A stretch of DNA of 64,000 bases from Haliclystus octoradiatus (taxonomy: Eukaryota > Cnidaria > Staurozoa > Stauromedusae > Haliclystidae). The translations under genes and the position numbers were made by a program. The stretch lies in NCBI GenBank assembly GCA_916610825.1, contig OU744450.1:2754578-2818577 (forward strand). Reading direction: 5' to 3'. Positions 1 to 64,000 of the stretch are shown piece after piece; positions within the stretch are counted from its first letter, which is position 1, and each line of letters opens with the position of its first letter. The notes below the pieces were generated by a model that saw only the letters and a list, made by a program, of their open reading frames with translations, did no database searches and was not told the DNA's origin.

Positions 1-473
1 ACTCGCACCGCCTGACATTTGTGTTAATCCGCAATCTATATCAGATTCATCGCGCTTAATGACGCTACGAGAAATTATTTCGACTGAGCGTTTCAATCGA
101 TTTTATTCTGCTCCTGAAATCACAAATTGTATCTTTTTTACGTAATTCGCGAGTTTATATGTTTGTTCATGGCTCAGTATTGTCAGAAATTTTTTTTGTG
201 TGACTTCTCGGAACTAGGTCACCTCAAAGATAATGTCGCGTGATCAGCCCACTTTCAAGTCTGTTAGACAAACCGCACGACTTGTGACTTTGTCGTCATA
301 AAGCTAGATCCAATCCCTTTTTTTTCTCAGCGACATTTGGGTCAAAACACCACTTTGAAGGCGTTTTTCACCAAGAAATAATTTCCAGATCGAAAAAAAA
401 ATTACGCCATTGTTTTTTTCACGTCGGGTTCTACCACATATGTAAAGATAGTCTGGGGGTTTATTCCCACTTT
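1..473 (+). repeat. ~470-bp long inverted repeat, left arm
   Basis: This stretch reappears as reverse complement at about 2557-3029 with only scattered mismatches, and its inner two thirds appear again in direct orientation at about 4010-4345. It contains homopolymer runs and a conserved ACGTCGGGTTCTAC block. The outer end coincides with the window edge, so the repeat may extend further left. It lies in the first intron of P450-B. Confidence 0.85.
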
Positions 474-539
474 AAATTACTCATATTTAAATTGTCAACA
501 ATGTACTCGTTATCCGTTGTTGGATCCACAACACCCTAT

Positions 540-650
540 AGGGGGTGAAGCCCCAGTCCCATTTCAAGAAATCAAACAGTTTACGTATTTGCGATCATCC
601 CAAACTTTAATACTTGAAAACACACTTTTGCCATTGACCTGTATCATTAT
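540..650 (+). repeat. dispersed repeat shared by introns of both P450 genes
   Basis: About 100 bp beginning GGGGGTGAA and running through TTTCAAGAAATCAAA and GATCATCCCAA has a clear homologue in the same orientation at about 16565-16680, in an intron of P450-A. It is either a dispersed element or intron sequence left from duplication of the P450 genes. No coding content is visible. Confidence 0.55.
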
Positions 651-691
651 GAGAGAGAACTTAAAATATGTTCATTTGTTGTTAGACCTAC

Positions 692-1158
692 CTGTCAGCA
701 AGGCCATGCTCAAGTCCAGCATCTTCTTTGATCTCATTGATTGCAGTAAATAGCGGTATGTATTTTACTCGTAAAGGTACTTTACCTTCAGCACGGCATA
801 TTTTCTCTGCGCTTTCTACATTATTTACGTAAACGACTGTGTTTCCAAAAACTGTTTCCTTATAGATTGGACCATATGTTTTAGACCATTCCACGTGTTT
901 ATTCAGCATTTCGGGTTTTCCTTCGTATCTTGCGTGAACGAGGAAAGTACCAAAATAAGGAATTTTCGAAGGACCTGGTAATTCTGACATTAGTAAAACA
1001 TTTTCATGTGATACTGTTGTGTCTTTATTCAAAACATTACTTTCTTTCAAAGGTCCGTTGGTATGAACACATAAACATTGAAGGCTTTGAATAGAAGTTC
1101 GTGAATGTAGAAGGGAATTTAATTCCAGAGCTTTACTACTTGAAAATAAACGGTACAT
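692..1158 (-). CDS. mitochondrial-type cytochrome P450, first exon only (P450-B)
   Basis: The ATG at 1158 opens a 155-codon exon that ends in phase 2 at a GT donor (692|691, gtaggt). The protein has a Ser/Leu-rich N-terminus that suits a mitochondrial presequence, then the proline-rich hinge LPGPSKIPYFGTF, then HVEWSKTYGPIYKE and an RAEGK motif typical of the start of mitochondrial-clade P450s. It aligns throughout with exon 1 of P450-A at 24140-24621, including exon length class and splice phase, so the two are paralogues. Heme-thiolate mono-oxygenases of this clade act on the inner mitochondrial membrane with adrenodoxin; the substrate cannot be told. The remaining exons are not within 1-691 and must lie left of the window, unless this is an orphan exon carried by the flanking inverted repeats. 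Confidence 0.85.
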
Positions 1159-1198
1159 ACCTTTGAAGTTCCTGCACCTTCCAAATGCAGAATTCTTT

Positions 1199-2557
1199 AA
1201 TGGCCGGGCTGCGATTTGACAAACAGATAGAAGTTGTGACCACCTGCGCGCGCATGTGCCGTAACATATCCAAAGCGGTCAAATTGCTCTAATTGTGCGG
1301 CCAAAGCCTAACACGTAAGTTATCTTTACAAAATGCGATCAGAAGCAGACGTAAAACGAAGGAAACCTATGACTTATATTTAGATTACACTTCATATTTC
1401 TTAATGAAAATTGAATACTTGATTACACTTCGCAATAAAAAATTTACGATTAAATGGATTCAGAAAAACTTTTATTATCAAGTCAAATAGTCGACGGCAT
1501 AAATCTTAATTTCTGAATGTCATGGCCTATTATTTGATTATTCTATGGTTCTAGACACACTGTAGTCGAGAATCTATATCGCTAAAAAGGTAAGCACATA
1601 ATAATTTATGACTTATCTAAGTTTGAAACTGTTGACAGTATTTGATAATGCTTCAACAAAGAGCAGCTCGATATCAAGTTCAACAAAGTCTAGAAAGCCT
1701 TCGATAGGCCATAGATTATAGAATATCAAATAGGCCTAGGCCTACGTTGGCAATAAAAACTCTCTGGTTCTTCTAAAAGCGCACACTAATTTATCTCAAA
1801 CTGGTTGCACATTTAAAATAATTCATAAACTACTATGATTCTAAGTTTGACTATAATTGCTTGACTCTTTGATACCAAAGTTATTTAGTTTGCAAAATAC
1901 GAATTATACTATACTCATTCCGCTTTCTTGACAAAGTCTCAAAGCCATCTTTTTCTTTTTGAATTATAAGGTCTCTCAAATCAAAGCAAGATATGCCGAT
2001 GACTACATATCACTCAACATGTATCACATGCATAGACATGTATCGACGTAAATTGATAAAATTTCATGAAAAAGTATCAAGTTTATTATGTTTAGATATA
2101 TAACCATCCAAGTTGACAAAGGTTTTTGGGGGGAGGGGGGTCAAAATGCTGGATTTTCACTTAAACTTGTAGGTCTATCCAAATAAATTGAGACATGCGG
2201 ATGACTAGATATCACTAGATACTACTCTTAGACATGTATCGAAGTAAATTCAAAATATTTCTCAAAAAAGGATCCAGTTTATATTTAGATATAGCCGCTT
2301 AAGTTGACGAAGGGGACATTTGGGGTTTTTCAAAAAGCTGGGCTTACACCTTCTCCAACTTCTAGGTCCCTAGTAGTAGTATAGACAGTCACATTATAGG
2401 AATGTGCCGTCCCTCTTACGCCCCTCTAGGTCCCTCAAGGTGAAACAAGGGGTGCTGATGATTAAGTATCATTAGAGATTACTCTTTGACAAATATTGAA
2501 GTAGGTTCAAAACATTTCTTGACAAAATATCAAGTTTATATTCAGATTGAGCCATTT
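1199..2557 (+). repeat. inverted duplication, arm A (holds the empty copia site)
   Basis: From about 1199, just upstream of P450-B exon 1, the sequence matches the reverse complement of 12964 back to 12322 and then 7108 back into the satellite near 6600-7000. The match is high but not perfect and includes small indels. Arm B contains the copia element and arm A does not: GCTTGACTC near 1859-1866 is the unoccupied target, with one copy of the 5-bp target. The first ~700 bp is non-satellite and may contain the P450-B promoter; the rest is satellite. Confidence 0.85.
1975..2557 (-). repeat. ~190-bp satellite, about 3 monomers
   Basis: Tandem monomers in the reverse orientation of those at 5626-6985. 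Recognisable blocks are GTTGACAAAGG, CCAACTTCTAGG and GATGACTAGATATCA. One monomer near 2380-2420 carries an insertion of about 40 bp. The array abuts the ~470-bp inverted-repeat arm at 2557. Confidence 0.8.
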
Positions 2558-3029
2558 AAAGTGGGAATAAACCCCCAGACTATCTTTACATATGTAGTAG
2601 AACCCGACGTGAAAAAAACAATGGCGTAATTTTTTTTTCGATCTGGAAATTATTTCTTGGTGAAAAGTGCCTTCAAAGTGGTGTTTTGACCCAAATGTCG
2701 CTGAGAAAAAAAAGGGATTGGATCTAGCTTTATGACGACAAAGTCATAAGTCGTGCGGTTTGTCTAACAGACTCAAGAGAGGGCTGATCACGCGACGTTA
2801 TCTTTGAGGTGACCTAGCTGCGAGAAGTCACACAAAAAAAATTCTGACAAGGCTGAGCCATGAACAAACATATATACTCGTGAATTACGTAAAAAAGATA
2901 CAATTTGTGATTTCAGGAGCAGAATAAAATCTATTGAAACGCTCAGTCGAAATAATTTCTCGTAGCGTCATTAAGCGCGATGAATCTGATATAGATTGCG
3001 GATTAACACAAATGTCAGGCGGTGCGAGT
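2557..3029 (-). repeat. ~470-bp long inverted repeat, right arm
   Basis: Reverse complement of 1-473, ending at the same outer sequence (GGTGCGAGT). Together with 1-473 it brackets P450-B exon 1 and arm A, as the terminal inverted repeats of a 3-kb element would. Two independent insertions in opposite orientation would look the same. Confidence 0.85.
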
Positions 3030-3030
3030 G

Positions 3031-4005
3031 TTCCTTTGTGACTAGTCTAGTGACACATATTAGTTACGTATTCTGTGTGACCGCAGTACTTCTCAAATCT
3101 TAATCAGTAGACAAGTGCCCTTCAAAATAGCTTGATCTTACGCTATATAAGTTTTAACTATTTTTAACTCTATGATCTGCAAGTTGTTCTTGAGTAAATA
3201 TTTCTACAGGATATCCTTTTCATGATATAAATGTGAATGTAAACTGACTTGATTTGCATGGGCATGCACAGACGACTTTTCCTCAAGATAGTTGGTCTGC
3301 AAAGTTTTAATTGTACTTTTTCGGATTTATTCAAGTACCGGTATTACTAAATTATTAAATAGACATTTTTCACTATTATCATTTCAACGTTTAAGTTTTA
3401 AATTGATGTTTGTATAGTAAAACTTAAACCATGTAATCGTATAGTTATACGACTGTATAGATAGATATATTATACTCAATACTATAGTCTAACAAAGTAC
3501 CATTGAGAATTCTTCAGTACATTACATGATAGAGGGATCGGGCGTTCTTATTCAAGTTTACAGCCGTATACTAGAACTACAGTAATGCAGATTCTTTATC
3601 ATTTGTCGGTTTTGGGGTATATCTTCATTGCATAAATTATTATCCTCTCTATCAAAGTTATCTGATTAACAAAATTAGGGTTTTGCAATGTGAAGTCTCG
3701 TTCCTGATTATACATACGCCACAAAGTGATTTTACCAGTCTAGTATTCATTCCTTCGGCTAGAAAGTGGAACATGTTAGCATCATGTCGTCACAATCTGT
3801 AGTTTATAGGATGCGGTAATACAGTGCAGAAGTTACTTAGCTAGCTTTTGTGGTCACCAGAGAATATTTTGATATGTGTTAAATATGTGTGAGAATGATA
3901 TGTCAAAATATAATCTGTATAATGCGCGCTACGAATGAAATATTTTCTGATTTTTATTTTCTTGAAATTCGTGAACTTTAAAATCATTAAATCATCTGGG
4001 ATTTT
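3031..4005. other. AT-rich spacer, no feature seen
   Basis: No open frame with recognisable protein, no RNA gene and no tandem repeat was seen here. Confidence 0.5.
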
Positions 4006-4009
4006 TCTG

Positions 4010-4505
4010 CTCTTAAGTTTATATGTTTTTCCTTACCTCAGTTTTGTGGGAGAGAAAAATAGATTGCCGTTACAGAGCTACGCCATCTCAAACGTAACAT
4101 CGCGTGATTAATCCGATCTAAAGTCAATTAGAAAAACCACACGACTTGTGACTTTGTCGTCATAAAGCTAGATCCAATCCCTTTTTTTTCCTCAGCGACA
4201 TTTGGGTCAAAACACCACTTTGGAGGCATTTTTCACCAAGAAATAATTTCCAGATCGAAAAAAAAATTACGCCATTGTTTTTTTCACGTCGGGTTCTACT
4301 ACATATGTAAAGATAGTCTGGGGGTTTATTCCCACTTTAAGTTATCAAAGGGGGCATTTGTGTCTTTTCAAAAAGCCGGATTTACACTTTTTCCAATTTC
4401 TAGATCCCTCATATTAAAATAAGGGATGCCGATGACTAGATATCAATAGAGATTTCTCTTAGGCAAGTATTCAAAACATTTCTTGAAAAATATCTAGTTC
4501 ATATC
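4010..4505 (+). repeat. third, diverged copy of the inverted-repeat arm fused to one satellite monomer
   Basis: 4140-4345 closely matches 285-473, and sequence upstream of 4140 is more diverged. At 4345 it passes straight into a reverse-oriented satellite monomer that runs to about 4505. The same arm-then-satellite junction occurs at 2557, which suggests arm plus satellite is one composite repeat. Confidence 0.75.
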
Positions 4506-4633
4506 TAATAATAAATAAACACAAAAATCAGACATTCATATCATATCTATAGATTAAATTGCATGATGATCGCTCAAGGCGAAACTATTAGTAGCAAATA
4601 TGAATGTCTCATATTTGTATTTATCTATTATTA
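4506..4633. mobile_element. short foldback element with hammerhead-like core
   Basis: A ~128-bp palindromic element. The first ~35 bp (AATAATAAATAAAC...AGACATTCATAT) pairs with the last ~35 bp. In the middle are ATGATGA (4563-4569), GAAAC (4581-4585) and ACT-ATT-AGT-A-GC (4584-4595). These are the same ordered blocks as in the 101-bp satellite at 34853-37063. The first core base is A where a hammerhead needs C, so this copy is probably inactive. Confidence 0.65.
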
Positions 4634-4639
4634 AACAGC

Positions 4640-5620
4640 TCTGCTTTTATGGTATCAAACAATATTAAAACAGCAATGACTACACAATCACTTTTATGTT
4701 ATTATTAGTGTATATTTAGATACATCAATTTGAGGCTATATATTTTATATCTTAAATTAATATTTTTTCATGAAGTTTGTGCTTTTTATTTAGTTAATTA
4801 ATTAATGGAATTCCTAATTTATCGGCCTCTTTTTATATTATTACATGATTGTTTAATTACAAATGTTGAACTTGGATGACGTAGCTACATGAATAGGTAT
4901 TCTGAATTATGCCTAAGTTTGATTATGGTGTCGTTATTTGAATGTAATAGATGATAGCATGTCATCTCTTTAACTTATAACGTAATGTTACTTCGGGATT
5001 GTTTTGAGAGCACTATATTCAATCATAACGTAACACTATTTTTAGAATTCTGAGCAATTAGAGAATTTAGATATTTTGCTTATATAGGTAACCTAGTTTA
5101 AAGAGCACATGACACAACAAATTTTTAACACAGATTCAAGTAGCTGAAGCTAAATGATGAAGAATGGTGACAATGAGTTCTTAGTTTGAAACTGTATAAG
5201 CGGAGATATTTAATGTTGAATCTGCCCTATTTTCAATCATTTTTTATGCTTGAAATAAATATAATTTATTAAGAAATACATGAAATACAAGGGAATTTAG
5301 TTGTTGGATTTACTTTATCTCTCAAAGATGTGGCAGTCATCCTCAGCAGCATGCAGTTAGACTGTGCACATGCTGTTTTACGTACACATCACCTCAATTT
5401 GTGACAGTTGTTTGTCAGGTGTTTGGGTGTTCTAGAACGACGGAATTATTAATTTGAAATAGTTAATTTTAATAGCAAAGATATTCATGTGTTTAGTGTT
5501 ATGTTGTTTCAATGTTCTAACGATTTCATTTGTTCCTCAATGTTCTAATAGTTGAACAAATATACAAACTGTAACACAAATTAAACTCCACAGACGCTGG
5601 GTGTCGTTTACAAGTAATAT
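4640..5620. other. AT-rich spacer, no feature seen
   Basis: About 1 kb of low-complexity AT-rich sequence with no coding region, tandem repeat or RNA gene that I can support. Confidence 0.45.
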
Positions 5621-5625
5621 CTGGT

Positions 5626-6985
5626 GGGACCTAGAAGTTGGAGAAAGTGAAAATGCGGCTTTTGAAAACCCCCAAATGCCCCCCTTGTCAACTTAAATGG
5701 CTCTATCAAAATATAAACTAGATGTTTTTTGAAGAAATGTTCTGAATTTACTTTGATACATGTCTAAGAGTCCCATCTAGTGATATCTAGTCATCTGCCT
5801 GTCTCAATTTACTTTCAGAGACCTAGAAGTTGGAAAAAGTGTAAAACCCAGCTATTTGAAAAACCCAAAATGCACCCCTTGTCAACTTAAGTGGCTCTAT
5901 CTAAATATAAACTAGATATTTTGTCAAGAAATGTTTTGAATTTACTTCGATACATGTCAAGGAGTAATCTCTGATGATATCTAATCATTGGCACCCCTTG
6001 TTTTAATTTGACGGACCTAGAAGCTGGAGAAAGTGTGAACCCAGCTTTTTGAAAAACCCAAAATGCACCCCTTGTCAACTTAAATGGCTCTATCAAAATA
6101 TAACTAGATGTTTTTTGAAGAAATGTTCTGAATTTACTTCGATACATGTCAAGGAGTAATCTCTAATGATATCTAATCATTGGCACCCCTTGTTTTAATT
6201 TGACGGACCTAGAAGCTGGAGAAAGTGTGAACCCAGCTTTTTGAAAAACCCAAAATGCACCCCTTGTCAACTTAATTGGCTCTATCAAAATATAACTAGA
6301 TCTTTTTTGAAGAAATGTTCTGAATTTACTTCGATACGTGTCAAGGAGTAATCTCTAATGATATCTAATCATTGGCACCCCTTGTTTTAATTTGACGGAC
6401 CTAAAAGCTGGAGAAAGTGTGAACCCAGCTATTTGAAAAACCCAAATGCCCCATTTGTCAACTTAAGTGGCTATATTTAAATATAAACTCGATCAATTTT
6501 CGAGAATTATTTTGAATTTACTTCAATACATGTCTAGGAGTAATCTCTAATGATATATTATCATCGGCATCCCTTGTTTTATGTTGAGAAACCTACCTGG
6601 AAGTGGGAGAAAGTGTAAACCTAGCTTTTTGAATAAACCCAAATGCCCCCTTTGTCAACTTAAGTGGCTGTATCTAAATATAAACTCGGTCGATTTTCAA
6701 GAAATATTTTGAATTGATTTTGATACATGTCTAAGAGTACTACCTAATGATATCTAGTCATCTGCATGTCTCAATTTATTTGGAGAGACCTACAAGTTGA
6801 AGTAAATGAAAGACCTACATTTTGACACCCCCTCCCCCCAAAAAACCTTTGGCAACTTGGATGATTATATATCTAAACATATTAAACTTGATACTTTTTC
6901 ATGAAATTTTATCAATTTACGTCGATAAATGTGTATGCATGTGATACATGTTGAGTGATATGTAGTCATCGGCATTACCTTGCTC
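5626..6985 (+). repeat. ~190-bp satellite, about 7 monomers
   Basis: Direct tandem monomers of roughly 185-195 bp, each containing GACCTAGAAG, AACCCAGCTTTTTGAAAAAC, CCCTTGTCAACTTAA, TACTTCGATACATGTC and GATATCTAATCAT. Units between about 6000 and 6400 are nearly identical; those after about 6580 are more diverged. The same family in reverse orientation lies at 1975-2557 and 4345-4505. A short open frame at 5887-6147 is only satellite read through. Confidence 0.85.
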
Positions 6986-7108
6986 TGATTGAGATACCTT
7001 ATAATTCAAAAAGTAAAAATGGCTTTGAGACTTTGTCAACAAAGCGGAAAGAGTATAGTATACTTTGTATTTTGCAAAGTAAATAACTTTGGTATTAAAG
7101 AGTCAAGC

Positions 7109-7319
7109 TATTGGAAATAATATCACGTGACAAGTTGACATAAAGTCATGCGTCATATAACACCCCTTTGTTAGTTGTTAGGAGTTGTCGTAAGAGATAG
7201 TTCTGATAGTATTCATTAGTTTTATTATATTACATTCTTACTGTTTGTTATATCTTGACTGTTAATATTGGTTCAATTGTTTACTCTGGTTATATACTTG
7301 ATTAATTATATTTTCATCA
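7109..7319 (+). repeat. copia 5' LTR (211 bp)
   Basis: Matches 12106-12316 over its full length with no difference seen. It begins TATTGG and ends ATCA, so the outer dinucleotides are TA...CA rather than TG...CA. The boundaries are fixed by the CAAGC target duplication and by the empty site in arm A. Confidence 0.93.
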
Positions 7320-7333
7320 GGTTATGGGCCCAG
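7320..7333 (+). other. copia primer-binding site, half-tRNA iMet type
   Basis: GGTTATGGGCCCAG directly follows the LTR. It is complementary to the anticodon stem-loop of eukaryotic initiator methionine tRNA (CTGGGCCCATAACC), not to a tRNA 3' end. Copia of Drosophila primes from such a cleaved half tRNA, so the same mechanism is expected. Confidence 0.85.
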
Positions 7334-7391
7334 TCGCGTGAATTGATTGTAAAAATAATATTAGAATATTGTTCTGTTTCGTTTTGTTAAT

Positions 7392-8554
7392 ATGGCAGAA
7401 TCACGGACTGTTGCAATAGTTTCGTTGGTTGGTAACAACTATCCGACTTGGAAGATCCAGTGCAAGATGGCTTTACTAAAAGATGATCTGTGGTCAATTG
7501 TATCAGGAGCAGAGATGTCTCCTGCGTTCACGGAAGTAGACAAGCTTGCAAAGTTCAAGGTGCGCCAATCTCGGGCGTTGGCAATCGTTGTTTTGGCAAT
7601 TAGTCCAAATTTGTTATATTTAATTGATGATCCAACGGATCCACATGAAGTGTGGAATAAACTTGCCAACCACTACGAAAAGAAGACGTGGGCGAACAAG
7701 TTAGAACTAAAGAGAAAACTTTATAATCTACGTTTAAAAGATGGCGAACCTCTCCAGGGACATATCAAAACGCTAACGGAGATATTTAGCAGTCTATCTA
7801 TCCTGGGAGACAGAATGACCGATGAAGACAAGGTAGTTCATTTGTTGGCAAGCTTACCAAAATCTTTTGACATGCTAGTAACGGCTTTTGAAGCTAGCGA
7901 CAATGTTCCTAGACTGGAATCTGTGTTAGAAAGGCTAAATCACGAGGAACAGAAACAAAAACAACGTTTGGATGTATCAATTAATGACACGGCCTTAGTA
8001 TCAAACCAGAGAACATTTCGCAAAGGTATCACGTGTTACCATTGTCAAGGTATAGGACACACAAGGAGAGAGTGTCCAAACCGTAACAAAAAGAAACATA
8101 ATACAACACCGAAAGCTGATGTACAGAAAGTAAATGTTGTCTTTGACGAACATAATGGAAATGAAAGTGACGAGAGCAAGAGTGATGGTTCGGAATATGC
8201 AGGACTTATGGTTAGACACGCCCTTGCAGCGAACAATTCAATCCTGAAAAATAACTGGATTGTGGATTCAGGTGCAACATCACATATGGTAAACGATAAA
8301 AGACTTATTACTAATTTGGAGCTATTTACTGAAGAAGTAAATGTAACAATTGGAGACGGAAGTAGTTTAAAGGCTATTGGTAGAGGCAGTATAACATTGC
8401 AGTTATGCCTACGAAATAAAAAGAAGCGATGTCATTTATCAAAGGTTTTATATGTGCCTAACTTATCCTGTAATTTATTTAGCGTACCGCAAGCTACGAA
8501 TGCAAATCATAATGTTTTATTTACGTCAGATAAATGTTATTTGAGAAACCAAGG
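7392..8554 (+). CDS. copia Gag plus protease, broken at 3' end
   Basis: The frame opens at ATG 7392, 72 bp after the LTR. The N-terminal half is a copia-type Gag (UBN2-like: KLYNLRLKDG, EDKVVHLLASLP). A CCHC zinc knuckle, CYHCQGIGHTRRECP, is coded at about 8034-8078. An aspartic protease with WIVDSGATSHM (catalytic DSG) is coded at about 8257-8289. The element's own coding stops at 8554 where the inserted transposon begins; the remaining codons to the stop at 8709-8711 belong to the insertion. Gag would package element RNA into virus-like particles and protease would process the polyprotein. Confidence 0.92.
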
Positions 8555-9358
8555 CAGTCTTCAAACGTCGCGCTTTACATGCGCCGTGCTTTGCTTTGTC
8601 TGGCACGGCAGAATTGGAATTCTGGTTTCAATTCATTTCAGACGGCGTGAAATTGCCGTGCTTTGGCCATTGACGTCATCAAAATTGAAAGGCGTATTGC
8701 GCAATTATTGAAAGTAAAACTATCTTTAGCTAAATTTAGCAGTACCTGAAAATGATGTCACACTGTCTGAGATATAAGATTTCGGTTTAAGAGATCTAAT
8801 ATTTATTAGTTAAATTTCCTTCGAATATAAATGTTTTAATTTAAAAAAACAATTAAATCTCATAAAGAAATATTTGTTCTATCAAGCTATGTTACCAGTT
8901 AACATGCAACTGAAATGAAGGGCATCCTGAAATGTTTCCAACCTACATAGTAATAACATAGTAATAAAATTCACTATTTTAATAGACAGCAGAATACCAA
9001 ACAGTTGAGCATAATGAAGTAGTTTATAATTGGACTTTATGTTCACCAATATCATCGAGAAGTGAATGAAATGATAAAAAAACATCATAAAAACTACTAT
9101 TTTATCCCCAATTCGCATGAATTTGACCGAACATTCGTCTGAAAACAGACGAATAAAAGCTCGGCATCCAAAAAAGCACGCCTTATAAAACAACTGTCGT
9201 GCTGACGCCGCTCCGAGCGGCAACCATCGTCGTGCTTCGAGCTTTTGCCGAGCTAGACAAATTGTGTCGTGCTTTACTGATTTATACGTCGCGCTTTTGC
9301 CAGGTCTCGCCAGAAGATTAGCACGGCGCATGAAAAGCACGACGTTTGTAGACTGCCC
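8555..9358 (+). mobile_element. non-autonomous DNA transposon inside copia (~0.8 kb)
   Basis: The ends are ~35-bp imperfect inverted repeats starting CAGTCTTCAAACGTCG at the left; the right end read backwards gives CAGTCTACAAACGTCG. The flanks AACCAAGG (8547-8554) and AAACAAGG (9359-9366) look like an 8-bp target duplication with one change, suggesting a hAT- or P-like family. Terminal parts are rich in CGTGCT/GCACGAC motifs. It has no transposase; minus-strand frames in it are not coding. Confidence 0.75.
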
Positions 9359-9395
9359 AAACAAGGACAGCTATTCGGCACTGGCGTCAAAGTCG

Positions 9396-9427
9396 GTGAT
9401 AGTCGTGCTAGAGTGATAGTCGTGCTA
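9396..9427 (+). repeat. 17-bp tandem duplication that shifts the copia frame
   Basis: GTGATAGTCGTGCTA occurs at 9396-9410 and again at 9413-9427 (unit 17 bp including GA). The copia frame is open from 9362 into the first copy and again after the second, but 17 is not a multiple of three, so the duplication breaks translation in addition to the upstream insertion. Confidence 0.85.
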
Positions 9428-12054
9428 TGACATGGCATCGTCGCTTCGCACATGTTGGTGTGAATAACTTACAAAAATTGGCAAGAGATCAAATGGTAAG
9501 TGGTTTAGATTTTAATCCTAAAGATAAATTAGATTTCTGTGAGCCCTGCGTAGAAGGCAAGCATCACCGATTGCCGTTTCCAACTGCAGGTGGAACAAGG
9601 GCCGAACTCCCTTTAGTACTAGTTCACAGTGATGTTTGTGGACATATGAATGAACTGTCACTTAGCCGTGGGAAATATTTTCTAACATTAATTGATGACT
9701 GTACGCGTTACAAATGGACATACATTTTACAAACTAAAGATCAAGCATTTGAAAGGTTTAAGGAATGGAAAATATTAGTAGAAAACAAAACAGGTACAAA
9801 ATTGAAGGCTTTAAGGACAGACAATGGGGGAGAATACATTTCTAAGGAGTTTGACGCCTTCTTAGTAAAAGAAGGAGTAGCTAGACAATTAACTATTAAG
9901 AAGACACCAGAACAAAATGGAGTTGCGGAGCGCTTAAACCGTACACTCGTAGAAGCGGTAAGAGCAATGTTGAGTGACTCTCGTTTACCACAAAAATTTT
10001 GGGCTGAAGCGCTGAATACTGCAGTTTATATACATAATCGTTGTCCCACTAAAGCTAATGAGGGGATGACTCCGTATGAGGCGTGGACGGGCAGTATACC
10101 AGACGTTTCTCATTTACGTGCATTTGGATGTGCAGCTTTTTTACACATCCCTAAAGATGAAAGAAAGAAATTAGATCCGAAATCATTTAAATGTACTATG
10201 CTAGGATACAGTGAAAATCGAAAGGGATATAGACTTTGGGACCCTGAAAAGCAAAAAGTTATTCACGCGCGGGATGTTATTTTTAATGAGGCAGACAAGC
10301 CAAATGGTAAGATGGTGTCAAGTGTCAATAACTCCTCAAGTGACAATGTAAATATTGATATTGGTGATATGCTAAACATTGAAAGCGATAATGACACTGA
10401 AATTAATGATGTTAATAATGATAATGATGAACCAGTTAGGAGTTCATCGAGAACTAGACAACCACCAAATCGCTATGGTGATTGGGCTACTGTTGCATGC
10501 GTTAATAATGATACACCTACCTCCTACAGGTCAGCGATCAACAGTGACGACAAAGAGAAATGGTTCGATGCAATGCAAACTGAATTAGTATCTTTACAAA
10601 ATAATAATGTTTATGATTTAGTAACTTTACCTGCCAATAGCACGGCTGTAGGCAGCAAATGGGTATTTAAGCAGAAAACTGACGTTAATGGAAATGTTGA
10701 ACGTTTTAAGGCCCGATTAGTGGCACAAGGATACTCACAGGTATTTGGAAGAGATTATGACGAAACTTTTAGTCCTGTTATACGTTTAGAAACTTTTCGT
10801 ATGTTACTGGCATTTGGCGTTAACTTGGGATTACAATTACATCACATGGACGTTGAAACAGCGTTTCTGAATGGTTCACTGTCAGAAGAAATCTATATGA
10901 AGCAGCCGCCAGGACATTTTTCACCTGGATGTGAAAATAAAGTTTGGAAGCTTAAACGCAGTATTTATGGATTAAAGCAATCACCTAAATGCTGGAATCA
11001 AACATTACATAATAAATTGATATCAATGGGTTTTATTCAGTCGTCAAGCGATCATTGTTTATACTCTTCAATCAAAGAAGGAGAATTATTGTTTGTTGCA
11101 GTATATGTTGACGACATGATTATTGCAGGAAAAGACGATAAAAGGATTGATTATGTTAAACGTAATTTGTGTGATACTTTTAAAATGAAGAATCTTGGAC
11201 AGTTAAACCATTTTCTTGGAATTAAAGTTGTGCAGAAAGATAATACTATCTGGATTGGTCAACCTGCGTATACGAAAAAAATATTAAATGATTTTGGTAT
11301 GGATAATGCTAAATCAGTAAGTACACCTGTGGATCCATTATTGAAATTTAATGATATTATTGACGGTGAGCTAGAAGACATCAGAAAATATCAATCGGCT
11401 GTCGGTATGCTATTATATTTATCGTCTGCTACTAGGCCAGACATTAGTTTTGCTGTTAATAGTGTTGCTAAATATTGTATAAAGCCTCAGAAGGAGCATT
11501 GGACAGCAGTAAAGAGGATACTACGTTATTTGCATGGAACTGTTGATCTTGGTATTTATTACAAACAAAATGATGTTGCATGTTGTGGCTACTCTGATGC
11601 CGACTGGGCAGGAGATCGAAATAATAGAAAATCGGTATCGGGCTATGTGTTTAAATTTGCAAGTGCTGCTATCACATGGCGTTCTAAAAAGCAAAGTTGT
11701 GTTGCTTTATCTACAGCGGAAGCTGAATATGTTGCTTTGTCTAGTGCTGTGCAAGAAGCAACCTGGTTAAGACAATTATTATGTGATCTAAAATTACCTA
11801 TGACTGATTCTACTATAATTTATGAAGATAATCAATCAGCTATAGCAATTGCATCCAATCCACAATATCACTCTAAAGTTAAACATATTAGCATTAAATA
11901 TCACTATGTACGTGATCAAGTAGAAAATAATGTAGTAAAATTAATTTATTGTCAAAGTAATAAAATGACAGCTGACATTTTGACAAAAGGATTGGCAAGA
12001 GAACAATTTAATATTCTCGTTGAGTCTTTGGGTCTTGCTAATTATAAAAGTTAG
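9427..12054 (+). CDS. copia Pol: integrase, reverse transcriptase, RNase H
   Basis: An 875-codon open stretch. Domain order: GAG-pre-integrase zinc motif (WHRRFAHVG, then CEPCVEGKHH), integrase core with the DDE residues (HSDVCG, RTDNGGEY, PEQNGVAER), then copia-type reverse transcriptase with GYSQVFGRDYDETFSPV, LNGSLSEEIYMKQPPG and catalytic YVDDM, then RNase H with GYSDADWAGD, STAEAEYVAL and EDNQSAI. Length and order match complete copia Pol, and no further stops were seen after 9427. The ATG at 9427 is not a natural start; it is the first Met after the lesions. Confidence 0.95.
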   Translation: MTWHRRFAHVGVNNLQKLARDQMVSGLDFNPKDKLDFCEPCVEGKHHRLPFPTAGGTRAELPLVLVHSDVCGHMNELSLSRGKYFLTLIDDCTRYKWTYILQTKDQAFERFKEWKILVENKTGTKLKALRTDNGGEYISKEFDAFLVKEGVARQLTIKKTPEQNGVAERLNRTLVEAVRAMLSDSRLPQKFWAEALNTAVYIHNRCPTKANEGMTPYEAWTGSIPDVSHLRAFGCAAFLHIPKDERKKLDPKSFKCTMLGYSENRKGYRLWDPEKQKVIHARDVIFNEADKPNGKMVSSVNNSSSDNVNIDIGDMLNIESDNDTEINDVNNDNDEPVRSSSRTRQPPNRYGDWATVACVNNDTPTSYRSAINSDDKEKWFDAMQTELVSLQNNNVYDLVTLPANSTAVGSKWVFKQKTDVNGNVERFKARLVAQGYSQVFGRDYDETFSPVIRLETFRMLLAFGVNLGLQLHHMDVETAFLNGSLSEEIYMKQPPGHFSPGCENKVWKLKRSIYGLKQSPKCWNQTLHNKLISMGFIQSSSDHCLYSSIKEGELLFVAVYVDDMIIAGKDDKRIDYVKRNLCDTFKMKNLGQLNHFLGIKVVQKDNTIWIGQPAYTKKILNDFGMDNAKSVSTPVDPLLKFNDIIDGELEDIRKYQSAVGMLLYLSSATRPDISFAVNSVAKYCIKPQKEHWTAVKRILRYLHGTVDLGIYYKQNDVACCGYSDADWAGDRNNRKSVSGYVFKFASAAITWRSKKQSCVALSTAEAEYVALSSAVQEATWLRQLLCDLKLPMTDSTIIYEDNQSAIAIASNPQYHSKVKHISIKYHYVRDQVENNVVKLIYCQSNKMTADILTKGLAREQFNILVESLGLANYKS

Positions 12055-12093
12055 ATATATTTTATTTGTTATTAATAATTCTTCTACATTATA

Positions 12094-12105
12094 TCTAAGA
12101 AGGAG
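12094..12105 (+). other. copia polypurine tract
   Basis: AAGAAGGAG lies directly before the 3' LTR, in the position of the plus-strand primer. Confidence 0.8.
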
Positions 12106-12316
12106 TATTGGAAATAATATCACGTGACAAGTTGACATAAAGTCATGCGTCATATAACACCCCTTTGTTAGTTGTTAGGAGTTGTCGTAAGAGATAGTTC
12201 TGATAGTATTCATTAGTTTTATTATATTACATTCTTACTGTTTGTTATATCTTGACTGTTAATATTGGTTCAATTGTTTACTCTGGTTATATACTTGATT
12301 AATTATATTTTCATCA
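12106..12316 (+). repeat. copia 3' LTR (211 bp)
   Basis: Same length and apparently same sequence as 7109-7319. It is followed by the CAAGC duplication at 12317-12321 and then by arm B sequence. Confidence 0.93.
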
Positions 12317-12964
12317 CAAGCAATTATAGTCAAACTTAGAATAATGGTAGTTTATTATTTATTTTAAATGTGCAACCAGTTTTAGATAAATTAGTGCGCG
12401 CTTTTAAAAGAACCAGACAGTTTTTATTGCCAACGTATAGAAGGTTTCTAGACTTTGTTGAACTCGACTGTCGTGTTCTTGCAGAATAATTATCGAGCTG
12501 CTGTTTGTTGAAGAATTATCAAATACCGTCAACAGTTTCAATCTTAGATAAGTCATAGTTTATTATGTGCTTACCTAATTAGCGATATAGATTCTCGACT
12601 ACAGGGTGTCTAGAACCATAGAATAATCAAATAATAGGCCATGACATTCAGGAATTAAGATTTATGCCGTCGACTATTTGACTTGATAATAAAAGTTTTT
12701 CTGAATCCATTTAATCGTAAATTTTTTATTGCGAAGTGTAATCAAGTATTCAATTTTCATTAAGAAATATAAAGTGTAATCTAAATATCAGTCATAGGTT
12801 TCCTTCGTTTTACGTCTGCTTCTGATCGCCATTTTGTAAAGATAACTTACGTGTTAGGCTTTGGCCGCACAATTAGAGCAATTTGACCGCTTTGGATATG
12901 TTACGGCACATGCGCGCGCAGGTGGTCACAACTTCTATCTGTTTGTCAAATCGCGGCCGGGCTT

Positions 12965-14275
12965 CAATCATGTGCGATTTGAATCTCCAATCGGCTACAG
13001 TATCGGACATCAATTGTCTAACGCATGTTTTGACGGAAACTGAGATTCTAAACAATAGGAGCATTCCTTGAACTGGAAATCCAGATAACCCAAAAATTGT
13101 GCAAATATTTGAAGTAGCTGCGAAATTTTGATACTAAAAAATACCAAATTTCGAGGGTGGGGGCTGAGGGGGGCAAAATATTTCATTATCCCCTGTTTTA
13201 GCATGTCATATCAGCAGCAAGTGTAAAGAAAATGAAGTGGTATAGAAGTAAACGACTAGAAATGATTCTATTATTCAAATAAATTGATCAATTCTCTCAA
13301 TAACTAATGTTTTATTTTTCTTAACAATATTCTTCTATTCTTAACAAAATTCATTCTTCTTTAAGACTCGTTTGGGAGTGAGTGGAACAAGGGGGCAAAA
13401 ATCAAGGAGTAGGGATGTCTTATTTGCTTCACATGTATGTACCCAAATAACTCTCCAAATTCTCAATGAAGATATATGGAAGTAGTATCATTCAAATCCA
13501 CATGTTATGATCTGTGTTTCTTTTTCACATCCCCTTCTTTTATACTCTTTGTATCGAAACAAAATGTATCTTTTTGATTTTGCAGTCTTTGCGGCATTAA
13601 ACCATCATTGCTATTGTTTGCGAGAACACACCCTATGCATCTCCCCAATCCACCAGCCCTTAAACCCAGACAACACGGTCAACTCATTGCTAGTATAGTA
13701 TAAATATATAAATATAAACTTAGCTAATTGAATAATTTTAACATGTAATTGCTGTATTTTATTCGGTCTGTGAAAAATAATACCTAGTACAACTGTTAAC
13801 TAAAATCATGACTAATGCCAAATAAAAAAGTTTTCTCTTTTACGCCCGCATGTCAAAATTACCTTGGCATTTTATTTTATTTTTATTTAGTACAAAAGAG
13901 ATTCATATTGGTTAAAATAACAAATTTAATGCTAATATGAAAAGCTGATCCAACAAGAAATGACAGAGTTATCAATATACGTCAAGATACTGCCGCACAT
14001 TTATATTTATGGCATAATAAAACATTGATATCCTCCCAATTGTTTCTTATCAGATCAGTTTCAAATTTTTAAAAATCAATTTTTCTGTTGTTAAACATCT
14101 ATTTTATTTTTTTTATTTGAAATAGATTTTTCAGTAGAACTCCTGATGATACAATGTTAGAAGAGTGTTGCATCACATTGGATATCCAATTTTACAATGT
14201 TTGTAAATACCATCCTATAACATCCTCTCTTTCCATGTGATAAAGAATGGTAAATACATCGAGATCAGTTTTTGA
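12965..14275. other. spacer and 3' flank of P450-A
   Basis: No coding region that I can support. Short open frames here have no recognisable domain. The part adjacent to P450-A, about 14100-14275, should be its 3' untranslated region; on the minus strand AATAAA-type polyadenylation signals lie at about 14103-14120, some 155 bp after the stop. Confidence 0.5.
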
Positions 14276-17200
14276 CTATCTGTCAGATAATTTCAAATGC
14301 ATAGGCGAAGAGTTACGTAGGAAGACATTCATCACAGGTTTGAAGTCTCCCAAAACTTCTTCAATTTTGAAGGTCTTAAGAAACTGCAAAATAAAATAAA
14401 AAAGTGATTCAAATACCTGTTATAACGGTCACCTCTATATAGAGGCCACCTGTCTATAGTGGTCACTTTTGCAATATCTTGAATAATTGAAATGAAATAC
14501 AATTAAAATAGCCACCGTGAATGTTTTTCCATGAACGGTAAATGGCCCAGTTTTCATAAACTTGTTAACGAAATTTTCATGCTTCTTCAATCTTCATGAA
14601 CTTTTGATGAACAGTTCATGAACACATGACTGTTTTTTGCAGGGAAGAATCAATTACCCTTATCAACATCTTATTGGTGGATTTTACCTTGAAAGAGAAC
14701 AAGTACAGAGCTGGTAAAACATCATACAAAATAAAAAATTAATTTTTACGGAAAGGGGAAAACTTGTGGTCAATCTTTGTATCAGAATAGTGATACCGCA
14801 ATGGTTTGGACAATAAAATTAAAGAGGGTGTCCTAAGAAACGGGAATACAAAATAATGGGCTTTTTGGTAGCAGGAAATGTAATTTTGTATCATATTTCA
14901 TTTTATCTTGTTGAAAATAATAGTAAACTTTATTTTTCATGTAAAAGTTGGCAATTTGTGTCAAAGTTGATATTACTGAGTGAAAGACTAATCTTTAACA
15001 ACAATATTTGTATGATTTTGGCATGCGTGAACAATGGATTTCAAAAATACACATTGATCTATGAATTACATACCCTAGAAACTCCCTTCACCCCTTCAGT
15101 TTCAGGGACAGACAATAATGGGAAAGAAACTTTTGCATAAAAAAATTACATTCACAAACCTGTGATAGAAAAGCAAAAATATTTCCTTCTGCAGCTCTTC
15201 TGCCTAATAAATAAAAAGATTACTGAAATTAAAGTGATGATTGACCTTTCAACAGTGGCAAGATTCCCAATTGTATTAAAGTACAGCAAACAAAACCTCA
15301 TAACACTTTGAGATTTAAAAATATTCAGTAGTTTTTCAGTAGTATTTCAGTACTCTTAAATCTCATAGTGATAATAGCCGATTAAGAGAAATAATTTAAA
15401 TAAGATATATTTGACTTAGTATATATATTTGTATATATATGTGTATATATAGTATATATTTGAATTCTTGCTTCTTCTCATACATTTTTGCGTTTGCCCA
15501 TACTGATGTCATTGTGTTTTAGGAAAATGACATCATATGGAGTCCAAATGCAGCACTTATTCAACAGAATAATGTTTCCTTACATTGCTGAATTAGTCAC
15601 TATAGACAGGTGTACTTTATATACAGACTTGATCCGATGGAAATTTAATTTTTGCCTATACAAAAATGGTCATTACATACAGGTGGTTGTTATGTAGAGG
15701 TAAATTTCATTGCCTGCATAATGTAAAACGTGGACATCTTGTTTCCTTCTAATTAGATCTACATACAGGCTGGGAGACTAAAAACCTATGATGAGCGTCT
15801 TTCTACATAACACCTTACCCATGCATTTAAAATTATCTGACAAATAGTTGATAAGATATTGAATTTAGACTTACCAATGCAAGAGCGTGCCCCTGTCCCA
15901 AATGGTAGAGATAAATAGGGGTTCGGGGGATTATCAGCCCCTCGTAGCCAACGTTCTGGTATAAATTCCAATGGTTTTTCAAAATGATCTTCACTTCGTG
16001 AAAGGGCATAGCTATGAAGAAGCAGTCCAGTCTGAAAATCACAATAAAGAAATTATTCATTGTCACAAATTTAAATAGGGTTGTCATCATCATAAATTCA
16101 GTAAACCTGATTATTATATTAAACTTTATGAGATACACAATAAACAATAACTGATTACAATAACAAATACAAGAAGACTTCACCTGTTTTGGAATTAAAT
16201 AACCATTTAGCACAATGTCTTCTTTGAGACACCGCGGCAAAAACGTACCAATTGGATACAATCTGAAATTCAGAATAAATTAATAAGTTAATTCTAAAGG
16301 AAACATCAAAATAAAACCTCTTACAGTGGTCACCTCTTCCACTGTGTAAAATTTCACAATCTTAAAATGAGCCCCCATATTTATAGGTGACGCGCCATTG
16401 GCATATATTTTGCGCGTAAAATCCTAAAAAGGCATTTCAACTGTGTTAATACGTGAAATTTCCTGCGTTATACAAATAGAAACCATTGAAAACGTTTACA
16501 GCATGTTTGAGTGGAAATCATAACAAAATTTACTATTTAGGACATTAGAGTTTAAAACAATTTTCTGGGGGTGAACCAAGGTCCCCTGATTTCAAGAAAT
16601 CAAATCTGTTTAGGTATTTCTGATCATCCCAACTTTAAATAGGTTGCAAACACACTTTTTGTTATTCAAACTTTTCTTCTGCAGCTAAATAATACACTTT
16701 CAAAGTCAATATGTCTAAATTAAATTAATTTCAGCAAGATGTTGATTGAACGCGTGACACTTGAAATTTTAGTTACTTTATGCATGAATTGAAAACATTT
16801 AGTGTGCGAATAAGTTGTTGTCATGGTATATAGATGCCCTATAAAAGACCTAATTTCACAAACTATTCATGAAAGGTATATGTAAGGTTGATAAAAAGAC
16901 AGGCCATTTTAACGTTCATGAACTGACATTATAAATATTACCAGTACGCTCTTTTCAATGAGATTGCTGGAAATTGTAATTTATATTACTGTAGCGAATT
17001 GTAACTGTTATTGTGATTTGTAGTGAAAAACGTTAGATCTGTTCTGCAGTGCCAGACAGAGCATGTGAGATTAGATTAAATAGGAAAATATATTTGAGTT
17101 ACAGTTTATATAACATCATTTATATTTTACTAACAACCACATGAATGTTATACAGTCCCCTGAAAAAACAAGATATCCGTCACTTCATTGAAAAAAATTT

Positions 17201-19504
17201 GGGATCTCAACTCTTAATTTTTTTTTTCATCTTGACAATATTTATTAAAACTTATTAAAAATTAAACAAACATTATTTAACTAAATTAAACTAACTTGAA
17301 ACTTATATTAAATTGAAAATTTCGTACATGCTATCTGGTTTGTTGATAGTAAATATAGTTCTCTTAAATTATAATGTGATTTTACATTAGCTCTATAAAT
17401 GCCCGGGATAGTATGCCTATGCTGATTACGAAAATCCACATACCTCATTGCTTCTTTCAATACTGCACGCATATATGGCAGTCCCTGAGATGCATTATAG
17501 TCAAGAATACCATTTTCAGGCATTGCATTGCAAATTTCATTGTAGACCTTTTCTTGAATATCAGGATGAGTACCCAGTGAATATAATATTGCATCAATTG
17601 CTGTTGTTGTCTAGAGAAATACAATCATTCATCAATATACACTATGAAGTTTGTAAATCTGAAAACATACTGAAAACTCACTGAAAACTCACTGAAAACT
17701 CACTGAATAGGCCACTATGAATTTTGGGTTCTTTCCATTGTGCAATATCATGATGACATTGCTATCATCGGTTACCAGTGAAACCGTCCTCAGTGTGAGA
17801 CGTCCACGCAGTTGCGTCAAGTTATAACAATAATTTAACCAACTAATGTAAGATTAAAGTTTTCTAAATATACTTTATTTATTAAAATCAAATCCAGAAA
17901 CTATTTAGAACATTTTTAATTCTACATTTCCATCAAAATATGAAATACTTCCAAGTTCAAAAATCCATCAAAACTTGAAAACCTTCGGTATTTGCATGGC
18001 ATTTGCTACCGAACCTATTCTTTTTGTGTCGATTAAAATATTCCATTTATCAATTCATTCACAGAACACCTTTAATAGTATATAAATTCAAGTTCTAGAC
18101 TTAAATAGAGTCTAAACACAACTGCTACATCATTTTTTATCAATAACAGTAAAGTAAAAATACGCGGACGGAGTAATTTGAGGACGATTTATCTGGATAC
18201 CCTATCATCCTCACAGAGATAAATGTAGGATCCATACAAACACACATATAAAAGCAGTACAGTAAACTAAATTATAGTACAATATAAACTCTTCACATAG
18301 AGTTTTCTTTCAATTTTTTACATGTATTTCCTTTTCACATGTTTTTAAGATTTGAAAATAGCCAATGACGGGTTTTATGGTGTTTTTCAGATGATTTCAA
18401 GAGTCCTAACTAAGAGTTTGATAGTCAAATTTTTCACATCACATTTCAATGTTTTCAAGATGTTTTGCCATTTTCAGATGATTTTCAGTAAATATTCATA
18501 TGGATTTTTTCCAGTAGTGAAAGTAGCTTTCAAATTTTAAGGTGCATTTCAGCAGTTTTTCAGTAGAATGAGAAAAATCTAGAATTTAAGTCTGGTGAAT
18601 TTCAGCATGGTTATGATTCAGTATAGCCTATCCAAGATTCATCAATACAAGTAGTACAGGATGCCATCTGTAGCTTTGCATGTTGTTGTTTTCAGAATAA
18701 AAACAATTCACCATGTGAAAATTATCAGTATCCCTGTGAAAATAGTTCATGATCTTTGAATTACTTTGTTCATGAATAAAAACAGTCCTGCAACGTTCAT
18801 GAACGGTTCACAAACTGTTAATGAGATGTTCATGAAGCGAATTAGTTTTCAACTAAGTTGATGTATTCTTGAAAATCGACACATGGTAAAATTGATATCA
18901 AAATGAAAGCCATAAATTATTACAGTTGAAACAATATATTTTATTTCGTTATGAGTAAACAGAAATCGAAATAAAACAGAAAGCCTGTCCAAACCACAAC
19001 GGGAAAACAGCAATTCTAATGCTATATACTGTACAGTTCAGGAGTTCATGAACAGTTCATGAAACCCCACAGATGGTTCATGAACAGTTTATAAAAATTT
19101 GGGGCCATTTAACGTTATTGAACTGTTAATGAACTGTTCATGAACTCCTGAACTGTTTTTGCAGGGGAACTATCTTGTTTGAAAACTCATAATATATGCG
19201 CGTTTGCATCGGCAAGATAGGACAGAATATTATTTTATCGACATCTATTTGAAAATACAATACGCTTTTTCACATCAAAATTACATCCTCAAATACATGT
19301 TTGTTTGCACAGACCGGTAATCGAACCTGCGCCTCTCGCGTGTATTGCAGCCACTGAGCTACTAGTTCACTTTCAGGGACACAATAAGCAATTCAGTGCA
19401 GGAGGGAGATGGGGCTGGAACAAGAGAAAGAAAACATGTTTTGCCTTGGAAAAAATGTTACTTTATAAGAATGTATGTATTGCTTTGATTCCCATACATC
19501 ATCA

Positions 19505-19537
<33 letters not shown>

Positions 19538-22500
19538 TTATTCAGCACCCAATGAGCTTGGAGCTTTTTTTCATGGGAATTTTTTACAGGCACTTCCTGC
19601 CGCACCCCTCAAAGGCAGGAAGAGAAATCACTCCTACTGCACCCTGCTTTGACGTCCTAGTTTACATTACCTATAAATTAATAGCGTCATATCAGCCTAA
19701 CAGAATGTCACAGCATTGAAATAATTAATGTGATAAATAATTTTTTAATGTACTTCAAATGTTATGATGTTAAATGTATTGCATTAAAATAATTATTCTA
19801 TTCCAAAGGAAAATTAATTACCGTATCGTATCCACCACCAAATATATCACTAGCAAATGTTGTGCATTCTTTAAAACTCAAATTCTCTTGCGCAAGAATA
19901 TAGTCACCAAATGAAAATGCTACAAATGAAAGTACAGGCACAGATAATATGATGTATGTGAATAGTATTTAATCCAAAAACGTTACATTAACTCTTGAAT
20001 TGAACAAAAAGCTTCAAAATGGGGATTACCTCTGTGCGAAAAACAGTTCAGGAGTTCATGAACAGTTCTTGAACAGTTCATGAACGTTAAATGGCTTCAA
20101 TTTTCCTAAACTGTTCATGAACTATTCATGAACAGTTCATGAACCCTCACAGACAGTCCATGAACAGTTTATGAAAATTTGGGGCCATTTAACGTTCATG
20201 ACGTTCATCGCAGGGGTAGTCTTGGACCCTCTAAATGTCTAAATTAGGAGTTTCATGAAATGTGATCACGTGAATAAAGTAGTCCTTATTGTCTTAAGTT
20301 GAAGACCTTCACCGTACTAAAATCGCTTTACTAAAACAGATTGAGTTTGAGATGCTATCAGTGTGAGCACCAAGCAAGGAAAAAGGTTAAAATGTATAGA
20401 GATGATATTTACGTGAGTTACAATGAATAGACTATATTAGTACTGTGGCGTTAAAGGAAGTGATACATGTATTACAGGCATTTTTTGATTTAAAGAAATA
20501 ACTGAACAGAACTACACTTTTCGTTTGTCACATATTTCAATTATTTTCCGGAAAAGGAATATTGATGAGGATAACACTGGCTATAAATATTTCACAATGG
20601 AAAGAAGTACAAATCGGTAGATAGCAGTCAAAATATTTGTAACCTACACCGCTTGTCAGTGATAGTATGCATGCAGTCAGACAATTGGCTAATAAAATAT
20701 GTGAATAGAACAATATGAGTTTATCAATAGTTAATAAGTGCTATTTTGATGAATTTTTTATGAACTTTTTACAAACAATTCATGAATTGCCATGAAAAGT
20801 TCATGAAAATTGGGTCATTCGACATTCATTAACTCATGAGTCATGAACAATATTTTAAAATAATAAAAATTGAGTGATGACATGACCAAACACACTACAT
20901 AATTATTTATTTAACATGAATTCAGCACAAACACTTTGTATGTGTTACTGGGCGCCAATATGCAGAGACTATACAAAGGAAACTTTAGTTTATCTGCACG
21001 CAGGCTACCTCAGTGAAGGCCTTTACGCTAAATGATAAAAACGTATGACACAACAATAAATAAACTGCATCTTTTTAAAGTTTAGTTTACACTATCTAAA
21101 GCCTAAATTCCTTACTATCATTTTCACGAAATCCTTCCTTCTCTCGTCGCTCCATTGTTCTGCGTAAATGTTTTCCTGTGAGCTGATCAAAAATGAGAGC
21201 TCTGTCTTTCATTGAAGCATGCATCTTCTTATAGAATGGTTTGAAGGCTTTGGGTAAAAATTCATACGTAACAATATCTTCCATAAGCGTGGACATGGAA
21301 TTATCAAGTTTGATAGAGTCAGCAGTTGGTGGATCTTCCATAAAGCCAAACGGTTTACCAAATATAAATTTTGAGAATGCTGAAATATAGTAAATTCACA
21401 GTGTTGATATTGCTAATGATACAATGTTCAAATATAATTTTCTGTCCCCACATTATTTTCATTCAAATTGAAGTTTAATGTGTTTTGCTATAACGTAGGC
21501 TAAGCCATATATGTTTCCATCCTATAATAATATTGTGTAAATGAGGAGAGGCAAGTTTACATTTTGACAGTTAGTCTGCGAGCAGGCTAATCAAGGTTTG
21601 GAGTAACGATAAAACAATTATCAAACTTGATTTGGCATAACACTGAGAATTTATCAGGCTTATGCGCATGTATCACACTCTCCTCGGACAGATAATTCTC
21701 AGTGTCATGCTCAATCTCATTCGATATACCTGTTAAATATTTAAATTATGTAAGTGAAAGATTATTTGAATAAGTTGTCCATTACTTTTTATCCACATTT
21801 AGTCAGCGTCAGACAAAAGGTTCATCCTTCAGGCATTTCAATGTACTCTACTGAAATTTTTTGTTGATGTTTGACCAGTTAATCATTAAAAATGTCAATT
21901 TCTCCTGAATTCGCTCTAGGCTTCCGGAACATAGGACTCCTACTTCTGTCAGACCATGCATTTAGTATAGGGTCCAGCTTTTATTAAACATCAGTATTTC
22001 ATTTCTTCAGCATAGTGTTTTGAGTGGCTCTAAAATCAATTTTTGGATCCTGCCCCTGCGAAAAAGTTCATGAACGTGAAATTGCTCAAAGGTTCATGAA
22101 CACTTCATGAAAGTTCACGAGCAGTTCATGAACTGGTCATGATTTTTCTGACAATTTCACATTCATGAACCAGTTCATGAACCAGTTTAAGAAGTGTTCA
22201 TGAACTCTTCATGACGGTTCATGAACTGGTCATGAACTCAAAATAGAGGATCCAAACACCTTTATACCAAACTAATCTAAAATGCAATACAGTCTATCCG
22301 TTGCTCTTACTGTAATGCGTAATCAAAGTAAAAGAACTACACACACACCAGCACCAGAAGAGAATGATAAACCTAGGCTACTTACAATCCATGCTCCATT
22401 TAATTAGATATTTCTTTTGATCTTTAAGAACATTGTCTTCATTTCTATTTTTCTTGATCATTTCGACTGCTTCAACTGCTGTATAACTGAATAACTTGAA

Positions 22501-24621
22501 ATAATTTTTCATCTCAACAGGCCGCAGAAGTCGTTTACTGTAGATGCGTCGAATTTTTAGCCACTCTTCACCCTCACTAGAAATATAAATTATTTAAAAC
22601 TGTTCAAATATGATCATTTCACATTCAGGGCATATAATTTGTAGTAATGCGCCAGTCAATCAAATTAAACCAGCTCAGCCAACCCCGAAGCGTAGGTAGG
22701 ATTAGCAAGTAGCGCGTAGCCAAGGTCCCTGAAACATGATCAAAATGTGTAGGCTATGGAGCCATAATGAAGCAGGTTTCTCTTGAAAAAGTTATGCGGG
22801 AATCAGTGGCTTTCATGGGGGATGACCCTCAAGGAACCAGGGCTCAATTTAATCCCTCTGGGTGAGAAGCAACATTGATTTTACAATTCCTATCTACCCC
22901 GGGCCCTGATTATTTCTCTCTTCCATGTAATGTACTTAAATACTTTATAAAAACAATATGTGGGAAAGACTTAGTGAATCCAAATTATGATGCAACATTT
23001 AATAAAGTGAAGATAAAAAATGTATTTAATAGATAGCTAGGCCACAGTAACGAAATATTCAAACATTTCTAATGCAAGACAACCATATACATGATCTTCA
23101 TTTCTTAAAGCAAATTACATTAACCTCCCTGGGTGCCAAGAGGTTCCCCGGGGGTCACCCCTCCCCCTTTGTAAGCCACTGGTACATCTATTATATATGG
23201 ATCTTTGACCTTCCTATAAAGAACATTTCTTGCATAACATTAGCAAATGTGATAGAAAAGTAAAACTCTCTAAAATTACTATCAAGAAAAACATTTCTGA
23301 TTAAATCCTGATGGTGTGAGATAAAAATTTTTGATTTTGAGACGAAAAAATGCAAAATCATGCAATTTTGAACTTACAGAACTGAAGCTCCAAAGTATGC
23401 AAATATGACGCCTTTTTGCGGCAAAATTGGCAAATAGCCTCCCGTCAGATGCATGTTTTTACAGCCGTGACATTTTGGTAGGCACCTTGTAGCTTTAGAC
23501 TATGGCTGAACGGCGTAGTTTGAGTGAAAATAATGCAGGTATATTTAAATCGAGCACTATTCAAACCTAAAATATGCCTGGAGTACGCCTTATATATCGC
23601 GCACTGAATACGCCTAATTGCATTTTTTCCGGTTAAAACACAAAAGAACTCCTAGGCGTATTTAGATGCAAATATGCCTTTGATTTATATAGGTGAAATT
23701 AAAGGCGGATAAAACGCCATCCGGGGAATCCTATGATAATCCTTAATTATTTGTAAATTAATTCAACAAAGACTGGGGTATAGTTAGACATTTACTTTGT
23801 CTCGTTTGGACACAATTGTATAGCAGCAGCATAGCAACTCACAGCACATGTGCCAATACTGATGAGGTCGTTAGGAAATAATTCAATGAACAATAGATAC
23901 AAATGATTAGGGATCGAAGTACAGCAAAGCGTGACGTCAGAAAGGATTGATGTTGACCATGAACTAATACTGACCCCCTGACCCTGTTTTAGGGTGCTTT
24001 AAGTTTTCAAACATCTCGGAGACGTATTTCGAGGCGTCAATAATACATTAAATATATTTAGCATATTGGGGGCGGGGCTTTTGTCAATTTCAATATTTTA
24101 GGCTACTGAATCAAATTAATTTTTTAAAAACGAGATTACCTGTCTACAAGGCCATTCATAAGTCCAGCATGATCTTTGAGGTTTTTTACAGCAGCAAACA
24201 ACGGTGTAGCATGTAATCGATCAGGTATTTTACCTTCAGCACGACAAACTTTCTCGACACTTTCCACATCATTGACATAAATCATTGTTTTGCCAAGAAT
24301 AGTTTCTTTGAAAATTGGGCCATATTTTTCCGCCCATTCCAAATGCTTATCAAGCATCGCAGCTGTTCGTTCATGTTTCAAATGTACAAAAAATGTGCCA
24401 AAATAAGGAATATTCTTGCAAGGACCAGGTAGCTTTGATAATGGTAAATAATTTCTTTGTGTAGTCGTTTCTTCTGCATGCAAAGACACGGACGAGCTAC
24501 TAGATTTTGAAGTTGAATGTGTGTTTAAAAATGAACATGATGACGGATTTTTTAATGTATTCTTTGAAGATGAAAGAGAATTTAGTCTTGGAACAATCTT
24601 TTTTGAAAAAGAAAGGTACAT
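14276..24621 (-). CDS. mitochondrial-clade cytochrome P450, complete, 9 exons (P450-A)
   Basis: Coding exons on the minus strand: 24621-24140, 22576-22386, 21379-21116, 19919-19822, 17610-17444, 16262-16184, 16031-15875, 15203-15160 and 14383-14276. All have GT-AG borders and compatible phases and sum to 1590 nt, 529 aa plus stop. Residues 1-60 are Ser/Lys/Arg-rich, a plausible mitochondrial presequence, followed by the hinge LSKLPGP. The I-helix motif FGGGYDTTTT is at about 339-348, K-helix EAMR at 398-401, FIPERW near 450, and heme-binding FGTGARSCIG with Cys 478, followed by RRAAE. The two arginines after the CxG mark mitochondrial P450s that accept electrons from adrenodoxin (CYP27/CYP24/CYP10-like). 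Substrates in this clade are sterols or other lipids; the specific one cannot be told. It is a tandem paralogue of P450-B. Introns hold MITEs and a SINE. Confidence 0.95.
14520..14645. repeat. TTCATGAAC foldback repeat, partial copy
   Basis: Contains GATGAACAGTTCATGAAC and ends in GTTTTTTGCAGGG, the outer end of the foldback family. It lies in intron 8 of P450-A. Confidence 0.6.
15772..15847 (+). pseudogene. inverted fragment of a P450 last exon inside intron 7 of P450-A
   Basis: On the plus strand, opposite to the gene, this stretch matches the last ~75 nt of P450-A exon 9 through to the stop: it reads GD, a TAG, then KPMMSVF and MHLKLSDK plus stop, where exon 9 has GDFKPVMNVF and MHLKLSDR. 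Roughly four fifths of bases agree over the last 50. Upstream of 15772 the similarity stops. It is therefore a decayed piece of a paralogue's terminal exon, in inverted orientation, only 27 bp from the exon 7 splice donor. Confidence 0.8.
16565..16680 (+). repeat. dispersed repeat, partner of 540-650
   Basis: Matches the intron sequence of P450-B at 540-650 in the same orientation (TTTCAAGAAATCAAA, GATCATCCCAA, ACACACTTTT). It lies in intron 5 of P450-A. Confidence 0.55.
19025..19168. mobile_element. TTCATGAAC foldback MITE
   Basis: A ~140-bp palindromic element. ACAGTTCAGGAGTTCATGAA at the left pairs with the right end (CATGAACTCCTGAACTGTTTTTGCAGGGG). Several TTCATGAAC palindromes lie inside, around a central GGGGCCATTTAACGTT block. 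It is one of at least six family members in this window. Confidence 0.75.
19300..19400 (-). repeat. tRNA-derived SINE head
   Basis: On the minus strand a pol III A box (TAGCTCAGTGG, near 19350-19360) is followed by a B box (GGTTCGATTACC, 19327-19316) at tRNA spacing. The intervening arms do not form a good tRNA, and downstream sequence continues as a non-tRNA body, so this is a SINE rather than a tRNA gene. It lies in intron 4 of P450-A. Confidence 0.7.
19500..19537 (+). repeat. (CAT)n microsatellite
   Basis: About a dozen CAT units in the P450-A intron, followed by TTATTCAGCACCC and a sequence that looks like the body of a dispersed repeat running to about 19660. Confidence 0.8.
20036..20215. 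mobile_element. TTCATGAAC foldback MITE
   Basis: Starts GCGAAAAACAGTTCAGGAGT and ends GACGTTCATCGCAGGGG. Internal arms consist of repeated GTTCATGAAC units around AAATTTGGGGCCATTTAACG. It is a close relative of 19025-19168. Confidence 0.7.
22053..22252. mobile_element. TTCATGAAC foldback MITE, diverged subfamily
   Basis: Starts CCCCTGCGAAAAAGTTCATG. The arms read GTTCATGAAC and AGTTCATGAACTGGTCATGA and flank a central TTTTCTGACAATTTCACATT. A similar variant with ATTTCACGTTCATG is at 63120-63286. Confidence 0.65.
23500..23700. repeat. dispersed repeat, also present at 34790-34850
   Basis: The block AACGGCGTAGTTTGAGTGAA followed by AATAATGCAGG has a near copy just before the hammerhead satellite (34797-34832). 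No coding content; it lies in intron 1 of P450-A. Confidence 0.5.
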
Positions 24622-25975
24622 CTCTGTATCAATAATTGAATTTACGATTACAGCAAGCTAACTTTCTTTTTCGACGAGATTTCCAATGTTGCACTTGCAC
24701 TTTTATCAAGACAGTCAATCACGTGGTTTCAAACAAAAGATTAAGGTATGTGTGATGCAAATGTCAATTAAAATATGCCAAATAATCACAGGAGATCTCT
24801 CTCCAGACTCCAGGCATTATACAATTAGCCTGCGCGCAGACCTAAATCTTTTTTTTGAGGATTAATAGTAGGTATTTCTTTGGTCATATGACTGACTGTG
24901 CAATTGGAATAACTGAAGCTGCAGTACTGCCCGCATCCACATCATCCAGTGACAATCCTCATCAAATTTCCAGTTCCTGGACCAATTACTCCACGGTCAG
25001 TCAGTCCATGTCAATCGAATAATGAATATACTTCATAAGCTGGTAGAATCAGGTAGAATGCTGGTGACGTGATTTTTCAAGGTTAATTAACGAATCACAC
25101 TTCAGTAATTATAAATTGTTTAAGCTGGTTAATCAAGTTTCAATATAAAAAAGGTCAATTTAAAATATTGCATACCGTATTGCATATAAACATTTTTCAA
25201 AATTTCAATGTACATGGCCAGCAGCTGACCATTCTTGAAACCAAGATGCACTGAAACAAGGAATATGGGGCAATTTTCCCTCCTGTCCTTGAGATGGGGT
25301 TAAGAAATCCCCTTTTCTGATAAATCTTCTGAGAATTGAATGTTTGGAACTTGGAGTGCCGTATGCGAAGAAAAGTAGGTTGTATTCCTAGGGGGGATAT
25401 ACTTCGGTATTTTTTGACAGGGGTGTGCCATTTTCAAAAATTGTGGAAATCTGAAAATAGCACTTCCCCGTACAGCCAATGTATGGAAGTCCTTCCCGGG
25501 TTTCATTTCTTCAATTACATGTACAGTACTAGTGGTAGGCCTATTGAGGTTAACGCATCCCGGAGGGTCGTTCATTGTATGCTTTCTGATTTTTAATCAA
25601 TTCTACCATCTGTTCTCCTTCCTTCATTTCTAACCATAGTATGGCACGACACTTTTTAGCCTTTTTAGAATATTATATGCGTTGGGTACAGCGTTCAAAC
25701 AAAGCATATTGTCAAAGAATCTGCCTAGAATCGCTTTTTATCCAGTGCGAGGAAAATTTTATAGTTGGCATAAACAAACAATATGCCAAGGTCTTTAACA
25801 TTTTAGATTGATGAAGTTCATCAGATTAAGAATGTTATTCTTCTTTGGAACTTGAAGATTTCCATACGATATCTGTGAGCATTTTTTATGTGCCACTTTT
25901 AGTTAGTGTATAGTGCTTATGATATGTATTAACCTCCTTTGTATTTAGCCTCGTTTACATTCATATATAAGATAA
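24622..25975. other. upstream region of P450-A, no feature resolved
   Basis: It must contain the P450-A promoter and 5' leader, but I see no convincing TATA or initiator. Short open frames at 25300-25600 on both strands are unsupported. Confidence 0.4.
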
Positions 25976-25984
25976 GTGTTTGAT

Positions 25985-26095
25985 GGTTGTGGCTAGATCA
26001 GGGGTAACTCAAGGACATCGTGACGTCAGCCGATAATTATACTATTGTTTAGGATTTTTCACAAGCTTGTACGATAAAGCTAAAGTCTCGGGCGG
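25985..26095 (+). repeat. MULE left terminal inverted repeat
   Basis: Pairs with 34555-34659. The shared blocks include GGGGTAACTCAAGGACATCG, TGACGTCA and GTACGATAAAGCTAAAGTCT. Confidence 0.88.
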
Positions 26096-26859
26096 ACTGA
26101 AAGCCACTGGGTCCACAGTCCAATGTTAGGAAACCAAAAAACGCGCGAAATTGAGATTGACATTTTGACATAACAATCGCTTCAGCATGGTTGAACATGA
26201 CGGCTAACAACGACACCAATCTCATTTGTTGCTGTTCATTTAACAGAACAGAAGTTAGCATTTGAAAAATTTAAAGAAAATAGTAGAACAGACTGGCGGC
26301 GATCACATAAGCATTCTAACTTTGGTAGAACAACCATTAAACATGAATTTTGTCAAATAGCTCGTTACACTTATGTGAGATTTATGATAGGAATATACAT
26401 ATGTGAGTTTCGATCAAATCCATGCTTTATTTTGCTTCAAGCATTACAGTTTTGATGTCATGCAACCTTTTAATCATATATAAAAATACGATGCTCTGTT
26501 CTATAATCAGGCTACGGTATTAACCATAGAAAGCCCACTAATTATCATTTGTTTCATGTGCTTTGCTCTTAGAATTGAGTGTTGCTTCTCTCTTAAAAAA
26601 CCCGAAGCACAGAATATACTGGTAGCACAAAGCAGGAGTAGGCATATCGCATGCTTTTGATGGGGTGCCATTTCTATCTATTGGGACCGCCTGTTACCAT
26701 TGCCATCAAGGGAATGACATAGATGTAAATGCAAAAGAGAGACGTAAAAAGTCTCAAGAAAAGGTTCAAGTTAGTAATCTCTTAATACTGTGACATGTGA
26801 CAATCTGATCTGAAATATACAGTTACCGTAATAATCATAATGATGATAATAATCATATA

Positions 26860-27515
<656 letters not shown>

Positions 27516-27954
27516 GACTATCTCGGTTTACTTGCTGTCCCTTCAAAAATGCATTCTTGAACATCAAACACAGGCAATTGGACAGCACCTTCTTAAACAA
27601 CACAACCTCAAATCTTGCGACTGCTCTAAATGGTTCAGTGTTTTACAGCACTGTAAAAACAAAGCAGATTGCTCTATGCATGAGATGCTATTTATAAGAA
27701 AATTGAAACAACACTAAACACACAAAAGGAGTTGAAAAGTTATTAAAATATTGTTTTTATATTGTTATAAATATAAGTACTTGTGAAAATTTGTTTAGTT
27801 ATCTTGAAAATGATCATTATGGTAATTGAAACGTTGATCTTAATAAAATAATAAATTATGTTGTCACAAATTGCTTTGTCTGTCAAATAATAATAATGAT
27901 GATGATGAATTACTGATTAACTTATATTAACTTGAAACATTTATCATATGTAGG

Positions 27955-30900
27955 ATGGAGATCATGGCTTTATCAAGAGAAGAGGGTTTGTTCAATCAAC
28001 CATAAACTTGGATGCTCCAGTAAAATATTCATGTCAAGGATTGTTGCATTTCCAGAGTACAAGGTAGCAATTTCTTATTGAGATTTCTTCTTTTCTTCAA
28101 GGTTAAAATAAACGCAGATGGCAATTGCAGTGAAAGGAGAATGAAGGAATCACCTAAAAAGTTAAAAGAAAATATTAATAATAACCAAGAAGTGGCAGTA
28201 GATGATCGTTATTATATTTTATATCCAGGTTCTTCTACTCACAAATACCATTTAACAACTGGAGAGGTATGGTATGCTACATAAACCAAAATTATTTTCA
28301 TGCAGAGTACACATATATATATATATATATATCTGTTTAAGTTCTAAATTCAATAAATATTGCAGGTTACTGAACTACGAGAGGCAATCTGTCCTGAAAA
28401 TGTGGAAAAGATATACAAAGTTCATGTTTGAAGAGAGATTTTTACTGCTATACCAAATCAAAATGGATGCGTTGTTTGATGCTTCGTTATGGCCAAGATT
28501 TATGTCTTCTTGATGCAACATACAGGGTTTGCAGGTAATGTGAAAATAGCATCAGAGATGTAACATAACTAAATGTGAATTAACCAGGCATTTATTAGAA
28601 GTTACATGCTTTACATGCTTCTATGAAAATTGAATGAAATCGTCAAGTTTTTGTAAAATATTTGTGAAAATGTGCTATTCAACTTTTATAAGCTTGATGG
28701 CATGATAGTAAAAAGCAAACAAATTTTGATACCGGTATGTATATTGATAAAGTTTTGGTTTGCTTAAAATTGCAAATTGTGAAAATGCATGCATATCAAG
28801 CTATCTAAAGATATCTTTGAACAAAATTTCCTAAAAAAACACAAGCAATTGAGATGCGTAAATTTAAGAAATAGAAGTTGATGCTCTCTGCCCAATATTC
28901 ATGCAATAATGAATATCCAATTTTCACATAATATGATTAGAGTGCATTCCTTGGAACACCACTCAATGAAATCAATTTCTCGTTTATTTTACAGGTATGA
29001 AGTCCTTCTTTTTTTGTTTGCGTAAAAATGTCTGCTATGTAGTACCGGTAGTTGCAGTTTTAATTCTGGAGAACGAAGATGAAGAATCAATTGCAGAAGG
29101 TTTGAAGCTTACCAGCAAGAAAATTCCAAATTGGAAACCAACAAATTTTATTGTTGATTTTTCATTGGCTGAAATGAATGCACTCGAGTGTTGTTTTCCT
29201 GGTAAGTATTTTAATAACTGTACACTAACTATTCTGATATCATTAGTACATATTTATGTGTGACATTAATATTGGTTTGCGTTATTAATTTCAAGGCTTA
29301 TACATTCACCTGTGTGATTTCCACCGTAAAAAGGCCTGGAGTGAATGGTTATCCAAGCATGAACATAGAGTAGTTGCTGATTCTGATACAATACAAACCT
29401 ATCTTAATAGTATTGCTGATAGTTTAGATGAAGAGCAATATACACACAATTTAGAAATATTTAAAGAAAGTGCCATATGGAAGCAGTCAGAGAAGCTGCA
29501 ACACTTACATTACTTTACAAACTACTGGGAACATGTTAAGATGATTTTGAAATAAATTATTTCTAAGAATTTGCACTTATCCTCTGCAAAACCGGTAAAA
29601 CCACAGGTTGAACTGTAAACATATATTTCATTGTAGGCTATAGTTAAACTAAACACATTAGGAGAGGTAATTTCAATTTATTTTCAAATGTATATTGCAC
29701 GCTAGCAACAGAGATGATTAAGTTGATTGAATAAGTTAACATAATAACATTCAATAGGCTATAAATTATGCCTGAGCTATTTTATTTCTCTGCTTTAGAA
29801 ATGGGTGACGTTCCAACGGCAGAAATTGCTTGCTTTATCAGTGTATACCAATAACGGTATTGAAAGGCAAAACGGTTTATTGAAATCAAAAGCGCTAGAG
29901 AACAAGAAGAATGGGACCTTGAAAGAGCTGATGGAAGCAATTGTCACCGTTTTCCTACCAAACAGTTACAAAAGCATGTTCTGCTAAATACAATCTTAGT
30001 TTAGCTTGTTTCGGGTGATTTTGTATTATAATATAATATTTCTGTTATAGCCCCTGTAAAAAACAGTTCAGGAATTCACAGACAGTTCATGAACAGTTCA
30101 TGAAAATTTGAGGCAATCTAATGTTCATGAACTCCTGAACTGTTTTTCGCAGGTTATTGTTAATACTTGTTTAACAAATTATGTATTCATTGCAACATGG
30201 GTACAAGACATTAAACATGCAGGCAACATCATTGTACCGACAGTACCCTTCAATCATACTCACATTTTTTCACAATCGGCCACAAAATCTTGTGCAGCAC
30301 ATTACCATCAGACTTGAAGGGGCACAAACTCTGGATTTAAAAAATATAACGCGTATTGGTGATCGACATTTTACAATCCAAAGTGAAGAAGATTCAAGGA
30401 AGCAATATCATGTCTGGCTAGGAGATGACAATTAACTCCTAACATGTCAATGTGTGGACTTCTCAAGAAATAGAAGCCTGTGCAAGCATTTATGTGCTGT
30501 TGCAAGTTCTCATCAGAAAAAATGGGACTCTTTGGGGGAAAAGTTTTTGAATTATCCATATTTCAGGCTTGATGAATTAGTATTCAATGCTGAAGAGAGA
30601 AAAGTCTTGGAAAGTAATTCTCTTTCTTCTTCCGTTGTTCAGCTGTCCACATCTGTTCAATCCCCTTGTGTATCTGCTGAGCAATTGCAGTTAACAAACT
30701 ATGTGCCAAGTATGTCTGATTCATCCACTGATCTGTCAATTGATATATCTGATGATATAGACAACAACAGTCTAATCTTGGATTTGGAGGGCATCATCTA
30801 TGAACAAAAACCATCTACACAACCACTTTAGCTTTCTAATCGTAATAAATGTGTTTCAACAGTTAAATCTGTGATGGATACATTATATGTGATTACAGAT

Positions 30901-31190
30901 CCACAGTGTTTTGGTAGGCTGCACATCATGCTCAATGAAGCCCTGAAGTATGCAAGGTTAGTAAATATATTTGAGATGTTATCGACAAAAAAGAACGTTC
31001 ATTCCATGTGATTAACTTGAGCATTGTTTTCAATTATTCAGATTCCAACAACCAACAGACAACAAATTGCCATTAAAAGACAAAGATGGCTCACCTAAGA
31101 AAGCTAAGCAAGCAAAGAAATCGAAATCAAGAAATGCACCTATACATCGTCAACTGAAAGCAAGAAAGAAAAACAAAGCCAAACGCTATG
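27955..31190 (+). pseudogene. MULE transposase with SWIM zinc finger, intron-bearing, decayed
   Basis: Pieces in order: exon at about 27955-28066 (DGDHGFIKRRGF), 28104-28266, 28366-28531 with YGQDLCLLDATYR (first catalytic Asp), 28995-29201 with KNVCYVV and NFIVDFSLAEMNALE (second Asp), 29296-29552 (HLCDFHRKKAWSEWL), 29800-29990 with TNNGIERQNG (Glu region), 30310-30960 with the SWIM finger CQCVDFSRNRSLCKHLCAV, and 31041-31190 with a Lys-rich tail (QAKKSKSRNAP). Several borders are clean GT-AG, for example 29202 gtaagt and 29799 ttag. Lesions include frame changes around 28430-28530, TAA at 30433 and TAG at 30829. A DDE transposase would cut and paste the element; SWIM fingers bind DNA or protein. 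Confidence 0.82.
30051..30154. mobile_element. TTCATGAAC foldback MITE inside the MULE
   Basis: Begins CCCTGTAAAAAACAGTTCAG and ends in CTCCTGAACTGTTTTTCGCAGG; the ends pair. It lies between transposase exons. Confidence 0.75.
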
Positions 31191-31199
31191 GTGTGTATA

Positions 31200-33010
31200 A
31201 TTGTAATTCAATTGATGCTTTTTTCTTTCTTCAGTGTTTCAATGGAATAATGTTTAGAACTGCGCAATTCAAAGTAAAGTAAATGTAAACGACACTATAT
31301 GTCTATATTAATTGTATGAAAACGAGGTCAAAGTTTTATTGTTTTACTATCTACGTATAGGCTTGTATATTAATGTCAGTATTTTACTAGTTATTTAGTA
31401 CTCGTAATCTGATTGGTTGCAAATTATATTGCGCCTTTAGTTCAGCTTATAGTAATTTGTAATCGAATATATATTTATTGATCCTTTGAGTAAGTCTTCG
31501 TGTTTAGAAGCAAGGTCAATCACAGAACCGTACAATATATATTTAAATTTGCTTGTGTAAAGTTGTTACGAAACGATACTAAGGTATGTAACTTGTAATC
31601 ATTTATCTAATTATCTTAATTATTATTCATTTATCATTGTTTAATTAGTTTGTTTTCTATAATTGTTTTAATAGAAAAAGCTGCACTGCACACTGTACTG
31701 TACTGTATAATGCACGTTCAGAGAAAATTGCTCTTTGTCATTTATCGAGTTTTATTCTTATGTGCTGGTATTTTCAAATTCAAATGAGTTTCAACTATTA
31801 CGAGGTTTAGCAAATTCAGATATTACAGTAAAGTCAAACCTACGTGTATAAGAAGTGTCGTTTCACCTGTTGACATGCAAAGTACACGTATAAGGCATGC
31901 AAGACCAAATGGCCGTTATAGAAAGGTTTGACTGAACTATGAACACAGTAGGGGCCTATGCAAATATCAGCCCATTTAGCCTGAATATTGACTATCATTG
32001 GTAAACACAATCCACAATCCGCAAGAGCCAATTACGTGCCAATGTGAGTGTTATTATTAGTGATGTCACAAGCAAACTTAGTGAGTAGCCTAACCAGTGG
32101 GTTAATTTGCATTGAAGTAATTCAGCTAAACTTACTCATCATGCAGAGGAATTCTTTGTTGGTAATGCTTCTGACATCAGTCTGAACAGATTATATTCAA
32201 GAGATCTGATGTATGAACAAATTGTACGAGCATTCTAAATAAAAGGAATCATATATTTTTTGTAATATGCTTTCTGTAAACGCAGTGGATATTGTTCTGC
32301 CGGAAAGCTGTCCTCAAAGATAATGTAGTCCTTTGCGCATGCGTATGTAGATAGTAAACATGGCGGTGTCGATCAATCCAAATTAAATCTTAAATAGTTT
32401 GTAAAAAATTTATAGCACCTACATCGTAGATTGGATCGACTGTTTGGAATAAATATAAAACAAAATTGATATTCAACATATGTATGCATCAATCATTTTA
32501 TTGTGTGTTTGATTTATCGAAGCTTTTCAGCGATGCGACACAGCGTTTCCAATGTTTGAGTGTTGTGACATTTATTTGGCGCTCTTGAAAGATTTCAGAG
32601 AATATTTATGTAGCCTAACAATATTTCAAAGCAATTTACTTTGTTAATTTGTAGGCTAATAATATGGGATAATTAGGCCTACTTATTAGGCCTACCTACT
32701 TATTTTTCCTTTTCCTGTAACTGATGCTATATGCAGGCTACCAATTCTGATTTTGTCGTATACCAAAAGTCAAAACTCTGAAACTCAAAACCGAAGCCAA
32801 GTTCGTTCACTTTTCCTATAAGTTTGGAAGAACGGTTTGCGGGTTTGGTGTTGCATCTAGCGCCGTGAATCCCTCATATAAAGTGTTTTCAACCTCCAGC
32901 ACTTTAACGTTAAATTATTTTATATTCTTTCATTAAATTGATGAACATAATTGTTATTAACGTGATAGAGGAACAGGACCGTCCTTTGCCATTGCATCTT
33001 GCTTGAACAA
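31200..33010. other. MULE interior, no gene resolved
   Basis: AT-rich sequence between the transposase tail and the PHD-like exon. A short motif cluster, GCGCATGCG (32335-32343) and AACATGGCGG (32358-32367), resembles NRF1 and YY1 promoter sites; nothing else is recognisable. Confidence 0.4.
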
Positions 33011-33074
33011 ATGTGAGAGAAACAAAAACAACACATTACACATGCACAAGAGATGCACGGAACATTATCTCTAG

Positions 33075-33970
33075 CACTCCGTTTTTTTTATTGCATGGCG
33101 AGGGAAGACTGGAGGAATGCAAGATTTTCAAAGTATACTTTCACCTTTCATGCCATGACTATGACACACCGACAGCATATTGGCTGTGCAAAGATTGTAA
33201 AGAAGCTAGAAATGATGCTGAACAAGCTCACAAGCAGTGCCGGATTAACCCATAGGCGGTTTAGGCGGCCGCCTTAGGCCACAGATAAATAATAGGCCTC
33301 CGGAAATTATGAAAAAAAAAAAAAATTGAAAAAACGGTATTTTTGTGGTCTCTTATGAAATTCTCATATTTTAAACTAAATACAAGTGTAATTCAGTTTT
33401 ATTTACAAGCCATTGGTCAGATACATTCATACAGAAATTGATCAAATTGTTTACAAAGGTCAAGATTTAATTGTCATAACGATTTTGAATTTCCTTCCTG
33501 TCTCATAATTTTGGTGACAGCATTGCTATTTCGAGATCAAATTACACTTGCTATTCAAGGAAAACAATCATTGACAATAATAACACATTGTTATTAACCA
33601 CACATGATGACTTGTAACTTCCTGTTGTGAAAAAATGATCCCAAAAAGATCGTGTTGCCATGGCAACGACCGATGGCAGCTGCTCAAATAAAACTGATAC
33701 AACAAGTAAGTTGACTTTGAATGGGAAGGACATTCATTCCATACATTCTATTACAGTAATACTGTATTTATACTAAAAAAGTTATATTCCTAGGAGAGTG
33801 ATTTTCATTGCTCATATAAAAACAGAATAAAGGGGAGACCAACAAACAGTATAATTATGTTATTTTCACCAAATTTCCGGAAAAATTTTTTAGGCCCCAT
33901 ATTAATCAATCGCCTAAGGCCACTGATAATATTAATCCGGCACTGCTCACAAGCTGATCTTCGAATAGCT
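33075..33970 (+). pseudogene. PHD-finger-like last exon of the MULE gene, interrupted
   Basis: After a CTCTAG acceptor the frame reads FKVYFHLSCHDYDTPTAYWL then CKDCKEARNDAEQAH. The spacing H-x2-C...W-x-C-x2-C is that of the second half of a PHD or similar treble-clef zinc finger. A 711-bp hAT-type element was inserted at 33235; the exon resumes after 33953 and ends at TAG 33968-33970. It probably is the C-terminal exon of the transposase transcript, though the joining intron is not proven. Confidence 0.55.
33235..33945. mobile_element. hAT-type MITE, 711 bp, with perfect 8-bp target duplication
   Basis: Termini CAGTGCCGGATTAA...TTAATCCGGCACTG, with further paired blocks GGCGG/CCGCC-like and TTAGGCC near each end. 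CTCACAAG flanks it at 33227-33234 and 33946-33953. It encodes no transposase. It sits in the PHD-like exon of the MULE, so it post-dates it. Confidence 0.9.
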
Positions 33971-34120
33971 TCGTTCGTTTAACTTCTGTAAAAATTTTGT
34001 AAAATTATTTTACCAAAATACAGTTTGGAACATTACCTCCTGTATAATATTCATAAATCAATGTATATTAGATATTATCTAATAGCAAAAAATAGTGCTC
34101 GATATCATTTGACAGAGCTA

Positions 34121-34207
34121 AATATAATAAAAGGAGTCAAAGACTACACATTCATAATTCACAATTATGAATGTGTAGCCTAGTCTTTGACTCCTTTTCT
34201 TATATTT
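34121..34207. repeat. strong hairpin
   Basis: About 39 bp (AAAAGGAGTCAAAGACTACA...TTCATAATT) is followed almost at once by its reverse complement, with two extra bases. RNA or single-stranded DNA from here would fold into a ~38-bp stem with a tiny loop. It is inside the MULE, close to its right end. Confidence 0.85.
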
Positions 34208-34554
34208 TATTATAAATCAATATATATATAGTTCCTCATTGAATGATTTGTTTTATAACCTTACCTTACCCACCTTCACCATGTCATATTGAGCAGTAGA
34301 GGCAGACTGTCAGGTCAGACTCAGAGCAGAGTGTATAAAATTAGATGGATTCCATAACTGAACTGACAATATAATGTATCTTAGTCTTATCGTTTTCAAC
34401 TTCTTTCCATTTTTACGTAATAGATCGATGATTTGGTTTAACGTAACAATAGGCTTGTCTAACTAGTCTTTGATAAATATTAATTTCTAGTCGTTGCAAC
34501 AGCAATCCAAAATTGCAAAACTTTCCGCCATATTTAAAAATTACGAAACGATGC

Positions 34555-34659
34555 CCGAGACTTTAGCTTTATCGTACAAGACTGAAAAATCCTGAATGAT
34601 AGTATAATTGTCTGTTGACGTCACGATGTCCTTGAGTTACCCCTGATCTAGCCACGACC
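34555..34659 (-). repeat. MULE right terminal inverted repeat
   Basis: Reverse complement of 25985-26095, followed by the GTGTTTGAT duplication at 34660-34668. Confidence 0.88.
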
Positions 34660-34847
34660 GTGTTTGATCTTACTAAAGCAGTTCATGTTTAGTTATGACA
34701 ATTATCAGGTCTTGTCTATTGTCTCTTATTGTAGTATTAATATTGAGTAACTCGACATTAGTTACCACATTATCAGCTTAAAGCTATGTCTTAACGGCAT
34801 GGTTTAAGTGAAAATAATGCAGGCGTATTTATTCTGAATCCGAGCAT

Positions 34848-34910
34848 AGATAGATAGCCTGATGATCGCCTCGGCGTGAAACTTCAAGTAGCAAACATGA
34901 CTGTCTGATT
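34848..34910 (+). ncRNA. hammerhead ribozyme, first unit of the array
   Basis: Stem I 5' strand 34850-34857, CTGATGA 34859-34865, stem II 34867-34876, GAAA 34878-34881, stem III 34881-34883 with 34887-34889 around a UCA loop, cleavage after A34890, stem I 3' strand 34901-34909. It represents the 20 similar units downstream. Self-cleavage is inferred from the core, not shown. Confidence 0.7.
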
Positions 34911-37063
34911 CTCTGACTATTATTATATGCATCTTATTTTTTTATCATTAAATAGATAGCCTGATGATCGCCTCGGCGTGAAACTTCAAGTAGCAAACAT
35001 GACTGTCTGATTCTCTGACTATTATTATCTTATTTTTTATCATTGAATAGATAGCCTGATGATCGCCTCGGCGTGAAACTTCAAGTAGCAAACATGACTA
35101 TCTGATTCTCTGACTATTATTATATGCATCTTATTTTTTATCATTAAATAGATAGCCTGATGATCGCCTCGGCGTGAAACTTCAAGTAGCAAACATGACT
35201 GTCTGATTCTCTGACTATTATTATATGCATCTTATTTTTTATCATTGAGTAGATAGCCTGATGATTGCCTCGGCGTGAAACTTCAAGTAGCAAACATGAC
35301 TGTCTGATTCTCTGACTATTATTATATGCATCTTATTTTTTATCATTGAATAGATAGCCTGATGATTGCCTCGGTGTGAAACTTCAAGTAGCAAACATGA
35401 CTGTCTGATTCTCAGACTATTATTATATGCATCTTATAACTTCAAGTAGCAAACATGACTGTCTGATTCTCTGACTATTATTATATGCATCTTATTTTTT
35501 ATCATTGAATAGATAGCCTGATGATCGCCTCGGCGTGAAACTTCAAGTAGCAAACATGACTGTCTGATTCTCTGACTATTATTATATGCATCTTATTTTT
35601 TATCATTGAGTAGATAGCCTGATGATTGCCTCGGCGTGAAACTTCAAGTAGCAAACATGACTGTCTGATTCTCTGACTATTATTATATGCATCTTATTTT
35701 TTATCATTGAATAGATAGCCTGATGATTGCCTCGGTGTGAAACTTCAAGTAGCAAACATGACTGTCTGATTCTCAGACTATTATTATATGCATCTTATAA
35801 CTTCAAGTAGCAAACATGACTGTCTGATTCTCTGACTATTATTATATGCATCTTATTTTTTATCATTGAATAGATAGCCTGATGATCGCCTCGGCGTGAA
35901 ACTTCAAGTAGCAAACATGACTGTCTGATTCTCTGACTATTATTATATGCATCTTATTTTTTATCATTAAATAGATAGCCTGATGATCGCATCGGCGTGA
36001 AACTTCAAGTAGCAAACATGACTGTCTGATTCTCTGACTATTATTATATGCATCTTATTTTTTATCATTAAATAGATAGCCTGATGATCGCCTCGGCGTG
36101 AAACTTCAAGTAGCAAACATGACTGTCTGATTCTCTGACTATTATTATATGCATCTTATTTTTTATCATTAAATAGATAGCCTGATGATCGCCTCGGCGT
36201 GAAACTTCAAGTAGCAAACATGACTGTCTGATTCTCTGACTATTATTATATGCATCTTATTTTTTATCATTAAATAGATAGCCTGATGATCGCCTCGGCG
36301 TGAAACTTCAAGTAGCAAACATGACTGTCTGATTCTCTGACTATTATTATATGCATCTTATTTTTTATCATTGAATAGATAGCCTGATGATCGCATCGGC
36401 GTGAAACTTCAAGTAGCAAACATGACTGTCTGATTCTCTGACTATTATTATATGCATCTTATTTTTTATCATTAAATAGATAGCCTGATGATCGCCTCGG
36501 CGTGAAACTTCAAGTAGCAAACATGACTGTCTGATTCTCTGACTATTATTATATGCATCTTATTTTTTATCATTAAATAGATAGCCTGATGATCGCCTCG
36601 GCGTGAAACTTCAAGTAGCAAACATGACTGTCTGATTCTCTGACTATTATTATATGCATCTTATTTTTTATCATTAAATAGATAGCCTGATGATCGCCTC
36701 GGCGTGAAACTTCAAGTAGCAAACATGACTGTCTGATTCTCTGACTATTATTATATGCATCTTATTTTTTATCATTAAATAGATAGCCTGATGATCGCAT
36801 CGGCGTGAAACTTCAAGTAGCAAACATGACTGTCTGATTCTCTGACTATTATTATATGCATCTTATTTTTTATCATTAAATAGATAGCCTGATGATCGCC
36901 TCGGCGTGAAACTTCAAGTAGCAAACATGACTGTCTGATTCTCTGACTATTATTATATGCATCTTATTTTTTATCATTGAGTAGATAGCCTGATGATCGC
37001 CTCGGCGTGAAACTTCAAGTAGCAAACATGACTGTCTGATTCTCTGACTATTATTATATGCAT
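34853..37063 (+). repeat. 101-bp satellite carrying type I hammerhead ribozymes
   Basis: Twenty-one units start at 34853, 34955, 35050, 35151, 35252, 35353, 35512, 35613, 35714, 35873 and then every 101 bp to 36984; two partial units explain the 159-bp steps. Each has CTGATGA, a short stem II (CGCC-TC-GGCG or pairing variants), GAAAC, then ACT-TCA-AGT-A-GC. This is the order core 1, stem II, core 2, minimal stem III, GUA cleavage triplet of a type I hammerhead. Stem I can form from ATAGATAG before the core and CTGTCTGAT after it. Cleavage is predicted after AAGTA, e.g. between 34890 and 34891, releasing 101-nt RNAs. Caveats: the first stem II pair is U-U and stem III has 3 bp, so activity may need dimers. 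Confidence 0.8.
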
Positions 37064-37078
37064 TTTAGATTCTTAGAT

Positions 37079-37960
37079 ATAAAAAGAGAAACGAGACGTT
37101 TTCTCCGTTAGTTAAAGTTTCGCGCTGCAGCGCTCCTCCGACAGTTTTATTCGGTTATATGCATTTTGTATATATATCTGTAAAACAACGTATACTGGTT
37201 TAGATTTTTACAGTTACGATTTATATAAAATGAATATTAGACTAACATATATATTCAATTGTGTTTCTACATTCTACATTCTACATAGGAATGCAGTCTA
37301 TGAAGCACTAACTCTGACTAAATAATTAATATGTATAGTTACGGCCGTGTTTCTGATATCTTGGTTCAAACGCTGTATAGCTTCACATTCATTGAAGGAA
37401 ATACATTTCCCGAGCTTAGAAGCTTCCTTTAAGGTCAATAATTGCCGGTCAGAACTTCGTTCAAGTTTAAAATTATAAATAGTTTTTGAAGAATGAGTAG
37501 ATGAAAATAAAGAATTATAAAATAATGGTAATACAACGTACAATTACTATAAAATCTTTAAAACAGATATGACATTTTTAGTTTGTTTAATTTTAGTTAG
37601 TTAACAATTCTTGCATGCTTAGTTTTCAAGGTTCAAGTGAGGGTAAAATTTGAAACAAATTTAATTATGAATCAACGCAGGGGGGATTTAATGATTAGGG
37701 TCAACAAAGTTATTAATAATTTTTAAAAAAAATTATTAAATCGGCAAACGATCTTATTTTCTCAAGGTTGTGTAGATAAAAGTAAAAGTAATGTAGACGG
37801 TGTCGTCCTACCGAAGGCACCCGTACCACTCCTCTATTTCTAGATGAGTGGCTTTTTTTCGCTGAGAGCAATGATTTTAAACTCTCTTTGTTGATCTCAG
37901 CCGCGACACTGCAGATCAATTTCAACAGATTTCATGGCAGATAGGTCTTGATTGTCAATG
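37079..37960. other. spacer, no gene resolved
   Basis: After the satellite comes AT-rich sequence. Short open frames on the minus strand at 37298-37543 and 37713-37925 have no recognisable domain. Confidence 0.4.
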
Positions 37961-37964
37961 CGCA

Positions 37965-38165
37965 ACGATGCGCCGCAGCTACTCACAATGCAATTCCCTC
38001 TGGGCCACCATTCCATCCGCCATCCTCAGATGGTACTCATTTGATGTTTCAGATAAAGTCAAGGCTGAGTTGACCTTAGGGGGATTTGAACCACAGTCGA
38101 TCAGATATGATCCGATCTGAAGTTCCGTTGCTCTGCCATCTGAGCTAATCCTCCTAGATAAATGC
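37965..38165 (-). repeat. tRNA-derived SINE
   Basis: On the minus strand the head has A box TAGCTCAGATGG and B box GGTTCAAATCC at tRNA spacing (about 38150 to 38085), then a non-tRNA body containing AACTCAGCCTTGAC and AATGAGTACC, resembling the central domain of widespread invertebrate SINEs. GATAAATGCTTGACATC is found at its 5' end (38156-38172) and again at 38196-38212. The head does not fold as a functional tRNA. Confidence 0.75.
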
Positions 38166-38887
38166 TTGACATCAATCAATGCCTATCTTGTGTAGATAAA
38201 TGCTTGACATCCAGAATTGAAGAATACAGATCAGCCCATTGATATATGTATGTATGGCAAGTCTACAATCTATGTAGTAGTATAGTCCCATTGAAAAAAA
38301 CAAACAATCAGATGGACACTTTGACTATCAGATAATTATTGGAAATAGTCTAGAATTATTCACTATGATATTCTGAATCAATTAGAATAAAATGCATTTC
38401 AAAATGTGCACCGGAACTTATTTTATCCAATTGATTCTTGAAGGACGCGATAGATTTACTCTCCACGGCTTCACTATAGATAAAATGTTATTCCAATAGA
38501 CTCAAACATGTGTCAGACCAGCCACTTTATCAATAGTCTCTAAATTGTTTAAACAAACATTTCATAGTTATTGATTAAACGACCTGTTATAAAGGGCAAG
38601 TGCAAACGTAAGGGCACATTTACTAACAAAGGGCGCCTGAAATTTAATTCAGGCATGTGTCAGACAGACAAAGAGAAATAATATCAGTTTCGTAGTTGAG
38701 AGTAACACTAACAAGGAGGTATGATTTGTATCCTGTCTACTGTAACAACACAACGTCTTCTCTTCACGTAAGTCAAATGTCTTTTGATAGAAAGAAAATT
38801 AAAACACTTTTGAATGCATTATTTTGAAATTATATAAATTACCTTTTTATCTACAATACAGTATTTACAATTGAATAATAAGTTACC

Positions 38888-41800
38888 TTATTTCTGATAA
38901 ATCTCATCAGCTAATAAATTATTTGATAATTCTTGTAAATCTTTTAATGCATTGATAATTTCATCATTTTTTCTAGGAGATATTTCATGCTTTGTCTTGA
39001 ACTGACCTGAATAAAAAAATGAGATTAGAGATTGTAGATTCAAGATTCACTCAAGATTCAAGAGGTGACTGTTAGAGCAGGTTTGAATGTACAAGGTGGA
39101 TTCCATATACAGTGAAACCTGTATATAACAGCCAGCTACCAGAGGTTGATAAATTGACCATTATAGACAGGTGGCCTTCATATACAGGTTTGATTCAATA
39201 GAAAATACCATTTTAGACATTGCAAGAGTGACCACTACAGACAGGTGGCCGCTGTATATAGGTGACTGTTATAACAGGTTTGACTGTATTGATTTTTGAT
39301 TTGAAAATGATCTACAACACCACTTCATAATGATTCATTATTCAGCTGTTCAAAAAATGGAAAGCAATAAATCAATTAATTGTAATTAATATGTTAACCT
39401 GGAATTGCTGGATCATGGTTAATTTTCCTCTTTCCAAAACTTTCTTGTTTGATAGTTGTTAAAAGTACATTTCTCTCTTTCTCACTTTCAATTAATTTCT
39501 CTTTGACACGTTTAAGTTCTACTTCGTGTTCTTGATTAAGAACTTTTACGTCTGTTTCAAATTTATCTTTTTCTCTCTCAAGACTTCGTTCAAGATGACC
39601 AAACGATATGATTAACTTTGCATGTTCTTGTCGCGTTTCTTCAATTATACAATTTAACTTTGTAATATCAGTTTCAAGAACACCTCGTTGATCCGCTAGT
39701 TTTTGTTCATAATTTTTCGTTAAATTTAAACGATCTCGCGTTGAATCCGCTTGTAATATTGATAAATCTTCTGTTATAGTATTATTTGTGTTTGATAATA
39801 TTTCAAATTGATTCGATAAATCAATATTGGACATTTTCATAACTTGTAATTCTTGTTTAAGATTCAGCAGTTCGTCTTCTTTTGTAAGTATATCACTTTC
39901 TACATTATTATGTATAGCTTGAATTTTACTATCCATTAATTCAGCATCACGTTTTAATTGATTAGATAGCATGCATCTTTCTTCAGATAACTTCTGCACT
40001 TCATTTTCAAGGTTATCATAATCTACACATCTTGGACATAAATCTGATAAATACAGAAGCATAAAATAAATATACAGTGTAACCCGCTTATGTGTAATTC
40101 GGACAAGTGAAATTCCCGCTCATCTGCAACCTGGCTTTGAAACCCGTTAAACAATTTTCTGGTCAAGTCCTTGGTAAACAATTTCGGATAACTGCAAATT
40201 CGGATAAATGCAATGAAAACCGTTGGCAATTTTGACTTGCACTTAAGCGGGTTAAACTGTACAACATGAATTGGCAAACAAAATGGAGCAAATCAAAAGG
40301 TTTCAAAGGTTTACGGGCTGGATTTAGTGGTTTCAAATCAATACAGGAATGTTTGAATAAGTTTTCCTTGTTTACGTAAGGATATATATTGAGTGGATAT
40401 TTTCATAGTTGAAAGGTTTAATATTCAAGTGTTTGTAATTTACAAAGTTTGATGCATAAAAAGGCAAAAATGGCATTTCAGGAATTAAACTGTTGGTAAT
40501 GAATGAGTACAATCATTATGTGAAAGTGGCCTTATACAGGGTTGATTCAATGGAAAACACTATTTTAGACATATCAATAATGACCCCTGTAGACAGGTGG
40601 TTACTGTATAGAGGTGACCTTTATCACAAGTTTGACTGTATAAGGTCACACACGCTACTACACTTACTGTTGAAAGCATGTAATTGTTTCTCTTTCAAAG
40701 TAGATGAATCTTGAGATGTTAGGAATTTCTTTCTTGCAATAAGATCTAAAATTGAAGTGAAATAAAAAGTACAAAATTTCAGTAACACTTACTCACATTT
40801 GAAATTTTTCCTTTCAGGGGTGGCATCAGGAATTCCCCACAAAGGGGCTATTTATAGAAAATATTTGTCAACATGATTGAAAAAGTATCAACATTTTCCT
40901 TCCCAGTCAAAACATTTTTCCCCAACAAGGGGGCTAAATGTCGCCAACAGGGGGTGTATCCCCCCTGCCCCTTACTCTGGTGCCACCCTTGTTCTCACCT
41001 TTGATTGTCTGTAATCTGTCTAATGCAAATCCAACACGTTTTTCTTGCATATTCCATTTCACACTAGCTGTACATAACTGTTGTAAAATTGTTTCAAAAT
41101 CTGACTTAAATTGTAACAAATAAAATTCCACTTTCTTCTCGACATCAATATGCTTTGTTGAGGTATCAACTAATACCGAAAGTCTGTTTCTTAATTGAAT
41201 ATTATCGGCTGATAACGTGTTTAAAGTATTTTTAAGATTCGATATCTCGGCTTCTTTTCCAGTTGTTGCCATCTGAAGAAGATGTTTTGCATTTTCTGTA
41301 TTCATCAATGATTCTTTAACTTCAGCAACCTAGAAATATTAGAATAATCATAATACAGTCAGTATTGATAAATATGTTATCGATGGGAGCTCAAAAATTA
41401 TAACCATTATGCGACTAATTAAGTAATACAGTGAAACCTGTATATAACGGCCACCTTTGAGAGGTAGATAAATTGACCATTATAGACAGGTGGTCTTTTT
41501 ATACAGGTTTAATTCAATAGAAAATACTATTTTAGACATTGCAAGAGTGACCACTATAGACAGGTGGCCGCTGTATAGAGGTGACCGTTATAACAGGTTT
41601 GACTGTATATGATTTTAAAAGAACAATACAAATAATAATAATTATTATTATATTCCGTTTTCAGTCAACTACATGATGACTGATAGTCACCAGATGGTAG
41701 GCCTACATCAATTTCAAAGGTGCTTGTGCTAACCTCCCATTTCTAGAGGAATGGCATTTCCCTGCCCTTCGCCCTTCACCTATGCAGATTTTGATCACCA

Positions 41801-44800
41801 TAATATTTTATGTGGCATCATCCAAAGCCAACTATAAACCTATAGCAAAAAGTTTCTAGTAGCTCTCTCGTTACACATCTATCCGAATTTGCTGTTTAAT
41901 TCTTTGCTTTTTTACTAAAATTCTCTAGATCTATGGTGTTAATCGCCGCAGCGTTCAATTTTGAGAAATGACATCGGATCAGATGGGAATAAAAATCTTG
42001 AGGCAAGAATTAATAAAATTATTTGAAAAGAAATGTAATGTAGATAGGTCTACTAATAAGAACTTTTTGTACCCGTTAGTAATCTTTACGAGTTTAGTTG
42101 AATTTTGGATATTTGAATGAAAAATAATATGTACATGGAAACATCACATTTTTGCATTAGGCCTACAATTTGGACAATTTCATGTTCATGAACTCATTAA
42201 TAATTTTTTGAAAAGTTTTGAGGATTAGAATTTTTCTGGTAAAATATTTTTAAAGATATTTGAAATGAAAATTATTATGAATATTATTCCAAATCGTTTA
42301 GTTGGGATTTGCCAATTGAATCCCATTATTAAATCATTCAAATAATATTCATAGATATATAATGATGTGAAGTTTTCCACACTTGCGTAGGCTTAGTGCT
42401 AAATGATACACATCAGACCTTTAATAAATAAATAAAATGAGTCAAAAAAGAGACACACAGTTCTTGCTACTCTGAGTTTCACGCCATCTGACTTCACAAC
42501 ATTCTATCATGTTTTGCATCGATAATTTTTTCTGTAAATAATAAAATCTATACTTGCCTGATGATTGCTGTAACTCGGAGTAGCGAGAACCATATGTCTT
42601 TATTTTAATTAATTTTATTTATCTAAATTTATATTTATAACAAACTGTTGTCAGATGAATCCATAGCCTACCTCTTTAGCATGACTAACAAATTGATTTT
42701 TCATTACAATTTCATCCGACTTTTGTTGAACTAGCATAGCATAGACTTTTTCCCGCCATTTCGTCAGTAATTCCATACACGGAGATTTGCCATTATTACT
42801 ACTTATGAACATTTCCTTTTCTTGAATTTGAAGAATTTCTTGTAAAACAGATATTCGAGTATTTAATGCATCATTACTTGACGTCAAAGAAGAACATGTT
42901 GATTTCCATGATATTGCTTCGTTTTGAGCATCAACTGCTTCTCTTTGCAAACTTTCTAAATTTGTAGATGATAAGTTATTCCCGATATATGATCGTAAAC
43001 TTTCTATTGTGTTTTTCAAATTGCCTGTTTCCAATTTTGAATGTTCTAGTGCTTCTAAGAGATGGAAAAAATAAAAAGTTGAATTTTAAAGTATTAACAA
43101 ATTTAAAGGTTTTAGCATAAATGATATATGATGTATGATGATGATGAATGTAAAGTTGTCAACGTGTTCGGTCAAGTGCGGTATATTAAAGACACTTAGA
43201 GACTAACAACCACAGTGTTACGCTCCACATATTAGCCTCGTTAATGATAAAACCTCGTTTTGTTATATTTTATTGCAATAGCCACATAAGCTAATATTAA
43301 CATTTACTCACCAATTGACAGTCGTCAGAGAGCATTGAGAAAACAAATTGTAAGTAAAGAATTATTTTTCTATTACACTTAATTAACAAATGATAGCTTT
43401 CATGTATACATGTTTTAATACTTAATACATTTAATTATACAGTATAATCATATTAGTTTAGCTTATTACTTTGCTGTAATAGATTCTCATGTATCCTTTA
43501 CTTTAGTTTAACCACTTTATCAAGAGATTGTTACATCAATAAAAGTTTAGTTTCTTGATATATGGTCGACACATGTGCGCGTCAGGCTGCCGTTTGAACA
43601 CACATAAGTGGTGCACGACACATAACACCACTCATCAGCCAAAATTGTCAATATCTGTCTTAATGCAAACAAAAATTGTGATAATAACTTTATGATAAGA
43701 ATTCATCAAGTGCGGTCACACAATCCAAATTTCAAGCACAGTCTGATGCAAGCGGCAAGCTTTCAATCCGTTCTATACAAACACTTGCCATTTTTGATAT
43801 AGGCTGTACTGTTGTGACGGTCAAGACCTCATTCCGGTCAATTTTGGGACGATTTTAATAAATTTAGTTTCCAAAATGTTTACTGTAGCTTTTTGCTTGA
43901 TTTATATGCTTTCTAAGTAAGAAGAGTTTGACCGCAAATATCGAAGCCTTCTAGTCTGCTTCAAGCTGTGATCCCACATTCCATGTACTTATAAAACAGG
44001 GAGAACAAGGGCAGTGCTTGATGAATTGCTTGAATTTAATATAGAACTTAGGCAGGAGTTGGAATGACCACTATTTACAGATGGCCTTTACTCAGTGTGA
44101 TGTTTATTTCATGATCCCGAAACAATGCCTAGATCCCGGATCAAATGATTGACATGATTGACAAGGACGTAGCTTGACTCAGGATTGACGGGGCTTGACT
44201 GACAATTATAACTATCAGTGTAACCCGCTTAAGTGCAAGTCAAAATTGCCAACGGTTTTCATTGCATTTATCCGAATTTGCAGTTATCCGAAATTGTTCA
44301 CCAAGGACTTGACCAGGAAATTGTTTAACGGGTTTCAAAGCCAGGTTGCAGATATACGCGGGAATTTCACTTATCCGAATTGCACATAAGCGGGTTACAC
44401 TGCATGCCTAAAAATATCACCGATTTTAAGAAAACTAAATTCTACCGATGTTGGTGAAAATAAAAGCTCATTCGGCGATTCCAACGATGTAGGCAAAAAA
44501 AGCTACCATCAGTAGGATTTAAATCATAGGCTACCAATGTCGGCACAGTAAAGAGTCATTTGATTAGGACTTGGGTGACTTTGATATGACCTTCTATAGA
44601 AGGTTTAATTTATACATAATCATTATCAAGTTTGACTGACCTTCTGAAGATACGTTTTGTTGCGTAACTGCTGTAAGCTGTCCAATTAGTTTTTCCTTTT
44701 CTTTTGTAAATTCGTTAATCGAAGAAGATAATTTGCTTTGTTGTTCGTAGTGAATTGATTGTTTATAGTCTTCAAATTTCTGATTACTATCCTCTAACGT

Positions 44801-45709
44801 TATTTTTGAATTTTCTAGTTCTTTGCGTAAATCGGAATTAATTTTGGATTCCCTTTCGAGCTGATGTTTGAAACCTGAAATCTCATTACTGAGGGATACA
44901 ACGTTGCTCTTTGAATGAATTATTTGTTGGTTGAGCTGAATTATTTTACTTTCAAGTTCGTTTATTATTAAATCCTTTTGTTTTTCAGCTTCTGTAAGTA
45001 ATTTCAAATATTCTGCTTGCTTTTCATCTAATATTTGATTTTTTGCTTTCTCTAATTCATTAAGTTCTTTTTTCAGTTCCATTTTGTTGTTATTTAACTT
45101 CATAATTGTAGTAGATTTTTGTTGTAGTTCAAATTTCAGTTCTCTAATTTTATGTGAATTTGTTTCATTATTTAATTTTCTATCTTTTTGTATTTCATTA
45201 GTTTGCATTAGAGCTTGTGTTAATTGGTTATCTTTTTTATCAATTTCTTTTTGACACCATTCTTTCATTATTTTAATTTCTTTCATACAAAATACATCAT
45301 TATAATGTAATAACGTTTCTTTATCTTGAATATCTCGTTCCAATTTTTCTGTCCTTTCATTATCCGATTTGAAACAAGAAGTAAGTCTGTTATTTAATGA
45401 TGCAAATTCTGCCTTCAATAATTCTGTACTTGGTGATATATCAGATGTATTAACCGGATAATCTACATTATTAGAAGTAGAACCATTTTGCAAATATTGT
45501 GTTTCTGTTGCAACCGAATGCTTTGTCGGTGATTTTCCACCCAAACTAATTTCAGTAGAGTAATCTGGAGATTCCAAATTTCCAAGATTTTTGCTTATTC
45601 CTGAAGTAAAATTGGAAGGTGGTAGAAGAGTTCTACTTAAACTAGAGCTGGTATATGTACCTTGAAATTGCGCAGGTGTGCTCAACTTTTGTTGATTATA
45701 GTTAGCCAT
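38888..45709 (-). CDS. coiled-coil protein, 874 aa, 6 exons
   Basis: Exons: 45709-44641, 43054-42672, 41329-40999, 40745-40668, 40043-39399, 39006-38888; GT-AG borders and phases 1,0,1,1,1 fit and sum to 875 codons including the TAA. The start is ATG 45709; a TTG further up is not used. Residues 1-110 are Ser/Thr/Pro-rich and probably disordered. From about 110 to the end the protein is almost all Glu/Lys/Leu/Asn/Gln heptads, i.e. long coiled coils with breaks (WCQKEI near 160; LCPRCVDYD at the start of exon 5, whose CPxC pair is notable). I do not recognise the family. Centrosomal, ciliary or cytoskeletal scaffolds look like this, but that is only a guess. Introns contain two 177-bp mariner-like MITEs, both ~185-bp MITEs and a hammerhead-like foldback. 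Confidence 0.85.
39110..39286. mobile_element. 177-bp mariner-like MITE
   Basis: Termini CAGTGAAACCTGTATATAAC...GTTATAACAGGTTTGACTG flanked by TA. Copies of exactly the same length lie at 41429-41605 and 46941-47117. The TA target and CAGT ends suggest mobilisation by a Tc1/mariner transposase. Confidence 0.85.
40075..40259. mobile_element. ~185-bp mariner-like MITE
   Basis: Termini CAGTGTAACCCGCTTATGTG...CACTTAAGCGGGTTAAACTG flanked by TA. It is an inverted copy of 44216-44402. Short open frames over both copies are mirror images and not genes. Confidence 0.85.
41429..41605. mobile_element. 177-bp mariner-like MITE
   Basis: Second copy of the 39110-39286 family with TA flanks, in the next upstream intron of the same coiled-coil gene. 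Confidence 0.85.
42424..42625. mobile_element. foldback element with two hammerhead-like half motifs
   Basis: AGACACACAGTTCTTGCTAC at 42451 pairs with the right end (GTAGCGAGAACCATATGTCT). On the minus strand the left half reads GCGTGAAACTCAGAGTAGC, i.e. GAAAC followed by stem III ACT-CAG-AGT and GTA. On the plus strand the right half has CTGATGA (42559-42565), then TAACT-CGG-AGTAGC in which the GAAA core is mutated. It belongs to the family of 4506-4633. Confidence 0.65.
44216..44402. mobile_element. ~185-bp mariner-like MITE
   Basis: Inverted relative to 40075-40259, with termini CAGTGTAACCCGCTTAAGTG...CATAAGCGGGTTACACTG. It lies in intron 1 of the coiled-coil gene. Confidence 0.85.
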
Positions 45710-46596
45710 TGTTTCTATTTGTAACGTTGGCAAGATAAGTTACATGCTCATAAAAAGCAGAATCCAATCGCCATGTTGTTTTGGATATGAACCGTCGAAA
45801 GGATCTGGAATCCTGGACTGTATCGATTTTTCCCGCCAAGATCAAATGACGTCATTTTGCATACTTTTTGAAAAAGTTTGTTTACGTTTATTTTCATAAA
45901 AGATTTTTTCATATCGACTTTTATTAATTATATTTTAGAGGCAACTTATAAAGTATTTATAATTGGTAGCAGCTATGCAAAGAATAATAACAACATTGTT
46001 AGACGGAATAACGATTATTTCCAATAAATGATTATGCTTTTTATAGGTTTTGATATCCTCAAAAATATATACAGTAATTTAGAAGAAACATCATTTTCTA
46101 GACGCCGGATAATTATTATTTAAGTTGAATTCAATTTCACCGGTGGATAGGATATTATCTAAGTTTGGGTTTATCGAGAAGAAACAATCCGAAGTAATGA
46201 TAGAGACATAATTACTAAAACATTTTTGAAATACAATACCATAATTAATATGTTATCATAGTTCACAATTTGAAATGATAAAACTCAATTTCTAAAATGC
46301 ACAAAAACATTTGAACAAAAACTTTCAAAAAAATAAATTTACAGAAGTTCATAATTTATTATAGCTTCACTTAAAATCTCAAAAACGAGAAATAAATTTA
46401 GCTAGCTGGTTAATAAAATATACAATGTGTTTTTCGCACCTACTATTATTTACATTTTCAAGTAAAGAACAGCAATAAGAGAATACCCTACGAATTATCA
46501 CAATTAATTTCCAGAATTATGATACAGTAACGTTGTAATCCTTACAGTATTGTCTTGTTGCCATCTTTTTACTTCGAAATGTTCCACAGAGAAACT

Positions 46597-46603
46597 TTTA
46601 TTT
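46597..46603 (-). terminator. KMT5A polyadenylation signal
   Basis: AATAAA on the minus strand (in TTGTAAATAAAAG), about 85 bp past the KMT5A stop codon. Confidence 0.6.
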
Positions 46604-46687
46604 ACAACTTAATATATTATATAGCGATGTTTCATGATGTTAACTTGATATATGATTTGATTGCGTTTATGATTGTTGATCAACATG

Positions 46688-49600
46688 TTATGATAACAAC
46701 CAAGGATGTGATTCGATTGATTCTTTATTTCGGTCACCATAATCGTAAAGCAATTCTTCTCCAACATCAATATCTCTTGCTGCAACTAATATCAAATGGG
46801 GTACATCTTTAATTGGAAATATTCTTGTTGATACGTTTGATTTAGTTTTACTATGATTTAATAAACGACCAAGTCTTAAAATACATTCTGCTGTGGCATC
46901 GACACTGAGAATCGAGAAGAAAAAAAATGTAATGATTATACAGTGAAACCAGTATATAGCAACCAGATATGAGAGGTAAATAAATTGATCACTATAGACA
47001 GGTGGCCTCTATATACAGGGTTGATTCAATGGAAAATATTATTACAGATATTGCTAGAGTGACCACTTTAAACAGGTGGTCACTGTATAGAGGTGACCAT
47101 TATAACAGGTTCGAGTGTACCGTTTTTCATTAATTGATTGAGGAATTATTCCCAAATTAATCTTATTGATTGACAATAATGCATGGAAACTGATTTTATT
47201 CAAGTAAGCAAGTACCGGTAATATATCCAGGCTTAAATCTTGAATCTACAATCTCTAATCTCATTTTTTAATCTCATTTGTTTATTCAGGTCAGTTCAAG
47301 AGAAAGTATGAAATATCTCCTAGCATCAAAATACTGCAGAGAAGCTTGTATATAAGAGCCAGCTACAAGAAGTATACAATGGACCACTATATGTAATTGT
47401 CCTTTATAAGTTTATATATAGGGTTTTAGGTTACCGAGCAAACTTCTGGAAAACGTGTGAAAATTGCCAATAATTGACCAAATGGGTCAAGTTTGATTGA
47501 TCAACATGTATCCTTGTCATTGCTGCTCCAAAGTAGCCTATACCATTCAATTTGTATTCAATGATCACATACATAGATTGATTAGATATTGCAAAGTTAT
47601 TAAGTTTATTTTTAATCTAGATGGTATCCTGTTGAAAATAAAAGTTTATATGTGATATGAAAATATGTAGTTTCAATTTAACTGAATATTTAAATTTTCC
47701 ATTCTCGTGGTCAGTAAATGTCGATTTGAATCTTCAGAATATTTTCTAAATTATTTTAATTAAAATCATGTTTCTGAAATTTTTGACAAACTCAATGTAA
47801 TGATCTTATAAGACCACATGTTATAAATCCTTACCAGTATTTCTTTCCCTTGAAATCAAAAAAATACATATAACATCCAACTTCTGGTGTGAGACTGTAT
47901 TTTTGTTCTCTTTCCTTTGCAGTTGTATAATCGAGAAGTTCGCCATAATATTCACAGAATAATTCACCTCTTGAGAACTTACGAGACACAAATACACCTC
48001 TACCTTTACCTTCTATTTCTCGAACCTACGCAACAATGGGAAAAAGAAAGAAAATTAATGAAATTTGAATTGATTTGATAGGACAGCATGGTCAGAACCT
48101 GAAGCCGATAAAAGTGTTTTGTTTTCTTTGAGTTTCTTTTAAATTGTAACTTAATACAAGTAATGCTGCCTGTTGTCATAGAATATAGAAAGCTATTAAA
48201 ATTGATATAAGTGAAAGCCAGTGAGGGCATATATATTAATAATATGACATTTCAAAGTTTTGATTCGAATAAAGTCACATTTACAGTTTGAAATAGATTA
48301 AATTGCTGAATGATTCAATGCCTTCATGAAATAGGCTTAATAGCATGTAGTTTTGAACAATCTCAAAATCTTAGGCCCTGTTTACAAGGAGGGCGAGTTA
48401 CTCGGATTGGCGAGTTACCCGGGTCTATTGTTTATGCGCGTTCTGTTTACAAGCAAAATGAGAAAGTTGTCTCGCCCACCCGAGTAACTCGCCCACCCGA
48501 GTATCTCGCCTACCCGAGTTACTCGCCTACCCGAGACAACTTTCTGTCACTTTTTGACTTGTAAACGGAAATAGGCGAGTAACTCGGGTAGGCGGGTTAA
48601 AATTAAAAATGGTAGCTTTAATTTTCTATTGTTTCGAACGTTTCCGCTGTAGACATCTGTTGTTCTCTAATCGTTTCATTTCAGCGCGCATGCTTAGATT
48701 GGCTTCAAATTATTTAACTCAGGTAGGCGGGTTACTCAGGTGACCCTTGTAAACACACAACACATTTTAACTCGGTAAGGCGAGTAACTCGCCTACCCGG
48801 GTAACTCGCCCTCCTTGTAAACAGGGCCTTAATTAGCCGACTCTATCTACTTGGTTTATAAACTTACTTCCAGCCCTTCTTCATCTCCGTTTATAATTTT
48901 TGTTTCAATATTGAGTTCAAGTTGTTTCTGTTCATAAAAACAAACATGCGGACAATTAACACACAGACATATAATACATTAAATACTTTTACCTATTACA
49001 TATTATACATATTCGATTTTAAATTTATTTTAAACAGGACAAGCGTTGATAACAGCGATTTGCTGAAGTTTTTATCCTGTATAAATATTTGGTATAAATA
49101 AATAAATAAAAAATATTTATAGGCTAAGTACAGAGATATTTAGTTCAGACATGAAAATTCAAAATTTGAAAATAGTCTGAAATCTAGGATATCTTGATAA
49201 ATTCCAATGGGAGTTTAGAGTGATAAATAGAGTTTCACAAAGGTAAAAAATAGTGTGAAATCTGCTAAAAGTCTAAAAATTATCATGTGTGTAAGTTGCA
49301 CAATTGTGTGTGAATGCTCTGATTTAGGCTACATCATTAATGTTGTCGTTCTAGAATAGAATTAAAACCTAAATTACCTTCAAGTAAGATGGGCGCATTC
49401 GTCCACTTCTTTTTGATTGGAAATGTTCAGTGATGCTACTTTGCTTGAATGTTGAGGATCTAAAACAGTATAATTTTATTTTTTGATATAGGCCTATTTT
49501 CAATGCTAGATGGCTCTTAAAATTAAAACCTTGAAATTTCAAATTAAAACCTTGTGATTTTTGGTAGCTTAGGCCTACATATTAAACAATGTTGATTTTG

Positions 49601-50368
49601 ATAGCTTCCTCAAAATGTTTTTTACATTAGGCCAACTTAGGATAGCTTAACACTAAGTCTACATTAGATTCCGGGACAAATATTAACCAGCATCAATTTG
49701 ACTTACTCGTCTGTTGTACTAGATGTTGTTTTCTTTACTTTTGATTTGGTCGACTTCGCTGGCTTTTTCTCAACATTTACAGGTTTGTTTTTACTGTGCC
49801 GTTTTACTTTTGGAGATTTCTTTTTTTTCCCATCTGGTGAATCGTCTTCATTGGGACTGCTACAATATGAATGATCAAATGATACATTTTCAGAAGGTGA
49901 ACGTGGAGGTGATGGTGTCTGTTCAGTAATCTTTCTTGTTTTTGTTTTCTTTACAACTTTAGTAACAGTCACTTCATTATCAACTGATGGAGATGGTGTT
50001 GATTTTTTTGAATGTTTTTTCTTAACCACTTTGACAACTGATAATTCATCTGTATCAGTTGAAAGTTGTGTAGCATTTTGTACAACTTTAGTAATTGATA
50101 TTTCATCCTTATTTGCTGTAAGTTGAGTAGGTATTTTATTCTTTTTTTTTACTGCTTTAACAACTGATAATTCGTTAGCTTCTATTAGTAGTTGTTTCTT
50201 TTTCGTAGGTTTTCTAATTCTCTTCTGTACAGGTTTTCCATCGGCTACTTCATTTGATGACTGAGCCTGATTTGATCCATCACTATCAGATGATGTAATG
50301 TTCTCCTGGATAGATTGTGTTGATTTCTTTTTTTCTGGGATGATTTCTTTGCCTATATCATCATCCAT
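46688..50368 (-). CDS. KMT5A: histone H4 lysine-20 monomethyltransferase (PR-Set7/SETD8)
   Basis: Exons: 50368-49707, 49459-49378, 48927-48868, 48025-47835, 46904-46688; all GT-AG, phases fit, 403 aa. Residues 1-220 are Lys/Ser/Thr-rich and disordered, with repeated SVVK/TVTKVV motifs, as expected of the chromatin-binding N-terminus. Exon 2 holds ITEHFQSKRSGR, the conserved lead-in to the catalytic part. The SET domain follows: EGKGRGVFVSRKFSRGE, YYGELLDYTTAKERE, GCYMYFF, then CVDAT, LGRLLNHSK (AdoMet-binding NHS), VPHLILVAARDI and the catalytic GEELLYDYGDR, ending SHPWLLS. Known orthologues monomethylate H4K20 in mitosis. A further upstream exon is likely: a CAG acceptor lies at about 50402. 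Introns carry a Harbinger-type MITE and a mariner-like MITE. Confidence 0.95.
46941..47117. mobile_element. 177-bp mariner-like MITE
   Basis: Third full-length copy of the 39110 family, TA-flanked, in the last intron of KMT5A. Confidence 0.85.
48374..48828. mobile_element. PIF/Harbinger-type MITE, 455 bp
   Basis: The 3-bp TTA duplication (48371-48373, 48829-48831) flanks inverted repeats GGCCCTGTTTACAAGGAGGG and complement. The subterminal region is built of repeated GCGAGTTACTCGGGTAGGC-like units in both orientations, so the element is highly self-complementary. A TTA target and GGCCCTGTTT ends are typical of Harbinger (Tourist-like) MITEs. It is inside intron 3 of KMT5A. Confidence 0.88.
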
Positions 50369-50459
50369 TCTTCTTTTGCAATAAGAATGTTCAGCAACTG
50401 AATCTACAAATGTGTAAGAAACAATTAATAAAGAACCTACAATTTACGTGGATATAAAG

Positions 50460-50809
50460 ATAGATTTCACAATAAATGCTAACGCTAATGAATGTATTTT
50501 GACAACGTTTCGACTTTCACAAAAAGCCATTATCAAGTCTAAAAAATTATAGGTGCAGATTAACTATTTATACTAAAATGATAAAGTTATACAATTTTCA
50601 TATCTTTCCATATAAGGATAAGAATTATTTGATTTATTTTTATTTTTAAGTCTCTTAGGACCATAACAATGATTTTATTGAATCCGATTGCGTATTCAGG
50701 GAAGGCTTCATTTCACGAATGAACAACATTTCAAAAACTTTTCAAAACAATGCAAAACTAAATTCTATTGCAAAGTTTTTGAAATGTTGTTCATTCGTGA
50801 AATGAAGCC
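50460..50809 (+). repeat. left part of a ~600-bp palindromic element
   Basis: 50460-50708 is the reverse complement of 60096-60351. The part from 50709 to 50809 is itself a hairpin (TCATTTCACGAATGAACAAC and its complement around ~30 bp). Before the gypsy insertion, 50460-50809 plus 60101-60351 made one palindrome of about 600 bp. Each arm contains GAAACGTTGTC preceded by a pairing GGCTTT/AAAGCC stem, a degenerate hammerhead-like arrangement. Confidence 0.8.
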
Positions 50810-52511
50810 TGTCACAATCAAGCTGATAGATTGATAGTATATAATTAAGACTTCTGTGTGATTTGTTTGTTTAAATATATTGCCTGTTGTCCCTTCCTGT
50901 GATCGTAGCCGTGATGTAATATAAACTTGTAAAGTCTGCCAGCTGACTGCGGTATGGCAGGTCAGCGGTGTTTGTATATAAAAATAGAGTTTGAAGTCTT
51001 GTTAACAGGCTCGCGTTTAGAGTTCGTCGAGAGACCAGTGAAAAGATAATTACTTGAACTTTACTGTGTCGTTTATGTCTCCCTCACATCGACCATAGTC
51101 TTACAAGCTAACGGGCCAAACTGAAAAAGATGGGATGTGAGGGAGACCAGTAATGAATTGGTTTTGATTAAGCATTGGCTATTGTTAATGACAGCGCTGT
51201 TGTCGTTTTGATTTGTATTAATTTACCATGATTTGTTTACGATGAAAATGGTTCTTTGAGCTTTCAGTTGTAATATTTTTGAAGTGTTCGTTCGAAGATA
51301 TCGATTTAATGGAAGATATTTTGGATTTTATTAATGGTACAGTTTTGCTGGAATGGATGGTTATTACATTGGTTTATGAAAAGCGGCACTAAGATAAATA
51401 CGTGATTTTTTTGCTGTGGTGCGAAGAGTATGGTTATATGAAATTGTTATTATTATGAATTATGAATTATTATCAAGGCAAATATCAATTGATGGATATA
51501 GCTATTTGTTATTCGTTTGCCTGTTTGGCTACTTTGGACTCATGTTATAAGGATTATCGGAGGTCTAGTTTTGCAGAGTTGCGTTGCTATCTGTAAACAT
51601 CCGTAATGTTATGCATATGATTTTTGTAATTAATGTTTAATTATTTATCGGAGGTCTAGTTATGCAGAGATATAAAGATGCTATGTTGCTATGATATTCT
51701 GTAAACATCCGTTGTTTTACGCATCATTCAAAGATTTATGGAGTTGTTGACGTGTTGTCACTCCAGTACGTGCAGTTGTTGACGTGTGTCTCTGCATGGG
51801 AAATTTTATTTAACTGCGTTTAGTTTGTTGATGCGTTATGGCTACAAGTTTAAAGTTATTTGTCGCCAACAAAAGAATTTGGTTGTCGTTGCCAGTTGAA
51901 CAGTTTGTTTATGTGTTATTCATACGATTACGAAGAAATAAATTGTTTTTTGACGTTTGAACTATTTACGTTGTATTAGTTGAAGAATAATTTTAAGTTA
52001 GTATTTTAAAATGTTTTTAGATTTAGAAATCTGATAGGGGTGTATGTTTCCTGTTGTACAGTAGTTAACTAATTAAGTGTGTTAACGTATGAGCTATGTG
52101 ATCTTGAGATCAGGTAGGGATGTGTGATTTGTTTGTTTAAATATATTGCCTGTTGTCCCTTCCTGTGATCGTAGCCGTGATGTAATATAAACTTGTAAAG
52201 TCTGCCAGCTGACTGCGGTATGGCAGGTCAGCGGTGTTTGTATATAAAAATAGAGTTTGAAGTCTTGTTAACAGACTCGCGTATTGAGTTCGTCGAGAGA
52301 CCAGTGAAAAGATAATTACTTGAACTTTTACTGTGTCGTTTATGTCTCCCTCACATCGACCATAGTCTTACAACTTCAATACAACATGTTCGTACAGTTG
52401 CCACGAGGGGAATAAACTAAAACATAGGTTACATACATATTCGATAATAGCAGTCACGCTCATATCAGGTTACACTTACTCAGGTTACATACAGTTAAGC
52501 TGTACGTAACA
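50810..52511 (-). repeat. gypsy 3' LTR, split by an inserted LTR element
   Basis: 50810-50854 plus 52378-52511 equals the 179-bp LTR at 59917-60095 (TGTCACAATC...GTAACA), with very few differences. Confidence 0.9.
50855..52372 (+). mobile_element. non-coding LTR element (TRIM/LARD-like), ~1.5 kb
   Basis: Two LTRs of about 251 bp (50855-51105 and 52121-52372), TG...CA ends, near identical, each with a TATA box (GTATATAAAAATAG). The ~1-kb interior has no open frame but contains two copies of a TATCGGAGGTCTAGTT...TGTAAACATCCGT block. The ACTTC target duplication is at 50850-50854 and 52373-52377. It has no proteins of its own and must depend on another element. The orientation was chosen from the TATA box. 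Confidence 0.88.
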
Positions 52512-52664
52512 TCTCCCTTCCCTTAAAACATAATTAATAACTGTAAGATTCTATTTATTGATTATTAAAGTTCCTTATTAAAGTCCTTGGTAATTATTTA
52601 TGATTATGATAAAACTGTGAGATCATTGTTTGATTGTTAAGAATTAACGTTATTTATTTTCTAA

Positions 52665-53954
52665 TTAATCTGGAATAAATCTATTTGGTGGTCTAACCAC
52701 TCTACCACTCTTTCTTGTAGCTGTATCACCATTTGTATCACCATTTCTCCCATTATTTTGCAATACATCATTATCGTTAGTATCATCGGCTACTTCTAGA
52801 TCATGATCTTCTTCATCAGTAGTAATACTTGGTACTAACTTTAGATGTTGCCGATTCCTCCGGTATATTGCTCCATTGAATTTAATTAAGTATGATCTTC
52901 TTGACTTATTAGCAGCAATAATTTTCCCTTTTTCACTCCTTTTGTTATCCTTCCCAATACGAGTACGTACGTAATCATTTACTTTTAATACCGGTAAATC
53001 TTGTGCTCCATTTCGAGAGTCATAATTTTTCTTGTACCTTTCTTTTTGTTGAATATCATTTTTCCTCATCTGTCTATCCACTGGTGATTTTGGTATGAGA
53101 GTTGATGGTAGAACTGGCAATTTCGTCTGAAGATTTCGTCCCATCAGCGCTACAGCTGGTGCAACACCTGTTGTACGATGTGTTGTATTTCTATGTTGTT
53201 TTTCTTTCCAACGTTCTTTTTTCTTAACTTCAGGCAAAATAGGAAACGGTACTCTACGCGGAGCTGTCACGCAAGAAGGAGTAGCACCATCCTTAAGGGT
53301 GATTTTTACTGGTGTTGTAATCATTTTACCAAAAGATGCAAATATATTATTTTCAATATTGTCAATGCGTTTAATTAGATTAAATGTAATGAGTTCATTT
53401 CGTCCTAACAAATTGTTTTTCGTTCCACGGATTACATATATCTCACAGTTCTCAAACGTTGAACCGTGACATAACTTAGTTGTAAACTTACCAACACAAC
53501 GAACTGCCCCGCCAGGCGATGACAGGTGTTTACTTACGGCTGCAAGTTCAGGTTTCGGATATAAACTTTTCCAAGTGCTCTCTGTAATAACTGTAACGTC
53601 TGCACCAGTATCCAATTTAAATTCTATATCTTTCATATTTATCTTCATGTTTATATTCCATGGTTCCGCATTGGCTTTGTTGTATGTAATGGAATCCAAA
53701 TAAAATTCATCATTGCTATCCTCGTCTGTCTCAACTTCTACTATTTCCCTGATATTCTTTGAACGACACATTTTCGCAAAATGTCCTGGTCGTTTACATT
53801 TGTTGCAACTCTTTCCTTTTGCAGGACATCGATCTTGCTCGTGTTGATATCCACATTGGCTGCAATCTTGATTTTGACGCGTTGTTCGTGTTGCTGTTGA
53901 CGACCAATTCCTCTGATATCGACCTTTGTTTGACCGCAACTCTTGAACACCCAA
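52665..53954 (-). pseudogene. gypsy nucleocapsid-protease fused to integrase C-terminus, core deleted
   Basis: In frame with gag after one TAG. Two zinc knuckles (CSQCGYQHEQDRC and CNKCKRPGHFAKMC) are followed by an aspartic protease with KLDTGADVTVI. The first residues of RT (APRRVPFPILPEVKK) then run directly into the end of integrase (VAPAVALMGRNLQTKLP) and a C-terminal domain with YRRNRQHLKLV. About 800 residues expected between them are absent, yet the frame stays open for 429 codons. The first codon is TTG, so translation would require readthrough of the TAG. Confidence 0.88.
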
Positions 53955-54539
53955 CTATTCATTCACGATCGACACGCTATCATCATCTTCATTCATTCGC
54001 GATTGTTGTTTAATTTGCATTTTAATCATCTCTGTTTGTCTTGAGATATCAATAGCTTTGGCCAAAGTTAATCCACTGGTAAGCTGTAATTTTTGCTTGA
54101 CTTGTTTGTCTTTCAGACCAAGAACAAGACGATCACGAACGTGGTCATCTGCGTCGATATACGAACAATGAATAACTAATTCTTGTAATGACCGAATATA
54201 TTCTTCAACGGATTCCCCTTGGTTTTGTCTCCTTTCGTTAAAAATCGCCCGTTCATGTATTATGTTTCGTTTAGGGATGAAATATCCTGTAAATTTCTCA
54301 CTGATTTCTTTATAATATTCGTCTGCGTCATCTGGCTTTATTTTAGAATCCAACGATAACGTTTTAAAAATCTTTGAAGCTTCTCTGCCACCCATGCAGT
54401 AAATTAAAGCATCTCGTTGATTTTCACCAACTTGTTTATCAAGAAACGAAATTCTTCTGAACCGGTTAAAATCATCTAACCAATCTTCCCAATCGGCCGG
54501 TTTAAATGAAAATTTCGCTGGCTGTTGATATTGTGCCAT
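53955..54539 (-). CDS. gypsy Gag (capsid part), 194 aa
   Basis: ATG 54539 to TAG 53955. Motifs FNRFRRISFLD, FTGYFIPKRNIIHERAIFN and RRQNQGESVEEYIRSLQEL are typical of Ty3/gypsy retrotransposon Gag. The following codons, with nucleocapsid zinc knuckles, are in the same frame directly after the TAG. The stop is either a readthrough site or a mutation. Confidence 0.9.
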   Translation of the reverse strand: MAQYQQPAKFSFKPADWEDWLDDFNRFRRISFLDKQVGENQRDALIYCMGGREASKIFKTLSLDSKIKPDDADEYYKEISEKFTGYFIPKRNIIHERAIFNERRQNQGESVEEYIRSLQELVIHCSYIDADDHVRDRLVLGLKDKQVKQKLQLTSGLTLAKAIDISRQTEMIKMQIKQQSRMNEDDDSVSIVNE

Positions 54540-54956
54540 TTTGGCTAACGCTGATTTTAACAGTTGTTATAACGTATAGAATAAGCATGAATAATGTATA
54601 AGTATGTAATCATAAGTTCAAGCTCTCCCTAAGCTTACATGTGCTACTGAACTTATTGAATAGCCTCATTTACATGAATAGTAAGTTACAGACTAAAGAT
54701 GGCTAACATTATAACAACAGTTAGTAATTAAAAGTTTAAGTGGTAAGTGGTAAGGAGCGGACGTGTAAAAGAACGAAGAAGAAGAAACAAGAAGAAAAAC
54801 GATTTGGTAACAGGGTATACTATGAGTTGTTTGTTAACGTTAATTATCCAAGTAGTGTTGAATATATGTAAATGATTTACTTTATTTTTTGAAATTTATT
54901 TAACAAACTTGAATTTCGCGGTCAACGGTTGAATCACACATTGTTTGCTTTAACTT

Positions 54957-56500
54957 AAAAAAGGGGCGTTTACTATTTAAACTTTGATACCGTTTGATAA
55001 TAGATAAATCATTTCGTTTTTATGATCTGCTAGCTGAGACGATTTGCTTGAAAGGTTAGTTAGACTCGATATAAAGTGAAATTGTTTTTATTCCTTATTT
55101 ATCAAAATTTAAACGTTCCAATTTTAATATTTTCCGTGATATTTTTGGTTTTTCAATTTTGAAAAAGGGGCGTTTACTATTTTTAAACTTTGATACCGTT
55201 TGATAACAGATTAATTATTTCGTTTTATGATCTGCTAACTGAGACGACTTGCTTGAAAAGTTAGTTAGACCCAATATAAAGTGAAATTTTTTATTCCTTG
55301 TTTATCAAAATTTAAACGTTCCAATTTTAATATTTCTTGTGATATTTGTGTTTTGTCGATTTTTTAAAAAAGGGGCGTTTACTATTTAAACTTTGATACC
55401 GTTTGATAACAGATTAATTATTTCGTTTTATGATCTACTAACTGAGACGACTTGCTTGAAAGGTTAGTTAATATAAAGTGACATTTTTTTATTCCTTGTT
55501 TATCAAAATTTAAACGTTCCAATTTTAATATTTCTTGTGATATTTTTGTTTTGTCGATTTTTTTAAAAAAGGGGCGTTACTGTTTAAACTTTGATACCGT
55601 TTGATAACAGATTGATTATTTCGTTTTATGATCTGCTAGCCGAGACGACTTGCTTGAAAAGTTAGTTAGACCCAATATAAAGTGAAATTTTTTATCCTTG
55701 TTTATCAAAATTTAAACGTTCCAATTTTAATATTTCTTGTGATATTTTTGTTTTGTCGATTTTTAAAAAAGGGGCGTTTACTGTTTAAACTTTGATACCG
55801 TTTGATAACAGATTAATTATTTCGTTTTATGATCTGCTAACTGAGACGACTTGCTTGAAAGGTTAGTTGATATAAAGCGAAATTTTTTATTCCTTGTTTA
55901 TCAAAATTTAAACGCTCCAATTTCATTATTTCTTGTGATATTTTTGTTTTGTCGATTTTTTAAAAAAAGGGGCGTTTACTATTTAAACTTCGATACCGCT
56001 TGATAACAGACTAATTATTTCGCTTTATGATCTGCTAACCGAGACGACTTGCTTGAAAGGTTAGTTAATATAAAGTGACATTTTTTTTATTCCTTGTTTA
56101 TCAAAATTTAAACGTTCCAATTTTAATATTTCTTGTGATATTTTTGTTTTGTCGATTTTTTTTTTTTTAAAAAGGGGCGTTTACTGTTTAAACTTTGATA
56201 CCGTTTGATAACAGATTAATTATTTCGCTTTATGATCTGCTAACCGAGACGACTTGCTTGAAAAGTTAGTTAGACCCAATATAAAGTGAAATTTTTTATT
56301 CCTTGTTCATCAAATTTAAACGTTCCAATTTTTATAATTCTTGTGATATTTTTGTTTTGTCAAGTTTGAAAAAGGGGCGTTTACTATTTAAACTTTGATA
56401 CCGGTTTGATAACAGATTACTTATTTCGCTTTATGATCTGCTAACTTAAGACGACTTGCTTGAAAGGTTAGTTAGATTCAAGTAAAAGTGAAATTTTTAC
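54957..56500 (+). promoter_or_regulatory. eight ~200-bp tandem monomers, LINE 5' region
   Basis: Each unit starts with AAAAAGGGGCGTTTACT followed by AAACTTTGATACCGTTTGAT, GATCTGCTAACTGAGACGAC and TTTAAACGTTCCAATTTTA. GGGGCG occurs at about 54963, 55167, 55372, 55571, 55771, 55969, 56174 and 56374. By analogy with monomeric LINE promoters these could drive transcription, one per monomer; that is inference. Confidence 0.75.
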
Positions 56501-56781
56501 TCCTTGTTTGTCAAAACATAAACTTCCCAGTTTTGTGCTCTGTTTGTATAAGTTTGTGCATTGTAGCTCCTGTTGTTCCAAATTTTCGAAATTGGTAAAG
56601 AAACTGTTTATACAAGGTAAGCATTTGACACTCAGCTCCTGGTAAGTAATTTAATTTAGATGAAACAATAGCGAAAGTACAACAAAAGCCGGCTGTGAAG
56701 GGTGACTCCTCACAAACTCCATCGGAGAGTTTAAATAACATACAAGTCAAATGGTCAACAACAAAAATATCTGTCAATAAA

Positions 56782-59700
56782 ATGACTAACGTTAATGATG
56801 TAACACATGGAATAATAAAAAATAAATTCAACGTAGGAACCTTAAATGTAAGAGGTTTAAACTCAAAAATGAAAAGACAACAATTGGCAAATGATATGTG
56901 CAAATATGAACTGTCAATATTAGCCATACAAGAAACCAAGTTGAAAGAAGAAGGAATATTTAATATACAAACAAGTGACAATAAGAAAAGATATGAAGTA
57001 TTTCACACTGGAAATCAAGAAAATCGACATTATGGTGTTGGTATTGTTGTAGAAAAGGGATTAAAAGTAGAATACAAAACAATATCCAGTAGAATATGTA
57101 TAGCAACTGTTAATTTAAATAAAATAATAATAAATAAAAAATGTAATAATAGAAACATAATTTTCATTTCCACATATGCACCAACCTTAGTTACTAGTGA
57201 GAAAAATCCTAAAATAAAAGAAGATTATTATGAACAATTAGAAAGTGTAATAAAAAATGTAAACAGTAGAGATATTTGTATTATAGGGGGGGATCAAAAT
57301 GCAAAAACTGGGCTAGGTACAGAAGAATTCCCGCAAGTAATTGGAAGGTATGGAAAAGGGGTGATGAATTCAAATGGAAGATCACTCGCAGAAATGCTCC
57401 TCAGAAATGACATGATGCTTTGCAATACCATGTTTCCACACAAAATGGCTCATAGAACAACCTGGGAAGCGCCTATAAGGAAAGAAGATCACAATGATAA
57501 AAACGGAAATTTAAGAAACAATCCATATCGAAATCAGATAGACTACATCATAATGAAAGTTAAACATAAAATATTTATTGAAGATTCAAGATCATATAGT
57601 GGAATAGAAACCTATACAGATCACAGGCTAGTAAAAACTAAGCTCAACATAAGATGGCGTAAAATGAAATATAAGACACCTCCAGAAAGACTAAATATCC
57701 AAGCATTAAAAGATGAAGAGAAACAATTCGATTACCATCAAAAAGTTGTACAAAATCTGAACAATATCGAGGCTAGCAACGTGCAAGAGAAATGGTTAAA
57801 AATTGTGACATCGTGTAGAGACGCTGCAAATGAAGTAGTGGGAACAACTAACAAAAACCAGAAAAGTCAGAATAAAGATATTAAAAAGCTATCAGATAAA
57901 CAGAAAGAGTTAAGAAATAAAATAAATAAAACTAATAATAAAAAAGAAAAAATTAAACTCGCTAAAGAGAGAAACCTTATTATGAAAGAAATACATTTTA
58001 AGATTCAAGAAGAAGAGATATCACATATAATGGAGCTAGTAGAGCAAATAGAAAAATTAAAACCAGACTCTAGAAGAATGTTTCAAGTTATCAAGCATCT
58101 TCAAAACATAAATAGTAATAACCGAGTAATAGTAAGTGGAAAAAATGGTGTAACAACAGATAAAAATGAACAATTAAACATAATAACAAAATACTTCGAA
58201 GGAGTTTTTTGTAAAACTTCAGAAAAAGATATTACAACAATACAACCAGAGAAGATGAAAGAACCTTTCAATCCACAAGAAGTTAAATCAGCTATCAAGT
58301 CCTTGAAAAACGGAAAAAGTCCAGGCATTGATAATTTAAACGCAGAACTTTTAAAACATGGTCCAGCTCATATTAGTCAACAGATAAGTGACATATTTAA
58401 TATAATTGCAGCTACAGGTGAGTTTCCAAAAGAAATCAAAGAAGGGCTTCTTGTACCATTGCCAAAACCAGGCAAGAAGCCAGGCCCGGCAGCTCACCTG
58501 AGACCTGTCATTTTACTTTCTGTACTGCGAAAACTCCTGGCCATTTGTATGTTACGAAGATGTCTAGGAAAGTTCAACAAAAAGATTCCCTTGACACAAG
58601 CAGCATACCAACAAGGCAGAAGTACCACTGAACAAGTGTTCAGCTTTAAAATACTAGCAGAAAAAGCAATTACCTCAGAGAATTATCAAATTATATTATT
58701 ATTACTAGATATGTCAAAAGCATTCGATACAGTCAGAAGATGCGATATGATCAATATATTGAAGGAAATCTTAGATAACGATGAGCTACATATGATGAAA
58801 ATACTAATAGAGGATGTTACTTTAAAAGTTAAATTGAAGGAAACAATAGGAAAAAATATCAATAGTAATATTGGTGTACCACAAGGTGACTGTCTCAGTC
58901 CCATCTTATTTGTAATCTATCTAGCTGATGCACTTAAAAAATGTAATCACATCACTAATCCATCGCATGCTCATGATCACACATATATAATAGGAGACCA
59001 ACATAAAATTTTAATAGACCAACAATATGCAGATGATATCAGTTACATAACAACTAATCAAGAAGACAACCAAAGAATTAGAAAAAGAATACCAGACATG
59101 TTGAAAGCGTATAATTTACAAGTCAATGATACCAAGACTGAAGAATATGTAATAAAACGAGGAACAGGTGAAAATGAAGACTGGAAAAACTGTAAATACT
59201 TAGGAAGCCTTTTAGATACAGATAAAGATATAAATAGACGGAAAATACTAGCGATTAATTCATACAATAAGTTAAAATATATATTTGAAAGTAGAAAAGT
59301 AGAAACTAAAACTAAAATGAGAATATTCAGAACGCATGTAGAAAGCATATTTTTTTATAACTGTGAGTTATGGACTTGTACACACAATCATGAAAACACC
59401 ATCGATATATTTCAAAGAAAACTGTTACGGAGAATTTTAAACTTAACATGGGAAGACAAAACCACAAACACTACACTATATAAAATGTCTTATCAGTCAC
59501 CTTGGAGTCTTGAAGTAAAAGCCAGACGACTCAGATGGTATGGTCATTTATTACGCTTGCCAGAACGCACTCCTGCCAAACGAGCACTCGATGAAGCACT
59601 ACTGTTCTGGCCAAAGCCACGAGGGGCACCAAAAACGACATGGCTCAAAATAATTAATGATGATTTAAAAGCACTGAATGTTGAAATTTGCACAAAAAAC

Positions 59701-59829
59701 ATAACTGATAATCAAATAATAAAACGAAAACTTAACATTAAAGAACTAAAAGAACTAACAAAAGATAGAAAAACATGGCGGATTATTGTTGACCGCGCAG
59801 TGTCCTCGTCCTGGGACGGAAAAGCGTGA
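56782..59829 (+). CDS. LINE endonuclease-reverse transcriptase, ~1015 aa
   Basis: The frame is open from 56650, but the first ATG is 56782 (a GTG lies at 56695). N-terminus: apurinic-type endonuclease (GTLNVRGLNSKMKRQQL, AIQETKL, STYAP, IGGDQNAKTG, RNQIDYIIM, YTDHRLV). Centre: reverse transcriptase with LKNGKSPGIDNLNAELLKHG, LRPVILLSVLRKLLA, LLLDMSKAFDTV, GVPQGDCLSPILF and catalytic QQYADDIS. C-terminus: RRLRWYGHLLRLPERTPAKR, a motif seen after RT in several metazoan LINE groups. No internal stop. The enzyme nicks target DNA and primes reverse transcription of its own RNA there. Confidence 0.95.
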   Translation: MTNVNDVTHGIIKNKFNVGTLNVRGLNSKMKRQQLANDMCKYELSILAIQETKLKEEGIFNIQTSDNKKRYEVFHTGNQENRHYGVGIVVEKGLKVEYKTISSRICIATVNLNKIIINKKCNNRNIIFISTYAPTLVTSEKNPKIKEDYYEQLESVIKNVNSRDICIIGGDQNAKTGLGTEEFPQVIGRYGKGVMNSNGRSLAEMLLRNDMMLCNTMFPHKMAHRTTWEAPIRKEDHNDKNGNLRNNPYRNQIDYIIMKVKHKIFIEDSRSYSGIETYTDHRLVKTKLNIRWRKMKYKTPPERLNIQALKDEEKQFDYHQKVVQNLNNIEASNVQEKWLKIVTSCRDAANEVVGTTNKNQKSQNKDIKKLSDKQKELRNKINKTNNKKEKIKLAKERNLIMKEIHFKIQEEEISHIMELVEQIEKLKPDSRRMFQVIKHLQNINSNNRVIVSGKNGVTTDKNEQLNIITKYFEGVFCKTSEKDITTIQPEKMKEPFNPQEVKSAIKSLKNGKSPGIDNLNAELLKHGPAHISQQISDIFNIIAATGEFPKEIKEGLLVPLPKPGKKPGPAAHLRPVILLSVLRKLLAICMLRRCLGKFNKKIPLTQAAYQQGRSTTEQVFSFKILAEKAITSENYQIILLLLDMSKAFDTVRRCDMINILKEILDNDELHMMKILIEDVTLKVKLKETIGKNINSNIGVPQGDCLSPILFVIYLADALKKCNHITNPSHAHDHTYIIGDQHKILIDQQYADDISYITTNQEDNQRIRKRIPDMLKAYNLQVNDTKTEEYVIKRGTGENEDWKNCKYLGSLLDTDKDINRRKILAINSYNKLKYIFESRKVETKTKMRIFRTHVESIFFYNCELWTCTHNHENTIDIFQRKLLRRILNLTWEDKTTNTTLYKMSYQSPWSLEVKARRLRWYGHLLRLPERTPAKRALDEALLFWPKPRGAPKTTWLKIINDDLKALNVEICTKNITDNQIIKRKLNIKELKELTKDRKTWRIIVDRAVSSSWDGKA

Positions 59830-59904
59830 AAGAGAGAGAGAGAGAGTAGTAATTAAAGTATAATGGAAAATATAAAGTAACTTGTAGTAATATAATAAAT
59901 TTAA

Positions 59905-59916
59905 CATCTGACACCA
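59905..59916 (-). other. gypsy primer-binding site
   Basis: TGGTGTCAGATG on the minus strand, directly after the 5' LTR, resembles the tRNA-Leu-type site TGGTGTCAG... used by several metazoan gypsy elements. Confidence 0.65.
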
Positions 59917-60095
59917 TGTCACAATCAAGCTGATAGATTGATAGTATATAATTAAGACTTCAATACAACATGTTCGTACAGTTGTCACGAGGGGAATAAA
60001 CTAAAACATAGGTTACATACATATTCGATAATAGCAGTCACGCTCATATCAGGTTACACTTACTCAGGTTACATACAGTTAAGCTGTACGTAACA
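59917..60095 (-). repeat. gypsy 5' LTR (179 bp)
   Basis: Intact LTR, matching the split one at 50810-52511, followed by the AAGCC target duplication at 60096-60100. Confidence 0.92.
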
Positions 60096-60351
60096 AAGCC
60101 TTCCCTGAATACGCAATCGGATTCAATAAAATCATTGTTATGGTCCTAAGAGACTTAAAAATAAAAATAAAAATAAATCAAAAAATTCTTATCCTTATAT
60201 GGTAAGATATGAAAATTGTATAACTTTATCATTTTAGTATAAATAGTTAATCTGCACCCATAATTTTTTAGACTTGATAATGGCTTTTTGTGAAAGCCGA
60301 AACGTTGTCAAAATACATTCATTAGCGTTAGCATTTATTGTGAAATCTATT
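60096..60351 (-). repeat. right arm of the ~600-bp palindrome
   Basis: Reverse complement of 50460-50708 with small differences (for example an expanded AAATAAAAATA run near 60160-60175). Contains GCCGAAACGTTGTCAAAATAC. Confidence 0.85.
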
Positions 60352-60979
60352 AATCTGAAGACTCTTATCGGTATAAAGATAGAGCCTGAGTTATAGTTTG
60401 GTTGACTGATTGCAGTAGAAGAATATTGAAAAATCTGTAAGCAGACAGTGTTTACAAAATTTTATAAAATTTATTTCAAAGTTTTATTTAATAATTAAAT
60501 AATTATTAACGAATAATTAAATAATTATTAACGAAGCAAATCGCTCAGCAATCAGCATAGCATAGCTGACCATTAAATGGGTTTAACAATATCCTATGTT
60601 TTAAATTTGTACTATTAGCTAGCCAATTGAAACTGTTTTCTTTTGGAATATAGGCATGCAGGCTATCATATTAATTTCTCAATGATTGATGAACAAAACG
60701 TGTCAAATACAACGAAATAGGCTTACTGATGAATCGATGATTTAAAATGTAAAGTTAAAGTTAAATATGAGTAGCAGGTGCAATCAATACGCATCGAATG
60801 CATCATAATGTTCTGTTCTAGATTATTTTAGGCAACACAGCAATTTGAAAGATAACATATCAACGTAGCCTTTATACGATTTTACAAAATCTACTCATTT
60901 CTAATCAAAATATAAGAACGAAGGAAGTCTTCAGCCTATGCCAAAGTCATGTTTTCATACCGATATTTAAGCATCCGAG

Positions 60980-61265
60980 ACATGATTCAAAAACTTACCA
61001 TTTACGTGTGGAAAGCACATTGATATTCATCCAAATCAGTGATTATACTTTGAAAAATCATTCAACATAAATTTTACGATGTAAATATTTGAAATTGCTT
61101 CAAACACTGGTTTCTACTACGATATCAAAACAAAAGTGTAGCTCGTGTGGCACTTTCAACTGCGAAATGGTTTTTTCAAACTTCAAAATGAACGCCAATT
61201 GTCTTCATCGCCTCGTGATTGGTTTAAAAAAGCGGGAAAATGTGAACCATAAAATATTGTTTTTT
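60980..61265 (-). promoter_or_regulatory. candidate KMT5A promoter and first exon
   Basis: On the minus strand an E2F-like TTTCCCGC (61239-61232) is followed by a CCAAT box (AACCAATCAC, near 61225-61216), a pairing common at cell-cycle promoters. Downstream, ACACGTAAATG|GTAAG gives a possible splice donor near 61007. If joined to the KMT5A acceptor near 50402, the whole nested insertion would lie in intron 1. The exon itself is not proven. Confidence 0.3.
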
Positions 61266-62030
61266 ATATAGAAATTTATGGAGGTGAGTTCAACAGGACG
61301 GCAAGCTGCAGAAAATTTCAATCAAAAATCACAAAAATAAAGGCAAGTAAACACTTTGTTTGGGCCCTGATTGTTAAATGTACCCTGTGTTCTAGTCTCA
61401 GACATGAGAACTGTCAGACTAATAGCGGATTTCAGACTATTTCACCTTGTGGAACTCTTGCTCTTGCATTTTCCTCATTGAAATCTATTACAAATGATCT
61501 AGATATTCCAGATTTCAGACTATTTTTGAAATTTTAATTCTCATGTCTGCAGTCTTCAGAGTACTGCAGAGCCACCCCCGAGTTAATATTTCAAGCATCT
61601 CAACCACCAATTGTTTTTTTTCTGTTATCCCTATTACTGCAGTACTATTTATCAATAGAATAATGCTTTTCTGCCCGCAGAGAAGGAAAAAACTCTGTTG
61701 GAAACTTGAAGCACCCGAGGGCAAATATTACGTGGCCACCTTGGCAAATATTCTCTGCGGACTGGGCCGTGTGTGAACAACAAATAAATTGAAAGTATAT
61801 AAATGAGTTTGAAAAGGATTGAAGTAGACATGATATGTTTATGTGCACTGTCAGTTAATAGGCACATTAAAAGTTCATTAAATAAATGACAATTAACTAT
61901 ATTTAAAACCATAAAATAATAATTTCAATAAAACCTCTATATATATATATATATATATACAGTATTTACAAATAATACATTACTCGATACCATGTACAGC
62001 ATACATGATGATAAATATTAACAATCAATA
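61266..62030. other. spacer, no gene resolved
   Basis: Between the tectonic-like gene's end and the KMT5A upstream region. Overlapping short frames at 61515-61912 on both strands are unsupported; a (TA)n run lies at about 61938-61958. Confidence 0.4.
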
Positions 62031-62032
62031 TA

Positions 62033-63930
62033 TTAAATTATATACTTCACGAGACAACCTACTGCTAATGTCAAAATTCCACCAAGGAAGTATCCAAAAG
62101 TATTCTGAAGTTGTCTTTGGTCTAATCCAAATGTTGTGAGAACGTCGTAATGAAAAGTCAGGGGATAAAAAAGTTCGTTTGCGCAAACATTCATTGTGCA
62201 GCCTGCATTAATTTCAGACCTATAGAATTAAAATGATACTGTCAATATCAAATTTTACCAATCAATGTAGCTGCAGTGAAACCTGCATATAACAGCCAGA
62301 TATGAGATGTAAAGAAACTGACCACTTTGTGCAGGTGGTCTTTGAATACAGGGTTAATTAAATATAAACAATATTTTAGGCATTACTGGTACAAGAGTGA
62401 CCAATATAGACAGGTGATTGCTCTATAGAGGTGACTGTTATAATAGGTTTGATTGCAGCTAAACCATGAAATCTGTGCAATTTGAAAATTGTGCAAACAG
62501 ATATGTGGGTGGGAGCTATATATATGTCGTTGTTATAGCAGGTTTAAGTGTATTGTTCACGTTATACTAAGCTAGGACTGTGTGTGTGATATGTGCTAAG
62601 GTGGTTACCATCATTACAAGTTGTCAGTAGGACGCTGTGTAGATTTGCCGATGAGCTGAGGCATCAAAATGGTATCTGACAAGTCCCTCCGCAGATACAA
62701 ACTTATGTCAGCATTGATTTTGTGAATCCCAATGTATTCAACCAGGACTGCAAAATATGCATGTAATATATGCTAATGTGGTCATCATCATTAAAGGAGC
62801 AACATCGACCGGTGGTTGCTACAAGCCTAATTTTGAATCAAGTTCAGCTTATTCCAATGATCAATGTCGGTCATGTCTTCAAATTTCAAGTTTCAGTATG
62901 GTTTCAGGCACAGACGCAATACGAACAACAACTGCGCTCTAAGAGCATAGAGCCCACAGGTCATTTTTGCTCCTATTAAGTACTTCTTAACATGATATCA
63001 GGCAAATTTTGACCAAAATCCGACCAAACATGTTTCAGACTAGCCCCATCAACTGTCAGGATCGTCCAGGTAAGACTTCCCCAATACTTGGACCTGACAA
63101 ACTTGTTTTGCCTGTTTTACCCCTGTGAAAAAATCATTTTTTTGTGGGTTCATCAGTTTATAAACAGTCGCAAAGACTTCATGAACACTTTATGAACCGG
63201 TTCATGAATGTGAAACTGCCTGAAAGTTCATGAATTTTTGGGCAATTTCACGTTCATGAACTCATGAACTTTTTTCACAGGGATAGGTTTGTCAGGTGTC
63301 TGCTTAAAGTGTTTTATCCATCCCTTTGTGTTTTCATGTTTACTACAAAGTTATTGAGTATGGATTTTAAAAGTTGAAATTAATTTTGGGGAAATGTAAA
63401 CACAAGCATATTTATCAATTATCCATTCACCTTTTCTTCACTGCAGGTTCAACAGGTGGGATTTCAATAAATGTAACTGTTGTTGTTAGATCAAACGTCT
63501 GAGTAAAAGATGGTAGATTCGATCCTGTCTGATTGATACACATGTTGTGTGCACCATTTGAACATATAAACTGCCAGGTGTCATCAACAAGCCTAAAATG
63601 AAGATAGAGTTTAGTATATGTTACAACAGTCACCTCTATAGAACGGCAACTGTTCCAATGTCTAAAATTGTATATTCTATTGAATTAGTCTGTATATACC
63701 TCAATGCTACCTGCACACAGTGGTCAATTTATTTACTGTTGATTAGCTGGGTGTTATATACGCTTGTACATATGCCTTACCTGATCTTTACTCCAGCAAT
63801 CTGTCTTTGAAGCACGCCATTGAAAGATCCTGCAACAGCAAAAAGTACTGTGATGTGAACTTTAGAGGGAATGTTATCACATCTACCAGTAGGATGATGA
63901 CCTTGATTTCTTGTTGACGTAGAAGTTTCC
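62033..63930 (-). CDS. tectonic-like transmembrane protein, last three exons
   Basis: Exons 63930-63781, 63592-63431 and 62219-62033 (TAA at 62035-62033); GT-AG, phase 2 at each junction. The encoded 166 residues contain beta-rich motifs (VHITVLFAVAGSFNGVLQRQ, WQFICSNGAH, TTTVTFIEIPPVEP), several cysteines (GCTMNVCANELFYPL) and end in one hydrophobic helix (TFGYFLGGILTLAVGCLVKY) with a very short tail. This fits the C-terminal part of the tectonic family (TCTN1/2/3), extracellular or membrane-anchored proteins of the ciliary transition zone, but the resemblance is partial and from memory. The rest of the gene lies right of the window. Another type I membrane protein is possible. Confidence 0.5.
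62274..62455. mobile_element. mariner-like MITE, diverged copy of the 177-bp family
   Basis: CAGTGAAACCTGCATATAAC at the left, GTTATAATAGGTTTGATTG at the right. It lies in the last intron of the tectonic-like gene. Partial relatives are seen at about 14421-14472, 40518-40643, 63616-63740 and 63969-64000. Confidence 0.75.
63120..63286. mobile_element. TTCATGAAC foldback MITE, diverged subfamily
   Basis: CCCCTGTGAAAAAATCATTT at the left and ACTTTTTTCACAGGG at the right, with paired GTTCATGAA units and a TTTCACGTTCATG block. It lies in the last intron of the tectonic-like gene. Confidence 0.7.
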
Positions 63931-64000
63931 CTAAACAGTTGATAGCAATGTAAGTATTTACAATCGTATACAATGAAACCTGTATAATATATAACAGCTA

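Follow-up and report, generated by a model that had tools for sequence, protein, structure and literature searches.

The 101-bp tandem array found in the 64,000-nt stretch of Haliclystus octoradiatus DNA analysed here (the window) is built of units that are, to judge from their sequence, real type I hammerhead motifs with a minimal stem III, a kind that is already known. The array as a whole is best read, with a probability of roughly 80%, as a local satellite derived from an amplified hammerhead fragment of a Penelope-like element, which would have grown at the DNA level and in which the ribozyme would now be a weakened passenger. Briefly, a hammerhead piece of roughly 90 bp from a Penelope-like retrotransposon would have been duplicated head-to-tail along with some 11 bp from the site of its insertion, the founder unit would have passed a broken third stem I pair to all units, and the array would grow by unequal exchange and not via RNA, with the ribozyme carried along. 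So read, the locus is a clear example from nature of how a Penelope hammerhead turns into a satellite, and relatives of the motif abound in the genome (2578 sites of a strict pattern). The cytochrome oxidase I of this genome shows 97% identity to a Myostaurida cluster represented by a code (HALAN) that probably denotes Haliclystus antarcticus.

Hammerhead motifs of the array

A period of 101 bp and 21.9 copies were reported by TRF for the array, and the features of the locus are collected in Table 1. The original prediction of a type I hammerhead with minimal stem III in every full unit was borne out in 21 of 21 units by a descriptor and by a covariance model, while its uniform unit length of 101 bp holds for the period and not for each unit, the first being 102 bp long, one 95 bp and two 159 bp. 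Both 159-bp units include a 58-bp truncated copy that lacks the CTGATGA half. When cut at the cores, the 21 segments reduce to 10 distinct sequences, the commonest of which is present eight times, and 10 variable positions were found over 78 columns of the 21 units with the core invariant in all 21.

The core pattern CTGATGA...GAAA was matched 29 times in the window, where 5.1 matches would be expected by chance, and 21 of these lie on the + strand inside the array, have the form CTGATGA-12 nt-GAAA and are each continued by C-TTC-AAGTA-GCAAAC. A hammerhead descriptor that requires the core, at least 3 bp in each of stems II and III, and pairs 1.1 and 1.2 of stem I was matched 21 times in the window, always inside the array, and at four places in total in 100 dinucleotide-shuffled windows. 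By this descriptor (stem I of at least 2 bp) CUGANGA, GAAA and UH occur in order in 21/21 units, with three helices and the open end at stem I. Covariance model R1, which draws on 22 H. octoradiatus hammerheads belonging to related families and leaves the array's family out, likewise matched 21/21 units with scores of 55.1-61.9 bits (E 1.8e-14 to 1.1e-16).

Table 1. Coordinates of hammerhead-related features in the window and of the 260/261-bp repeat elsewhere in the genome
Feature	Position	Strand	Source
Decayed Penelope-type hammerhead outside the array, core ATGATGA (C3 lost)	4553-4603	+	model R1
101-bp tandem array, 21 full hammerhead units and two truncated units	34850-37067	+	TRF, unit listing, covariance model 21/21
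Example hammerhead, second unit	34951-35002	+	covariance-model alignment, unit listing
Example unit: stem I 5' strand; CTGATGA; stem II	34957-34960; 34961-34967; 34968-34979		
Example unit: GAA; stem III; A17; stem I 3' strand	34980-34982; 34983-34991; 34992; 34993-34996		
Example unit: predicted cut site	between 34992 and 34993		hammerhead anatomy
Higher-order repeat, 361 bp, 3.0 copies, 98% match	35077-36159	+	TRF
Truncated 58-bp unit without CTGATGA/stem II half	35438-35495 (about)	+	TRF, unit listing
Second truncated 58-bp unit, inside duplicated 361-bp block	35799-35856 (about)	+	TRF, unit listing
TTATATGCATTTT at 37054 and 37155, bracketing inverted fragment	37054-37167		motif search
Inverted decayed hammerhead fragment, Penelope family E	37074-37152	-	directly right of array
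260/261-bp hammerhead repeat	L041:80-760, also L036, L038, L046; C1:29911925-29913491 and others		

No family reached its gathering score when Rfam was run over the window, and no hammerhead was returned over the array at E up to 10. Weak Rfam matches to STnc230 were far under that family's own cut-off and were taken as chance. The Rfam hammerheads were also absent (E up to 0.5) from 11 loci of the same genome that hold clear hammerheads, which makes the negative result on the array uninformative, and a genome-wide search with Hammerhead_1 gave 0 matches with 73 of 24130 candidates scored and a control that gave no signal anywhere. The lack of a covariance-model hit had been put forward as a refutation of the hammerhead; Rfam was run and gave 0 hammerhead matches, but the argument is invalid here since other families are missed too. 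In the 11 loci tested, the Penelope-type hammerhead class is missed by the Rfam models.

The hammerhead was favoured thermodynamically in no array unit and in no scorable relative, and folding energy was therefore left out as support. The hammerhead-constrained ensemble was at +5.5-10.9 kcal/mol relative to the free ensemble in the 10 distinct array units and at +4.1-8.6 kcal/mol in the 10 of 16 distinct family-A copies that were scored, the other six being without a required pair, and folding energy does not cleanly separate the array units from the family-A copies. In 20/20 pairs of neighbouring units a double hammerhead was preferred over two separate ones by 1.9-2.8 kcal/mol, but the single and double states were both 12.4-24.3 kcal/mol above the free ensemble. 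One array unit (z 0.63) and one dispersed copy (z 1.46) folded no better than their shuffles, and one family-E copy folded much better than shuffles (z -4.31) in a different fold.

Penelope-like relatives in the genome

The array sequence is dispersed: with 40 of 1126 candidates scored, 51 of 63 genome matches fall outside the array and for the most part span the same roughly 91 bp of the unit, and 143 of the 164 core sites at up to one mismatch are also outside it. An inverted second copy 25 bp to 5 kb away was present in 11 of the 20 dispersed loci fetched, which had been picked from the genome match list with pairs preferred. The strict pattern CTGANGA-12-GAAACT-3-AGTH occurs at 1272 + 1306 = 2578 genome sites, array included, and at 0 sites in a reversed control.

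Open frames around one dispersed locus include GLYRDDGLA, which we take to be a reverse transcriptase motif, and a GIY-YIG-like motif, presumably the NYIGLTEG of the putative endonuclease reading frame. This frame gave 150 scored matches among 2186 candidates in the genome, and a same-strand hammerhead matched by model R1 was located downstream in 30 of 30 loci (the best 30 of the 150 scored, L055 and L056 overlapping each other), matches that arise partly by construction because 19 of the 22 model rows come from these loci. The constant distance from endonuclease to hammerhead is not a product of model construction, ranging over 149-1272 nt in all and falling at about 150-370 nt in 29/30 and at 149-260 nt in 28/30. 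The array itself carries no gene, and the RT and endonuclease neighbours are known from related loci. A 563-aa frame at one locus had 3277 relatives among 7994 scored, and for a 714-aa relative that shares 59% identity with the jellyfish protein AlphaFold gave a model with a pLDDT of 76.7 and a pTM of 0.50. Telomerase RT made up four of the top five PDB matches to this predicted fold, in loose alignments with a TM of about 0.3. The GIY-YIG domain is read from its motif and has next to no Pfam support, with a match in one of 20 relatives (E 0.024) and none in the jellyfish protein itself. Unlike the fold comparison, searching Pfam and PDB with the Penelope protein sequence yielded nothing of use.

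Pair statistics were taken from 100 listed of the 2578 sites, all in the first 11.4 Mb of C1 and comprising 52 distinct sequences. The stem III pair 15.4/16.4, which flanks a single middle base, was formed in 97 of the 100 listed and 49 of the 52 distinct sites as A-T, T-A, C-G or T-G, where 2000 shuffles gave a mean of 28.5 and a maximum of 39 of 52. Since a single base is too short a loop for a hairpin, pairing at 15.4/16.4 points to two paired hammerheads. The source-family hammerhead would most likely work as a double (dimeric) hammerhead cutting transcripts of the element at GUA|G. Among the distinct rows, stem II pairs 2 and 4 exceeded shuffles (29 and 4 of 2000 reach the value), stem II pairs 1 and 3 and the loop-closing positions showed no excess over 2000 shuffles, and position 10.1/11.1 was mostly U.U (31/52).

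Across the 22 rows from other families 92.8% of cells form pairs, as against 27-53% once the structure is slid, and covariation was 0.456 vs 0.235 in shuffles (0/500), counts that do not represent independent events because the rows share ancestry. A 41-row alignment agreed with the covariation of these 22 rows. For the same 22 rows, the number of pairs changed on both sides (6/12) was reached by 54 of 500 shuffles and the count of further pair types by 500 of 500.

The array is regarded as an amplified Penelope fragment because hammerheads accompany Penelope-type endonuclease loci and their families show compensatory changes, and a Penelope origin is well supported by sequence. Penelope-like elements had been named beforehand among the possible sources, and the dispersed relatives and the 30/30 endonuclease loci lend this substance. 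The piece that was amplified would correspond to the 3' end region of such an element, by analogy its pLTR. In the available parts of PMC3846280 and PMC11167929, Penelope-like elements are described as having a telomerase-like RT, pLTRs in inverted or direct orientation as well as solo ones, and short target duplications. That hammerheads of this kind act as dimers has been published (Lunse et al. 2017, as cited in the available parts of PMC7761336 and PMC6466107). For the Anolis element PAc, the accessible text of PMC11167929 describes hammerhead mutants that left in vitro insertion unchanged and no reads ending at the hammerhead cut site, and a review, in the part at hand, calls the role of Penelope hammerhead motifs a mystery (PMC7761336). 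Cutting may therefore not matter even in the source family.

Two head-to-tail hammerheads were located 87 bp apart at L036:2582 and 2669 (+), the second belonging to family D, and nested insertions may set hammerheads in tandem in this way. Five family-A hammerheads on one strand, 5.5-10 kb apart, were found at C2:37437574-37466516. At the stem I position that is A in the array these copies carry G, and they are perhaps part of a larger tandem block.

Stem I defect, growth of the array and alternative readings

The core-adjacent 4-bp stem I helix covaries between families and is TTGC/GCAA in the dispersed copies. In the array its third pair is A opposite A in 21/21 units, which leaves every unit without the full 4-bp stem I, although this is not required of every hammerhead. 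Of 41 other distinct copies, 40 keep a standard U-A or C-G at this pair. Among 100 listed of the 164 sites at up to one mismatch, AGATAGCC was present in 21/21 array units and in 0 of the 79 other sites, which carry AGATTGCC in 74 cases and AGATGGCC in five. The best array unit scored 61.9 bits with model R1 vs 70.1 bits for 13 of 32 dispersed-locus matches, eight of the 32 scoring below it, and the commonest array unit differs from the 70.1-bit copies by this one stem I base over 52 model columns. Weak or no cutting is expected since the founder change breaks the third stem I pair, and the activity of the array ribozyme is probably lowered. The stem I originally drawn finds no support, the core-adjacent helix being the one that covaries between families and is damaged in the array.

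Selection on stem II had also been suggested from variants that remain pairable and finds no support here, because any C-G pair hit by a C-to-T change still pairs as a U-G wobble. The two C-to-T changes (4/21 and 2/21 units) both lie in CpG and look like single events because they sit in duplicated blocks.

The 34-base unit junction was found at 18 genome places at up to three mismatches, all in the array, and the linker motif TTATATGCAT at 23 places in the window, all within 34923-37155. Directly to the right of the array, the inverted family-E fragment was matched by model R1 at 37099-37150 (-) with 47.8 bits, the best other genome match being 92% over the length of the fragment. The linker looks like local target DNA because its motif also flanks this neighbouring fragment, and together with the 361-bp higher-order repeat this argues for growth by unequal exchange at the DNA level. 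At its left end the array begins within the element and lacks the linker motif, a feature that is not explained by local duplication. The two copies of TTATATGCATTTT that bracket the family-E fragment are exactly 101 bp apart, the same distance as the array period, perhaps by chance.

It is scarcely credible that the repeat is of a non-ribozyme kind and resembles a hammerhead by chance. The silence of the Rfam hammerhead models at gathering score and at E up to 10 and the unfavourable folding energies would agree with such a reading, which was rejected on the 21 descriptor matches in the array vs four in 100 shuffles and is also opposed by the 2578 strict sites vs 0 in the reversed control and by the covariation between hammerhead families. 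A locally kept and still active tandem ribozyme that shortens transcripts through the locus is unlikely. A mismatch in stem I need not abolish hammerhead activity, so that the array's defect is compatible with this reading, and 21 intact cores also speak for it, as does a tandem order that is what dimeric hammerheads need (PMC6466107, in its available part). Against it, the nearest gene-matching frame in the seven reading frames scanned, an HCR-like coiled coil at 39394-40119, is located on the other strand, and the founder change sits in a pair kept in 40/41 relatives. The unchanged core in 21/21 units could mean constraint, while youth of the array explains it equally.

A minimal retrozyme, in which dimeric hammerheads would cut the array transcript to 101-nt RNA, a host ligase would close it into circles and Penelope RT would return concatemers to the genome, is quite improbable, although tandem hammerheads with a self-complementary stem III, the better energy of the double hammerhead in 20/20 neighbouring pairs (by 1.9-2.8 kcal/mol), Penelope genes in the same genome and published retrozyme repeats of 150-450 bp (PMC7229834, available part) are all consistent with it. 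A rolling-circle origin was rejected as the leading account because the linker looks local and the junction occurs at one locus, where many dispersed short multimers would be looked for and 18 of 18 junction sites fall in one array. The broken stem I pair in 21/21 units, the height of both hammerhead states above the free ensemble, the unit that folds no better than its shuffles and a length of 101 nt, below the published range, count against it as well. The same genome holds a 260/261-bp repeat with its own minimal hammerhead and a palindromic stem III (ACATGT), near Penelope genes, whose core occurs at 301 + 293 = 594 genome sites at up to two mismatches. Among the 100 sites listed, some are single and others form runs of as many as seven copies at a spacing of 261 bp. 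This repeat is probably a retrozyme of H. octoradiatus and the 101-bp array is unlike it, and the 101-nt RNAs that may circularise in the original prediction lose ground on the contrast between a junction at one locus and a retrozyme-like repeat with 594 sites. There is only a slim chance that the array represents an emerging retrozyme, in which a tandem Penelope fragment would gain the dimer arrangement and could yield 101-nt RNAs and circles; if true, it would show how animal retrozymes arise from Penelope repeats. The local satellite with a weakened ribozyme is thus the preferred reading, and in one small genome two questions can be put, whether tandem order is enough to make arrays of these motifs cut RNA and whether Penelope repeats give rise to retrozymes.

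Known hammerhead repeats and other features of the window

Minimal type I hammerheads known from Penelope-like elements (Cervera and de la Pena 2014; Lunse, Weinberg and Breaker 2017, as cited in the available parts of PMC7761336, PMC6466107 and PMC8490949) have the same core as the array and a self-complementary, very short stem III. These hammerheads also share a place in element repeats, a tandem or inverted arrangement and an expected action as dimers, whereas the array is the motif amplified alone in 101-bp units, with no element gene and with the stem I defect. The metazoan non-LTR retrozymes, as described in the accessible part of PMC7229834, likewise carry a single type I hammerhead in each unit of a tandem repeat, but with units of 150-450 bp and abundant circular RNA of about 170-400 nt, whereas the array has 101-bp units, occupies one locus and is known from DNA.

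Satellite units with minimal hammerheads and an extremely short stem III also occur in the Schistosoma W-elements, which in the portion of PMC8490949 at hand have units of 333-415 bp in three of four hammerhead families, are widely dispersed and include some tested motifs that cut in vitro. The newt hammerhead resides in satellite DNA as well and cuts via a dimer, its unit being a few hundred bp long according to the available part of PMC6155905, vs 101 bp in the array. No title listed from the literature searched, outside which most subscription papers lie, announces H. octoradiatus hammerheads or a Penelope hammerhead satellite of ~100 bp.

The window also includes a probable 8.7-kb transposon at 25985-34660, with inverted ends of about 109 bp that are 90% alike. 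It looks young because its right end has copies elsewhere that are 100% identical over 360 bp, and a TAA microsatellite of 684 bp lies inside it. An unrelated repeat to the left of the array, probably a transposon end, stops near 34660. Two further satellites, at 5627-6761 and 54955-56534, have periods of 192 and 198 bp and gave no model R1 match at E up to 10. Retrotransposon frames of Copia-like, gag-protease and LINE-like type, which stay open over long stretches, are located at 7365-12054, 52665-54566 and 56650-59829.
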